Source of the DNA: Sabellastarte sp. h YS-2021 | Taxonomy: Eukaryota; Annelida; Polychaeta; Sabellida; Sabellidae | Assembly (NCBI GenBank): GCA_964017235.1 | Contig: OZ024940.1 | Coordinates: 27,398,573-27,462,572, forward strand | Direction of reading: 5' to 3' | Length of the DNA: 64,000 nucleotides | Shown: positions 1 to 64,000 of the stretch, one piece after another | How the letters are laid out: each line of letters starts with the position of its first letter | Position numbering within the stretch: the stretch's first letter is position 1 | The notes under the pieces: model-generated | What the model was told of the DNA's origin: nothing | Database searches by the model: none | What the model saw: the letters and a program-made list of their open reading frames with translations, nothing else | Program-made: the position numbers and the translations under genes

Positions 1-50
1 GTGAGTGAGAGGGAAACTGGCGGGTGACTGGGCTTGTTTTTTCCCTTTAA

Positions 51-63
51 TTTTTCTTTCAAA
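51..63 (-). terminator. Candidate U2 3' box
   Basis: On the minus strand this reads TTTGAAAGAAAAA, beginning 23 bases past the U2 3' end. Animal Pol II snRNA genes carry a loosely conserved 3' box (GTTT..AAA..AGA type) roughly 9-20 bases downstream that directs Integrator 3' processing. The match is partial and slightly distant because the palindrome intervenes. It is present in all intact units. Confidence 0.4.
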
Positions 64-85
64 TTCCCCCCAAATTTGGGGGGAA
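64..85. repeat. Perfect 22-bp palindrome abutting the U2 3' end
   Basis: Starting one base past the predicted U2 3' terminus is a perfect palindrome of two 11-base halves, TTCCCCCCAAA and TTTGGGGGGAA. It recurs at the same place in every intact unit, for example 1,050-1,071 and 2,032-2,053. The precursor RNA could form a hairpin with a C6/G6 stem right after the mature end. In the divergent last unit it is shortened to five Cs and Gs. It may help 3' processing or termination; this is inference. Confidence 0.75.
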
Positions 86-273
86 GTGGGCCACTCCTGG
101 AGGTACTGCAATACCAGGCCAACCCGTGGAGGGGTCGGAGCAAGCTCCTGCATCCCCTCCTAGTTCTAAAAATCAGTTTAATATCGAAGTGACCCTATGG
201 GCCACGTATCAGATATTAAGCTGATAAGAACAGATACTACACTTTGATCTTAGCCAAAAGGCCGAGAAGCGAT
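86..273 (-). ncRNA. RNU2: U2 snRNA, copy 1 of 27
   Basis: U2 snRNA is the spliceosomal RNA that pairs with the intron branch site. The 188-nt gene starts ATCGCTTCTCGGCCTTTTGG, identical to vertebrate U2. The branch-site recognition element GUAGUA is at nt 34-39, one base later than in human because of an extra A in AUCAAAG. The Sm site AUUUUUAG is at nt 101-108. Stem-loop IIb differs in sequence from human but still pairs (GTGGCCC/GGGTCAC around an ATA loop). Stem-loop III has GGAGC-TT-GCTCC, and stem-loop IV keeps TGGTATTGCAGTACCTCCA, the U2B''/A' binding loop. The 3' end at 86 is set by alignment to the GGUGCACC end of vertebrate U2 and gives the usual length. The next copy starts 986 bp away. 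Confidence 0.97.
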
Positions 274-317
274 GCCGGACCGGGCTCTTGAGACAAGTAT
301 TAAGTAGAGAGTCAATG

Positions 318-338
318 TCCACATTATGGTTGCGATCT
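318..338 (-). promoter_or_regulatory. Candidate proximal sequence element (PSE) of the U2 gene
   Basis: This segment lies 45-65 bp upstream of the U2 start, where SNAPc binds the PSE of animal snRNA genes. On the minus strand it reads GCAACCATAATGTGGA, with an AATGTGGA part that resembles vertebrate U2 promoters as I remember them. No TATA box follows at -25 to -30, as expected for a Pol II-type snRNA gene. It is repeated in all 27 units. The position is supported; the exact limits are a guess. Confidence 0.4.
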
Positions 339-840
339 TATGAATACTGAGCGCTTCACCTTAATGAATATCGGCCTTGTGAGCGAGTCTGAGCGCCCAT
401 CCTGGACTGTGTGGTCCGGACATCGCCTGACATAGGTGTGGCCACGATCTCAGTGTGTGGGGGAGAGGCACCCTTGAGCCAGGTCTCTCCTTGTAGAACA
501 CCCCTGTGCTTCACTGACTGTCAGTACAGAGCTGTGCAGGGCGTTTTGTGGACGTTTTCTGGCCTCTGAGAAGAGACAGGAAACAGCACTGGCTCAATTT
601 CAGTGATTCCCGACTCGATGCCAGTGCGTGTGGGGAGGGGCCCACTTGACACCACATCTCACTCTGACTGTGTGGGCAAATACTCTGTAACCTGGACCCG
701 CCCTGGCGGCCCTGTGAAAGAACTTCCCTTGGATGGAATTTGAAGAAACTCAAGTCGCTTGCAGGGTAGCAGTGAGTGTGTAGAGTTTCCTCACCAAGTC
801 GCTGTTCATTCGGGTGATTTTAAATTTAACAGGGTAAATT

Positions 841-995
841 TTCACAGGCAGACAAGACAATGGGTTGGGGGGGGGGTATATTCACAGGCAGACAAGACAA
901 TGGGTTGGGTGGGTGGGTGGGTGGGTGGGTGGGTGGGGGGGGGTGAGTGAGTGAGTGAGTGAGTGAGTGAGTGAGTGAGTGAGTGAGTGAGTGAG
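841..995. repeat. Spacer microsatellite block of unit 1: 40-bp direct repeat, G tracts, (GGGT)n, (GTGA)n
   Basis: A motif starting TTCACAGGCAGACAAGAC occurs twice, at 841 and 881, each followed by a G tract. Then come seven or eight GGGT repeats, a G9-10 run and about thirteen GTGA repeats. Equivalent blocks occur in every unit (about 1,827-1,976, 2,810-2,963, and so on) and differ in repeat number, which explains nearly all unit-length variation. The G-rich strand is the plus strand, the template for U2 transcription, and the GGGT runs can form G-quadruplexes. Confidence 0.9.
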
Positions 996-1071
996 AGGGA
1001 AACTGGCGGGTGACTGGGCTTGTTTTTTCCCTTTAATTTTTCTTTCAAATTCCCCCCAAATTTGGGGGGAA

Positions 1072-1259
1072 GTGGGCCACTCCTGGAGGTACTGCAATAC
1101 CAGGCCAACCCGTGGAGGGGTCGGAGCAAGCTCCTGCATCCCCTCCTAGTTCTAAAAATCAGTTTAATATCGAAGTGACCCTATGGGCCACGTATCAGAT
1201 ATTAAGCTGATAAGAACAGATACTACACTTTGATCTTAGCCAAAAGGCCGAGAAGCGAT
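1072..1259 (-). ncRNA. RNU2: U2 snRNA, copy 2
   Basis: 188 nt, no difference from copy 1 seen. 982 bp to the next copy. Confidence 0.96.
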
Positions 1260-2053
1260 GCCGGACCGGGCTCTTGAGACAAGTATTAAGTAGAGAGTCA
1301 ATGTCCACATTATGGTTGCGATCTTATGAATACTGAGCGCTTCACCTTAATGAATATCGGCCTTGTGAGCGAGTCTGAGCGCCCATCCTGGACTGTGTGG
1401 TCCGGACATCGCCTGACATAGGTGTGGCCACGATCTCAGTGTGTGGGGGAGAGGCACCCTTGAGCCAGGTCTCTCCTTGTAGAACACCCCTGTGCTTCAC
1501 TGACTGTCAGTACAGAGCTGTGCAGGGCGTTTTGTGGACGTTTTCTGGCCTCTGAGAAGAGACAGGAAACAGCACTGGCTCAATTTCAGTGATTCCCGAC
1601 TCGATGCCAGTGCGTGTGGGGAGGGGCCCACTTGACACCACATCTCACTCTGACTGTGTGGGCAAATACTCTGTAACCTGGACCCGCCCTGGCGGCCCTG
1701 TGAAAGAACTTCCCTTGGATGGAATTTGAAGAAACTCAAGTCGCTTGCAGGGTAGCAGTGAGTGTGTAGAGTTTCCTCACCAAGTCGCTGTTCATTCGGG
1801 TGATTTTAAATTTAACAGGGTAAATTTTCACAGGCAGACAAGACAATGGGTTGGGGGGGGGGTATATTCACAGGCAGACAAGACAATGGGTTGGGTGGGT
1901 GGGTGGGTGGGTGGGTGGGTGGGGGGGGGTGAGTGAGTGAGTGAGTGAGTGAGTGAGTGAGTGAGTGAGTGAGTGAGAGGGAAACTGGCGGGTGACTGGG
2001 CTTGTTTTTTCCCTTTAATTTTTCTTTCAAATTCCCCCCAAATTTGGGGGGAA

Positions 2054-2241
2054 GTGGGCCACTCCTGGAGGTACTGCAATACCAGGCCAACCCGTGGAGG
2101 GGTCGGAGCAAGCTCCTGCATCCCCTCCTAGTTCTAAAAATCAGTTTAATATCGAAGTGACCCTATGGGCCACGTATCAGATATTAAGCTGATAAGAACA
2201 GATACTACACTTTGATCTTAGCCAAAAGGCCGAGAAGCGAT
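2054..2241 (-). ncRNA. RNU2: U2 snRNA, copy 3
   Basis: 188 nt, intact. 987 bp to the next copy; the spacer beyond it lacks two bases in the first CAGACAAGAC motif near 2,824. Confidence 0.96.
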
Positions 2242-3040
2242 GCCGGACCGGGCTCTTGAGACAAGTATTAAGTAGAGAGTCAATGTCCACATTATGGTTG
2301 CGATCTTATGAATACTGAGCGCTTCACCTTAATGAATATCGGCCTTGTGAGCGAGTCTGAGCGCCCATCCTGGACTGTGTGGTCCGGACATCGCCTGACA
2401 TAGGTGTGGCCACGATCTCAGTGTGTGGGGGAGAGGCACCCTTGAGCCAGGTCTCTCCTTGTAGAACACCCCTGTGCTTCACTGACTGTCAGTACAGAGC
2501 TGTGCAGGGCGTTTTGTGGACGTTTTCTGGCCTCTGAGAAGAGACAGGAAACAGCACTGGCTCAATTTCAGTGATTCCCGACTCGATGCCAGTGCGTGTG
2601 GGGAGGGGCCCACTTGACACCACATCTCACTCTGACTGTGTGGGCAAATACTCTGTAACCTGGACCCGCCCTGGCGGCCCTGTGAAAGAACTTCCCTTGG
2701 ATGGAATTTGAAGAAACTCAAGTCGCTTGCAGGGTAGCAGTGAGTGTGTAGAGTTTCCTCACCAAGTCGCTGTTCATTCGGGTGATTTTAAATTTAACAG
2801 GGTAAATTTTCACAGGCAGACAAGCAATGGGTTGGGGGGGGGGTATATTCACAGGCAGACAAGACAATGGGTTGGGTGGGTGGGTGGGTGGGTGGGTGGG
2901 TGGGTGGGGGGGTGAGTGAGTGAGTGAGTGAGTGAGTGAGTGAGTGAGTGAGTGAGTGAGTGAGAGGGAAACTGGCGGGTGACTGGGCTTGTTTTTTCCC
3001 TTTAATTTTTCTTTCAAATTCCCCCCAAATTTGGGGGGAA

Positions 3041-3228
3041 GTGGGCCACTCCTGGAGGTACTGCAATACCAGGCCAACCCGTGGAGGGGTCGGAGCAAGC
3101 TCCTGCATCCCCTCCTAGTTCTAAAAATCAGTTTAATATCGAAGTGACCCTATGGGCCACGTATCAGATATTAAGCTGATAAGAACAGATACTACACTTT
3201 GATCTTAGCCAAAAGGCCGAGAAGCGAT
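3041..3228 (-). ncRNA. RNU2: U2 snRNA, copy 4
   Basis: 188 nt, intact. 982 bp to the next copy. Confidence 0.96.
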
Positions 3229-4022
3229 GCCGGACCGGGCTCTTGAGACAAGTATTAAGTAGAGAGTCAATGTCCACATTATGGTTGCGATCTTATGAAT
3301 ACTGAGCGCTTCACCTTAATGAATATCGGCCTTGTGAGCGAGTCTGAGCGCCCATCCTGGACTGTGTGGTCCGGACATCGCCTGACATAGGTGTGGCCAC
3401 GATCTCAGTGTGTGGGGGAGAGGCACCCTTGAGCCAGGTCTCTCCTTGTAGAACACCCCTGTGCTTCACTGACTGTCAGTACAGAGCTGTGCAGGGCGTT
3501 TTGTGGACGTTTTCTGGCCTCTGAGAAGAGACAGGAAACAGCACTGGCTCAATTTCAGTGATTCCCGACTCGATGCCAGTGCGTGTGGGGAGGGGCCCAC
3601 TTGACACCACATCTCACTCTGACTGTGTGGGCAAATACTCTGTAACCTGGACCCGCCCTGGCGGCCCTGTGAAAGAACTTCCCTTGGATGGAATTTGAAG
3701 AAACTCAAGTCGCTTGCAGGGTAGCAGTGAGTGTGTAGAGTTTCCTCACCAAGTCGCTGTTCATTCGGGTGATTTTAAATTTAACAGGGTAAATTTTCAC
3801 AGGCAGACAAGACAATGGGTTGGGGGGGGGGTATATTCACAGGCAGACAAGACAATGGGTTGGGTGGGTGGGTGGGTGGGTGGGTGGGTGGGGGGGGGTG
3901 AGTGAGTGAGTGAGTGAGTGAGTGAGTGAGTGAGTGAGTGAGTGAGAGGGAAACTGGCGGGTGACTGGGCTTGTTTTTTCCCTTTAATTTTTCTTTCAAA
4001 TTCCCCCCAAATTTGGGGGGAA

Positions 4023-4210
4023 GTGGGCCACTCCTGGAGGTACTGCAATACCAGGCCAACCCGTGGAGGGGTCGGAGCAAGCTCCTGCATCCCCTCCTAG
4101 TTCTAAAAATCAGTTTAATATCGAAGTGACCCTATGGGCCACGTATCAGATATTAAGCTGATAAGAACAGATACTACACTTTGATCTTAGCCAAAAGGCC
4201 GAGAAGCGAT
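4023..4210 (-). ncRNA. RNU2: U2 snRNA, copy 5
   Basis: 188 nt, intact. 979 bp to the next copy; the upstream spacer has a private G-to-A change at 4,480. Confidence 0.96.
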
Positions 4211-5001
4211 GCCGGACCGGGCTCTTGAGACAAGTATTAAGTAGAGAGTCAATGTCCACATTATGGTTGCGATCTTATGAATACTGAGCGCTTCACCTTA
4301 ATGAATATCGGCCTTGTGAGCGAGTCTGAGCGCCCATCCTGGACTGTGTGGTCCGGACATCGCCTGACATAGGTGTGGCCACGATCTCAGTGTGTGGGGG
4401 AGAGGCACCCTTGAGCCAGGTCTCTCCTTGTAGAACACCCCTGTGCTTCACTGACTGTCAGTACAGAGCTGTGCAGGGCATTTTGTGGACGTTTTCTGGC
4501 CTCTGAGAAGAGACAGGAAACAGCACTGGCTCAATTTCAGTGATTCCCGACTCGATGCCAGTGCGTGTGGGGAGGGGCCCACTTGACACCACATCTCACT
4601 CTGACTGTGTGGGCAAATACTCTGTAACCTGGACCCGCCCTGGCGGCCCTGTGAAAGAACTTCCCTTGGATGGAATTTGAAGAAACTCAAGTCGCTTGCA
4701 GGGTAGCAGTGAGTGTGTAGAGTTTCCTCACCAAGTCGCTGTTCATTCGGGTGATTTTAAATTTAACAGGGTAAATTTTCACAGGCAGACAAGACAATGG
4801 GTTGGGGGGGGGTATATTCACAGGCAGACAAGACAATGGGTTGGGTGGGTGGGTGGGTGGGTGGGTGGGTGGGGGGGGGGGTGAGTGAGTGAGTGAGTGA
4901 GTGAGTGAGTGAGTGAGTGAGTGAGAGGGAAACTGGCGGGTGACTGGGCTTGTTTTTTCCCTTTAATTTTTCTTTCAAATTCCCCCCAAATTTGGGGGGA
5001 A

Positions 5002-5189
5002 GTGGGCCACTCCTGGAGGTACTGCAATACCAGGCCAACCCGTGGAGGGGTCGGAGCAAGCTCCTGCATCCCCTCCTAGTTCTAAAAATCAGTTTAATAT
5101 CGAAGTGACCCTATGGGCCACGTATCAGATATTAAGCTGATAAGAACAGATACTACACTTTGATCTTAGCCAAAAGGCCGAGAAGCGAT
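5002..5189 (-). ncRNA. RNU2: U2 snRNA, copy 6
   Basis: 188 nt, intact. 978 bp to the next copy. Confidence 0.96.
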
Positions 5190-5979
5190 GCCGGACCGGG
5201 CTCTTGAGACAAGTATTAAGTAGAGAGTCAATGTCCACATTATGGTTGCGATCTTATGAATACTGAGCGCTTCACCTTAATGAATATCGGCCTTGTGAGC
5301 GAGTCTGAGCGCCCATCCTGGACTGTGTGGTCCGGACATCGCCTGACATAGGTGTGGCCACGATCTCAGTGTGTGGGGGAGAGGCACCCTTGAGCCAGGT
5401 CTCTCCTTGTAGAACACCCCTGTGCTTCACTGACTGTCAGTACAGAGCTGTGCAGGGCGTTTTGTGGACGTTTTCTGGCCTCTGAGAAGAGACAGGAAAC
5501 AGCACTGGCTCAATTTCAGTGATTCCCGACTCGATGCCAGTGCGTGTGGGGAGGGGCCCACTTGACACCACATCTCACTCTGACTGTGTGGGCAAATACT
5601 CTGTAACCTGGACCCGCCCTGGCGGCCCTGTGAAAGAACTTCCCTTGGATGGAATTTGAAGAAACTCAAGTCGCTTGCAGGGTAGCAGTGAGTGTGTAGA
5701 GTTTCCTCACCAAGTCGCTGTTCATTCGGGTGATTTTAAATTTAACAGGGTAAATTTTCACAGGCAGACAAGACAATGGGTTGGGGGGGGGGTATATTCA
5801 CAGGCAGACAAGACAATGGGTTGGGTGGGTGGGTGGGTGGGTGGGTGGGTGGGGGGGGGTGAGTGAGTGAGTGAGTGAGTGAGTGAGTGAGTGAGTGAGT
5901 GAGAGGGAAACTGGCGGGTGACTGGGCTTGTTTTTTCCCTTTAATTTTTCTTTCAAATTCCCCCCAAATTTGGGGGGAA

Positions 5980-6167
5980 GTGGGCCACTCCTGGAGGTAC
6001 TGCAATACCAGGCCAACCCGTGGAGGGGTCGGAGCAAGCTCCTGCATCCCCTCCTAGTTCTAAAAATCAGTTTAATATCGAAGTGACCCTATGGGCCACG
6101 TATCAGATATTAAGCTGATAAGAACAGATACTACACTTTGATCTTAGCCAAAAGGCCGAGAAGCGAT
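5980..6167 (-). ncRNA. RNU2: U2 snRNA, copy 7
   Basis: 188 nt, intact. 975 bp to the next copy; the GGGT tract between them is shortened and interrupted by a GGGG near 6,815. Confidence 0.96.
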
Positions 6168-6954
6168 GCCGGACCGGGCTCTTGAGACAAGTATTAAGTA
6201 GAGAGTCAATGTCCACATTATGGTTGCGATCTTATGAATACTGAGCGCTTCACCTTAATGAATATCGGCCTTGTGAGCGAGTCTGAGCGCCCATCCTGGA
6301 CTGTGTGGTCCGGACATCGCCTGACATAGGTGTGGCCACGATCTCAGTGTGTGGGGGAGAGGCACCCTTGAGCCAGGTCTCTCCTTGTAGAACACCCCTG
6401 TGCTTCACTGACTGTCAGTACAGAGCTGTGCAGGGCGTTTTGTGGACGTTTTCTGGCCTCTGAGAAGAGACAGGAAACAGCACTGGCTCAATTTCAGTGA
6501 TTCCCGACTCGATGCCAGTGCGTGTGGGGAGGGGCCCACTTGACACCACATCTCACTCTGACTGTGTGGGCAAATACTCTGTAACCTGGACCCGCCCTGG
6601 CGGCCCTGTGAAAGAACTTCCCTTGGATGGAATTTGAAGAAACTCAAGTCGCTTGCAGGGTAGCAGTGAGTGTGTAGAGTTTCCTCACCAAGTCGCTGTT
6701 CATTCGGGTGATTTTAAATTTAACAGGGTAAATTTTCACAGGCAGACAAGACAATGGGTTGGGGGGGGGGTATATTCACAGGCAGACAAGACAATGGGTT
6801 GGGTGGGTGGGTGGGGTGGGTGGGGGGGGGTGAGTGAGTGAGTGAGTGAGTGAGTGAGTGAGTGAGTGAGTGAGTGAGAGGGAAACTGGCGGGTGACTGG
6901 GCTTGTTTTTTCCCTTTAATTTTTCTTTCAAATTCCCCCCAAATTTGGGGGGAA

Positions 6955-7142
6955 GTGGGCCACTCCTGGAGGTACTGCAATACCAGGCCAACCCGTGGAG
7001 GGGTCGGAGCAAGCTCCTGCATCCCCTCCTAGTTCTAAAAATCAGTTTAATATCGAAGTGACCCTATGGGCCACGTATCAGATATTAAGCTGATAAGAAC
7101 AGATACTACACTTTGATCTTAGCCAAAAGGCCGAGAAGCGAT
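6955..7142 (-). ncRNA. RNU2: U2 snRNA, copy 8
   Basis: 188 nt, intact. 985 bp to the next copy. Confidence 0.96.
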
Positions 7143-7939
7143 GCCGGACCGGGCTCTTGAGACAAGTATTAAGTAGAGAGTCAATGTCCACATTATGGTT
7201 GCGATCTTATGAATACTGAGCGCTTCACCTTAATGAATATCGGCCTTGTGAGCGAGTCTGAGCGCCCATCCTGGACTGTGTGGTCCGGACATCGCCTGAC
7301 ATAGGTGTGGCCACGATCTCAGTGTGTGGGGGAGAGGCACCCTTGAGCCAGGTCTCTCCTTGTAGAACACCCCTGTGCTTCACTGACTGTCAGTACAGAG
7401 CTGTGCAGGGCGTTTTGTGGACGTTTTCTGGCCTCTGAGAAGAGACAGGAAACAGCACTGGCTCAATTTCAGTGATTCCCGACTCGATGCCAGTGCGTGT
7501 GGGGAGGGGCCCACTTGACACCACATCTCACTCTGACTGTGTGGGCAAATACTCTGTAACCTGGACCCGCCCTGGCGGCCCTGTGAAAGAACTTCCCTTG
7601 GATGGAATTTGAAGAAACTCAAGTCGCTTGCAGGGTAGCAGTGAGTGTGTAGAGTTTCCTCACCAAGTCGCTGTTCATTCGGGTGATTTTAAATTTAACA
7701 GGGTAAATTTTCACAGGCAGACAAGACAATGGGTTGGGGGGGGGGTATATTCACAGGCAGACAAGACAATGGGTTGGGTGGGTGGGTGGGTGGGTGGGTG
7801 GGTGGGGGGGGGTGAGTGAGTGAGTGAGTGAGTGAGTGAGTGAGTGAGTGAGTGAGTGAGTGAGAGGAAACTGGCGGGTGACTGGGCTTGTTTTTTCCCT
7901 TTAATTTTTCTTTCAAATTCCCCCCAAATTTGGGGGGAA

Positions 7940-8127
7940 GTGGGCCACTCCTGGAGGTACTGCAATACCAGGCCAACCCGTGGAGGGGTCGGAGCAAGCT
8001 CCTGCATCCCCTCCTAGTTCTAAAAATCAGTTTAATATCGAAGTGACCCTATGGGCCACGTATCAGATATTAAGCTGATAAGAACAGATACTACACTTTG
8101 ATCTTAGCCAAAAGGCCGAGAAGCGAT
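7940..8127 (-). ncRNA. RNU2: U2 snRNA, copy 9
   Basis: 188 nt, intact. Its downstream microsatellite edge near 7,865 lacks one G. 985 bp to the next copy. Confidence 0.96.
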
Positions 8128-8924
8128 GCCGGACCGGGCTCTTGAGACAAGTATTAAGTAGAGAGTCAATGTCCACATTATGGTTGCGATCTTATGAATA
8201 CTGAGCGCTTCACCTTAATGAATATCGGCCTTGTGAGCGAGTCTGAGCGCCCATCCTGGACTGTGTGGTCCGGACATCGCCTGACATAGGTGTGGCCACG
8301 ATCTCAGTGTGTGGGGGAGAGGCACCCTTGAGCCAGGTCTCTCCTTGTAGAACACCCCTGTGCTTCACTGACTGTCAGTACAGAGCTGTGCAGGGCGTTT
8401 TGTGGACGTTTTCTGGCCTCTGAGAAGAGACAGGAAACAGCACTGGCTCAATTTCAGTGATTCCCGACTCGATGCCAGTGCGTGTGGGGAGGGGCCCACT
8501 TGACACCACATCTCACTCTGACTGTGTGGGCAAATACTCTGTAACCTGGACCCGCCCTGGCGGCCCTGTGAAAGAACTTCCCTTGGATGGAATTTGAAGA
8601 AACTCAAGTCGCTTGCAGGGTAGCAGTGAGTGTGTAGAGTTTCCTCACCAAGTCGCTGTTCATTCGGGTGATTTTAAATTTAACAGGGTAAATTTTCACA
8701 GGCAGACAAGACAATGGGTTGGGGGGGGGGTATATTCACAGGCAGACAAGACAATGGGTTGGGTGGGTGGGTGGGTGGGTGGGTGGGTGGGGGGGGGTGA
8801 GTGAGTGAGTGAGTGAGTGAGTGAGTGAGTGAGTGAGTGAGTGAGGAGAGGAAGACTGGCGGGTGACTGGGCTTGTTTTTTCCCTTTAATTTTTCTTTCA
8901 AATTCCCCCCAAATTTGGGGGGAA

Positions 8925-9112
8925 GTGGGCCACTCCTGGAGGTACTGCAATACCAGGCCAACCCGTGGAGGGGTCGGAGCAAGCTCCTGCATCCCCTCCT
9001 AGTTCTAAAAATCAGTTTAATATCGAAGTGACCCTATGGGCCACGTATCAGATATTAAGCTGATAAGAACAGATACTACACTTTGATCTTAGCCAAAAGG
9101 CCGAGAAGCGAT
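8925..9112 (-). ncRNA. RNU2: U2 snRNA, copy 10
   Basis: 188 nt, intact. Its downstream microsatellite edge near 8,845 is a GGAGAGGAAGACTGG variant. 985 bp to the next copy. Confidence 0.96.
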
Positions 9113-9909
9113 GCCGGACCGGGCTCTTGAGACAAGTATTAAGTAGAGAGTCAATGTCCACATTATGGTTGCGATCTTATGAATACTGAGCGCTTCACCT
9201 TAATGAATATCGGCCTTGTGAGCGAGTCTGAGCGCCCATCCTGGACTGTGTGGTCCGGACATCGCCTGACATAGGTGTGGCCACGATCTCAGTGTGTGGG
9301 GGAGAGGCACCCTTGAGCCAGGTCTCTCCTTGTAGAACACCCCTGTGCTTCACTGACTGTCAGTACAGAGCTGTGCAGGGCGTTTTGTGGACGTTTTCTG
9401 GCCTCTGAGAAGAGACAGGAAACAGCACTGGCTCAATTTCAGTGATTCCCGACTCGATGCCAGTGCGTGTGGGGAGGGGCCCACTTGACACCACATCTCA
9501 CTCTGACTGTGTGGGCAAATACTCTGTAACCTGGACCCGCCCTGGCGGCCCTGTGAAAGAACTTCCCTTGGATGGAATTTGAAGAAACTCAAGTCGCTTG
9601 CAGGGTAGCAGTGAGTGTGTAGAGTTTCCTCACCAAGTCGCTGTTCATTCGGGTGATTTTAAATTTAACAGGGTAAATTTTCACAGGCAGACAAGACAAT
9701 GGGTTGGGGGGGGGGTATATTCACAGGCAGACAAGACAATGGGTTGGGTGGGTGGGTGGGTGGGTGGGTGGGTGGGGGGGGTGAGTGAGTGAGTGAGTGA
9801 GTGAGTGAGTGAGTGAGTGAGTGAGTGAGTGAGAGGGAAACTGGCGGGTGACTGGGCTTGTTTTTTCCCTTTAATTTTTCTTTCAAATTCCCCCCAAATT
9901 TGGGGGGAA

Positions 9910-10097
9910 GTGGGCCACTCCTGGAGGTACTGCAATACCAGGCCAACCCGTGGAGGGGTCGGAGCAAGCTCCTGCATCCCCTCCTAGTTCTAAAAATCAG
10001 TTTAATATCGAAGTGACCCTATGGGCCACGTATCAGATATTAAGCTGATAAGAACAGATACTACACTTTGATCTTAGCCAAAAGGCCGAGAAGCGAT
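9910..10097 (-). ncRNA. RNU2: U2 snRNA, copy 11
   Basis: 188 nt, intact. 982 bp to the next copy. Confidence 0.96.
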
Positions 10098-10891
10098 GCC
10101 GGACCGGGCTCTTGAGACAAGTATTAAGTAGAGAGTCAATGTCCACATTATGGTTGCGATCTTATGAATACTGAGCGCTTCACCTTAATGAATATCGGCC
10201 TTGTGAGCGAGTCTGAGCGCCCATCCTGGACTGTGTGGTCCGGACATCGCCTGACATAGGTGTGGCCACGATCTCAGTGTGTGGGGGAGAGGCACCCTTG
10301 AGCCAGGTCTCTCCTTGTAGAACACCCCTGTGCTTCACTGACTGTCAGTACAGAGCTGTGCAGGGCGTTTTGTGGACGTTTTCTGGCCTCTGAGAAGAGA
10401 CAGGAAACAGCACTGGCTCAATTTCAGTGATTCCCGACTCGATGCCAGTGCGTGTGGGGAGGGGCCCACTTGACACCACATCTCACTCTGACTGTGTGGG
10501 CAAATACTCTGTAACCTGGACCCGCCCTGGCGGCCCTGTGAAAGAACTTCCCTTGGATGGAATTTGAAGAAACTCAAGTCGCTTGCAGGGTAGCAGTGAG
10601 TGTGTAGAGTTTCCTCACCAAGTCGCTGTTCATTCGGGTGATTTTAAATTTAACAGGGTAAATTTTCACAGGCAGACAAGACAATGGGTTGGGGGGGGGG
10701 TATATTCACAGGCAGACAAGACAATGGGTTGGGTGGGTGGGTGGGTGGGTGGGTGGGTGGGGGGGGGTGAGTGAGTGAGTGAGTGAGTGAGTGAGTGAGT
10801 GAGTGAGTGAGTGAGAGGGAAACTGGCGGGTGACTGGGCTTGTTTTTTCCCTTTAATTTTTCTTTCAAATTCCCCCCAAATTTGGGGGGAA

Positions 10892-11079
10892 GTGGGCCAC
10901 TCCTGGAGGTACTGCAATACCAGGCCAACCCGTGGAGGGGTCGGAGCAAGCTCCTGCATCCCCTCCTAGTTCTAAAAATCAGTTTAATATCGAAGTGACC
11001 CTATGGGCCACGTATCAGATATTAAGCTGATAAGAACAGATACTACACTTTGATCTTAGCCAAAAGGCCGAGAAGCGAT
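10892..11079 (-). ncRNA. RNU2: U2 snRNA, copy 12
   Basis: 188 nt, intact. 984 bp to the next copy. Confidence 0.96.
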
Positions 11080-11875
11080 GCCGGACCGGGCTCTTGAGAC
11101 AAGTATTAAGTAGAGAGTCAATGTCCACATTATGGTTGCGATCTTATGAATACTGAGCGCTTCACCTTAATGAATATCGGCCTTGTGAGCGAGTCTGAGC
11201 GCCCATCCTGGACTGTGTGGTCCGGACATCGCCTGACATAGGTGTGGCCACGATCTCAGTGTGTGGGGGAGAGGCACCCTTGAGCCAGGTCTCTCCTTGT
11301 AGAACACCCCTGTGCTTCACTGACTGTCAGTACAGAGCTGTGCAGGGCGTTTTGTGGACGTTTTCTGGCCTCTGAGAAGAGACAGGAAACAGCACTGGCT
11401 CAATTTCAGTGATTCCCGACTCGATGCCAGTGCGTGTGGGGAGGGGCCCACTTGACACCACATCTCACTCTGACTGTGTGGGCAAATACTCTGTAACCTG
11501 GACCCGCCCTGGCGGCCCTGTGAAAGAACTTCCCTTGGATGGAATTTGAAGAAACTCAAGTCGCTTGCAGGGTAGCAGTGAGTGTGTAGAGTTTCCTCAC
11601 CAAGTCGCTGTTCATTCGGGTGATTTTAAATTTAACAGGGTAAATTTTCACAGGCAGACAAGACAATGGGTTGGGGGGGGGGTATATTCACAGGCAGACA
11701 AGACAATGGGTTGGGTGGGTGGGTGGGTGGGTGGGTGGGTGGGGGGGGGTGAGTGAGTGAGTGAGTGAGTGAGTGAGTGAGTGAGTGAGTGAGTGAGGAG
11801 AGGAAACTGGCGGGTGACTGGGCTTGTTTTTTCCCTTTAATTTTTCTTTCAAATTCCCCCCAAATTTGGGGGGAA

Positions 11876-12063
11876 GTGGGCCACTCCTGGAGGTACTGCA
11901 ATACCAGGCCAACCCGTGGAGGGGTCGGAGCAAGCTCCTGCATCCCCTCCTAGTTCTAAAAATCAGTTTAATATCGAAGTGACCCTATGGGCCACGTATC
12001 AGATATTAAGCTGATAAGAACAGATACTACACTTTGATCTTAGCCAAAAGGCCGAGAAGCGAT
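11876..12063 (-). ncRNA. RNU2: U2 snRNA, copy 13
   Basis: 188 nt, intact. Its downstream microsatellite edge near 11,796 is a GGAGAGGAAACTGG variant. 982 bp to the next copy. Confidence 0.96.
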
Positions 12064-12857
12064 GCCGGACCGGGCTCTTGAGACAAGTATTAAGTAGAGA
12101 GTCAATGTCCACATTATGGTTGCGATCTTATGAATACTGAGCGCTTCACCTTAATGAATATCGGCCTTGTGAGCGAGTCTGAGCGCCCATCCTGGACTGT
12201 GTGGTCCGGACATCGCCTGACATAGGTGTGGCCACGATCTCAGTGTGTGGGGGAGAGGCACCCTTGAGCCAGGTCTCTCCTTGTAGAACACCCCTGTGCT
12301 TCACTGACTGTCAGTACAGAGCTGTGCAGGGCGTTTTGTGGACGTTTTCTGGCCTCTGAGAAGAGACAGGAAACAGCACTGGCTCAATTTCAGTGATTCC
12401 CGACTCGATGCCAGTGCGTGTGGGGAGGGGCCCACTTGACACCACATCTCACTCTGACTGTGTGGGCAAATACTCTGTAACCTGGACCCGCCCTGGCGGC
12501 CCTGTGAAAGAACTTCCCTTGGATGGAATTTGAAGAAACTCAAGTCGCTTGCAGGGTAGCAGTGAGTGTGTAGAGTTTCCTCACCAAGTCGCTGTTCATT
12601 CGGGTGATTTTAAATTTAACAGGGTAAATTTTCACAGGCAGACAAGACAATGGGTTGGGGGGGGGGTATATTCACAGGCAGACAAGACAATGGGTTGGGT
12701 GGGTGGGTGGGTGGGTGGGTGGGTGGGGGGGGGTGAGTGAGTGAGTGAGTGAGTGAGTGAGTGAGTGAGTGAGTGAGTGAGAGGGAAACTGGCGGGTGAC
12801 TGGGCTTGTTTTTTCCCTTTAATTTTTCTTTCAAATTCCCCCCAAATTTGGGGGGAA

Positions 12858-13045
12858 GTGGGCCACTCCTGGAGGTACTGCAATACCAGGCCAACCCGTG
12901 GAGGGGTCGGAGCAAGCTCCTGCATCCCCTCCTAGTTCTAAAAATCAGTTTAATATCGAAGTGACCCTATGGGCCACGTATCAGATATTAAGCTGATAAG
13001 AACAGATACTACACTTTGATCTTAGCCAAAAGGCCGAGAAGCGAT
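12858..13045 (-). ncRNA. RNU2: U2 snRNA, copy 14
   Basis: 188 nt, intact. 982 bp to the next copy. Confidence 0.96.
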
Positions 13046-13839
13046 GCCGGACCGGGCTCTTGAGACAAGTATTAAGTAGAGAGTCAATGTCCACATTATG
13101 GTTGCGATCTTATGAATACTGAGCGCTTCACCTTAATGAATATCGGCCTTGTGAGCGAGTCTGAGCGCCCATCCTGGACTGTGTGGTCCGGACATCGCCT
13201 GACATAGGTGTGGCCACGATCTCAGTGTGTGGGGGAGAGGCACCCTTGAGCCAGGTCTCTCCTTGTAGAACACCCCTGTGCTTCACTGACTGTCAGTACA
13301 GAGCTGTGCAGGGCGTTTTGTGGACGTTTTCTGGCCTCTGAGAAGAGACAGGAAACAGCACTGGCTCAATTTCAGTGATTCCCGACTCGATGCCAGTGCG
13401 TGTGGGGAGGGGCCCACTTGACACCACATCTCACTCTGACTGTGTGGGCAAATACTCTGTAACCTGGACCCGCCCTGGCGGCCCTGTGAAAGAACTTCCC
13501 TTGGATGGAATTTGAAGAAACTCAAGTCGCTTGCAGGGTAGCAGTGAGTGTGTAGAGTTTCCTCACCAAGTCGCTGTTCATTCGGGTGATTTTAAATTTA
13601 ACAGGGTAAATTTTCACAGGCAGACAAGACAATGGGTTGGGGGGGGGGTATATTCACAGGCAGACAAGACAATGGGTTGGGTGGGTGGGTGGGTGGGTGG
13701 GTGGGTGGGGGGGGGTGAGTGAGTGAGTGAGTGAGTGAGTGAGTGAGTGAGTGAGTGAGTGAGAGGGAAACTGGCGGGTGACTGGGCTTGTTTTTTCCCT
13801 TTAATTTTTCTTTCAAATTCCCCCCAAATTTGGGGGGAA

Positions 13840-14027
13840 GTGGGCCACTCCTGGAGGTACTGCAATACCAGGCCAACCCGTGGAGGGGTCGGAGCAAGCT
13901 CCTGCATCCCCTCCTAGTTCTAAAAATCAGTTTAATATCGAAGTGACCCTATGGGCCACGTATCAGATATTAAGCTGATAAGAACAGATACTACACTTTG
14001 ATCTTAGCCAAAAGGCCGAGAAGCGAT
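13840..14027 (-). ncRNA. RNU2: U2 snRNA, copy 15
   Basis: 188 nt, intact. The spacer to the next copy carries a 10-nt deletion near 14,443, giving the shortest unit (972 bp). Confidence 0.96.
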
Positions 14028-14811
14028 GCCGGACCGGGCTCTTGAGACAAGTATTAAGTAGAGAGTCAATGTCCACATTATGGTTGCGATCTTATGAATA
14101 CTGAGCGCTTCACCTTAATGAATATCGGCCTTGTGAGCGAGTCTGAGCGCCCATCCTGGACTGTGTGGTCCGGACATCGCCTGACATAGGTGTGGCCACG
14201 ATCTCAGTGTGTGGGGGAGAGGCACCCTTGAGCCAGGTCTCTCCTTGTAGAACACCCCTGTGCTTCACTGACTGTCAGTACAGAGCTGTGCAGGGCGTTT
14301 TGTGGACGTTTTCTGGCCTCTGAGAAGAGACAGGAAACAGCACTGGCTCAATTTCAGTGATTCCCGACTCGATGCCAGTGCGTGTGGGGAGGGGCCCACT
14401 TGACACCACATCTCACTCTGACTGTGTGGGCAAATACTCTGTAGCCCTGGCGGCCCTGTGAAAGAACTTCCCTTGGATGGAATTTGAAGAAACTCAAGTC
14501 GCTTGCAGGGTAGCAGTGAGTGTGTAGAGTTTCCTCACCAAGTCGCTGTTCATTCGGGTGATTTTAAATTTAACAGGGTAAATTTTCACAGGCAGACAAG
14601 ACAATGGGTTGGGGGGGGGGTATATTCACAGGCAGACAAGACAATGGGTTGGGTGGGTGGGTGGGTGGGTGGGTGGGTGGGGGGGGGTGAGTGAGTGAGT
14701 GAGTGAGTGAGTGAGTGAGTGAGTGAGTGAGTGAGAGGGAAACTGGCGGGTGACTGGGCTTGTTTTTTCCCTTTAATTTTTCTTTCAAATTCCCCCCAAA
14801 TTTGGGGGGAA

Positions 14812-14999
14812 GTGGGCCACTCCTGGAGGTACTGCAATACCAGGCCAACCCGTGGAGGGGTCGGAGCAAGCTCCTGCATCCCCTCCTAGTTCTAAAAATC
14901 AGTTTAATATCGAAGTGACCCTATGGGCCACGTATCAGATATTAAGCTGATAAGAACAGATACTACACTTTGATCTTAGCCAAAAGGCCGAGAAGCGAT
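14812..14999 (-). ncRNA. RNU2: U2 snRNA, copy 16
   Basis: 188 nt, intact. 986 bp to the next copy. Confidence 0.96.
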
Positions 15000-15797
15000 G
15001 CCGGACCGGGCTCTTGAGACAAGTATTAAGTAGAGAGTCAATGTCCACATTATGGTTGCGATCTTATGAATACTGAGCGCTTCACCTTAATGAATATCGG
15101 CCTTGTGAGCGAGTCTGAGCGCCCATCCTGGACTGTGTGGTCCGGACATCGCCTGACATAGGTGTGGCCACGATCTCAGTGTGTGGGGGAGAGGCACCCT
15201 TGAGCCAGGTCTCTCCTTGTAGAACACCCCTGTGCTTCACTGACTGTCAGTACAGAGCTGTGCAGGGCGTTTTGTGGACGTTTTCTGGCCTCTGAGAAGA
15301 GACAGGAAACAGCACTGGCTCAATTTCAGTGATTCCCGACTCGATGCCAGTGCGTGTGGGGAGGGGCCCACTTGACACCACATCTCACTCTGACTGTGTG
15401 GGCAAATACTCTGTAACCTGGACCCGCCCTGGCGGCCCTGTGAAAGAACTTCCCTTGGATGGAATTTGAAGAAACTCAAGTCGCTTGCAGGGTAGCAGTG
15501 AGTGTGTAGAGTTTCCTCACCAAGTCGCTGTTCATTCGGGTGATTTTAAATTTAACAGGGTAAATTTTCACAGGCAGACAAGACAATGGGTTGGGGGGGG
15601 GGTATATTCACAGGCAGACAAGACAATGGGTTGGGTGGGTGGGTGGGTGGGTGGGTGGGTGGGGGGGGGTGAGTGAGTGAGTGAGTGAGTGAGTGAGTGA
15701 GTGAGTGAGTGAGTGAGTGAGAGGGAAACTGGCGGGTGACTGGGCTTGTTTTTTCCCTTTAATTTTTCTTTCAAATTCCCCCCAAATTTGGGGGGAA

Positions 15798-15985
15798 GTG
15801 GGCCACTCCTGGAGGTACTGCAATACCAGGCCAACCCGTGGAGGGGTCGGAGCAAGCTCCTGCATCCCCTCCTAGTTCTAAAAATCAGTTTAATATCGAA
15901 GTGACCCTATGGGCCACGTATCAGATATTAAGCTGATAAGAACAGATACTACACTTTGATCTTAGCCAAAAGGCCGAGAAGCGAT
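15798..15985 (-). ncRNA. RNU2: U2 snRNA, copy 17
   Basis: 188 nt, intact. 986 bp to the next copy, four of which are the duplication inside copy 18. Confidence 0.96.
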
Positions 15986-16779
15986 GCCGGACCGGGCTCT
16001 TGAGACAAGTATTAAGTAGAGAGTCAATGTCCACATTATGGTTGCGATCTTATGAATACTGAGCGCTTCACCTTAATGAATATCGGCCTTGTGAGCGAGT
16101 CTGAGCGCCCATCCTGGACTGTGTGGTCCGGACATCGCCTGACATAGGTGTGGCCACGATCTCAGTGTGTGGGGGAGAGGCACCCTTGAGCCAGGTCTCT
16201 CCTTGTAGAACACCCCTGTGCTTCACTGACTGTCAGTACAGAGCTGTGCAGGGCGTTTTGTGGACGTTTTCTGGCCTCTGAGAAGAGACAGGAAACAGCA
16301 CTGGCTCAATTTCAGTGATTCCCGACTCGATGCCAGTGCGTGTGGGGAGGGGCCCACTTGACACCACATCTCACTCTGACTGTGTGGGCAAATACTCTGT
16401 AACCTGGACCCGCCCTGGCGGCCCTGTGAAAGAACTTCCCTTGGATGGAATTTGAAGAAACTCAAGTCGCTTGCAGGGTAGCAGTGAGTGTGTAGAGTTT
16501 CCTCACCAAGTCGCTGTTCATTCGGGTGATTTTAAATTTAACAGGGTAAATTTTCACAGGCAGACAAGACAATGGGTTGGGGGGGGGGTATATTCACAGG
16601 CAGACAAGACAATGGGTTGGGTGGGTGGGTGGGTGGGTGGGTGGGTGGGGGGGGGTGAGTGAGTGAGTGAGTGAGTGAGTGAGTGAGTGAGTGAGTGAGT
16701 GAGAGGGAAACTGGCGGGTGACTGGGCTTGTTTTTTCCCTTTAATTTTTCTTTCAAATTCCCCCCAAATTTGGGGGGAA

Positions 16780-16971
16780 GTGGGCCACTCCTGGAGGTAC
16801 TGCAATACCAGGCCAACCCGTGGAGGGGTCGGAGCAAGCTCCTGCATCCCCTCCTAGTTCTAAAAATCAGTTTAATATCGAAGTGACCCTATGGGCCACG
16901 TATCAGATATTAAGCTGATAAGAACAGATACTACACTTTGATCTTAGCCAAAAGGCCGAGAAGCAAGCGAT
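16780..16971 (-). ncRNA. RNU2: U2 snRNA variant, copy 18, 4-nt duplication at the 5' end
   Basis: 192 nt instead of 188. The 5' end reads ATCGCTTGCTTCTCGG: GCTT is duplicated within the first ten bases. This part of U2 pairs with U6 (helices Ia, Ib and II) in the active spliceosome, so the variant may be impaired, or transcription may begin four bases further in. The rest of the gene and its spacer match the other copies. 978 bp to the next copy. Confidence 0.93.
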
Positions 16972-17761
16972 GCCGGACCGGGCTCTTGAGACAAGTATTA
17001 AGTAGAGAGTCAATGTCCACATTATGGTTGCGATCTTATGAATACTGAGCGCTTCACCTTAATGAATATCGGCCTTGTGAGCGAGTCTGAGCGCCCATCC
17101 TGGACTGTGTGGTCCGGACATCGCCTGACATAGGTGTGGCCACGATCTCAGTGTGTGGGGGAGAGGCACCCTTGAGCCAGGTCTCTCCTTGTAGAACACC
17201 CCTGTGCTTCACTGACTGTCAGTACAGAGCTGTGCAGGGCGTTTTGTGGACGTTTTCTGGCCTCTGAGAAGAGACAGGAAACAGCACTGGCTCAATTTCA
17301 GTGATTCCCGACTCGATGCCAGTGCGTGTGGGGAGGGGCCCACTTGACACCACATCTCACTCTGACTGTGTGGGCAAATACTCTGTAACCTGGACCCGCC
17401 CTGGCGGCCCTGTGAAAGAACTTCCCTTGGATGGAATTTGAAGAAACTCAAGTCGCTTGCAGGGTAGCAGTGAGTGTGTAGAGTTTCCTCACCAAGTCGC
17501 TGTTCATTCGGGTGATTTTAAATTTAACAGGGTAAATTTTCACAGGCAGACAAGACAATGGGTTGGGGGGGGGGTATATTCACAGGCAGACAAGACAATG
17601 GGTTGGGTGGGTGGGTGGGTGGGTGGGTGGGTGGGGGGGGGTGAGTGAGTGAGTGAGTGAGTGAGTGAGTGAGTGAGTGAGTGAGAGGGAAACTGGCGGG
17701 TGACTGGGCTTGTTTTTTCCCTTTAATTTTTCTTTCAAATTCCCCCCAAATTTGGGGGGAA

Positions 17762-17949
17762 GTGGGCCACTCCTGGAGGTACTGCAATACCAGGCCAACC
17801 CGTGGAGGGGTCGGAGCAAGCTCCTGCATCCCCTCCTAGTTCTAAAAATCAGTTTAATATCGAAGTGACCCTATGGGCCACGTATCAGATATTAAGCTGA
17901 TAAGAACAGATACTACACTTTGATCTTAGCCAAAAGGCCGAGAAGCGAT
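17762..17949 (-). ncRNA. RNU2: U2 snRNA, copy 19
   Basis: 188 nt, intact. 982 bp to the next copy. Confidence 0.96.
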
Positions 17950-18743
17950 GCCGGACCGGGCTCTTGAGACAAGTATTAAGTAGAGAGTCAATGTCCACAT
18001 TATGGTTGCGATCTTATGAATACTGAGCGCTTCACCTTAATGAATATCGGCCTTGTGAGCGAGTCTGAGCGCCCATCCTGGACTGTGTGGTCCGGACATC
18101 GCCTGACATAGGTGTGGCCACGATCTCAGTGTGTGGGGGAGAGGCACCCTTGAGCCAGGTCTCTCCTTGTAGAACACCCCTGTGCTTCACTGACTGTCAG
18201 TACAGAGCTGTGCAGGGCGTTTTGTGGACGTTTTCTGGCCTCTGAGAAGAGACAGGAAACAGCACTGGCTCAATTTCAGTGATTCCCGACTCGATGCCAG
18301 TGCGTGTGGGGAGGGGCCCACTTGACACCACATCTCACTCTGACTGTGTGGGCAAATACTCTGTAACCTGGACCCGCCCTGGCGGCCCTGTGAAAGAACT
18401 TCCCTTGGATGGAATTTGAAGAAACTCAAGTCGCTTGCAGGGTAGCAGTGAGTGTGTAGAGTTTCCTCACCAAGTCGCTGTTCATTCGGGTGATTTTAAA
18501 TTTAACAGGGTAAATTTTCACAGGCAGACAAGACAATGGGTTGGGGGGGGGGTATATTCACAGGCAGACAAGACAATGGGTTGGGTGGGTGGGTGGGTGG
18601 GTGGGTGGGTGGGGGGGGGTGAGTGAGTGAGTGAGTGAGTGAGTGAGTGAGTGAGTGAGTGAGTGAGAGGGAAACTGGCGGGTGACTGGGCTTGTTTTTT
18701 CCCTTTAATTTTTCTTTCAAATTCCCCCCAAATTTGGGGGGAA

Positions 18744-18931
18744 GTGGGCCACTCCTGGAGGTACTGCAATACCAGGCCAACCCGTGGAGGGGTCGGAGCA
18801 AGCTCCTGCATCCCCTCCTAGTTCTAAAAATCAGTTTAATATCGAAGTGACCCTATGGGCCACGTATCAGATATTAAGCTGATAAGAACAGATACTACAC
18901 TTTGATCTTAGCCAAAAGGCCGAGAAGCGAT
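18744..18931 (-). ncRNA. RNU2: U2 snRNA, copy 20
   Basis: 188 nt, intact. 978 bp to the next copy. Confidence 0.96.
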
Positions 18932-19721
18932 GCCGGACCGGGCTCTTGAGACAAGTATTAAGTAGAGAGTCAATGTCCACATTATGGTTGCGATCTTATG
19001 AATACTGAGCGCTTCACCTTAATGAATATCGGCCTTGTGAGCGAGTCTGAGCGCCCATCCTGGACTGTGTGGTCCGGACATCGCCTGACATAGGTGTGGC
19101 CACGATCTCAGTGTGTGGGGGAGAGGCACCCTTGAGCCAGGTCTCTCCTTGTAGAACACCCCTGTGCTTCACTGACTGTCAGTACAGAGCTGTGCAGGGC
19201 GTTTTGTGGACGTTTTCTGGCCTCTGAGAAGAGACAGGAAACAGCACTGGCTCAATTTCAGTGATTCCCGACTCGATGCCAGTGCGTGTGGGGAGGGGCC
19301 CACTTGACACCACATCTCACTCTGACTGTGTGGGCAAATACTCTGTAACCTGGACCCGCCCTGGCGGCCCTGTGAAAGAACTTCCCTTGGATGGAATTTG
19401 AAGAAACTCAAGTCGCTTGCAGGGTAGCAGTGAGTGTGTAGAGTTTCCTCACCAAGTCGCTGTTCATTCGGGTGATTTTAAATTTAACAGGGTAAATTTT
19501 CACAGGCAGACAAGACAATGGGTTGGGGGGGGGGTATATTCACAGGCAGACAAGACAATGGGTTGGGTGGGTGGGTGGGTGGGTGGGTGGGTGGGGGGGG
19601 GTGAGTGAGTGAGTGAGTGAGTGAGTGAGTGAGTGAGTGAGTGAGAGGGAAACTGGCGGGTGACTGGGCTTGTTTTTTCCCTTTAATTTTTCTTTCAAAT
19701 TCCCCCCAAATTTGGGGGGAA

Positions 19722-19909
19722 GTGGGCCACTCCTGGAGGTACTGCAATACCAGGCCAACCCGTGGAGGGGTCGGAGCAAGCTCCTGCATCCCCTCCTAGT
19801 TCTAAAAATCAGTTTAATATCGAAGTGACCCTATGGGCCACGTATCAGATATTAAGCTGATAAGAACAGATACTACACTTTGATCTTAGCCAAAAGGCCG
19901 AGAAGCGAT
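19722..19909 (-). ncRNA. RNU2: U2 snRNA, copy 21
   Basis: 188 nt, intact. 982 bp to the next copy. Confidence 0.96.
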
Positions 19910-20703
19910 GCCGGACCGGGCTCTTGAGACAAGTATTAAGTAGAGAGTCAATGTCCACATTATGGTTGCGATCTTATGAATACTGAGCGCTTCACCTTAA
20001 TGAATATCGGCCTTGTGAGCGAGTCTGAGCGCCCATCCTGGACTGTGTGGTCCGGACATCGCCTGACATAGGTGTGGCCACGATCTCAGTGTGTGGGGGA
20101 GAGGCACCCTTGAGCCAGGTCTCTCCTTGTAGAACACCCCTGTGCTTCACTGACTGTCAGTACAGAGCTGTGCAGGGCGTTTTGTGGACGTTTTCTGGCC
20201 TCTGAGAAGAGACAGGAAACAGCACTGGCTCAATTTCAGTGATTCCCGACTCGATGCCAGTGCGTGTGGGGAGGGGCCCACTTGACACCACATCTCACTC
20301 TGACTGTGTGGGCAAATACTCTGTAACCTGGACCCGCCCTGGCGGCCCTGTGAAAGAACTTCCCTTGGATGGAATTTGAAGAAACTCAAGTCGCTTGCAG
20401 GGTAGCAGTGAGTGTGTAGAGTTTCCTCACCAAGTCGCTGTTCATTCGGGTGATTTTAAATTTAACAGGGTAAATTTTCACAGGCAGACAAGACAATGGG
20501 TTGGGGGGGGGGTATATTCACAGGCAGACAAGACAATGGGTTGGGTGGGTGGGTGGGTGGGTGGGTGGGTGGGGGGGGGTGAGTGAGTGAGTGAGTGAGT
20601 GAGTGAGTGAGTGAGTGAGTGAGTGAGAGGGAAACTGGCGGGTGACTGGGCTTGTTTTTTCCCTTTAATTTTTCTTTCAAATTCCCCCCAAATTTGGGGG
20701 GAA

Positions 20704-20891
20704 GTGGGCCACTCCTGGAGGTACTGCAATACCAGGCCAACCCGTGGAGGGGTCGGAGCAAGCTCCTGCATCCCCTCCTAGTTCTAAAAATCAGTTTAAT
20801 ATCGAAGTGACCCTATGGGCCACGTATCAGATATTAAGCTGATAAGAACAGATACTACACTTTGATCTTAGCCAAAAGGCCGAGAAGCGAT
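20704..20891 (-). ncRNA. RNU2: U2 snRNA, copy 22
   Basis: 188 nt, intact. 982 bp to the next copy. Confidence 0.96.
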
Positions 20892-21685
20892 GCCGGACCG
20901 GGCTCTTGAGACAAGTATTAAGTAGAGAGTCAATGTCCACATTATGGTTGCGATCTTATGAATACTGAGCGCTTCACCTTAATGAATATCGGCCTTGTGA
21001 GCGAGTCTGAGCGCCCATCCTGGACTGTGTGGTCCGGACATCGCCTGACATAGGTGTGGCCACGATCTCAGTGTGTGGGGGAGAGGCACCCTTGAGCCAG
21101 GTCTCTCCTTGTAGAACACCCCTGTGCTTCACTGACTGTCAGTACAGAGCTGTGCAGGGCGTTTTGTGGACGTTTTCTGGCCTCTGAGAAGAGACAGGAA
21201 ACAGCACTGGCTCAATTTCAGTGATTCCCGACTCGATGCCAGTGCGTGTGGGGAGGGGCCCACTTGACACCACATCTCACTCTGACTGTGTGGGCAAATA
21301 CTCTGTAACCTGGACCCGCCCTGGCGGCCCTGTGAAAGAACTTCCCTTGGATGGAATTTGAAGAAACTCAAGTCGCTTGCAGGGTAGCAGTGAGTGTGTA
21401 GAGTTTCCTCACCAAGTCGCTGTTCATTCGGGTGATTTTAAATTTAACAGGGTAAATTTTCACAGGCAGACAAGACAATGGGTTGGGGGGGGGGTATATT
21501 CACAGGCAGACAAGACAATGGGTTGGGTGGGTGGGTGGGTGGGTGGGTGGGTGGGGGGGGGTGAGTGAGTGAGTGAGTGAGTGAGTGAGTGAGTGAGTGA
21601 GTGAGTGAGGAGAGAACTGGCGGGTGACTGGGCTTGTTTTTTCCCTTTAATTTTTCTTTCAAATTCCCCCCAAATTTGGGGGGAA

Positions 21686-21873
21686 GTGGGCCACTCCTGG
21701 AGGTACTGCAATACCAGGCCAACCCGTGGAGGGGTCGGAGCAAGCTCCTGCATCCCCTCCTAGTTCTAAAAATCAGTTTAATATCGAAGTGACCCTATGG
21801 GCCACGTATCAGATATTAAGCTGATAAGAACAGATACTACACTTTGATCTTAGCCAAAAGGCCGAGAAGCGAT
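21686..21873 (-). ncRNA. RNU2: U2 snRNA, copy 23
   Basis: 188 nt, intact. Its downstream microsatellite edge near 21,608 is a GGAGAGAACTGG variant. 982 bp to the next copy. Confidence 0.96.
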
Positions 21874-22667
21874 GCCGGACCGGGCTCTTGAGACAAGTAT
21901 TAAGTAGAGAGTCAATGTCCACATTATGGTTGCGATCTTATGAATACTGAGCGCTTCACCTTAATGAATATCGGCCTTGTGAGCGAGTCTGAGCGCCCAT
22001 CCTGGACTGTGTGGTCCGGACATCGCCTGACATAGGTGTGGCCACGATCTCAGTGTGTGGGGGAGAGGCACCCTTGAGCCAGGTCTCTCCTTGTAGAACA
22101 CCCCTGTGCTTCACTGACTGTCAGTACAGAGCTGTGCAGGGCGTTTTGTGGACGTTTTCTGGCCTCTGAGAAGAGACAGGAAACAGCACTGGCTCAATTT
22201 CAGTGATTCCCGACTCGATGCCAGTGCGTGTGGGGAGGGGCCCACTTGACACCACATCTCACTCTGACTGTGTGGGCAAATACTCTGTAACCTGGACCCG
22301 CCCTGGCGGCCCTGTGAAAGAACTTCCCTTGGATGGAATTTGAAGAAACTCAAGTCGCTTGCAGGGTAGCAGTGAGTGTGTAGAGTTTCCTCACCAAGTC
22401 GCTGTTCATTCGGGTGATTTTAAATTTAACAGGGTAAATTTTCACAGGCAGACAAGACAATGGGTTGGGGGGGGGGTATATTCACAGGCAGACAAGACAA
22501 TGGGTTGGGTGGGTGGGTGGGTGGGTGGGTGGGTGGGGGGGGGTGAGTGAGTGAGTGAGTGAGTGAGTGAGTGAGTGAGTGAGTGAGTGAGGAGGAAACT
22601 GGCGGGTGACTGGGCTTGTTTTTTCCCTTTAATTTTTCTTTCAAATTCCCCCCAAATTTGGGGGGAA

Positions 22668-22855
22668 GTGGGCCACTCCTGGAGGTACTGCAATACCAGG
22701 CCAACCCGTGGAGGGGTCGGAGCAAGCTCCTGCATCCCCTCCTAGTTCTAAAAATCAGTTTAATATCGAAGTGACCCTATGGGCCACGTATCAGATATTA
22801 AGCTGATAAGAACAGATACTACACTTTGATCTTAGCCAAAAGGCCGAGAAGCGAT
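22668..22855 (-). ncRNA. RNU2: U2 snRNA, copy 24
   Basis: 188 nt, intact. Its downstream edge near 22,591 is a GGAGGAAACTGG variant. The spacer to the next copy has an 8-nt duplication (TCCCTTGG) near 23,312. Confidence 0.96.
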
Positions 22856-23649
22856 GCCGGACCGGGCTCTTGAGACAAGTATTAAGTAGAGAGTCAATGT
22901 CCACATTATGGTTGCGATCTTATGAATACTGAGCGCTTCACCTTAATGAATATCGGCCTTGTGAGCGAGTCTGAGCGCCCATCCTGGACTGTGTGGTCCG
23001 GACATCGCCTGACATAGGTGTGGCCACGATCTCAGTGTGTGGGGGAGAGGCACCCTTGAGCCAGGTCTCTCCTTGTAGAACACCCCTGTGCTTCACTGAC
23101 TGTCAGTACAGAGCTGTGCAGGGCGTTTTGTGGACGTTTTCTGGCCTCTGAGAAGAGACAGGAAACAGCACTGGCTCAATTTCAGTGATTCCCGACTCGA
23201 TGCCAGTGCGTGTGGGGAGGGGCCCACTTGACACCACATCTCACTCTGACTGTGTGGGCAAATACTCTGTAACCTGGACCCGCCCTGGCGGCCCTGTGAA
23301 AGAACTTCCCTTGGTCCCTTGGATGGAATTTGAAGAAACTCAAGTCGCTTGCAGGGTAGCAGTGAGTGTGTAGAGTTTCCTCACCAAGTCGCTGTTCATT
23401 CGGGTGATTTTAAATTTAACAGGGTAAATTTTCACAGGCAGACAAGACAATGGGTTGGGGGGGGGGTATATTCACAGGCAGACAAGACAATGGGTTGGGT
23501 GGGTGGGTGGGTGGGTGGGTGGGTGGGGGGGGGTGAGTGAGTGAGTGAGTGAGTGAGTGAGTGAGTGAGTGAGAGGGAAACTGGCGGGTGACTGGGCTTG
23601 TTTTTTCCCTTTAATTTTTCTTTCAAATTCCCCCCAAATTTGGGGGGAA

Positions 23650-23837
23650 GTGGGCCACTCCTGGAGGTACTGCAATACCAGGCCAACCCGTGGAGGGGTC
23701 GGAGCAAGCTCCTGCATCCCCTCCTAGTTCTAAAAATCAGTTTAATATCGAAGTGACCCTATGGGCCACGTATCAGATATTAAGCTGATAAGAACAGATA
23801 CTACACTTTGATCTTAGCCAAAAGGCCGAGAAGCGAT
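23650..23837 (-). ncRNA. RNU2: U2 snRNA, copy 25
   Basis: 188 nt, intact; shorter GTGA tract downstream. 982 bp to the next copy. Confidence 0.96.
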
Positions 23838-24631
23838 GCCGGACCGGGCTCTTGAGACAAGTATTAAGTAGAGAGTCAATGTCCACATTATGGTTGCGAT
23901 CTTATGAATACTGAGCGCTTCACCTTAATGAATATCGGCCTTGTGAGCGAGTCTGAGCGCCCATCCTGGACTGTGTGGTCCGGACATCGCCTGACATAGG
24001 TGTGGCCACGATCTCAGTGTGTGGGGGAGAGGCACCCTTGAGCCAGGTCTCTCCTTGTAGAACACCCCTGTGCTTCACTGACTGTCAGTACAGAGCTGTG
24101 CAGGGCGTTTTGTGGACGTTTTCTGGCCTCTGAGAAGAGACAGGAAACAGCACTGGCTCAATTTCAGTGATTCCCGACTCGATGCCAGTGCGTGTGGGGA
24201 GGGGCCCACTTGACACCACATCTCACTCTGACTGTGTGGGCAAATACTCTGTAACCTGGACCCGCCCTGGCGGCCCTGTGAAAGAACTTCCCTTGGATGG
24301 AATTTGAAGAAACTCAAGTCGCTTGCAGGGTAGCAGTGAGTGTGTAGAGTTTCCTCACCAAGTCGCTGTTCATTCGGGTGATTTTAAATTTAACAGGGTA
24401 AATTTTCACAGGCAGACAAGACAATGGGTTGGGGGGGGGGTATATTCACAGGCAGACAAGACAATGGGTTGGGTGGGTGGGTGGGTGGGTGGGTGGGTGG
24501 GGGGGGGTGAGTGAGTGAGTGAGTGAGTGAGTGAGTGAGTGAGTGAGTGAGTGAGAGGGAAACTGGCGGGTGACTGGGCTTGTTTTTTCCCTTTAATTTT
24601 TCTTTCAAATTCCCCCCAAATTTGGGGGGAA

Positions 24632-24819
24632 GTGGGCCACTCCTGGAGGTACTGCAATACCAGGCCAACCCGTGGAGGGGTCGGAGCAAGCTCCTGCATC
24701 CCCTCCTAGTTCTAAAAATCAGTTTAATATCGAAGTGACCCTATGGGCCACGTATCAGATATTAAGCTGATAAGAACAGATACTACACTTTGATCTTAGC
24801 CAAAAGGCCGAGAAGCGAT
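24632..24819 (-). ncRNA. RNU2: U2 snRNA, copy 26
   Basis: 188 nt, intact. 974 bp to the next copy. Confidence 0.96.
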
Positions 24820-25605
24820 GCCGGACCGGGCTCTTGAGACAAGTATTAAGTAGAGAGTCAATGTCCACATTATGGTTGCGATCTTATGAATACTGAGCGC
24901 TTCACCTTAATGAATATCGGCCTTGTGAGCGAGTCTGAGCGCCCATCCTGGACTGTGTGGTCCGGACATCGCCTGACATAGGTGTGGCCACGATCTCAGT
25001 GTGTGGGGGAGAGGCACCCTTGAGCCAGGTCTCTCCTTGTAGAACACCCCTGTGCTTCACTGACTGTCAGTACAGAGCTGTGCAGGGCGTTTTGTGGACG
25101 TTTTCTGGCCTCTGAGAAGAGACAGGAAACAGCACTGGCTCAATTTCAGTGATTCCCGACTCGATGCCAGTGCGTGTGGGGAGGGGCCCACTTGACACCA
25201 CATCTCACTCTGACTGTGTGGGCAAATACTCTGTAACCTGGACCCGCCCTGGCGGCCCTGTGAAAGAACTTCCCTTGGATGGAATTTGAAGAAACTCAAG
25301 TCGCTTGCAGGGTAGCAGTGAGTGTGTAGAGTTTCCTCACCAAGTCGCTGTTCATTCGGGTGATTTTAAATTTAACAGGGTAAATTTTCACAGGCAGACA
25401 AGACAATGGGTTGGGGGGGGGGTATATTCACAGGCAGACAAGACAATGGGTTGGGTGGGTGGGTGGGTGGGTGGGTGGGTGGGGGGGGGTGAGTGAGTGA
25501 GTGAGTGAGTGAGTGAGTGAGTGAGTGAGAGGGAAACTGGCGGGTGACTGGGCTTGTTTTTTCCCTTTAATTTTTCTTTCAAATTCCCCCCAAATTTGGG
25601 GGGAA

Positions 25606-25793
25606 GTGGGCCACTCCTGGAGGTACTGCAATACCAGGCCAACCCGTGGAGGGGTCGGAGCAAGCTCCTGCATCCCCTCCTAGTTCTAAAAATCAGTTTA
25701 ATATCGAAGTGACCCTATGGGCCACGTATCAGATATTAAGCTGATAAGAACAGATACTACACTTTGATCTTAGCCAAAAGGCCGAGAAGCGAT
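25606..25793 (-). ncRNA. RNU2: U2 snRNA, copy 27, last intact copy
   Basis: 188 nt, intact, with a shortened GTGA tract downstream. Its upstream spacer (25,794 to about 26,391) still matches the other units; divergence starts where the next microsatellite should be. Confidence 0.96.
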
Positions 25794-26396
25794 GCCGGAC
25801 CGGGCTCTTGAGACAAGTATTAAGTAGAGAGTCAATGTCCACATTATGGTTGCGATCTTATGAATACTGAGCGCTTCACCTTAATGAATATCGGCCTTGT
25901 GAGCGAGTCTGAGCGCCCATCCTGGACTGTGTGGTCCGGACATCGCCTGACATAGGTGTGGCCACGATCTCAGTGTGTGGGGGAGAGGCACCCTTGAGCC
26001 AGGTCTCTCCTTGTAGAACACCCCTGTGCTTCACTGACTGTCAGTACAGAGCTGTGCAGGGCGTTTTGTGGACGTTTTCTGGCCTCTGAGAAGAGACAGG
26101 AAACAGCACTGGCTCAATTTCAGTGATTCCCGACTCGATGCCAGTGCGTGTGGGGAGGGGCCCACTTGACACCACATCTCACTCTGACTGTGTGGGCAAA
26201 TACTCTGTAACCTGGACCCGCCCTGGCGGCCCTGTGAAAGAACTTCCCTTGGATGGAATTTGAAGAAACTCAAGTCGCTTGCAGGGTAGCAGTGAGTGTG
26301 TAGAGTTTCCTCACCAAGTCGCTGTTCATTCGGGTGATTTTAAATTTAACAGGGTAAATTTTCACAGGCAGACAAGACAATGGGTTGGGGGGGAGT

Positions 26397-26487
26397 GAGT
26401 GAGTGAGTGAGTGACTGACTGACTGACTGAGCTTGTTTTTTCCCTTTAAATTTTGTTTTTTAAAATTTCCCCCAAATTTGGGGGAAA
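26397..26487. repeat. Divergent microsatellite and U2 3' flank of the edge unit
   Basis: Here the second CAGACAAGAC motif, the GGGT tract and the ACTGGCGGG segment are missing. Only a few GTGA repeats remain, followed by new GACT repeats, and the A-rich box and palindrome are altered (TTTCCCCCAAATTTGGGGGAAA). This is the pattern expected at an array edge that has escaped homogenisation. Confidence 0.8.
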
Positions 26488-26640
26488 GTGGGCCGCTCCT
26501 GGAGGTACTGCAATACCAGGCCAACCCGTGGAGGGGTCGGAGCAAGCTCCTGCATCCCCTCCTAGTTCTAAAATTCAGTTTAATATCGAAGTCACCCTAT
26601 GGGCCACTTTTGAGATATTATGCTGATAAGAACAGATACT
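26488..26640 (-). pseudogene. U2 snRNA pseudogene, copy 28, 5'-truncated by a retrotransposon
   Basis: Contains U2 nt 36-188 only. The first 35 nt are replaced by the 3' tail of the retrotransposon, so the junction falls inside GU|AGUA, the branch-site recognition element. The remnant also has point changes: the Sm site becomes AATTTTAG, the loop IIb region carries GTGACTTC in place of GTCACTTC, CACGTATCAG becomes CACTTTTGAG on the plus strand, and stem IV has one change. No promoter can act on it, so it is dead. Confidence 0.93.
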
Positions 26641-29600
26641 TTTTTTCATTTTCATACAATTTATTTACATATATGTACAGTAAAATATACAATAAGAAAA
26701 ACACATAAGAAATAATCTAATCCCACTAAACCAAATACCTCAAAAGAAAAATAATTTCACCTAAATGACTTTCATATATTAGAGTTAGCAAAATGTGAAG
26801 CCACCTCAAACTTCCCCTTCTTTCAACTTAAGTAAATATTAAGCACATACCAATACAATTATTACTAAAGTACTTAAATAAACTAGCTTCCATGCAATTA
26901 ACTACATTTTACCTGTTCCAAAGTCACCAAACCATCCATACCTATATATAAAAACAGAAACATTCAATTATGCTTCACAAGGTTTGAATATTACACAACC
27001 CAAACTTTAAAAATGTAAAATTTAATTAAATTTAAATTCAAACACTTTACTTATATGTTAAACAGTGCAATTATTCAAAATATACTCCTAGTATATATGT
27101 AAGTATAAATATGTATTCAATTCACAAAGAAAATATACATTTCAATGCTACTCAATTTCACTATTAGCTCAACCACCTATATAAATCCCAAGAAGGACCA
27201 ATTATGGTCAACATATTATGCATAATACAAATTACAACAACAATTCCAAACAATTATCAACTACCCTACACAATATATTATTATAACACCACAACTGTTC
27301 AAATTTAACTACAGATAATCTTTTAAAATCAACTTTAATCCTAACCCTTATTAAATTAAGAAATGTATACTTTACAAAATTAATACCCACATGCTTCTCC
27401 TCAAATTTCTTCAAATTCCTACTATACCAAACCACCCACTTTGCTTCTCCAACTAAAATCATTTATAAATTATTTAAAACTTTAATCTTTGACTTTTTAA
27501 ATACATTAAATATTATACTTTTAGATGAAATTACAACCCTCTGCCCAGCTAAACCTTGCAAAATTACAGTTGCGCATTCCCACAAAGATTTAACAAATGA
27601 ACAATCAAAAAACAAATGCTCTAAAGACTCCTCCAAATTTAAACACAATAAACACTTTGGACTCTTAACAATTTTCTGAAAAGAATACAAATAACTGTTA
27701 ACTGGTAATATATGGTGAACTATTCTAAAAGAAACATCCCTACTCTCACAAGATAATAAAGGATTACTCAAATTTCTAAAAGCCTCATCAAAATCAACAG
27801 ATGGATAAACACTTTTAATTCTAGGCACTTTCAGTTTGTTTTCTAAAAATATATAATACAATTTCTTAACAGCTATTGTCCTGAGATCTAGATCAATATT
27901 ACAATTCATTAACTCCTTAAAATACATAACAGCCATATCATAAAAGTCAGATTTAACATCACCTGAAGGAATAGAATTAATATTTATATCAGGAGAAATA
28001 TACTTCCTTAAGTCAATTTTCAACCAATACATTGCAAAATCATGCCACTTTTTATATGATCCATACAAAAAAATACAAAGATGAACAACCAAAAAAGCCT
28101 TCAATTTACATTCTACATTTACTAAATTAAGCCCACCCTCCTCATACAAATTATATAAACATTCTCTTTTTAAACATTCAACTTTATTATTCCAAATGAA
28201 CTTAAATGCCCTACATTGAAATTTGTCTATAATATTCTTATCAATAGGTAAAACAGATCCAACATGCCAAATTTTACTCATCCCCAAAGTACTCAATATG
28301 ACACTCTTCCCTCTCAACCTCAAATTCCTATTACCATTTAAATTTAAAACTTTTCCATATTTAATCCACACTTTATCCCCATTTCCCAAATACACCCCAC
28401 GTATTTTAGAAGACTCCCTTGACCAATTTAAATTATAAAGACTCATATCCTGAATCCCCCAATCCCCCACTCAGATAGCTACAGACTTCTCTTTATTTAA
28501 CCTTGCACCCGAAGCCATCCCATATAACTTATATTTAAAATTTTAACCACTGACCCTCTATCCATAACAGTAAATGCACAGTCATCCACGTGATGTGAAA
28601 TTCTACACTCTTCTATAGATGATGGAATTTTAAAACCTTTTATATGACTATCTTTTCTAATCTTACAAGCAAAGGGCTCAATACAAAAAACGTATAACAG
28701 TGGAGATAAACTACATCCCTGCCGTACACTTCTACTTACCTCAAAAATATCTGTAAAATAACCATTAACTAACACAACACTTTTAATTTCTGTATATAAC
28801 AAACCTACCCATTTCATCAGATGTGGACCAAACCCAAATTTCTTCAAAACCTGAAACATAAAAGAATGATCCACTCTATCAAATGCTTTTGACTGATCCA
28901 AGGAGAGCAAAATAAATTTATTATTCTTTTGACACGAGTAATCTAAAATATTCCTGAGTAAATGTACATTATCTTGAATAGATCTACCCAATACCGCCGC
29001 CGTTTGATCAATATGCACTAAATTTCCCATTACTTTTTTAAAACGATTTGTCAAACACTTACTAATAATCTTATAATCTACACATAACAAAGATATTGGC
29101 CTCCAGTACTTTAAGTCACTAGACTTCTCCGGATCCTTACAAATCAAAGTTATAATCCCTAACCTCTGTGTTTTTGACAAAATCCCCCTTGAAACAAGTA
29201 TTAGCCATATTTACAAAATAATCCCCAATCAGATCCCAATTCGAAACATAAAACTCTTTAGGCAACCCATCCACCCCAGGAGATTTATTATTTTTGATAT
29301 TTGATAAAGCATAAAAACATTCTGATTTTGATAACAAACCCTCACATAATTGACTTTGTTCTTTTGACAAAACATTTAAATCAGACAAAAAATAATTAAC
29401 TAAATCCTGATCAATAGAGTCTTTAGAAAATAGTTGCTTATAAAATTCTTTAGCATGAAATAAAATATCATTTTTCTTCTTAACAAACTCCCCATCCCCA
29501 ATTTGTAATTTATCAATAACCTTCCCCTTAGCCCTATGACACTCTTTATTCAGAAAAAATCTTGATTGTTTCTCATCAAAACTTAACTTGTTGACCTTTG

Positions 29601-30439
29601 ACCTTACCCTAAATCCCTCATTATACTCTTCTTCTAACAAACTATTTAATGTATTTTCACAATCTTGAACTTTACTGTCATAAACCCCCGGAAAACTTTT
29701 ATTCAAATCTTGAAAACGATAAAATTGCTTCTGTACTGATTTATATTTAGACCTAAACACCATATTCAATCTTTTACAATGAAATTTAGCTAACTTTTTA
29801 CATTCTTCTTTAAACAAATCCCAAACATCAGGTTTAATATGTTCAACATTTAATAAAATTCTATCACACAAAAGTTTCAAATCCTCTTTAAAATTAAGAT
29901 CCCTAAAACTGAAGAATTCAACTTCCAATACCCAGGACATAAAACACAATCAATTTCATCTATATTCAAAGACATCTGGACTAAACAATGGTCAGAAATA
30001 ACACTTTGCACCGGAACATGACAACAACTAACAATATGATTAAATAAACACTTTGACACATAAAAGCGATCAAGCCTACACAATACTTTGCCTCTTTCTC
30101 CCACACCCTCCCAAGTAAACTCTCTTATTATTAAACAACCCCTTTTATCAACAAATCCAACACTAAATACCTCCCATTAAAATCAAAATCAAAATTCAAA
30201 ACAGTATAACTTAAGGTTTTACTTAAAATACCCACCCCACATGAATGATTTTGCCCCCATGACCAGAAACACTTCCCCAAATAACCAAAGCTCCATTGTT
30301 TACCTTCCTTAATATTAGAACAATGTGTTTCGTGTAAAAACACCACATTTAAACCCTCCTAATTAACCATATTAAAAACATTTACCCTCTTATTTCTGTC
30401 CCTAATTCCCCTAACATTTAATAACCCTATATTTAACAT
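26641..30439 (-). mobile_element. Non-LTR retrotransposon of the Tx1 clade, U2-targeted (Keno-like), decayed
   Basis: On the minus strand the element reads APE endonuclease, linker, reverse transcriptase, C-terminal zinc knuckle, then about 590 bp of AT-rich 3' UTR ending in a short A-rich tail (AAAATGAAAAAA) that touches U2 nt 36. The RT matches the Tx1/L1-like style (YWRPISLL, DQTAAVLGRSIQDN, SLDQSKAFDRVDH, VRQGCSLSPLLYVFCIEPF). Tx1-clade elements include families specific for U2 genes (Keno), tRNA and 5S genes. The 5' limit is uncertain: no ORF1 is seen upstream of 30,439, and the 35-nt 5' piece of U2 is not found beyond it, so the element is probably 5'-truncated or the junction was lost. 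Confidence 0.87.
27232..30439 (-). pseudogene. Broken ORF2 (APE-RT polyprotein) of the U2-targeted retrotransposon
   Basis: The start ATG at 30,439 opens the usual APE N-terminus (LNVRGIRDRNKR, then FLHETH). Damage seen in order: an in-frame TAG at codon 27 (30,359-30,361); an internal loss near 30,120-30,131 removing about 100 residues of the middle of APE; resumption with FTWEG and RLDRFYVS and ISDHCLV (about 29,990); frameshifts near 29,905, 29,190 and 28,515; a TGA near 28,470; a TAA at 27,463. RT motif SPGVDGLP is at about 29,260-29,285. The catalytic YxDD box reads HVDD at 28,581-28,592, a tyrosine-to-histidine change. A CxxC...HxxxxC zinc knuckle (CLLC, EHLFFDC) lies near 27,600-27,660. 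The copy cannot make an active enzyme. Confidence 0.88.
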
Positions 30440-30660
30440 TCTATTCTAATTCAAAATAGCACAATATAATTACAAACCAGTAAAATAAACACAAATATAT
30501 ATAAGCATATACATAACCATACAAAATAATCATAATACACGTTAAATACCATTTAAGTCATATAATTTTCTAAAAACATTATCCAGATTATCTCAAACAT
30601 ATTATATTTTGGATTATTTTTTTATTCAGCTTGTGTCAATTTAACTTAACCAAAACAGTA
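30440..30660. other. AT-rich stretch of unknown origin
   Basis: Upstream side of the retrotransposon. It may be its 5' leader or plain flanking DNA; I see no ORF1, no U2 5' fragment and no clear boundary. Confidence 0.4.
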
Positions 30661-30675
30661 CCGAGAAATTAGTAT

Positions 30676-30870
30676 GTTGTGGCCTCAACTTGAGGAGGTG
30701 TTAGGGTTGTTAGTAGGGTGGAGCTTATAGAATGATGTATTAATAGTAGGGTATAAAAGAGGGTTGTACGATGAAGTAAGGGACACACACACATACATAC
30801 ACACACAAAGGACACTGTGTGAGTTAATTCAAGGGAAACTATCTGTGACAATAATCAAATAAATTTTGGA
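30676..30870 (+). mobile_element. Possible LTR-like remnant
   Basis: The stretch starts with TG, has a TATA-like GTATAAAAGAGG at about 30,749-30,760, a CA-rich microsatellite (about 30,783-30,806) and an AATAAA at about 30,858. That order resembles U3-R-U5 of an LTR, but I found no second copy, no clear CA end and no internal retroviral-type coding sequence. Weak call. Confidence 0.2.
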
Positions 30871-31584
30871 TCAGGACGAAATAACTCATTAGTTGGGATT
30901 GTCAGTTATAGGGATTAGCATAATCAACATTGTGAAGGAAAAATTAGACATTAAACAGGTAAATCTAGTGAAGTGAGGGAATATTGAGCTTTTAATTGAT
31001 TGAGGAGATTTATACGTGAGGTAGAATAAATATCAAAAGGAATACCTGAAGGCTCAAGGTTAAAAACAAGAACACTAGGAGAGTGTTTACTTCTGCCAAT
31101 GCATGTGTGATTTAAAAAAAAACGGCTCAATAATATGTAAATAGAAAAATCCGGATCTTTGATATATTTTTTTGTTTATCAAGGCATTTGATCTGGATCA
31201 CTCTCAAAGTATGAAGGGATCTAAGTTGGCCCAACACCAACATTATCATGAATGTGAGTATGAGTATTTGCGTTAAAAAGCAAACAAATAAACAGTCATG
31301 AATTTAATACCAATATTACAGCTTATAGAAAAAAAGACACAGTGCATATTTGGCTTAAAACAGTATTCAACAGATTTTGGCTGCTTTGTTACTTTAACAC
31401 CCATGATTTTACCATACATAATCCAAAATGTAATCCATTTTGGTGGGTGGAACAAAATTAATTCAAATGTTGAGCCAAAAATCAGCTCAGTATCTTAACC
31501 AACCTTAGTCCTGATCCCCTTTTCGGACAAACTTTTTTGTTTCATGAAAACTGATTCAGGAAAAGGCCCACTTTCGCCTTGTTT
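30871..31584. other. No gene seen
   Basis: AT-rich DNA. Short open frames exist at about 31,273-31,498 on both strands but lack splice context or recognisable residues. Confidence 0.5.
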
Positions 31585-31677
31585 TGATTTGTTTATTTGT
31601 TGTTTTACGTCACGTTCAACAGCCAGGGTCATATTGCGATGGGTAGTTTACAGGCGCTCAGCCTGAGATTCGAACCT
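31585..31677 (-). mobile_element. tRNA-derived SINE fragment
   Basis: On the minus strand it starts with a box-B-like GGTTCGAATC, continues through a body with CCCATCGCAATATGACCC, and ends in CAACAAATAAACAAATC. The tRNA-like 5' half including box A is missing. It shares its body with the copies at 54,320 and 59,566. Confidence 0.65.
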
Positions 31678-32090
31678 TGTTTTGAATATCAGTTTGTAAT
31701 TTGATTCTTTGTTCAGTTATTAGAGAGAAATATTATTTACAGTAACAATAACATTTTATTATTCATATCCGGCCATAATGGAATTATTAGTATGTTAAAA
31801 CAAAACAAAACAGTAACGGTCAGGAGTGCATGTAATGCACATTAAATATTGAGTTTGTACATTAAAATTATATCATATGAAAGGCTATACTTCTTAGCCA
31901 AAAATCATTAATACTTCATTTTGTTTGTCAATGTAAACTGTATTCACAGTATCGTGAAAAACTGTTTGAGTCAGTGTTGAAATCATGTTCAAATTTTAAA
32001 TATCTGTCTGATAAGGAAAAATTTCTGAAAATTATGGAATCTGGCTATACACAGAAAAAGCATGGAACACCAGAAAACATATATATATAT

Positions 32091-32754
32091 GTCTTGGTAG
32101 AAAGTTCAATCTGGTAGAATTTCAAATTCTACCGTAGAAAGTCCAATTGGAGTTTCTACCGGTAGAAAGTCCAATCTATGATATTTGGATATTGCCCTGG
32201 GGTCCGAAATCTAATAACCTTTCCGATATTCCAATATTATAGAAAATGTTTTACTCTAACACAGATTTAACATACTCAAACATGACAGAAACTGAAGTTT
32301 TCCATCTATTCCAAGAATTTGTATTTCATTTTTCAAGTGAAATCTGTAGTATGGACATTAGTAACTGATGTAAGGTTTAAATTCCTATAACAAGTGTTAT
32401 ACAAAGTACAGTTTTAGCCAAGTAAATTTTGACAGCAGTCACTTCATACATGACATTTAGTGGAGTAACTAGCACCTACAGCAGCATTTGTTTGTCACAA
32501 CTGTGCAGTTGGTCCCAGCATCTAAAGCTTGTAAGTACTCTTCCCGAGTTTTAGCATCATTATTAGATTTTGGACCCGAGGGCAATACCCAAAGCTCCTA
32601 GATTGGACTTTCTACCAGTAGAAACTCCAATTGGACTTTCTACCAGGTTTATCTTGGTGGAAAATAAAATTGCACTGTCTACTGGTAGAAACTCCAATTT
32701 GACTTTGTACCGGTAGAATTTAAAATTCTACCAGATTGGACTTTCTGCCAAGAC
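32091..32754. mobile_element. Foldback/MITE-like DNA element with long inverted repeats
   Basis: The left arm (32,091-32,217) begins GTCTTGGTAGAAAG and the right arm (about 32,560-32,754) ends CTTTCTGCCAAGAC. Read in opposite directions the arms match over about 125 bp with some substitutions, and the right arm holds an insertion of roughly 70 bp. The arms are built of a repeated palindromic module, GGTAGAAAGTCCAATTGG and its complement, so each arm is itself a chain of hairpins. It is flanked by ATATAT on the left and ATAT on the right, which may be a TA-rich target duplication. No coding capacity, so non-autonomous. Confidence 0.75.
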
Positions 32755-33625
32755 ATATCTATGACACAACCATAATTAGGTTGAACTTAAAATTAGGAAA
32801 ATAAAACTTTGCGTGTAGATTTTATTTAATTTCTATTCACTCATGTAACATGTTATGTACTAATAGTGACTTATAAGCCCCCTGTGGGCTGGGTGTTCTT
32901 GATAAATGTGTTCATTGCTTATGTGTACTGAACACACATGTCACTTATAATAAACGAATAAAATAAAATAATACTTTAGTTTTGTTGCGAGACATATTTC
33001 AGAAGTAAACTAAAAAACACTCGTAACATGCAGACCTCAGCTAGGGGACATTTCAGAAAATGCAGGATTTTTTTATCCAGAATATGATCTGGAATATGAT
33101 GTAATCACTTCTTTTTTGCAGTGTAAGCCATTCTGAAAATATTGTATTCAGATGGAAAAGGTTTCACTACAGATTTTTCAACACCAGACTTTTACATAGA
33201 CTATCAGCAGTCATTTCTGACTGAATAGCAACATAGTAGGCTTTACAAAATTATGTAAGTTTTACAAAATTATGTACATCTGGTTATATGGTACCAATAT
33301 AATAATGGTAAATTTAATTATAAGATTAGAATATAAAAAATGCATTTGTTCATCAAGAACAAAAGAAAAGGTATGTTCTTTGATTCCTGGATGAAAACCA
33401 CTCTTTACTTGACAGCTTGTAGTAAAATATGTTTCCAAATGGTTTCTTGGCAACATAACAGTTAAAGGTGTTCCCTCATGAAACATATGTTAGCTGTTTG
33501 GTTGTAGCTATGTCACCTTATGATTCAAATCTAGGCAAGCAAGTGTCTTATGACCAAAAAGACACATAACTTGTTCAATGTTTTTGCAAAATGGTAATTG
33601 TTTTTTTTCTTGATCTTTTTTTCAG
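32755..33625. other. No gene seen; probable intron or upstream region of the membrane-protein gene
   Basis: AT-rich. The next plus-strand exon starts at 33,626 in an internal phase, so an upstream exon must exist, but I could not identify it here or further left. Confidence 0.5.
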
Positions 33626-33696
33626 TCTTTCAATCTGTCAATGGGAGTTTTCGAGTATCTAATCTTAGGAAACTGAAGGATGATATTAAAACTGAA
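33626..33696 (+). CDS. Membrane-protein gene, internal exon A (71 nt)
   Basis: Preceded by a strong acceptor (a run of T then TTCAG) and followed by the donor GTGAGT. It starts with two bases of a split codon and gives 23 residues, FQSVNGSFRVSNLRKLKDD and four more, ending in phase 0. It joins in frame to the exon at 34,188. This is the first recognisable exon of the gene; the 5' part, including any signal peptide, is not found in the window. I do not recognise the family. The F..S..GSF pattern and its place in the ectodomain before a single transmembrane helix recall SEA-type domains, but that is only a suggestion. Confidence 0.55.
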
Positions 33697-34187
33697 GTGA
33701 GTAAAAAGTTTCTTTAAAGTGGTTAGTGGTTATTTCTAGCGTTGGAGGTAAGCAGGATGAACTAGTCAAGATTCTACACTGTGAACCACTAGGCATCATC
33801 AGGTAATTATCAATTTACCCACATATCGATACAGCATGACAAATTTGAAATGTGTTTGGCCAGCAAATTAATCAAACATTTGATGCACTTTGCACACTTA
33901 ATACTGAAGATAATGTATTCTAATAAGTCAAAACTCAAGCAGCCAGGTGGAAAAAATTCCAGAAAACCTACATGGCAAGTTTAAAAAGATGCTTTACAAA
34001 TAGGCGAAAGTTAAAGTTGGGGATTCACATCCCATTCGACAGCCAGGTTGACACTGGGGCAGGTCCAAAACATTTGATGTCAAACTTACTAACTACTGGG
34101 CTATTGATACATGGATGCTTGAAAATGGCCCAGTTGAATTGGAGTTTTGATTAAATAAAAATTGTAAAAAAAATCTTTCATTGACAG
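33697..34187 (+). other. Intron 1 (491 bp)
   Basis: GTGAGT to TTGACAG. It contains a degenerate SINE-like stretch at about 34,015-34,060 (GGGGATTCACATCCCATTCG), similar to the one at 59,215. Confidence 0.55.
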
Positions 34188-34407
34188 TTTGAACTCAGTT
34201 TCTGCCCAAATGAAGAAAGCATCAAGTTTTGTGACGTCAGGAGCATGAGTGTTGACGTAGACACAGACACAGTCTCCTTCTCCATGGAAGTTCCAAACGA
34301 CCTGAATTTGAAGACTTTCTTTAATGAATGGTATAAAGCAGTGAAGGAAGGAACATTCAAATTGAATGGATACAAAATAGTTTCATCATCACTAAAATTG
34401 GGACCAT
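34188..34407 (+). CDS. Membrane-protein gene, exon B (220 nt), ectodomain
   Basis: The acceptor is CATTGACAG and the donor GTAAGT. It encodes 73 residues plus one base (phase 1). The sequence has two cysteines (FCPN and KFCD), a beta-strand-like VSFSMEVP, and an aromatic stretch LKTFFNEWYKAV, then ends near YKIVSSSLKLGP. It is likely extracellular because it precedes the transmembrane exon. It is followed after 21 bp of intron by the inverted end of the ribozyme satellite. No function assigned. Confidence 0.65.
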
Positions 34408-34428
34408 GTAAGTTAGCTTATGTGTTTT

Positions 34429-34476
34429 TCACCAGGGTTGTTCACATTTGGTAATATGATGATATGCCTTACACAA
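34429..34476 (-). repeat. 48-bp inverted terminal copy at the array start
   Basis: A perfect reverse complement of 35,731-35,778, the part of each satellite unit that spans the ribozyme cleavage site and ends CAACCCTGGTGA. It occurs once, at the left end of the array, 21 bp after the splice donor. Such an inverted piece of a terminal repeat at one end is known from Penelope-like elements; it could also be a terminal inverted repeat of a DNA transposon. Confidence 0.8.
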
Positions 34477-34760
34477 GACTCTAAAAAGTACAACACTCTA
34501 ATCCTGTTCACAGATTACAAAGCGTGAGCAGAGGTTGATGTGGAATACTGGAGATAATCATTCAACAGGCATTATACAAGTTATCTAATTTCTGTGCATT
34601 TCTGGTCTTAAATTCACACTCATAAGGCCAACCCCATTTTTGCTTTATTTGAATACATGCACATTAAGACAGATACACAGAGTATAATATGCAAATAGAG
34701 AACAAGCCCTATTTCATAGAAAATCACAAAATCAAATAGCCCATATAAGGCACTTTGGAA

Positions 34761-34827
34761 AAATTGTGATGTCATAATCATATGATGTCATCACATCATT
34801 ACATCACGTCAAATTACATCACAATTT
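34761..34827. repeat. Inverted repeat within each satellite unit
   Basis: 12-bp arms AAATTGTGATGT and ACATCACAATTT enclose a 43-base loop made of ATGATGTCAT/ATCACATCAT-type repeats. Present in all full units, absent from the short ones. It could form an RNA or DNA hairpin. Confidence 0.7.
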
Positions 34828-35587
34828 GTGTACCAGTTCACATTGTCTCCTTGACGAAGGCTGGTGACTAGTTTATAAATAATAAACATAGAAATGAAAA
34901 ACTAATAGTTTTATTGTGTCAAATAAAATCAATATATTACTTATAATATTGATAAACAATAAATATAATGAATAAAGACATTCCTATCATATTAAAATAA
35001 TAATATGTTAATGTTATTCCCATGTTATATTCTATACTTGTTAAATATAATGGCTGAGTTAACAATGTATAACTATCTTGTTTTTCTCAGTCTCATATGG
35101 CAACCAATGTCAGACAGTTCAGGAAGCCATCGGATTCCTGATAAAGACATATGATTTGTGCATATAAGCCTTAATAACATGCTCAATATAATGGGGGTGT
35201 TCTTTACCATCAGAAAGTGGATCTAACGCCCACATAATTACATATAATTATTGAACCAATTATATTGTGAACTTGCACCCCTAACAAACCATAATATATT
35301 TTTATGTAAAATGTAATTCTAACATATAACCAGTCCACATATTATGGTAAACACACCTGGGGTCTAAATGGTAATGTGTCAGTGGACGAATACAAAAACA
35401 TAAGACCACATGGTACCTAACCTTCCTAAGTCGTTAGGAGGCAATGGGTTTGAACGTTATATGAATCCCTCAGTCAGTCTGTTCACCCCTGTTGCTGATT
35501 GAGCCAAAAATTGATAATCAGCACTTTCCTGAACCCCTAACAATTCAAACAACTAAAATTGAATTTTAGGCAATTTTGCACCTCCTG

Positions 35588-35607
35588 TGCACCTGTGCAC
35601 AGGTGCA
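35588..35607. repeat. 20-bp perfect palindrome in satellite units
   Basis: TGCACCTGTGCACAGGTGCA, followed closely by ACCGGT and CAATTG. Unit 2 has lost eight bases here, which accounts for its 1,483-bp length. Short units start at the right edge of this block. Confidence 0.8.
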
Positions 35608-35661
35608 AAAAACCGGTGCAATTGCACATTTAAAAAGGTACTTCAGGGGGGTAGTTACCAC

Positions 35662-35745
35662 ATATCTCCAGCCTCTGATGAGAAAGTTCAGTGTTTAAAC
35701 TTTCGAAACACAATAAACATATAAAATATATTGTGTAAGGCATAT
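35662..35745 (+). ncRNA. Hammerhead ribozyme, type I, satellite unit 1
   Basis: Self-cleaving RNA with all core elements. CUGAUGA is at 35,675-35,681. Stem II is GAAAGTT/AACTTTC, 7 bp, with a 9-base loop. GAAA is at 35,705-35,708. Stem III is CACAATA/TATTGTG, 7 bp. The cleavage triplet GUA ends at 35,737. Stem I pairs GCCT (35,671-35,674) with AGGC (35,738-35,741) and, past a CTCCA bulge, ATAT with ATAT; such a stem I bulge is where natural hammerheads contact loop II. The fold is by eye, but both universal core strings, three paired stems and an NUH site are present together. Confidence 0.88.
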
Positions 35746-35813
35746 CATCATATTACCAAATGTGAACAACCCTGGTGACTTACAAAGTTAATGCACTTAA
35801 TTTTATTTTTTAG

Positions 35814-35836
35814 TTTTAACTTTGAGTGTGAGATTT
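35814..35836 (+). other. Splice-like microexon in each satellite unit
   Basis: A T-rich acceptor (TTTTATTTTTTAG) is followed 23 bases later by a strong donor GTAAGTGC. The same pair recurs in every unit, with the enclosed piece varying from 17 to 23 bases (17 in units 4, 5 and 7; 21 in unit 6; 19 after short unit c). Because lengths are not multiples of three, inclusion would often shift the frame, so I read it as a cryptic or decoy site rather than coding sequence. Confidence 0.35.
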
Positions 35837-37144
35837 GTAAGTGCAAGTCACTCTACTCTGGTTACCGCCAAATCTAGGCCTGCTCTACAAACTGAGGGCC
35901 TAGAAGTGGGATCTGCATATACACCTATGCCTAGGCCTAGGATGGCAGTTCTCCACGCCAGAATGGTGTCTCTAAAAAGTACAACACTCTAATCCTGTTC
36001 ACAGATTACAAAGCGTGAGCAGAGGTTGATGTGGAATACTGGAGATAATCATTCAACAGGCATTATACAAGTTATCTAATTTCTGTGCATTTCTGGTCTT
36101 AAATTCACACTCATAAGGCCAACCCCATTTTTGCTTTATTTGAATACATGCACATTAAGACAGATACACAGAGTATAATATGCAAATAGAGAACAAGCCC
36201 TATTTCATAGAAAATCACAAAATCAAATAGCCCATATAAGGCACGTTTGAAAAATTGTGATGTCATAATCATATGATGTCATCACATCATTACATCACGT
36301 CAAATTACATCACAATTTGTGTACCAGTTCACATTGTCTCCTTGACGAAGGCTGGTGACTAGTTTATAAATAATAAACATAGGAATGAAAAACTAATAGT
36401 TTTATTGTGTCAAATAAAATCAATATATTAATTATAATATTGATAAACAATAAATATAATGAATAAAGACATTCCTATCATATTAAAATAATAATATGTT
36501 AATGTTATTCCCATGTTATATTCTATACTTGTTAAATATAATGGCTGAGTTAACAATGTATAACTGTCTTGTTTTTCTCAGTCTCATATGGCAACCAATG
36601 TCAGACAGTTCAGGAAGCCAACAGATTCCTGATAAAGACATATGATTTGTGCATATAAGCCTTAATAACATGCTCAATATAATGGGGGTGTTCTTTACCA
36701 TCAGAAAGTGGATCTAGCGCCCACATAATTACATATAATTATTGAACCAATTATATTGTGAACTTGCACCCCTAACAAACCATAATATATTTTTATGTAA
36801 AATGTAATTCTAACATATAACCAGTCCACATATTATGGTAAACACACCTGGGGTCTAAATGGTAACGTGTCAGTGGACGAATACAAAAACATAAGACCAC
36901 ATGGTACCTAACCTTCCTAAGTCGTTAGGAGGCAATGGGTTTGAATGTTATATGAATCCCTCAGTCAGTCTGTTCACCCCTGTTGCTGATTGAGCCAAAA
37001 ATTGATAATCAGCACTTTCCTGAACCCCTAACAATTCAAACAACTAAAATTGAATTTTAGGCAATTTTGCACCTCCTGTGCACAGGTGCAAAAAACCGGT
37101 GCAATTGCACATTTAAAAAGGTACTTCAGGGGGGTAGTTACCAC

Positions 37145-37228
37145 ATATCTCCAGCCTCTGATGAGAAAGTTCAGTGTTTAAACTTTCGAAACACAATAAA
37201 CATATAAAATATATTGTGTAAGGCATAT
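37145..37228 (+). ncRNA. Hammerhead ribozyme, unit 2
   Basis: Intact core and stems; predicted cleavage after 37,220, 1,483 nt from the previous site. Confidence 0.88.
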
Positions 37229-38635
37229 CATCATATTACCAAATGTGAACAACCCTGGTGACTTACAAAGTTAATGCACTTAATTTTATTTTTTAGTTTT
37301 AACTGTGAGTGTGAGATTTGTAAGTGCAAGTCACTCTACTCTGGTTACCGCCAAATCTAGGCCTGCTCTACAAATTGAGGGCCTAGAAGTGGGATCTGCA
37401 TATACACCTATGCCTAGGCCTAGGATGGCAGTTCTCCACGCCAGAATGGTGTCTCTAAAAAGTACAACACTCTAATCCGGTTCACAGATTACAAAGCGTG
37501 AGCAGAGGTTGATGTGGAATACTGGAGATAATCATTCAACAGGCATTATACAAGTTATCTAATTTCTGTGCATTTCTGGTCTTAAATTCACACTCATAAG
37601 GCCAACCCCATTTTTGCTTTATTTGAATACATGCACATTAAGACAGATACACAGAGTATAATATGCAAATAGAGAACAAGCCCTATTCCATAGAAAATCA
37701 CAAAATCAAATAGCCCATATAAGGCACTTTTGAAAAATTGTGATGTCATAATCATATGATGTCATCACATCATTACATCACGTCAAATTACATCACAATT
37801 TGTCTACCAGTTCACATTGTCTCCTTGACGAAGGCTGGTGACTAGTTTATAAATAATAAACATAGGAATGAAAAACTAATAGTTTTATTGTGTCAAATAA
37901 AATCAATATATTACTTATAATATTGATAAACAATAAATATAATGAATAAAGACATTCCTATCATATTAAAATAATAATATGTTAATGTTATTCCCATGTT
38001 ATATTCTATACTTGTTAAATATAATGGCTGAGTTAACAATGTATAACTATCTTGTTTTTCTCAGTCTCATATGGCAACCAATGTCAGACAGTTCAGGAAG
38101 CCATCAGATTCCTGATAAAGACATATGATTTGTGCATATAAGCCTTAATAACATGCTCAATATAATGGGGGTGTTCTTTACCATCAGAAAGTGGATCTAA
38201 CGCCCACATAATTACATATAATTATTGTACCAATTATATTGTGAACTTGCACCCCTAACAAACCATAATATATTTTTATGTAAAATGTAATTCTAACATA
38301 TAACCAGTCCAAATATTATGGTAAACACACCTGGGGTCTAAACGGTAACATGTCAATGAACAAATACAAAAACATAAGACCACATGGTACCTAACCTTCC
38401 TAAGTCGTTAGGAGGCAATGGGTTTGAATGTTATATGAATCCCTCAGTCAGTCTGTTCACCCCTGTTGCTGATTGAGCCAAAAATTGATAATCAGCACTT
38501 TCCTGAACCCCTAACAATTCAAACAACTAAAATTGAATTTTAGGCAATTTTGCACCTCCTGTGCACCTGTGCACAGGTGCAAAAAACCGGTGCAATTGCA
38601 CATTTAAAAAGGTACTTCAGGGGGGTAGTTACCAC

Positions 38636-38719
38636 ATATCTCCAGCCTCTGATGAGAAAGTTCAGTGTTTAAACTTTCGAAACACAATAAACATATAAAA
38701 TATATTGTGTAAGGCATAT
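38636..38719 (+). ncRNA. Hammerhead ribozyme, unit 3
   Basis: Intact; predicted cleavage after 38,711. Confidence 0.88.
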
Positions 38720-40125
38720 CATCATATTACCAAATGTGAACAACCCTGGTGACTTACAAAGTTAATGCACTTAATTTTATTTTTTAGTTTTAACTGTGAG
38801 TGTGAGATTTGTAAGTGCAAGTCACTCTACTCTGGTTACCGCCGAATCTAGGCCTGCTCTACAAACTGAGGGCCTAGAAGTGGGATCTGCATATACACCT
38901 ATGCCTAGGCCTAGGATGGCAGTTCTCCACGCTGGAATGGTGTCTCTAAAAAGTACAACACTCTAATCCTGTTCACAGATTACAAAGCGTGAGCAGAGGT
39001 TGATGTGGAATACTGGAGATAATCATTCAACAGGCATTATACAAGTTATCTAATTTCTGTGCATTTCTGGTCTTAAATTCACACTCATAAGGCCAACCCC
39101 ATTTTTGCTTTATTTGAATACATGCACATTAAGACAGGTACACAGAGTATAATATGCAAATAGAGAACAAGCCCTATTTCATAGAAAATCACAAAATCAA
39201 ATAGCCCATATAAGGCACTTTTGAAAAATTGTGATGTCATAATCATATGATGTCATCACATCATTACATCACGTCAAATTACATCACAATTTGTGTACCA
39301 GTTCACATTGTCTCTTTGACGAAGGCTAGTGACTAGTTTATAAATAATAAACATAGGAATGAAAAACTAATAGTTTTATTGTGTCAAATAAAATCAATAT
39401 ATTACTTATAATATTGATAAACAATAAATATAATGAATAAAGACATTCCTATCATATTAAAATAATAATATGTTAATGTTATTCCCATGTTATATTCTAT
39501 GCTTGTTAAATATAATGACTGAGTTAACAATGTATAACTATCTTGTTTTTCTCAGTCTCATATGGCAACCAATGTCAGACAGTTCAGGAAGCCATCAGAT
39601 TCCTGATAAAGACATATGATTTGTGCATATAAGCCTTAATAACATGCTCAATATAATGGGGGTGTTCTTTACCATCAGAAAGTGGATCTAACACCCACAT
39701 AATTACATATAATTATTGAACCAATTATATTGTGAACTTGCACCCCTAACAAACCATAATATATTTTATGTAAAATGTAATTCTAACATATAACCAGTCC
39801 ACATATTATGGTAAACACACCTGGGGTCTAAATGGTAACGTGTCAGTGGACGAATACAAAAACATAAGACCACATGGTACCTAACCTTCCTAAGTCGTTA
39901 GGAGGCAATGGGTTTGAATGTTATATGAATCCCTCAGTCAATCTGTTCACCCCTGTTGCTGATTGAGCCAAAAATTGATAATCAGCACTTTCCTGAACCC
40001 CTAACAATTCAAACAACTAAAATTGAATTTTAGGCAATTTTGCACCTCCTGTGCACCTGTGCACAGGTGCAAAAAACCGGTGCAATTGCACATTTAAAAA
40101 GGTACTTCAGGGGAGTAGTTACCAC

Positions 40126-40209
40126 ATATCTCCAGCCTCTGATGAGAAAGTTCAGTGTTTAAACTTTCGACGCACAATAAACATATAAAATATATTGTGT
40201 AAGGCATAT
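40126..40209 (+). ncRNA. Hammerhead ribozyme, unit 4, core mutated
   Basis: The catalytic GAAA is GACG here, changing A14 and A15.1, both needed for activity. All stems are kept. Predicted inactive. Confidence 0.82.
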
Positions 40210-40606
40210 CATCATATTACCAAATGTGAACAACCCTGGTGACTTACAAAGTTAATGCACTTAATTTTATTTTTTAGTTTTAACTGTGAGATTTGTAAGT
40301 GCAAGTCACTCTACTCTGGTTACCGCCAAATCTAGGCCTGCTCTACAAATTGAGGGCCTAGAAGTGGGATCTGCATATACACCTATGCCTAGGCCTAGGA
40401 TGGCAGTTCTCCACGCCAGAATGGTGTCTATAAAAAGTACAACACTCTAATCCTGTTCACAGATTACAAAGCGTGAGCAGAGGTTGATGTGGAATACTGG
40501 AGATAATCATTCAACAGGCATTATACAAGTTATCTAATTTCTGTGCCGTTCAAAAAACCGGTGCAATTGCACATTTAAAAAGGTACTTCAGGGGGGTAGT
40601 TACCAC

Positions 40607-40690
40607 ATATCTCCAGCCTCTGATGAGAAAGTTCAGTGTTTAAACTTTCGAAACACAATAAACATATAAAATATATTGTGTAAGGCATAT
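40607..40690 (+). ncRNA. Hammerhead ribozyme, short unit a
   Basis: Intact core; predicted cleavage after 40,682, 481 nt from the (dead) site of unit 4. Confidence 0.88.
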
Positions 40691-42096
40691 CATCATATTA
40701 CCAAATGTGAACAACCCTGGTGACTTACAAAGTTAATGCACTTAATTTTATTTTTTAGTTTTAACTTTGAGTGTGAGATTTGTAAGTGCAAGTCACTCTA
40801 CTCTGGTTACCGCCGAATCTAGGCCTGCTCTACAAACTGAGGGCCTAGAAGTGGGATCTGCATATACACCTATGCCTAGGCCTAGGATGGCAGTTCTCCA
40901 CGCTGGAATGGTGTCTCTAAAAAGTACAACACTCTAATCCTGTTCACAGATTACAAAGCGTGAGCAGAGGTTGATGTGGAATACTGGAGATAATCATTCA
41001 ACAGGCATTATACAAGTTATCTAATTTCTGTGCATTTCTGGTCTTAAATTCACACTCATAAGGCCAACCCCATTTTTGCTTTATTTGAATACATGCACAT
41101 TAAGACAGATACACAGAGTATAATATGCAAATAGAGAACAAGCCCTATTTCATAGAAAATCACAAAATCAAATAGCCCATATAAGGCACTTTTGAAAAAT
41201 TGTGATGTCATAATCATATGATGTCATCACATCATTACATCACGTCAAATTACATCACAATTTGTGTACCAGTTCACATTGTCTCCTTGACGAAGGCTGG
41301 TGACTAGTTTATAAATAATAAACATAGGAATGAAAAACTAATAGTTTTATTGTATCAAATAAAATCAATATATTACTTATAATATTGATAAACAATAAAT
41401 ATAATGAATAAAGACATTCCTATCATATTAAAATAATAATATGTTAATGTTATTCCCATGTTATATTCTATACTTGTTAAATATAATGGCTGAGTTAACA
41501 ATGTATAACTATCTTGTTTTTCTCAGTCTCATATGGCAACCAATGTCAGACAGTTCAGGAAGCCATCAGATTCCTGATAAAGACATATGATTTGTGCATA
41601 TAAGCCTTAATAACATGCTCAATATAATGGGGGTGTTCTTTACCATCAGAAAGTGGATCTAACGCCCACATAATTACATATAATTATTGAACCAATTACA
41701 TTGTGAACTTGCACCCCTAACAAACCATAATATATTTTATGTAAAATGTAATTCTAACATATAACCAGTCCACATATTATGGTAAACACACCTGGGGTCT
41801 AAATGGTAACGTGTCAGTGGACGAATACAAAAACATAAGACCACATGGTACCTAACCTTCCTAAGTCGTTAGGAGGCAATGGGTTTGAATGTTATATGAA
41901 TCCCTCAGTCAATCTGTTCACCCCTGTTGCTGATTGAGCCAAAAATTGATAATCAGCACTTTCCTGAACCCCTAACAATTCAAACAACTAAAATTGAATT
42001 TTAGGCAATTTTGCACCTCCTGTGCACCTGTGCACAGGTGCAAAAAACCGGTGCAATTGCACATTTAAAAAGGTACTTCAGGGGAGTAGTTACCAC

Positions 42097-42180
42097 ATAT
42101 CTCCAGCCTCTGATGAGAAAGTTCAGTGTTTAAACTTTCGACGCACAATAAACATATAAAATATATTGTGTAAGGCATAT
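42097..42180 (+). ncRNA. Hammerhead ribozyme, unit 5, core mutated
   Basis: GACG in place of GAAA, as in unit 4. Predicted inactive. Confidence 0.82.
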
Positions 42181-42577
42181 CATCATATTACCAAATGTGA
42201 ACAACCCTGGTGACTTACAAAGTTAATGCACTTAATTTTATTTTTTAGTTTTAACTGTGAGATTTGTAAGTGCAAGTCACTCTACTCTGGTTACCGCCAA
42301 ATCTAGGCCTGCTCTACAAATTGAGGGCCTAGAAGTGGGATCTGCATATACACCTATGCCTAGGCCTAGGATGGCAGTTCTCCACGCCAGAATGGTGTCT
42401 ATAAAAAGTACAACACTCTAATCCTGTTCACAGATTACAAAGCGTGAGCAGAGGTTGATGTGGAATACTGGAGATAATCATTCAACAGGCATTATACAAG
42501 TTATCTAATTTCTGTGCCGTTCAAAAAACCGGTGCAATTGCACATTTAAAAAGGTACTTCAGGGGGGTAGTTACCAC

Positions 42578-42661
42578 ATATCTCCAGCCTCTGATGAGAA
42601 AGTTCAGTGTTTAAACTTTCGAAACACAATAAACATATAAAATATATTGTGTAAGGCATAT
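42578..42661 (+). ncRNA. Hammerhead ribozyme, short unit b
   Basis: Intact; predicted cleavage after 42,653. Confidence 0.88.
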
Positions 42662-44068
42662 CATCATATTACCAAATGTGAACAACCCTGGTGACTTACA
42701 AAGTTAATGCACTTAATTTTATTTTTTAGTTTTAACTTTGAGTGTGAGATTTGTAAGTGCAAGTCACTCTACTCTGGTTACCGCCGAATCTAGGCCTGCT
42801 CTACAAACTGAGGGCCTAGAAGTGGGATCTGCATATACACCTATGCCTAGGCCTAGGATGGCAGTTCTCCACGCTGGAATGGTGTCTCTAAAAAGTACAA
42901 CACTCTAATCCTGTTCACAGATTACAAAGCGTGAGCAGAGGTTGATGTGGAATACTGGAGATAATCATTCAACAGGCATTATACAAGTTATCTAATTTCT
43001 GTGCATTTCTGGTCTTAAATTCACACTCATAAGGCCAACCCCATTTTTGCTTTATTTGAATACATGCACATTAAGACAGATACACAGAGTATAATATGCA
43101 AATAGAGAACAAGCCCTATTTCATAGAAAATCACAAAATCAAATAGCCCATATAAGGCACTTTTGAAAAATTGTGATGTCATAATCATATGATGTCATCA
43201 CATCATTACATCACGTCAAATTACATCACAATTTGTGTACCAGTTCACATTGTCTCCTTGACGAAGGCTGGTGACTAGTTTATAAATAATAAACATAGGA
43301 ATGAAAAACTAATAGTTTTATTGTATCAAATAAAATCAATATATTACTTATAATATTGATAAACAATAAATATAATGAATAAAGACATTCCTATCATATT
43401 AAAATAATAATATGTTAATGTTATTCCCATGTTATATTCTATACTTGTTAAATATAATGGCTGAGTTAACAATGTATAACTATCTTGTTTTTCTCAGTCT
43501 CATATGGCAACCAATGTCAGACAGTTCAGGAAGCCATCAGATTCCTGATAAAGACATATGATTTGTGCATATAAGCCTTAATAACATGCTCAATATAATG
43601 GGGGTGTTCTTTACCATCAGAAAGTGGATCTAACGCCCACATAATTACATATAATTATTGAACCAATTACATTGTGAACTTGCACCCCTAACAAACCATA
43701 ATATATTTTATGTAAAATGTAATTCTAACATATAACCAGTCCACATATTATGGTAAACACACCTGGGGTCTAAATGGTAACGTGTCAGTGGACGAATACA
43801 AAAACATAAGACCACATGGTACCTAACCATCCTAAGTCGTTAGGAGGCAATGGGTTTGAATGTTATATGAATCCCTCAGTCAGTCTGTTCACCCCTGTTG
43901 CTGATTGAGCCAAAAATTGATAATCAGCACTTTCCTGAACCCCTAACAATTCAAACAACTAAAATTGAATTTTAGGCAATTTTGCAACTCCTCTGCACCT
44001 GTGCACAGGTGCAAAAAACCGGTGCAATTGCACATTTAAAAAGGTACTTCAGGGGGGGTAGTAACCAC

Positions 44069-44152
44069 ATATCTCCAGCCTCTGATGAGAAAGTTCAGTG
44101 TTTAAACTTTCGAAACACAATAAACATATAAAATATATTTTGTAAGGCATAT
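44069..44152 (+). ncRNA. Hammerhead ribozyme, unit 6, stem III weakened
   Basis: The GAAA core is kept, but the 3' strand of stem III reads TATTTTG, giving a C-U mismatch third from the core. Activity may be reduced. Confidence 0.82.
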
Positions 44153-44553
44153 CATCATATTACCAAATGTGAACAACCCTGGTGATTTACAAAGTTAATG
44201 CACTTAATTTTATTTTTTAGTTTTAACTGTGAGTGAGATTTGTAAGTGCAAGTCACTCTACTCTGGTTACCGCCAAATCTAGGCCTGCTCTACAAATTGA
44301 GGGCCTAGAAGTGGGATCTGCATATACACCTATGCCTAGGCCTAGGATGGCAGTTCTCCACGCCAGAATGGTGTCTCTAAAAAGTACAACACTCTAATCC
44401 TGTTCACAGATTACAAAGCGTGAGCAGAGGTTGATGTGGAATACTGGAGATAATCATTCAACAGGCATTATACAAGTTATCTAATTTCTGTACCGTTCAA
44501 AAAACCGGTGCAATTGCACATTTAAAAAGGTACTTCAGGGGGGTAGTTACCAC

Positions 44554-44637
44554 ATATCTCCAGCCTCTGATGAGAAAGTTCAGTGTTTAAACTTTCGAAA
44601 CACAATAAACATATAAAATATATTGTGTAAGGCATAT
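44554..44637 (+). ncRNA. Hammerhead ribozyme, short unit c
   Basis: Intact; predicted cleavage after 44,629. Confidence 0.88.
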
Positions 44638-46039
44638 CATCATATTACCAAATGTGAACAACCCTGGTGACTTACAAAGTTAATGCACTTAATTTTATTT
44701 TTTAGTTTTAACTGTGTGAGATTTGTAAGTGCAAGTCACTCTACTCTGGTTACCGCCGAATCTAGGCCTGCTCTACAAACTGAGGGCGTAGAAGTGGGAT
44801 CTGCATATACACCTATGCCTAGGCCTAGGATGGCAGTTCTCCACGCCAGAATGGTGTCTCTAAAAAGTACAACACTCTAATCCTGTTCACAGATTACAAA
44901 GCGTGAGCAGAGGTTGATGTGGAATACTGGAGATAATCATTCAACAGGCATTATACAAGTTATCTAATTTCTGTGCATTTCTGGTCTTAAATTCACACTC
45001 ATAAGGCCAACCCCATTTTTGCTTTATTTGAATACATGCACATTAAGACAGATACACAGAGTATAATATGCAAATAGAGAACAAGCCCTATTTCATAGAA
45101 AATCACAAAATCAAATAGCCCATATAAGGCACTTTTGAAAAATTATGATGTCATAATCATATGATGTCATCACATCATTACATCACGTCAAATTACATCA
45201 CAATTTGTGTACCAGTTCACATTGTCTCTTTGACGAAGGCTAGTGACTAGTTTATAAATAATAAACATAGGAATGAAAAACTAATAGTTTTATTGTGTCA
45301 AATAAAATCAATATATTACTTATAATATTGATAAACAATAAATATAATGAAAAAAGACATTCCTATCATATTAAAATAATAATATGTTAATGTTATTCCC
45401 ATGTTATATTCTATACTTGTTAAATATAATGGCTGAGTTAACAATGTATAACTATCTTGTTTTTCTCAGTCTCATATGGCAACCAATGTCAGACAGTTCA
45501 GGAAGCCATCAGATTCCTGATAAAGACATATGATTTGTGCATATAAGCCTTAATAACATGCTCAATATAATGGGGGTGTTCTTTACCGTCAGAAAGTGGA
45601 TCTAACGCCCACATAATTACATATAATTATTGAACCAATTATATTGTGAACTTGCACCCCTAACAAACCATAATATATTTTATGTAAAATGTAATTGTAA
45701 CATATATCCAGTCCACATATTATGGTAAACACACCTGGGGTCTAAATGGTAACGTGTCAGTGGACGAATACAAAAACATAAGACCACATGGTACCTAACC
45801 TTCCTAAGTCGTTAGGAGGCAATGGGTTTGAATGTTATATGAATCCCTCAGTCAGTCTGTTCACCCCTGTTGCTGATTGAGCCAAAAATTGATAATCAGC
45901 ACTTTCCTGAACCCCTAACAATTCAAACAACTAAAATTGAATTTTAGGCAATTTTGCACCTCCTGTGCACCAGTGCACAGGTGCAAAAAACCGGTGCAAT
46001 TGCACATTTAAAAAGGTACTTCAGGGGAGTAGTTACCAC

Positions 46040-46123
46040 ATATCTCCAGCCTCTGATGAGAAAGTTCAGTGTTTAAACTTTCGACGCACAATAAACATAT
46101 AAAATATATTGTGTAAGGCATAT
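46040..46123 (+). ncRNA. Hammerhead ribozyme, unit 7, core mutated
   Basis: GACG in place of GAAA. Predicted inactive. Confidence 0.82.
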
Positions 46124-46520
46124 CATCATATTACCAAATGTGAACAACCCTGGTGACTTACAAAGTTAATGCACTTAATTTTATTTTTTAGTTTTAACTG
46201 TGAGATTTGTAAGTGCAAGTCACTCTACTCTGGTTACCGCCAAATCTAGGCCTGCTCTACAAATTGAGGGCCTAGAAGTGGGATCTGCATATACACCTAT
46301 GCCTAGGCCTAGGATGGCAGTTCTCCACGCCAGAATGGTGTCTATAAAAAGTACAACACTCTAATCCTGTTCACAGATTACAAAGCGTGAGCAGAGGTTG
46401 ATGTGGAATACTGGAGATAATCATTCAACAGGCATTATACAAGTTATCTAATTTCTGTGCGGTTCAAAAAACCGGTGCAATTGCACATTTAAAAAGGTAC
46501 TTCAGGGGGGTAGTTACCAC

Positions 46521-46604
46521 ATATCTCCAGCCTCTGATGAGAAAGTTCAGTGTTTAAACTTTCGAAACACAATAAACATATAAAATATATTGTGTAAGGC
46601 ATAT
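46521..46604 (+). ncRNA. Hammerhead ribozyme, short unit d
   Basis: Intact; predicted cleavage after 46,596. Confidence 0.88.
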
Positions 46605-48010
46605 CATCATATTACCAAATGTGAACAACCCTGGTGACTTACAAAGTTAATGCACTTAATTTTATTTTTTAGTTTTAACTTTGAGTGTGAGATTTGTAAG
46701 TGCAAGTCACTCTACTCTGGTTACCGCCGAATCTAGGCCTGCTCTACAAACTGAGGGCCTAGAAGTGGGATCTGCATATACACCTATGCCTAGGCCTAGG
46801 ATGGCAGTTCTCCACGCTGGAATGGTGTCTCTAAAAAGTACAACACTCTAATCCTGTTCACAGATTACAAAGCGTGAGCAGAGGTTGATGTGGAATACTG
46901 GAGATAATCATTCAACAGGCATTATACAAGTTATCTAATTTCTGTGCATTTCTGGTCTTAAATTCACACTCATAAGGCCAACCCCATTTTTGCTTTATTT
47001 GAATACATGCACATTAAGACAGATACACAGAGTATAATATGCAAATAGAGAACAAGCCCTATTTCATAGAAAATCACAAAATCAAATAGCCCATATAAGG
47101 CACTTTTGAAAAATTGTGATGTCATAATCATATGATGTCATCACATCATTACATCACGTCAAATTACATCACAATTTGTGTACCAGTTCACATTGTCTCC
47201 TTGACGAAGGCTGGTGACTAGTTTATAAATAATAAACATAGGAATGAAAAACTAATAGCTTGATTGTGTCAAATAAAATCAATATATTACTTATAATATT
47301 GATAAACAATAAATATAATGAATAAAGACATTCCTATCATATTAAAATAATAATATGTTAATGTTATTCCCATGTTATATTCTATACTTGTTAAATATAA
47401 TGGCTGAGTTAACAATGTATAACTATCTTGTTTTTCTCAGTCTCATATGGCAACCAATGTCAGACAGTTCAGAAAGCCATCAGATTCCTGATAAAGACAT
47501 ATGATTTGTGCATATAAGCCTTAATAACATGCTCAATATAATGGGGGTGTTCTTTACCATCAGAAAGTGGATCTAACGCCCACATAATTACATATAATTA
47601 TTGAACCAATTATATTGTGAACTTGCACCCCTAACAAACCATAATATATTTTATGTAAAATGTAATTCTAACATATAACCAGTCCACATATTATGGTAAA
47701 CACACCTGGGGTCTAAATGGTAACGTGTCAGTGGACGAATACAAAAACATAAGACCACATGGTACCTAACCTTCCTAAGTCGTTAGGAGGCAATGGGTTT
47801 GAATGTTATATGAATCCCTCAGTCAGTCTGTTCACCCCTGTTGCTGATTGAGCCAAAAATTGATAATCAGCACTTTCCTGAACCCCTAACAATTCAAACA
47901 ACTAAAATTGAATTTTAGGCAATTTTGCACCTCCTGTGCACCTGTGCACAGGTGCAAAAAACCGGTGCAATTGCACATTTAAAAAGGTACTTCAGGGGGG
48001 TAGTTACCAC

Positions 48011-48094
48011 ATATTTCCAGCCTCTGATGAGAAAGTTCAGTGTTTAAACTTTCGAAACACAATAAACATATAAAATATATTGTGTAAGGCATAT
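48011..48094 (+). ncRNA. Hammerhead ribozyme, unit 8
   Basis: Intact core; the stem I bulge is TTCCA rather than CTCCA, which could alter the loop-loop contact. Confidence 0.87.
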
Positions 48095-49501
48095 CATCAT
48101 ATTACCAAATGTGAACAACCCTGGTGACTTACAAAGTTAATGCACTTAATTTTATTTTTTAGTTTTAACTGTGAGTGTGAGATTTGTAAGTGCAAGTCAC
48201 TCTACTCTGGTTACCGCCAAATCTAGGCCTGCTCTACAAATTGAGGGCCTAGAAGTGGGATCTGCATATACACCTATGCCTATGCCTAGGATGGCAGTTC
48301 TCCACGCCAGAATGGTGTCTCTAAAAAGTACAACACTCTAATCCTGTTCACAGATTACAAAGCGTGAGCAGAGGTTGATGTGGAATACTGGAGATAATCA
48401 TTCAACAGGCATTATACAAGTTATCTAATTTCTGTGCATTTCTGGTCTTAAATTCACACTCATAAGGCCAACCCCATTTTTGCTTTATTTGAATACATGC
48501 ACATTAAGACAGATACACAGAGTATAATATGCAAATAGAGAACAAGCCCTATTCCATAGAAAATCACAAAATCAAATAGCCCAAATAAGGCACTTTTGAA
48601 AAATTGTGATGTCATAATCATATGATGTCATCACATCATTACATCACGTCAAATTACATCACAATTTGTGTACCAGTTCACATTGTCTCCTTGACAAAGG
48701 CTGGTGACTAGTTTATAAATAATAAACATAGGAATGAAAAACTAATAGTTTTATTGTGTCAAATAAAATCAATATATTACTTATAATATTGATAAACAAT
48801 AAATATAATGAAAAAAGACATTCCTATCATATTAAAATAATAATATGTTAATGTTATTCCCATGTTATATTCTATACTTGTTAAATATAATGGCTGAGTT
48901 AACAATGTATAACTATCTTGTTTTTCTCAGTCTCATATGGCAACCAATGTCAGACAGTTCAGGAAGCCATCAGTTTCCTGATAAAGACATATGATTTGTG
49001 CATATAAGCCTTAATAACATGCTCAATATAATGGGGGTGTTCTTTACCATCAGAAAGTGTATCTAACGCCCACATAATTACATATAATTATTGAACCAAT
49101 TATATTGCGAACTTGCACCCCTAACAAACCATAATATATTTTTATGTAAAATGTAATTCTAACATATAACCAGTCCACATATTATGGTAAACACACCTGG
49201 GGTCTAAATGGTAACGTGTCAGTGGACGAATACAAAAACATAAGACCACATGGTACCTAACCTTCCTAAGTCGTTAGGAGGCAATGGGTTTGAATGTTAT
49301 ATGAATCCCTCAGTCAGTCTGTTCACCCCTGTTGCTGATTGAGCCAAAAATTGATAATCAGCACTTTCCTGAACCCCTAACAATTCAAACAACTAAAATT
49401 GAATTTTAGGCAATTTTGCACCTCCTGTGCACCTGTGCACGGGTGCAAAAAACCGGTGCAATTGCACATTTAAAAAGGTACTTCAGGGGGGTAGTTACCA
49501 C

Positions 49502-49585
49502 ATATCTCCAGCCTCTGATGAGAAAGTTCAGTGTTTAAACTTTCGAAACACAATAAACATATAAAATATATTGTGTAAGGCATAT
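49502..49585 (+). ncRNA. Hammerhead ribozyme, unit 9
   Basis: Intact; predicted cleavage after 49,577, 1,491 nt from the previous site. Confidence 0.88.
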
Positions 49586-50992
49586 CATCATATTACCAAA
49601 TGTGAACAACCCTGGTGACTTACAAAGTTAATGCACTTAATTTTATTTTTTAGTTTTAACTGTGAGTGTGAGATTTGTAAGTGTAAGTCACTCTACTCTG
49701 GTTACCGCCGAATCTAGGCCTGCTCTACAAACTGAGGGCCTAGAAGTGGGATCTGCATATACACCTATGCCTAGGCCTAGGATGGCAGTTCTCCACGCCA
49801 GAATGGTGTCTCTAAAAAGTACAACACTCTAATCCTGTTCACAGATTACAAAGCGTGAGCAGAGGTTGATGTGGAATACTGGAGATAATCATTCAACAGG
49901 CATTATACAAGTTATCTAATTTCTGTGCATTTCTGGTCTTAAATTCACACTCATAAGGCCAACCCCATTTTTGCTTTATTTGAATACATGCACATTAAGA
50001 CAGATACACAGAGTATAATATGCAAATAGAGAACAAGCCCTATTTCATAGAAAATCACAAAATCAAATAGCCCATATAAGGCACTTTTGAAAAATTGTGA
50101 TGTCATAATCATATGATGTCATCACATCATTACATCACGTCAAATTACATCACAATTTGTGTACCAGTTCACATTGTCTCCTTGACGAAGGCTGGTGACC
50201 AGTTTATAAATAATAAACATAGGAATGAAAAACTAATAGTTTTATTGTGTCAAATAAAATCAATATATTACTTATAATATTGATAAACAATAAATATAAT
50301 GAATAAAGACATTCCTATCATATTAAAATAATAATATGTTAATGTTATTCCCATGTTATATTCTATACTTGTTAAATATAATGGCTGAGTTAACAATGTA
50401 TAACTATCTTGTTTTTCTCAGTCTCATATGGCAACCAATGTCAGACAGTTCAGGAAGCCATCAGATTCCTGATAAAGACATATGATTTGTGCATATAAGC
50501 CTTAATAACATGCTCAATATAATGGGGGTGTTCTTTACCATCAGAAAGTGGATCTAACGCCCACATAATTACATATAATTATTGAACCAATTATATTGTG
50601 AACTTGCACCCCTAACAAACCATAATATATTTTTATGTAAAATGTAATTCTAACATATAACCAGTCCACATATTATGGTAAACACACCTGGGGTCTAAAT
50701 GGTAACGTGTCAGTGGACGAATACAAAAACATAAGACCACATGGTACCTAACCTTCCTAAGTCGTTAGGAGGCAATGGGTTTGAATGTTATATGAATCCC
50801 TCAGTCAGTCTGTTCACCCCTGTTGCTGATTGAGCCAAAAATTGATAATCAGCACTTTCCTGAACCCCTAACAATTCAAACAACTAAAATTGAATTTTAG
50901 GCAATTTTGCACCTCCTGTGCACCTGTGCACGGGTGCAAAAAACCGGTGCAATTGCACATTTAAAAAGGTACTTCAGGGGGGTAGTTACCAC

Positions 50993-51076
50993 ATATCTCC
51001 AGCCTCTGATGAGAAAGTTCAGTGTTTAAACTTTCGAAACACAATAAACATATAAAATATATTGTGTAAGGCATAT
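50993..51076 (+). ncRNA. Hammerhead ribozyme, unit 10
   Basis: Intact; predicted cleavage after 51,068. Confidence 0.88.
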
Positions 51077-52483
51077 CATCATATTACCAAATGTGAACAA
51101 CCCTGGTGACTTACAAAGTTAATGCACTTAATTTTATTTTTTAGTTTTAACTGTGAGTGTGAGATTTGTAAGTGCAAGTCACTCTACTCTGGTTACCGCC
51201 GAATCTAGGCCTGCTCTACAAACTGAGGGCCTAGAAGTGGGATCTGCATATACACCTATGCCTATGCCTAGGATGGCAGTTCTCCACGCCAGAATGGTGT
51301 CTCTAAAAAGTACAACACTCTAATCCTGTTCACAGATTACAAAGCGTGAGCAGAGGTTGATGTGGAATACTGGAGATAATCATTCAACAGGCATTATACA
51401 AGTTATCTAATTTCTGTGCATTTCTGGTCTTAAATTCACACTCATAAGGCCAACCCCATTTTTGCTTTATTTGAATACATGCACATTAAGACAGATACAC
51501 AGAGTATAATATGCAAATAGAGAACAAGCCCTATTTCATAGAAAATCACAAAATCAAATAGCCCATATAAGGCACTTTTGAAAAATTGTGATGTCATAAT
51601 CATATGATGTCATCACATCATTACATCACGTCAAATTACATCACAATTTGTGTACCAGTTCACATTGTCTCCTTGACGAAGGCTGGTGACCAGTTTATAA
51701 ATAATAAACATAGGAATGAAAAACTAATAGTTTTATTGTGTCAAATAAAATCAATATATTACTTATAATATTGATAAACAATAAATATAATGAATAAAGA
51801 CATTCCTATCATATTAAAATAATAATATGTTAATGTTATTCCCATGTTATATTCTATACTTGTTAAATATAATGGCTGAGTTAACAATGTATAACTATCT
51901 TGTTTTTCTCAGTCTCATATGGCAACCAATGTCAGACAGTTCAGGAAGCCATCAGATTCCTGATAAAGACATATGATTTGTGCATATAAGCCTTAATAAC
52001 ATGCTCAATATAATGGGGGTGTTCTTTACCATCAGAAAGTGGATCTAACGCCCACATAATTACATATAATTATTGAACCAATTATATTGTGAACTTGCAC
52101 CCCTAACAAACCATAATATATTTTTATGTAAAATGTAATTCTAACATATAACCAGTCCACATATTATGGTAAACACACCTGGGGTCTAAATGGTAACGTG
52201 TCAGTGGACGAATACAAAAACATAAGACCACATGGTACCTAACCTTCCTAAGTCGTTAGGAGGCAATGGGTTTGAATGTTATATGAATCCCTCAGTCAGT
52301 CTGTTCACCCCTGTTGCTGATTGAGCCAAAAATTGATAATCAGCACTTTCCTGAACCCCTAACAATTCAAACAACTAAAATTGAATTTTAGGCAATTTTG
52401 CACCTCCTGTGCACCTGTGCACGGGTGCAAAAAACCGGTGCAATTGCACATTTAAAAAGGTACTTCAGGGGGGTAGTTACCAC

Positions 52484-52567
52484 ATATCTCCAGCCTCTGA
52501 TGAGAAAGTTCAGTGTTTAAACTTTCGAAACACAATAAACATATAAAATATATTGTGTAAGGCATAT
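52484..52567 (+). ncRNA. Hammerhead ribozyme, unit 11
   Basis: Intact; predicted cleavage after 52,559. Last complete ribozyme of the array. Confidence 0.88.
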
Positions 52568-53974
52568 CATCATATTACCAAATGTGAACAACCCTGGTGA
52601 CTTACAAAGTTAATGCACTTAATTTTATTTTTTAGTTTTAACTGTGAGTGTGAGATTTGTAAGTGCAAGTCACTCTACTCTGGTTACCGCCGAATCTAGG
52701 CCTGCTCTACAAACTGAGGGCCTAGAAGTGGGATCTGCATATACACCTATGCCTATGCCTAGGATGGCAGTTCTCCACGCCAGAATGGTGTCTCTAAAAA
52801 GTACAACACTCTAATCCTGTTCACAGATTACAAAGCGTGAGCAGAGGTTGATGTGGAATACTGGAGATAATCATTCAACAGGCATTATACAAGTTATCTA
52901 ATTTCTGTGCATTTCTGGTCTTAAATTCACACTCATAAGGCCAACCCCATTTTTGCTTTATTTGAATACATGCACATTAAGACAGATACACAGAGTATAA
53001 TATGCAAATAGAGAACAAGCCCTATTTCATAGAAAATCACAAAATCAAATAGCCCATATAAGGCACTTTTGAAAAATTGTGATGTCATAATCATATGATG
53101 TCATCACATCATTACATCACGTCAAATTACATCACAATTTGTGTACCAGTTCACATTGTCTCCTTGACGAAGGCTGGTGACCAGTTTATAAATAATAAAC
53201 ATAGGAATGAAAAACTAATAGTTTTATTGTGTCAAATAAAATCAATATATTACTTATAATATTGATAAACAATAAATATAATGAATAAAGACATTCCTAT
53301 CATATTAAAATAATAATATGTTAATGTTATTCCCATGTTATATTCTATACTTGTTAAATATAATGGCTGAGTTAACAATGTATAACTATCTTGTTTTTCT
53401 CAGTCTCATATGGCAACCAATGTCAGACAGTTCAGGAAGCCATCAGATTCCTGATAAAGACATATGATTTGTGCATATAAGCCTTAATAACATGCTCAAT
53501 ATAATGGGGGTGTTCTTTACCATCAGAAAGTGGATCTAACGCCCACATAATTACATATAATTATTGAACCAATTATATTGTGAACTTGCACCCCTAACAA
53601 ACCATAATATATTTTTATGTAAAATGTAATTCTAACATATAACCAGTCCACATATTATGGTAAACACACCTGGGGTCTAAATGGTAACGTGTCAGTGGAC
53701 GAATACAAAAACATAAGACCACATGGTACCTAACCTTCCTAAGTCGTTAGGAGGCAATGGGTTTGAATGTTATATGAATCCCTCAGTCAGTCTGTTCACC
53801 CCTGTTGCTGATTGAGCCAAAAATTGATAATCAGCACTTTCCTGAACCCCTAACAATTCAAACAACTAAAATTGAATTTTAGGCAATTTTGCACCTCCTG
53901 TGCACCTGTGCACAGGTGCAAAAAACCGGTGCAATTGCACATTTAAAAAGGTACTTCAGGGGGGTAGTTACCAC

Positions 53975-54010
53975 ATATCTCCAGCCTCTGATGAGAAAGT
54001 TCAGTGTTTA
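53975..54010 (+). pseudogene. Truncated hammerhead ribozyme at the array end
   Basis: The array breaks off inside the loop of stem II (CAGTGTTTA), so GAAA, stem III and the cleavage site are missing. Confidence 0.85.
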
Positions 54011-54289
54011 GTGGAGGTCTGTACTCTACAAGTTCTTTTTAGTTCAAAATACTGAAAACAGACTAAAAATAAAAATTGCTCTAAAATGTCATATGTTTGA
54101 ATCTAATAGCTTTCTTGGCGGTTTCACTGTCTGTTCGGAGTTAAGGGTTTTGAGCACTGTAAGTTTAAATGTGTAAATAGGAAGAATGGTTCTTGTGATG
54201 ATGCACTTGTGTTTTAATTGAAACATCTCCTGGTTGTGTAGCCCTAACAATGAAAAATACACTAAAACAATATAGAATAAGCAGAGAAC

Positions 54290-54518
54290 AAATGAGTATT
54301 TATAAATGTAAAAAAATTATTTATTTGGGGTTTTACGTCGCTTTCAACACTGTGCAGGTCATATCACGATGGGTAGTTGGAAGGGCAGAGGAAACCAGTA
54401 CATACAGTTCGCTAGGGTTGTGTACTGTAAACTGCCGACCAACGGCAAGCAACTACCAGCTTTCCCACTTAAGGCCATGACGGGGATCAAATGAGTATTT
54501 ATAAATATAAAAAAATTA
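54290..54518 (-). mobile_element. SINE copy with 30-bp target-site duplication
   Basis: Direct repeats at 54,290-54,319 and 54,489-54,518 (AAATGAGTATTTATAAAT then A-rich) differ by one base and flank the insertion. The body (54,320-54,488), read on the minus strand, shares CAACTACCCATCGTGATATG and a GCGACGTAAAACCCCAAATAAA-type tail (the repeated family tail) with the copy at 59,566. The tRNA-like head is missing, so it is 5'-truncated. Confidence 0.75.
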
Positions 54519-54652
54519 AAAGTTTTTAAGCAGGATTTATCATCCAGGCACTGGAGTGAAGATATCCATTGGTTTCCAGTTAAAAATATACATTTGAAAT
54601 TTGAGGTTAAGAATAAAAACAGTAATTTACATTTTTATTTTATCTATTCCAG

Positions 54653-54667
54653 ATTCAGCCAGTTCAG
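54653..54667 (+). CDS. Membrane-protein gene, 15-nt microexon
   Basis: ATTCAGCCAGTTCAG between TATTCCAG and GTGAGT. Together with the T left by exon B and the next exon's AT it encodes YSASSD, a short Ser-rich juxtamembrane linker, keeping phase 1 on both sides. Both splice sites are strong and the reading frame agrees, but so small an exon needs transcript support. Confidence 0.5.
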
Positions 54668-56558
54668 GTGAGTTTTCTGCATTAATAATAACAATAATAA
54701 TAAGATGCACTCAGAGAGAGCAAAACGCTCGACTCCATGTGACCAGTCTCTCAAGTGATATAAAGTATTGTAAGGAAGACAAATAAAACCAAACATGTAA
54801 AGTAATCTCAAGTAGAAAGCTAAAGTGATTAAAAATACATTGAAATGGGACCTCTGAAAAATCATGATTTTTTTTGTATCCAAAATAAGATCCAGATCTT
54901 TCTTTTAGTAATTCTTCCTTCAGTCAGGTCCTACCCACAAATTTTTAAATAAGATCTGTTCATTAGTTCTGGAGTAATCTAAACACACACACACCCACCC
55001 ACCCCCAGACACCCCCCCAAAACCCCCCAGACAAATAGACAATTAAACAATCAGCACATGAAAACATAAACTGCTGGTGGAGGTAAAAATATTGCATGAA
55101 GGTCACTTCTTGATGAAAATCACACATGGTAATTTTTTGTAATGGACTGTCAAGGAATTGAAAGAAAAAAAGAGAAAATAAAACAGAAATAGTAATTAAT
55201 AAAAATGATGAATATACCACCTCCCTCTTTATTATGTTTATGTCAATTTCAAGACATAAAATGAGAAGAAATATTTTTACTTAAACACAGCAAGTATCAC
55301 AAGCTATGTTTGTGACATCACAATGACAGTTGCATCAATGAGTAATGACATCATCAGAAAGGAAAGTATTGATTTTTTACTTATGTGATGAAGAGAAGCA
55401 ATTTCACTGTGTATTCCCAATTAAAAATAAGAAAAACTCTCTCCTGGCTTTAATTTTCAAACAAATTACACCAAATTTAGAAGAATCTATCTGTACCCCA
55501 TGAAATACCTTCCCACCAAATTTGAAATTGATTGATGTTATAGTTTTTGAGTTATAAGGGTAAAACGGTGCACAGACAAAGAAGCAGATTTCACTGTAAA
55601 AGCCCAATTAAAAATACAAAACACTCTCACCTGGCTTTAATTTTCACACAAATTACACCAAATTTGGAAGAATTTGTCTGTACCCCATAAAATACACGCC
55701 CACCAAATTTGAGCTCGATTGGTGTTATAGTTTTTGAGTTATAAGGGCAAAACAGTGCACAGACAGACAGACAGACGGACAAACAGAAACAAACTGATCA
55801 CAATACCCCTCTCCTATCGTCAAGCGTTAATAGTAATCATTATAACAAGGCATGATAGATACAGTAAGCAACACTATTGTTGTAGTTGGATATACAATAA
55901 ATTGTCAGAAAATTGTCCCTGCTGCACCTTTCATTTCCAACTGAGGCAAGTTAAGAACTCCAAATTCTCAAAATATGTCACAGAACAGTTGTGACAATGT
56001 GGCTGTAGTGAAATAAATCAGATATACCCCATTACAAAAATCCTCAGAGATCACATGCATGCTGCTTACCCCCACAAATTGACAAATTTCTCCGTTTGGC
56101 ACAAACTAATGCAAGCGATGAATTCAACATCTAGCTAACCAGAATCACTGAGTTTTGTTATGTGCATGATAAGTAACATGTGTGCCAATTTGAGACAGAT
56201 GAGGCAGAAATCACACTACTGGCCCTGAAGAAGTAGTGTCAAAGGTAACTAGTCAGTGTTTATTGTGTAAAGTATGGTTTGTATGGTACTTTGTATGCCT
56301 GTAGCAATGTTTAATTTCGTCAAAATAAATTAATATTAAATAATCTTGTGCTGTTTGAGTTATTGTGTTCCAGTTTTGTTTAACAGTGTTATTTAAAGTC
56401 AGTGCTGCAAGTCTGTTTATTGAGATTTTAAAATGTAAGATGAAGGTCTAAGACAAGGATCTATATTCACATCTTTTTGTTTATTCAGCACAACCTCTCT
56501 AATGTTCAACAGACTCTCTTTATTTACACTTATGTCCCTGTTTTATCTCTCTTTACAG
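54668..56558 (+). other. Intron 3 (1.9 kb)
   Basis: GTGAGT to CTTTACAG. Holds an AC/C-rich tract (about 54,981-55,030), a tandem duplication at 55,395-55,766 and a CAGA microsatellite (about 55,758-55,775). No coding sequence seen. Confidence 0.5.
55395..55766. repeat. Two diverged tandem copies of a ~186-bp sequence
   Basis: Copies begin GAAGCAATTTCACTG (55,395) and GAAGCAGATTTCACTG (55,581). Both contain TTACACCAAATTT, CTGTACCCCAT and TATAGTTTTTGAGTTATAAG, and end before ACAGACA repeats. Sequence of this style is a common dispersed repeat tail in marine invertebrates. Confidence 0.75.
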
Positions 56559-56675
56559 ATCTTTCAACATCAGACATCATTGGAATTGGCATTGGAGTGT
56601 CCCTGTTTACAATAACTCTTATATCAGCTGTTGTTCTTGTAACTGTTGTGCAGAAGACAATAAAAGGCAATGAAG
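56559..56675 (+). CDS. Membrane-protein gene, transmembrane exon (117 nt)
   Basis: The acceptor is CTCTCTTTACAG. It encodes LSTSD, then a hydrophobic helix (IIGIGIGVSLFTITLISAVV and on to LVTVV), then QKTIKGNE. The positive residues after the helix suit a type I protein with its C-terminus in the cytoplasm. The donor appears to be GC: AATGAAG|GCAAGT, a perfect match to the GC-AG intron consensus. It joins the next exon in an open frame. Using the nearby GT four bases on (AA|GTGTAA) would end the protein after about seven more residues. Confidence 0.7.
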
Positions 56676-57312
56676 GCAAGTGTAAAAGAGACAGCTTGCA
56701 TTTTAATTTGATAAAAAATCACTCAATCTTGATTATTTTGCATGTCATTGCACAGCAAAAATAAAAAGCCTTTTTTTAAGCAATTATGGCTGATTTTAGT
56801 CCGCTCTAAGGTTCAAAGTTAAGAATTTTGTTTCAATTTTTTGGAATATTATAGCTGAGCCCATGGGTTCAGCCTTCATTGATTTCACCAATGGTCTTAG
56901 TATCACCTTGGGCTGAGTCACTATCTCAAATACTGAGACTGGCAGGTGGCTTGTTTTGTAAACAAGGGCTCAAATGTGGCCACCATAATTGTTCTGCCAC
57001 CTCAAAGCTTAAAATGTGTTAAAATAGGATCAACATAATGCTACCTGACATGTTTATTAGTTAATTTTGTTCTGAGCATAATCCACTTGAAAGTTGCACT
57101 TCAATACACATTCACTTATCAGTAGATTATAAAAGACCATTAAGAATTAAGATTGAGAAGTTCTTCTGGACAGACAGGTTTTCAGAATATATCTGTACCA
57201 GGTCTGGCTACCATTAGGGTTTAAAATTCATGGTGCTAAGGTTGAGGTTTTCCTTTTCAACTGTATAAGTATGAACTTTTGGTTAAATATTTTTTAATTT
57301 TTATTATTTCAG
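56676..57312 (+). other. Intron 4, GC-AG type (637 bp)
   Basis: Starts GCAAGT and ends TTATTTCAG. No other feature seen inside. Confidence 0.55.
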
Positions 57313-57421
57313 GAAAAAAACGTTTGGATGACAGCTATTCTGAATCAGGTTACTATGGAAAATATGGTAGCAATAGGATGTATGGTGGCAGCTGGAACAC
57401 TAACCAGATTGTGTACCCGAG
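57313..57421 (+). CDS. Membrane-protein gene, cytoplasmic-tail exon (109 nt)
   Basis: Encodes KKRLDDSYSESGYYGKYGSN and on to NQIVYP, a basic stretch then a Tyr/Gly/Ser-rich tail; the tyrosines could be phosphorylation sites. The donor is GAG|GTAAGA. A second frame is also open through this exon but has unremarkable composition. Confidence 0.65.
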
Positions 57422-57707
57422 GTAAGATAGATTTTGTTTCTCCCGCCCTTACATAAATACATATGTACATTAATTATCAGCCACATATCTTCTCTATATG
57501 ACCTTAATTATGTGATATGTGGGCTAGCACAGAATTTGTAGTATGCATGTTCTGGGCCTTTGAAGGAGGGATTCCCTGAAAGACTCTAAGCCTGTTCTTT
57601 GTTTGAAATTATTAACAGTGTCAAGGTTGGACAATAAGCGTCATTTCTGTAAAAAAAAAAAACAAATATTTTGGATTGGAAAATAACTGCATTTTATTAT
57701 GTTTTAG
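57422..57707 (+). other. Intron 5 (286 bp)
   Basis: GTAAGA to GTTTTAG. Contains a poly-A run at about 57,650-57,661. Confidence 0.55.
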
Positions 57708-57759
57708 TCACAACCGAACCAGTTCATGGAAGATATTTTTACAACAAAGCCAGGTATGA
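57708..57759 (+). CDS. Membrane-protein gene, last coding exon
   Basis: In the frame carried from the previous exon it ends SHNRTSSWKIFLQQSQV with TGA at 57,757-57,759. A frame one base off reads TTEPVHGRYFYNKARYDNRI and stops at 57,770-57,772. That tail looks more like the Tyr-rich tail before it, so a one-base error or an unseen splice shift is possible. Confidence 0.55.
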
Positions 57760-57911
57760 CAACAGGATATAATTCAGGTTAACAGCATGGCATCAAACAG
57801 GTGGAATGTGTGGACTACAGGAGAATACCATTTGGCATTTACTTATACCTGTAGAAATCTTGTTGACACTCATTCCAACACCTGCCACAAAAACTCAATC
57901 ATTGAACATTA

Positions 57912-57917
57912 AATAAA
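57912..57917 (+). terminator. Polyadenylation signal AATAAA
   Basis: The first AATAAA after the stop codon, about 150 bp into the 3' UTR. A GT-rich element (TGTGTCC) lies 25-35 bases on. Confidence 0.5.
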
Positions 57918-57934
57918 GAAGTGAATAAGCATAC

Positions 57935-58892
57935 TTTATTCACAATGTGTCCTTCTTGAAGAGCAGATGTTGGCTCAGATAACTTTTGTGTAAGCTCATT
58001 GGTCAAGGTCCTTCACTCTATGCCCAGAATTGGAAGACAACTAGCAACTTATCTCACTAGCAACTTATCTCACATTAAAGCAGCACAACATAATAAACAA
58101 ACCGTCAGGTCAAAGTCAAGATTTTTTTCAATGGTTTTTAATGTTACACTCCAAGACCAGTTATACCAGGATTGGACCATGAGCACAGACATGACAGGCA
58201 GGTAAATAAATGCCAAAGTATTAGATCCTTAGGTCTCTGAATCTTCAAATGCTATCTCAGAGGTAGGAGGCTTTACGGGTACATCTGTAGATGGTAGATA
58301 AATAGCTGACTTAACTTATCACCTCAGTTACTAAATATGGGATTTAATGGTTGAACATTAAATGCTTTACAACTTGCCAGTTTGCTTTATTCTTGCCATT
58401 ATCAATAAGTACCAGTTTTCATATGACTTTTGACCAATGATAGTTGAGTAGTTTGCTCAATGCCCCAATAATTTAACATAGTAATTAGTCAGACCAGCTG
58501 ATATAAAATATTAAATTGAACGGCTGAACAATACAACTAACATTTATATTAATGCCAGTTCTACATAGCTTACTAAATTATGTACATGGATAAATATTTT
58601 TGAAAATACATAATATGAGTTTACCTTTGTAAGTATTGGTTGTTCTTCATATTAATCTAGCTGATTAATTTGTGATATTTTTTCTTTTAAACCCAGCTGA
58701 ATTCTGTGAATTTTTAACATAGATAATGCAACAGATTAAATCAATATATATTTGTTATTGCTTTAATGTATATTTAAAGTTTAACTCAAAAAGCTGTGTA
58801 CAAATGTAAACACCTAAAAATGCAAGTAAGGTATACATTTTAATGTATGTTAAAATTATGTCAAAGTATGTAAATGTATTTTTAAATATCTT

Positions 58893-58929
<37 letters not shown>

Positions 58930-59140
58930 CATACTGTAGACAAATATTAAAAGTAGACCCATGAAATGTTTTCCTTTGTATCAGCCAAGCAAAGATCAAA
59001 GATGGATTTTATGTACTTTCCAACAATAAAGGTCATAGACAAAAGTTCTCGGTGAATTCTATATTTTGTCAAGAGCTGGATTTTAACCGACAACCACAGA
59101 GCTGTGAGCTAACTGAAAAATCCCTGTAAACCACTTAGCA
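57935..59140. other. No gene seen; TA microsatellite
   Basis: AT-rich. A (TA)n tract at about 58,899-58,925. Open frames here are short and without splice context. Confidence 0.5.
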
Positions 59141-59204
59141 AATTATGCTCTTGAATTTATATCTAGAAAAACTTTTTAAAATTTTGGCCAGTCCCTGCTT
59201 TAAG

Positions 59205-59340
59205 GGTTTACAAAGATCGAGTTGGGGTTTCACATCCTATTCCACACCTAGGGTCATATTGAGACAGATACGCAGTATTGTCACTTGTGGCAGTCGGACC
59301 CACACACAGATGACAGCCTGTGAATAGATGGCAATCATGG
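59205..59340. mobile_element. Degenerate SINE-like fragment
   Basis: Contains GGGGTTTCACATCCTATTCC and CCTAGGGTCATATTGAGACA, a diverged relative of the family at 31,585 and of the stretch near 34,015. Confidence 0.4.
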
Positions 59341-59565
59341 CAACCAACTAGGCCATTGAGGAACTCATTGAAGATTTAACCTGGGAATTCAAATAGATGC
59401 TGTAAGGTCAATAACTGAGATACTGCTCAAAATAATTTCTGAGCAGAACTTCACCCTCAAACATGATGCCAGATGCATAAAGCAACAAGTATTCAATAAT
59501 CGACAATTTTTCATTTATATTGCCAATGTTGGTCTCTTGAGGCAGTTTGTCAGCTATCAAAAACT

Positions 59566-59797
59566 TTATTTATTTAGGTTTTAACATCGCTTTCAACAAA
59601 TTGTTTAGGTCATATCATGACGGGTAGTTTTATGAACAGAGCAAACCAGTGCATACAGTTGGTCAAGGTTCTGTACCGTAAACTGTTGACCGATGGCAAG
59701 CAACTACCAGCTTTCCCATTTGAGTTCTGGCCAGGTTTCGAACTCCAATCTCAGAGGTGAGAGGCGAGAGTATTACCACTCTGCCACCGTGACCTCT
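59566..59797 (-). mobile_element. Near-complete tRNA-derived SINE
   Basis: On the minus strand the head carries Pol III box A (TGGCAGAGTGG, 59,776-59,786) and box B (AGTTCGAAACC, 59,734-59,744) about 32 bp apart, as in a tRNA. Then come a body with GGTAGTTGCTTGCCATCGG and ACTACCCGTCATGATATGAC and a tail of AAATAAATAAAG. It is the fullest copy of the family in the window. Confidence 0.8.
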
Positions 59798-62339
59798 GCT
59801 AATATCAAGAAATGATGAAAATACTTTATTCATATTTCCAAACAAAGTATAAAGAAATGTTAATGTCATAAATTGTCTATTTTTCTATTGGCAAATAAGT
59901 CATTTTGACAGCAGCATTTCAACTGAAATGGGGTATTACTGGGCAGCCGGGCTCAAATGAAGGAAAAAGAAAAATTATTAATACTACATGTCTATCAAAA
60001 CTTTTCTATTAAATTGACCATTTGCCCAAAAACCTTTTGAAAATTGCACTTCTATGTTCAAGTTTCATTGTAACCATATACATTAACCACTTTACTACCA
60101 GTATGCCAGGTCATAGCAATCAATCACACAATATACAATCTAAAACTTTTATGCTGAAATACTACACAGTTGGCCAGGCATTTATTTAGTCAGTTTCACG
60201 TACCAAAATATATTGTGACATGATGGTTTTACCTTTGGGAAATATTGGCAATGTATGTCACCTCCAGTCTATAAAGTAGCCTTCAAGCAGTTAAAAATGA
60301 AAATAGTACTGAGACATATTTTATTTATATTTTATTTATATGTCTTTTTATAAAAGTTTTACACAATAACTGAATTTAAATATACTATGCATACCAAAAG
60401 TTGGGGATACTATGAAATATTAACTGTAGAAAAAGAACACAAAAGAACCAGATTACAAATCTATAGGTTCTGCAATCAGGCAATTGAGTCTTAATCACAT
60501 ATCAGGATTTTAAATAATTTTCAAAGTTTTAACACAATGCTTTCTGCATTTTTGATTAGACATGACAGATTATGCTACACTTAACAAGTTGAAACACTCC
60601 TTGATTATACTTTTGTAAAACATTATCTTTAATGCAACAGGGTTCAAGTTTTCATTCATACAGAAGTTTAATTACAAAGGCAATCTGCTGTTATGTAAAC
60701 ATATTTTTCTGAATAAGACAAGTCTTGCAATAATAAAACAAATAAAAGGTTAAAACTATTTCATAATAGTGACATATAATGGAAAAGTTAAAGAAAAACC
60801 TATTACAGATTTGCGTTACAACATGGCAATAATCGCAGTTTAGGAGGAAGGGAGAGAAGTCGGAAAATAGACATAATATCAATACAATTGACACATTGCT
60901 AAAACAATTCAAACATTTAAAAAATCAAGATTCACTCAAACACTGTCCAACCATTAAGCCCTTTACACACTAAAATGATCCAAAAACAGTCCAACCTGAC
61001 AATAACATTGGAATTAATGCATTACAAGTTGCTTAAATGCTCAAGAAATAAACTATGCATTTTGATCCAATTCAAAATTATTTATATTTTGAAAGTAATC
61101 AGTGGCTACCGTTAGAATATACAAGAGAATACATCAACAAATATGACCACAACAAAATTATGAGTTTGAAATTAAAATAACATTTTCACCATTTTTTTGG
61201 CTTTATAGAAGACTCTTACCTCAATCTATTATATTAGATTGTTTTGGATTTGTTTATTGCGTAAGTTTCTTTACACTGCAAGTATATTTTCTCTTAGTAA
61301 CACGGTTTTTAGCACTACACCATGTTTACAGTTCATTTCCTTAGAATGAAATTTCATTATATTACGTTGACAACTTCTGTTTTGTAACACACCCTATATT
61401 AAATATAAAGACTGGTTAAGTTAATGGAATAGTACTGTTGGAGGACCCAATATCCACTATTTCTTCCCTCTTTTGTACACAGGCAATAGTTAGTGTTACA
61501 ATAAGTAAATACAGGCATAACAAATATACAATCTGATAGCTACTGTCATGACATACACCCTTTAAACCAAAACAGTAAATGTGAGAACCAGTATTCTATT
61601 ACAACATTGGGGTTAAGATACATGTAGTAATGAAGTTTATCCAATTTGTTAGTCCTGGAACAAAAAATCTCAGTCACACATTAGCAATGGTGCATCGCAA
61701 ACTTAGTCTGCCAAATATATACTTCAAAAAAATTATGAGGGAAAAGATTGTTATTGTAAATTGGGCGTCAGATTTCAGAAGGTACTTACATGTCAGTAAA
61801 AATATGACAGCAGAAAATATTCTGCCAGTGCCAAGGTTAAAAGTCACAGAAAATTCTCCCTCCAACCTGTATATCTACTAAGTAGCACCTTATTACACTT
61901 TATGGTTAAATCATGACTTAAATCATCAACAACATAGTTTTACACTTCTCTAGCACCCAATTAACAAAACCTTTTTGCAATCGATGAATATCTTTTAAAA
62001 AATTTTACAGAAAAGTACTTACATATATGATCATTTCAATGTGTATTTCGTACAAGAATACCTCATAAATATATTAATCATCTCTGTTAGGCTAAAATAT
62101 CTTGTTTTTGTGTTACACACCAAACTGCTTACATGTACCAGGCCTGGTTTACTATATATTTTAAAAAATTATTTCATACTAACCCGTTTATAAACAGTAG
62201 CATTTATGAATATTAATCACTAATGGGGTTCAATCCATAATTGGTGTACATTTATTATTTTATGTTCTATTATCCAAACCAATCTGTGTCAATCAAAATG
62301 CTTTTCCTGGCTTTCCATATTTTATACTGCTTTTCCTCT
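59798..62339. other. No gene seen
   Basis: AT-rich, with many short open frames on both strands but none with a recognisable domain or splice context. It could be intergenic or part of an intron or long UTR. Confidence 0.5.
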
Positions 62340-62563
62340 GACCACTTTATGGCCATTGTGTTGTTGTTTTCTCTGTATATTTCAATATTCTGTGATATTA
62401 TACCAGCTATGTTTTATTATTTCCAGATGGCCTTTCACAAACACATTTGGAGACCACTTTATGGCCATTGGGTTGTTGTTTACTTTGTATATTTCAATAT
62501 TCCGTGATATTACACCAGCTATGCTTTATTATTTCCATATGACCTTCCATAAACACATTTGAA
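62340..62563. repeat. Tandem duplication, 2 x 112 bp
   Basis: GACCACTTTATGGCCATTG occurs at 62,340 and 62,452, and the following ~95 bp (through TTCAATATTC and CAGCTATG) match with about 10 percent differences. Overlapping open frames here are products of the duplication. Confidence 0.8.
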
Positions 62564-64000
62564 AACTCTTTTTCGACATCTCAATCCAAAACCATTGCTT
62601 GATCAAACAAAAAATCCCTATCTTGTTCTATATTGCACTGTATTGACCCAATGAACACAGCACATGGAATTTATCAGTGTGGAGTAACCTCCCCGCCCCC
62701 TACCCTCTATGTTTTTCTGAGTTGTGGGAAATTCTTTACACATTTGCAATTTTTGGGACCAAATTTTGCCTCTGAAGTAACCTGTTACCAAAATTGACAT
62801 GACTTTGAATAATTCTGTCTTCTTTTTAAAGGATGTCCCCTCATAGCAAACTTCTCATGCTGTGGCAAATTTTGCCTTCTTGCCCAACAAATATCACATC
62901 TGTTCTTGCATTACCAGAATTAAAAATCAAACATTTCTCCCCTCAGACTCATTTGTCCCTTGTAATATTTCATCAATCCAATTTTAATACTTACATGCAA
63001 TTTTTCTACATGCTTTAATTTTTAATAAGAAGTATACAACAAGATGCCTTTCTTGTCTCTACAAATCGAAACATTTTGAAATGTACCCCTATGAAAAAAG
63101 CAACAATATATTTTAACACTCAAGTGTTTCTCTCAAAGCCCACTATCCACTCCAGGTCTGTTAATGCTTTTTATTATCCAAACAAAAATGCTTTGCTGCA
63201 AACTTCCATTTCAAAAATAGCCAGCCTCAGCAGGCAGGAGGCCAGCCTGCAGGTATATATGCAGGTATATCTGGAGAAAACCAGAAAGATTTGGGCAATT
63301 GCCCACTATTCTAAATGTAAGAAAAAACAAGGTAAAAACCTATGTATGGGTCAAACTGTTGAGAACAGAAAAATGTTGCAAAAGCAGTAGTTGTTGCCAG
63401 GTTTTTGTCATAAACCTTATGAGCTCTTGTTTCTCAAAATTTGATAAAGACCTATGCTGGGATTGGAACTGTATAGCACATACAAAATTACATGCAGAAT
63501 GTTAAAAATCCCTGAAAATAGTTGCCATGGCAATAGATGTTGCCAAGTGTTGCCTAAAACATAATCAGTTCCAAGATGACTATAACCCCAGTCTTTATAC
63601 GGGCTAGGGCTAAAACCCATTTCTTACACTTTCTTGCTATCGTGTAGCCTTACGCTATCAAAACTAATCCTGAGCAATTAAAATGTCCTTCTTTTGTTAA
63701 GTACAATATAGTATTTGTTCTATTGCATTTTCACAAAACAAATACTGTATTTTCAAATGATAAATTGAGGCAAGACAATAAAGTTTCCCTGTCATGTTAG
63801 CTATCACTTCATCCTTTTATTTGCAGTCTATTAAATATTATTTGATTTATTTTCTTTTCAGATATGTACAGTTAGATACACCATATAGTAGTCTCTCCTT
63901 AAAAACATACAGGATCCAGTTATCTACCAGTAATAATAATTTCATGGCAAAAATTTAAACCTCAATTTTGAAATATAGTATGTAGTTATACCATAAACAT
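62564..64000. other. No gene seen
   Basis: AT-rich. A small repeated AGCCAGCCT / GCAGGTATAT block lies at about 63,221-63,270. A T-rich acceptor-like TTCTTTTCAG ends at 63,861, but the sequence after it has stops in all frames I tried. Confidence 0.45.

Follow-up and report, generated by a model that had tools for sequence, protein, structure and literature searches.

A 20-kb intronic array of hammerhead-bearing units in Sabellastarte sp., probably a local expansion of a non-autonomous Penelope-type retrozyme

Background

Penelope-like elements (PLEs) and the retrozymes of animals are the closest described systems to the locus considered here. PLE copies are described as possessing an inverted pLTR, an optional tail at one inverted pLTR and duplications of 8-10 bp, and as acting in trans (PMC3846280). 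With a PLE studied in vitro, both strands were cut and extended, with two internal start sites that lay close together (giving a tail of 30-40 bp) and were alike on both strands (PMC11167929). Mutants of its hammerhead were still inserted, insertion did not require cleavage, and RNA ending at the cut was not observed (PMC11167929). PLE hammerheads are of a minimal form without stem III. For animals, repeats carrying type I hammerheads are given as 150-450 bp, the same paper giving circRNAs of generally 150 to over 1000 nt (PMC7229834). Among the papers listed in the literature searches, none was recognisable as an account of the element described below.

Array architecture and host gene

The window (the whole 64-kb stretch of DNA that was analysed) contains a predicted gene, one intron of which is largely occupied by an array of tandem units. 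The features are as follows.

33626-33696 and 34188-34407, + strand: host gene exons (one open frame across six exons)
34408-54652, + strand: intron with the array, 20,245 bp (GTAAGT...CCAG)
34429-34476, - strand: inverted arm remnant of 48 bp at the array left end, unit 1485-1491 plus 1-41 reversed (sequence; by blastn unit 1-41 equals 34469-34429 at 100%)
34479-35737, + strand: first unit, incomplete (alignment)
35671-35741, + strand: hammerhead 1, intact, expected cleavage 35737/35738 (descriptor, models, fold)
35738-40201, + strand: three 1.49-kb units, namely 35738-37220, 37221-38711 and 38712-40201 (alignment, descriptor)
Within 35738-40201, + strand: hammerheads, intact from 37154 and 38645, GACG mutant from 40135 (descriptor)
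40202-48086, + strand: four higher-order repeats of 1.97 kb, with a 0.48-kb unit leading into a 1.49-kb unit in each (spacing 1971, 1971, 1972 and 1971)
40202-40682, 42173-42653, 44145-44629 and 46116-46596, + strand: the four 0.48-kb units (unit lengths)
Starting at 42106 and 46049, + strand: further GACG hammerheads (motif listing)
44078-44148, + strand: hammerhead whose stem III is mismatched by a G to T change (motif listing, model R1)
48087-52559, + strand: three more 1.49-kb units, with intact hammerheads from 49511, 51002 and 52493 (descriptor, alignment)
52560-54010, + strand: last unit, ending in a truncated 16th hammerhead at 53984-54010 (sequence)
54653-54667, 56559-56675, 57313-57421 and 57708-57758, + strand: host gene exons (same six-exon open frame)

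The array (34429-54010) accounts for 19,582 bp of the 20,245-bp intron and has the same sense as the six-exon gene. No homologues of the predicted host protein were identified at E ≤ 0.001. A LINE copy is also present within the window. The preliminary description had given the same extent to the array, and tandem units do occupy it apart from 34429-34476, which is the 48-bp inverted piece and no direct unit. The units are tandem, with a GC content below 50%, and are non-coding as had been claimed, there being no ORF of at least 70 aa between 34455 and 54088. Loose patterns for Pol III boxes found none. The idea of a promoter shared with the U2 array was dropped, as the unit has no match there at E ≤ 10.

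The 0.48-kb units (481-485 bp) are deletion derivatives of the long unit (1,483-1,491 bp). The hammerhead preceding each of the four is mutated, so 0.48-kb RNAs are not expected. The 1.97-kb higher-order repeat recurs four times without loss of register (anchors from 40077 to 47962) and the mean difference among the ten complete long units, a comparison that leaves out the two end units and the four short ones, is 1.0%. These two features point to unequal exchange at the DNA level for growth of the array, and an origin of the 20-kb array itself from RNA monomers is not supported.

Hammerhead motif and model searches

Of the 16 CTGATGA motifs on the + strand of the array, 15 belong to complete hammerheads, while the 16th (CTGATGA at 53988) is truncated inside the stem II loop, with identity judged by eye to stop at 54010. 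The complete copies comprise 11 that are intact, three with GAAA changed to GACG (CTGATGA at 40139, 42110 and 46053) and one in which a G to T change disrupts a pair of stem III (CTGATGA at 44082). Neighbouring copies lie 1483-1491 bp or 481-486 bp apart, in agreement with the preliminary count of fifteen complete type I hammerheads at 1.49 or 0.48 kb. Each intact copy has a proximal stem I of 4 bp (GCCU/AGGC), then CUGAUGA, a stem II of 7 bp closed by a 9-nt loop, GAAA, and a stem III of 8 bp including A15.1-U16.1 with a loop of 13 nt, the cleavage site predicted from sequence being GUA/A (the slash marking the cut). The 11 copies thus possess what defines a type I hammerhead, namely the CUGANGA and GAAA core, three stems of which II and III are closed, and an NUH site. 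AGGCAUAUC is the predicted 5′ end of the hammerhead-cut RNA. The parts listed earlier, these being CUGAUGA, the 7-bp stem II, GAAA or a mutant of it and GUA, are all present, stem III being 8 bp when A15.1-U16.1 is counted.

The three-way junction of the hammerhead is present exactly in the minimum-free-energy fold of 35630-35775, a segment of unremarkable overall stability (z -1.58; 13 of 200 shuffles fold equally well or better). Past the proximal 4 bp the fold of stem I is unsettled, which leaves contacts between stem I and loop II tentative; the stem I with an internal bulge that had been proposed is borne out in part, by its 4-bp proximal stem.

A strict hammerhead descriptor gave 11 matches on the + strand of the 64-kb window and none on the - strand, and the same descriptor gave none in 12 Mb of simulated sequence; as all copies share one ancestral motif, they count as one event and not eleven. 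The Rfam hammerhead families gave no match to the window hammerheads, either at the gathering threshold or up to an E-value of 10. At the gathering threshold Rfam recognised the hammerhead in one of 14 phage loci, all 14 with descriptor-matching hammerheads, and it was dropped as arbiter because 13 were missed. Two covariance models were built from phage hammerheads, namely R1 from 15 hammerheads and R2 from seven rows with a different stem III sequence, with one misaligned row of the phage alignment left out. R1 matches all 15 complete copies and nothing else, with E-values of 2.3e-5 to 2.7e-5 for 11 of them and 0.0078-0.038 for the remaining four, a match that is favoured by the training set having been retrieved with a pattern that has CGAAACACAA in common with the window. 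The top 11 matches of R2 are the 11 intact copies (E 0.027-0.046; the next at 1.1), and it scores the GACG copies no better than E 6.7. The covariance-model search that had been proposed as a check is therefore negative with Rfam and positive with the phage-trained R1 and R2. At the level of sequence, the array hammerheads are confirmed as genuine. Exact pieces of the unit were absent from IMG/VR, and one exact piece was absent from the GTDB contigs.

Dispersed copies and conservation

The search for dispersed copies, also proposed earlier, was productive. In the same genome 39 loci were scored among 1,100 candidates and 37 of them were examined, revealing duplications and two preferred ends. 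The insertions consist of one arm, or of two in mutually inverted orientation. Outer ends lie at unit position ~78 (range 60-85) in 23 of 58 cases, at ~404 (range 385-410) in another 23 and elsewhere in 12; the end and arm-start counts leave out the first piece of one locus (L074), which is 2.8 kb away. Among the 21 two-armed insertions, 13 have one ~78 and one ~404 end and none has two alike, such that all 13 with both ends at preferred sites use one of each. Target-site duplications of at least 9 bp are present at 15 of 36 loci (L106 being left out of this count) as against one of 1,260 mismatched flank pairs, and 21 of the 36 are without a 9-bp duplication. No A-tail was seen by eye at the insertion ends.

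Arms start within ~10 nt of the cleavage site in 9 of 70 cases, in a 15-nt window for which a uniform distribution predicts 0.7, although the windows were picked after the data were seen, a second 15-nt window holds five starts and the starts are not uniformly distributed. The other 61 arm starts lie away from the cleavage site. Many arms run across it, that of locus L070 for 2,224 nt, which indicates that uncleaved multimers or circles also served as template. Spread via RNA, as first suggested, is supported by the dispersed copies, their target-site duplications, the two preferred ends and the arm starts at the cleavage site; processed monomers as the sole template are not supported, given the crossing arms and the 61 starts elsewhere.

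The hammerhead of the dispersed copies has 1.9% mismatch against 4.6% in the unit, and at 24 of 26 loci it has changed less than the remainder of the unit. CUGAUGA is identical across 37 copies, and 34 of 1,491 unit windows are as conserved as the hammerhead. Within the array the hammerhead is not better conserved (3 of 70 columns versus 54 of 1,420 elsewhere). The array is recognised here as one copy of this dispersed retroelement that has expanded locally. On ORF length, the 6-kb middle of locus L088 was rejected as an autonomous element (no ORF over 133 aa), and a 79% relative, L108, at C1:13564292 was set aside too (no ORF over 124 aa nearby).

Proposed mechanism and alternative explanations

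The motif, the dispersed arms, their two end positions, the duplications, the arm starts at the cleavage site, the conservation and the higher-order repeats are directly visible in the sequence. The explanation that fits them best is that the array probably grew in place from a non-autonomous retrozyme of Penelope type, which has a 1.49-kb non-coding unit and spread by an RNA template. We infer hammerhead catalysis, a PLE enzyme and an order of steps as follows. RNA would be transcribed through tandem units, whose boundaries are marked by the type I hammerhead, and the hammerhead would cut part of this RNA after unit position 1491, before position 1. Both target strands would be cut by a reverse transcriptase supplied in trans, most likely by a Penelope-like element. 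The cDNA would begin inside the RNA, at ~78 on one target side and ~404 on the other, and each would extend to the RNA 5′ side, where it might stop at the end left by the ribozyme, close to the second start site, or at some other point. Once joined, the two cDNAs would form the inverted arms, flanked by a target-site duplication. At the window locus one such insertion, keeping its inverted-arm remnant, would have grown by unequal exchange to the 20-kb sense array of the intron. Counting against this account are the ~326 nt between the two start sites, which in the PLE studied in vitro are close and alike on both strands, the insertion of hammerhead mutants of that PLE, the 8-bp stem III, the 21 loci lacking a 9-bp duplication, the second cluster of arm starts, the 34 unit windows as conserved as the hammerhead, and the absence of extra hammerhead conservation inside the array. 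That the dispersed copies record hammerhead cleavage in vivo during retrotransposition, with two obligatory RNA start sites, one per target strand, and cDNA running off the ribozyme-made 5′ end, is put forward tentatively, with a little less than even confidence.

A retrozyme as conceived by Cervera and de la Pena, in which a host RNA ligase closes hammerhead-released monomers into circles that are then the template for reverse transcription, seems possible if somewhat doubtful. A ring template crosses the unit boundary, as arms do for up to 2,224 nt, and animal retrozymes are described as being expressed as circles (PMC7229834). Unit RNAs folded as circles are also more structured than shuffles, but for the long unit this excess occurs on both strands. 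In addition, uncut tandem RNA explains the boundary crossings equally well, and arms beginning at the cleavage site require a linear, cut template. Twin priming yields inverted arms and target-site duplications. A SINE-like element mobilised by a LINE would account for both in this way, and the window contains a LINE copy; such an element is nevertheless unlikely, as both outer ends lie at fixed unit positions, the two kinds being paired in 13 of the 21 insertions with two arms, and the ends have no A-tail visible by eye.

An ordinary satellite spreading at the DNA level, with the hammerhead as passenger, would agree with the higher-order repeats, the 1% divergence and the lack of constraint on the hammerhead inside the array. 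The duplications, fixed ends and inverted arms of the dispersed copies, and the conservation of the hammerhead among them, make this very improbable as a general account; it was rejected for the dispersed copies and retained for the local expansion. That the motif is a product of chance and no ribozyme can hardly be entertained. The failure of Rfam and the ordinary fold stability would fit with it, but it was rejected on the absence of descriptor matches in 12 Mb of simulated sequence, the matches of the phage-trained models and the conservation in dispersed copies, and the arms that begin where the cut is predicted also speak against it.

Insertion junctions can be counted here, which bears on the role of the hammerhead in Penelope-like elements and retrozymes. 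Counting in this genome could address whether the template ends where the ribozyme cuts it, and whether the start site is always specific to the target strand. As a single intron with 15 complete hammerheads, 11 of them intact, the locus may also offer a natural case for the splicing of a self-cleaving pre-mRNA.

Comparison with known systems

The metazoan non-LTR retrozymes share with the array a type I hammerhead and tandem, AT-rich, non-coding units, but their units are 150-450 bp as against 1.49 kb and stem III of the array hammerhead is longer; in the part of their description used here, inverted arms with two fixed ends were not found (PMC7229834). The array unit had been called unusually large, and it does exceed 150-450 bp, yet the same source extends circRNAs to over 1000 nt (PMC7229834). 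Tandem type I hammerhead repeats as in the array are also described for the Schistosoma W-elements (PMC8490949) and Dolichopoda pDo500 (PMC2837043), whose repeats are shorter, at 403 bp for W27.2 and ~500 bp for pDo500. The W-element hammerhead candidates are described with an extremely short stem III (PMC8490949). Hammerheads of amniotes (PMC6155905) and of SmPoMuc genes (PMC2576457) likewise lie in introns of protein-coding genes, as a single motif per intron according to those descriptions, whereas the array intron holds 15 complete copies.

With Penelope-like elements the likeness is in tandem and partial-tandem copies, an inverted end copy, the hammerhead, unequal ends of which one is longer, and short target-site duplications, as described in the sources cited (PMC11167929, PMC3846280). 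The combination of an inverted end copy, partial tandems and short target-site duplications is present in the dispersed copies. The differences are that Penelope-like elements encode a reverse transcriptase and a GIY-YIG endonuclease, while the array unit has no ORF of 70 aa; that their tail is 30-40 bp, the end sites of the array element being ~326 nt apart; and that their hammerhead is without stem III, which in the array hammerhead is 8 bp.

Structure of the array and its surroundings

The tandem array of hammerhead-bearing units occupies 19,582 bp of the second intron (20,245 bp) of a predicted host gene, starting 21 bp into the intron, with its hammerheads in sense relative to that gene. 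The following features were identified in the window:

81-26664, - strand: 28 tandem U2 snRNA matches with a spacing of ~0.98 kb, 27 at 183.7-186.5 bits and the last (26483-26664, 5′ end damaged) at 104.9 bits
~26640-30450, - strand: LINE copy (RVT_1 99.9 bits, zf-RVT 35.3 bits), its 3′ end adjoining the last U2 copy, within U2 sequence (by eye); we take it to be reminiscent of U2-targeted LINEs such as Keno
~32100-32740: TCTACC/GGTAGA-rich inverted repeats (by eye), perhaps a miniature DNA transposon
33626-57758, + strand: six-exon host gene
34429-54010, + strand: hammerhead array
55394-55765: two-copy tandem duplication of 187 bp
56676-57312, + strand: host-gene intron with a GC 5′ splice site (GCAAGT)
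62340-62561: two-copy tandem duplication of 112 bp

The host gene keeps a single open frame over its six exons, its five introns having GT-AG or GC-AG sites; no Pfam family at cut-off and no homologue was found for it.

The array has long units of 1,483-1,491 bp and four short ones of 481-485 bp, the latter having in common one deletion of ~1 kb with a four-base filler. A long and a short unit together form a 1.97-kb higher-order repeat, present four times in register from 40077 to 47962. The ten long units have a mean divergence of 1.0% and among them the hammerhead is not more conserved, with 3/70 variable columns versus 54/1,420 in the rest. From these sequences the history of the array is read as recent unequal exchange. 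A mutated hammerhead precedes each short unit, so that cleavage confined to intact copies would yield RNAs of 1.49 or 1.97 kb. The left end of the array is a 48-bp inverted piece similar to the inverted arms seen at dispersed loci.

Hammerhead motifs

The array has 16 CUGAUGA cores, all on the + strand. Fifteen belong to complete hammerheads, the number given in the preliminary description, and 11 satisfy a strict descriptor of sequence and pairing, which found no match in 12 Mb of simulated sequence of matched dinucleotide composition. A change of GAAA to GACG is common to three hammerheads, a fourth is mismatched in stem III, and the 16th ends within the stem II loop. The optimal fold of 35630-35775 includes the exact hammerhead junction, with 13 of 200 shuffles being equally or more stable. 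Six copies were folded with five lengths of flanking context each. Mean pairing probabilities of stems II and III were mostly at least 0.8, with lower values for copy 44082 and for part of the windows at 40139 and 40620 (copies named by CTGATGA-core position); stem I ranged from 0.00 to 0.80.

The expectation that a covariance model would recognise these copies failed with Rfam, which called no hammerhead in the array, but was borne out by two models built only from phage hammerheads. Rfam also called a hammerhead at only one of 14 phage loci with descriptor matches. Model R1 (15 phage hammerheads, biased by the pattern used to fetch them) matched exactly the 15 complete array copies, the intact ones at E-values of 2.3e-5 to 2.7e-5. 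Model R2, with seven phage rows whose stem III sequence differs, ranked the 11 intact copies at the top (E-value 0.027-0.046), followed by the next match at 1.1, with the GACG copies at 6.7. Several hammerheads per contig are present on IMG/VR phage contigs (L018, L040, L057, L015 and others), five of type I on L040 and four on L057; the Rfam gathering threshold misses nearly all of those on these multi-hammerhead contigs.

Dispersed copies

The satellite had been described as an element that spreads, and a search of the genome (1.79 Gb, 647 contigs) with the unit did recover dispersed copies, with at least 118 unit matches and 39 of 1,100 candidates scored. Thirty-seven regions around the listed places, representing the best-scoring copies only, were mapped onto tandemly joined unit copies, with numbering that begins at the predicted cleavage site (between 1491 and 1). 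Their arms, i.e., stretches of unit sequence, read outward, with one arm at 16 loci and two, mutually inverted, at 21. The 58 outer (flank-side) ends lie at unit 60-85 (23), unit 385-410 (23) or elsewhere (12), the windows for ends and starts having been set after the data were seen and related copies counted separately. One end of each kind is present in 13 of the 21 insertions with two arms; none has two alike, and eight have at least one end outside both preferred sites. Flanks have at least 9 bp in common at 15/36 loci, versus 1/1,260 mismatched flank pairs.

Among 37 copies spanning the hammerhead (26 loci), CUGAUGA is unchanged in all, and the 11 core columns hold five changes in 407 cells. 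Mismatch is 1.9% in the 71-nt hammerhead versus 4.6% in the unit, with 34 of 1,491 windows, some overlapping the hammerhead, being as low. Paired by locus, hammerhead mismatch is lower in 24/26 loci (Wilcoxon p 1.1e-5), although these are not independent tests because the copies have a common ancestry.

Arm starts, the inner ends, are non-uniform. A 15-nt window spanning the cleavage site, chosen post hoc, takes in nine of the 70 (binomial p 3.9e-8 under uniform starts); the fullest other 15-nt window holds five. Raw junctions start at unit 1 in three loci (L088, L099, L101) and at 1491 in L074, and in all four the upstream hammerhead sequence is missing beyond those starts. Seven starts lie at unit 60-100, close to the first end site (p 0.003), as if two cDNAs had met on a shared RNA template. 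The cleavage site is crossed by many other arms, of up to 2,224 nt, so uncut multimers or circles also served as template. L088 has a piece beginning at unit 1 and a second whose end is at unit 78, the two being separated by ~6 kb of other DNA; if this was a single insertion, its template would have retained one uncut hammerhead. A second cluster of starts (1370, 1377, 1382, 1384, 1384; e.g., L072, L074, L078, and L100) lies near the unit palindromes 1342-1361 and 1370-1381.

Comparison with known elements

Purified protein of a Penelope-like element (PLE) cleaves and extends both strands, and begins reverse transcription within its RNA at two nearby sites, alike on the two strands; insertion is unaffected by hammerhead mutants, with no reads ending at the cut site reported in the relevant sections (PMC11167929). 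PLE insertions may carry an inverted pLTR placed head to head, optionally with a 31-bp tail on one of the pLTRs, and may show duplications of 8-10 bp; in addition, PLEs are able to mobilise other sequence in trans (excerpts of PMC3846280). According to part of a curation guide, retrozymes may depend on PLEs (PMC8969392). As far as these PLE accounts (PMC11167929, PMC3846280) go, the Sabellastarte element has the same insertion architecture; however, it encodes nothing, its ends are ~326 nt apart and its stem III is full. Animal retrozymes, in the portion of PMC7229834 concerned, likewise consist of tandem units with a type I hammerhead, but their units are 150-450 bp and the long unit here 1,483-1,491 bp. 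Strict membership in either class is not claimed, since the unit exceeds retrozyme size and lacks PLE coding; on the basis of the comparison with PLEs, animal retrozymes and the curation guide, the element may be called, from its sequence features, a non-autonomous PLE-type retrozyme.
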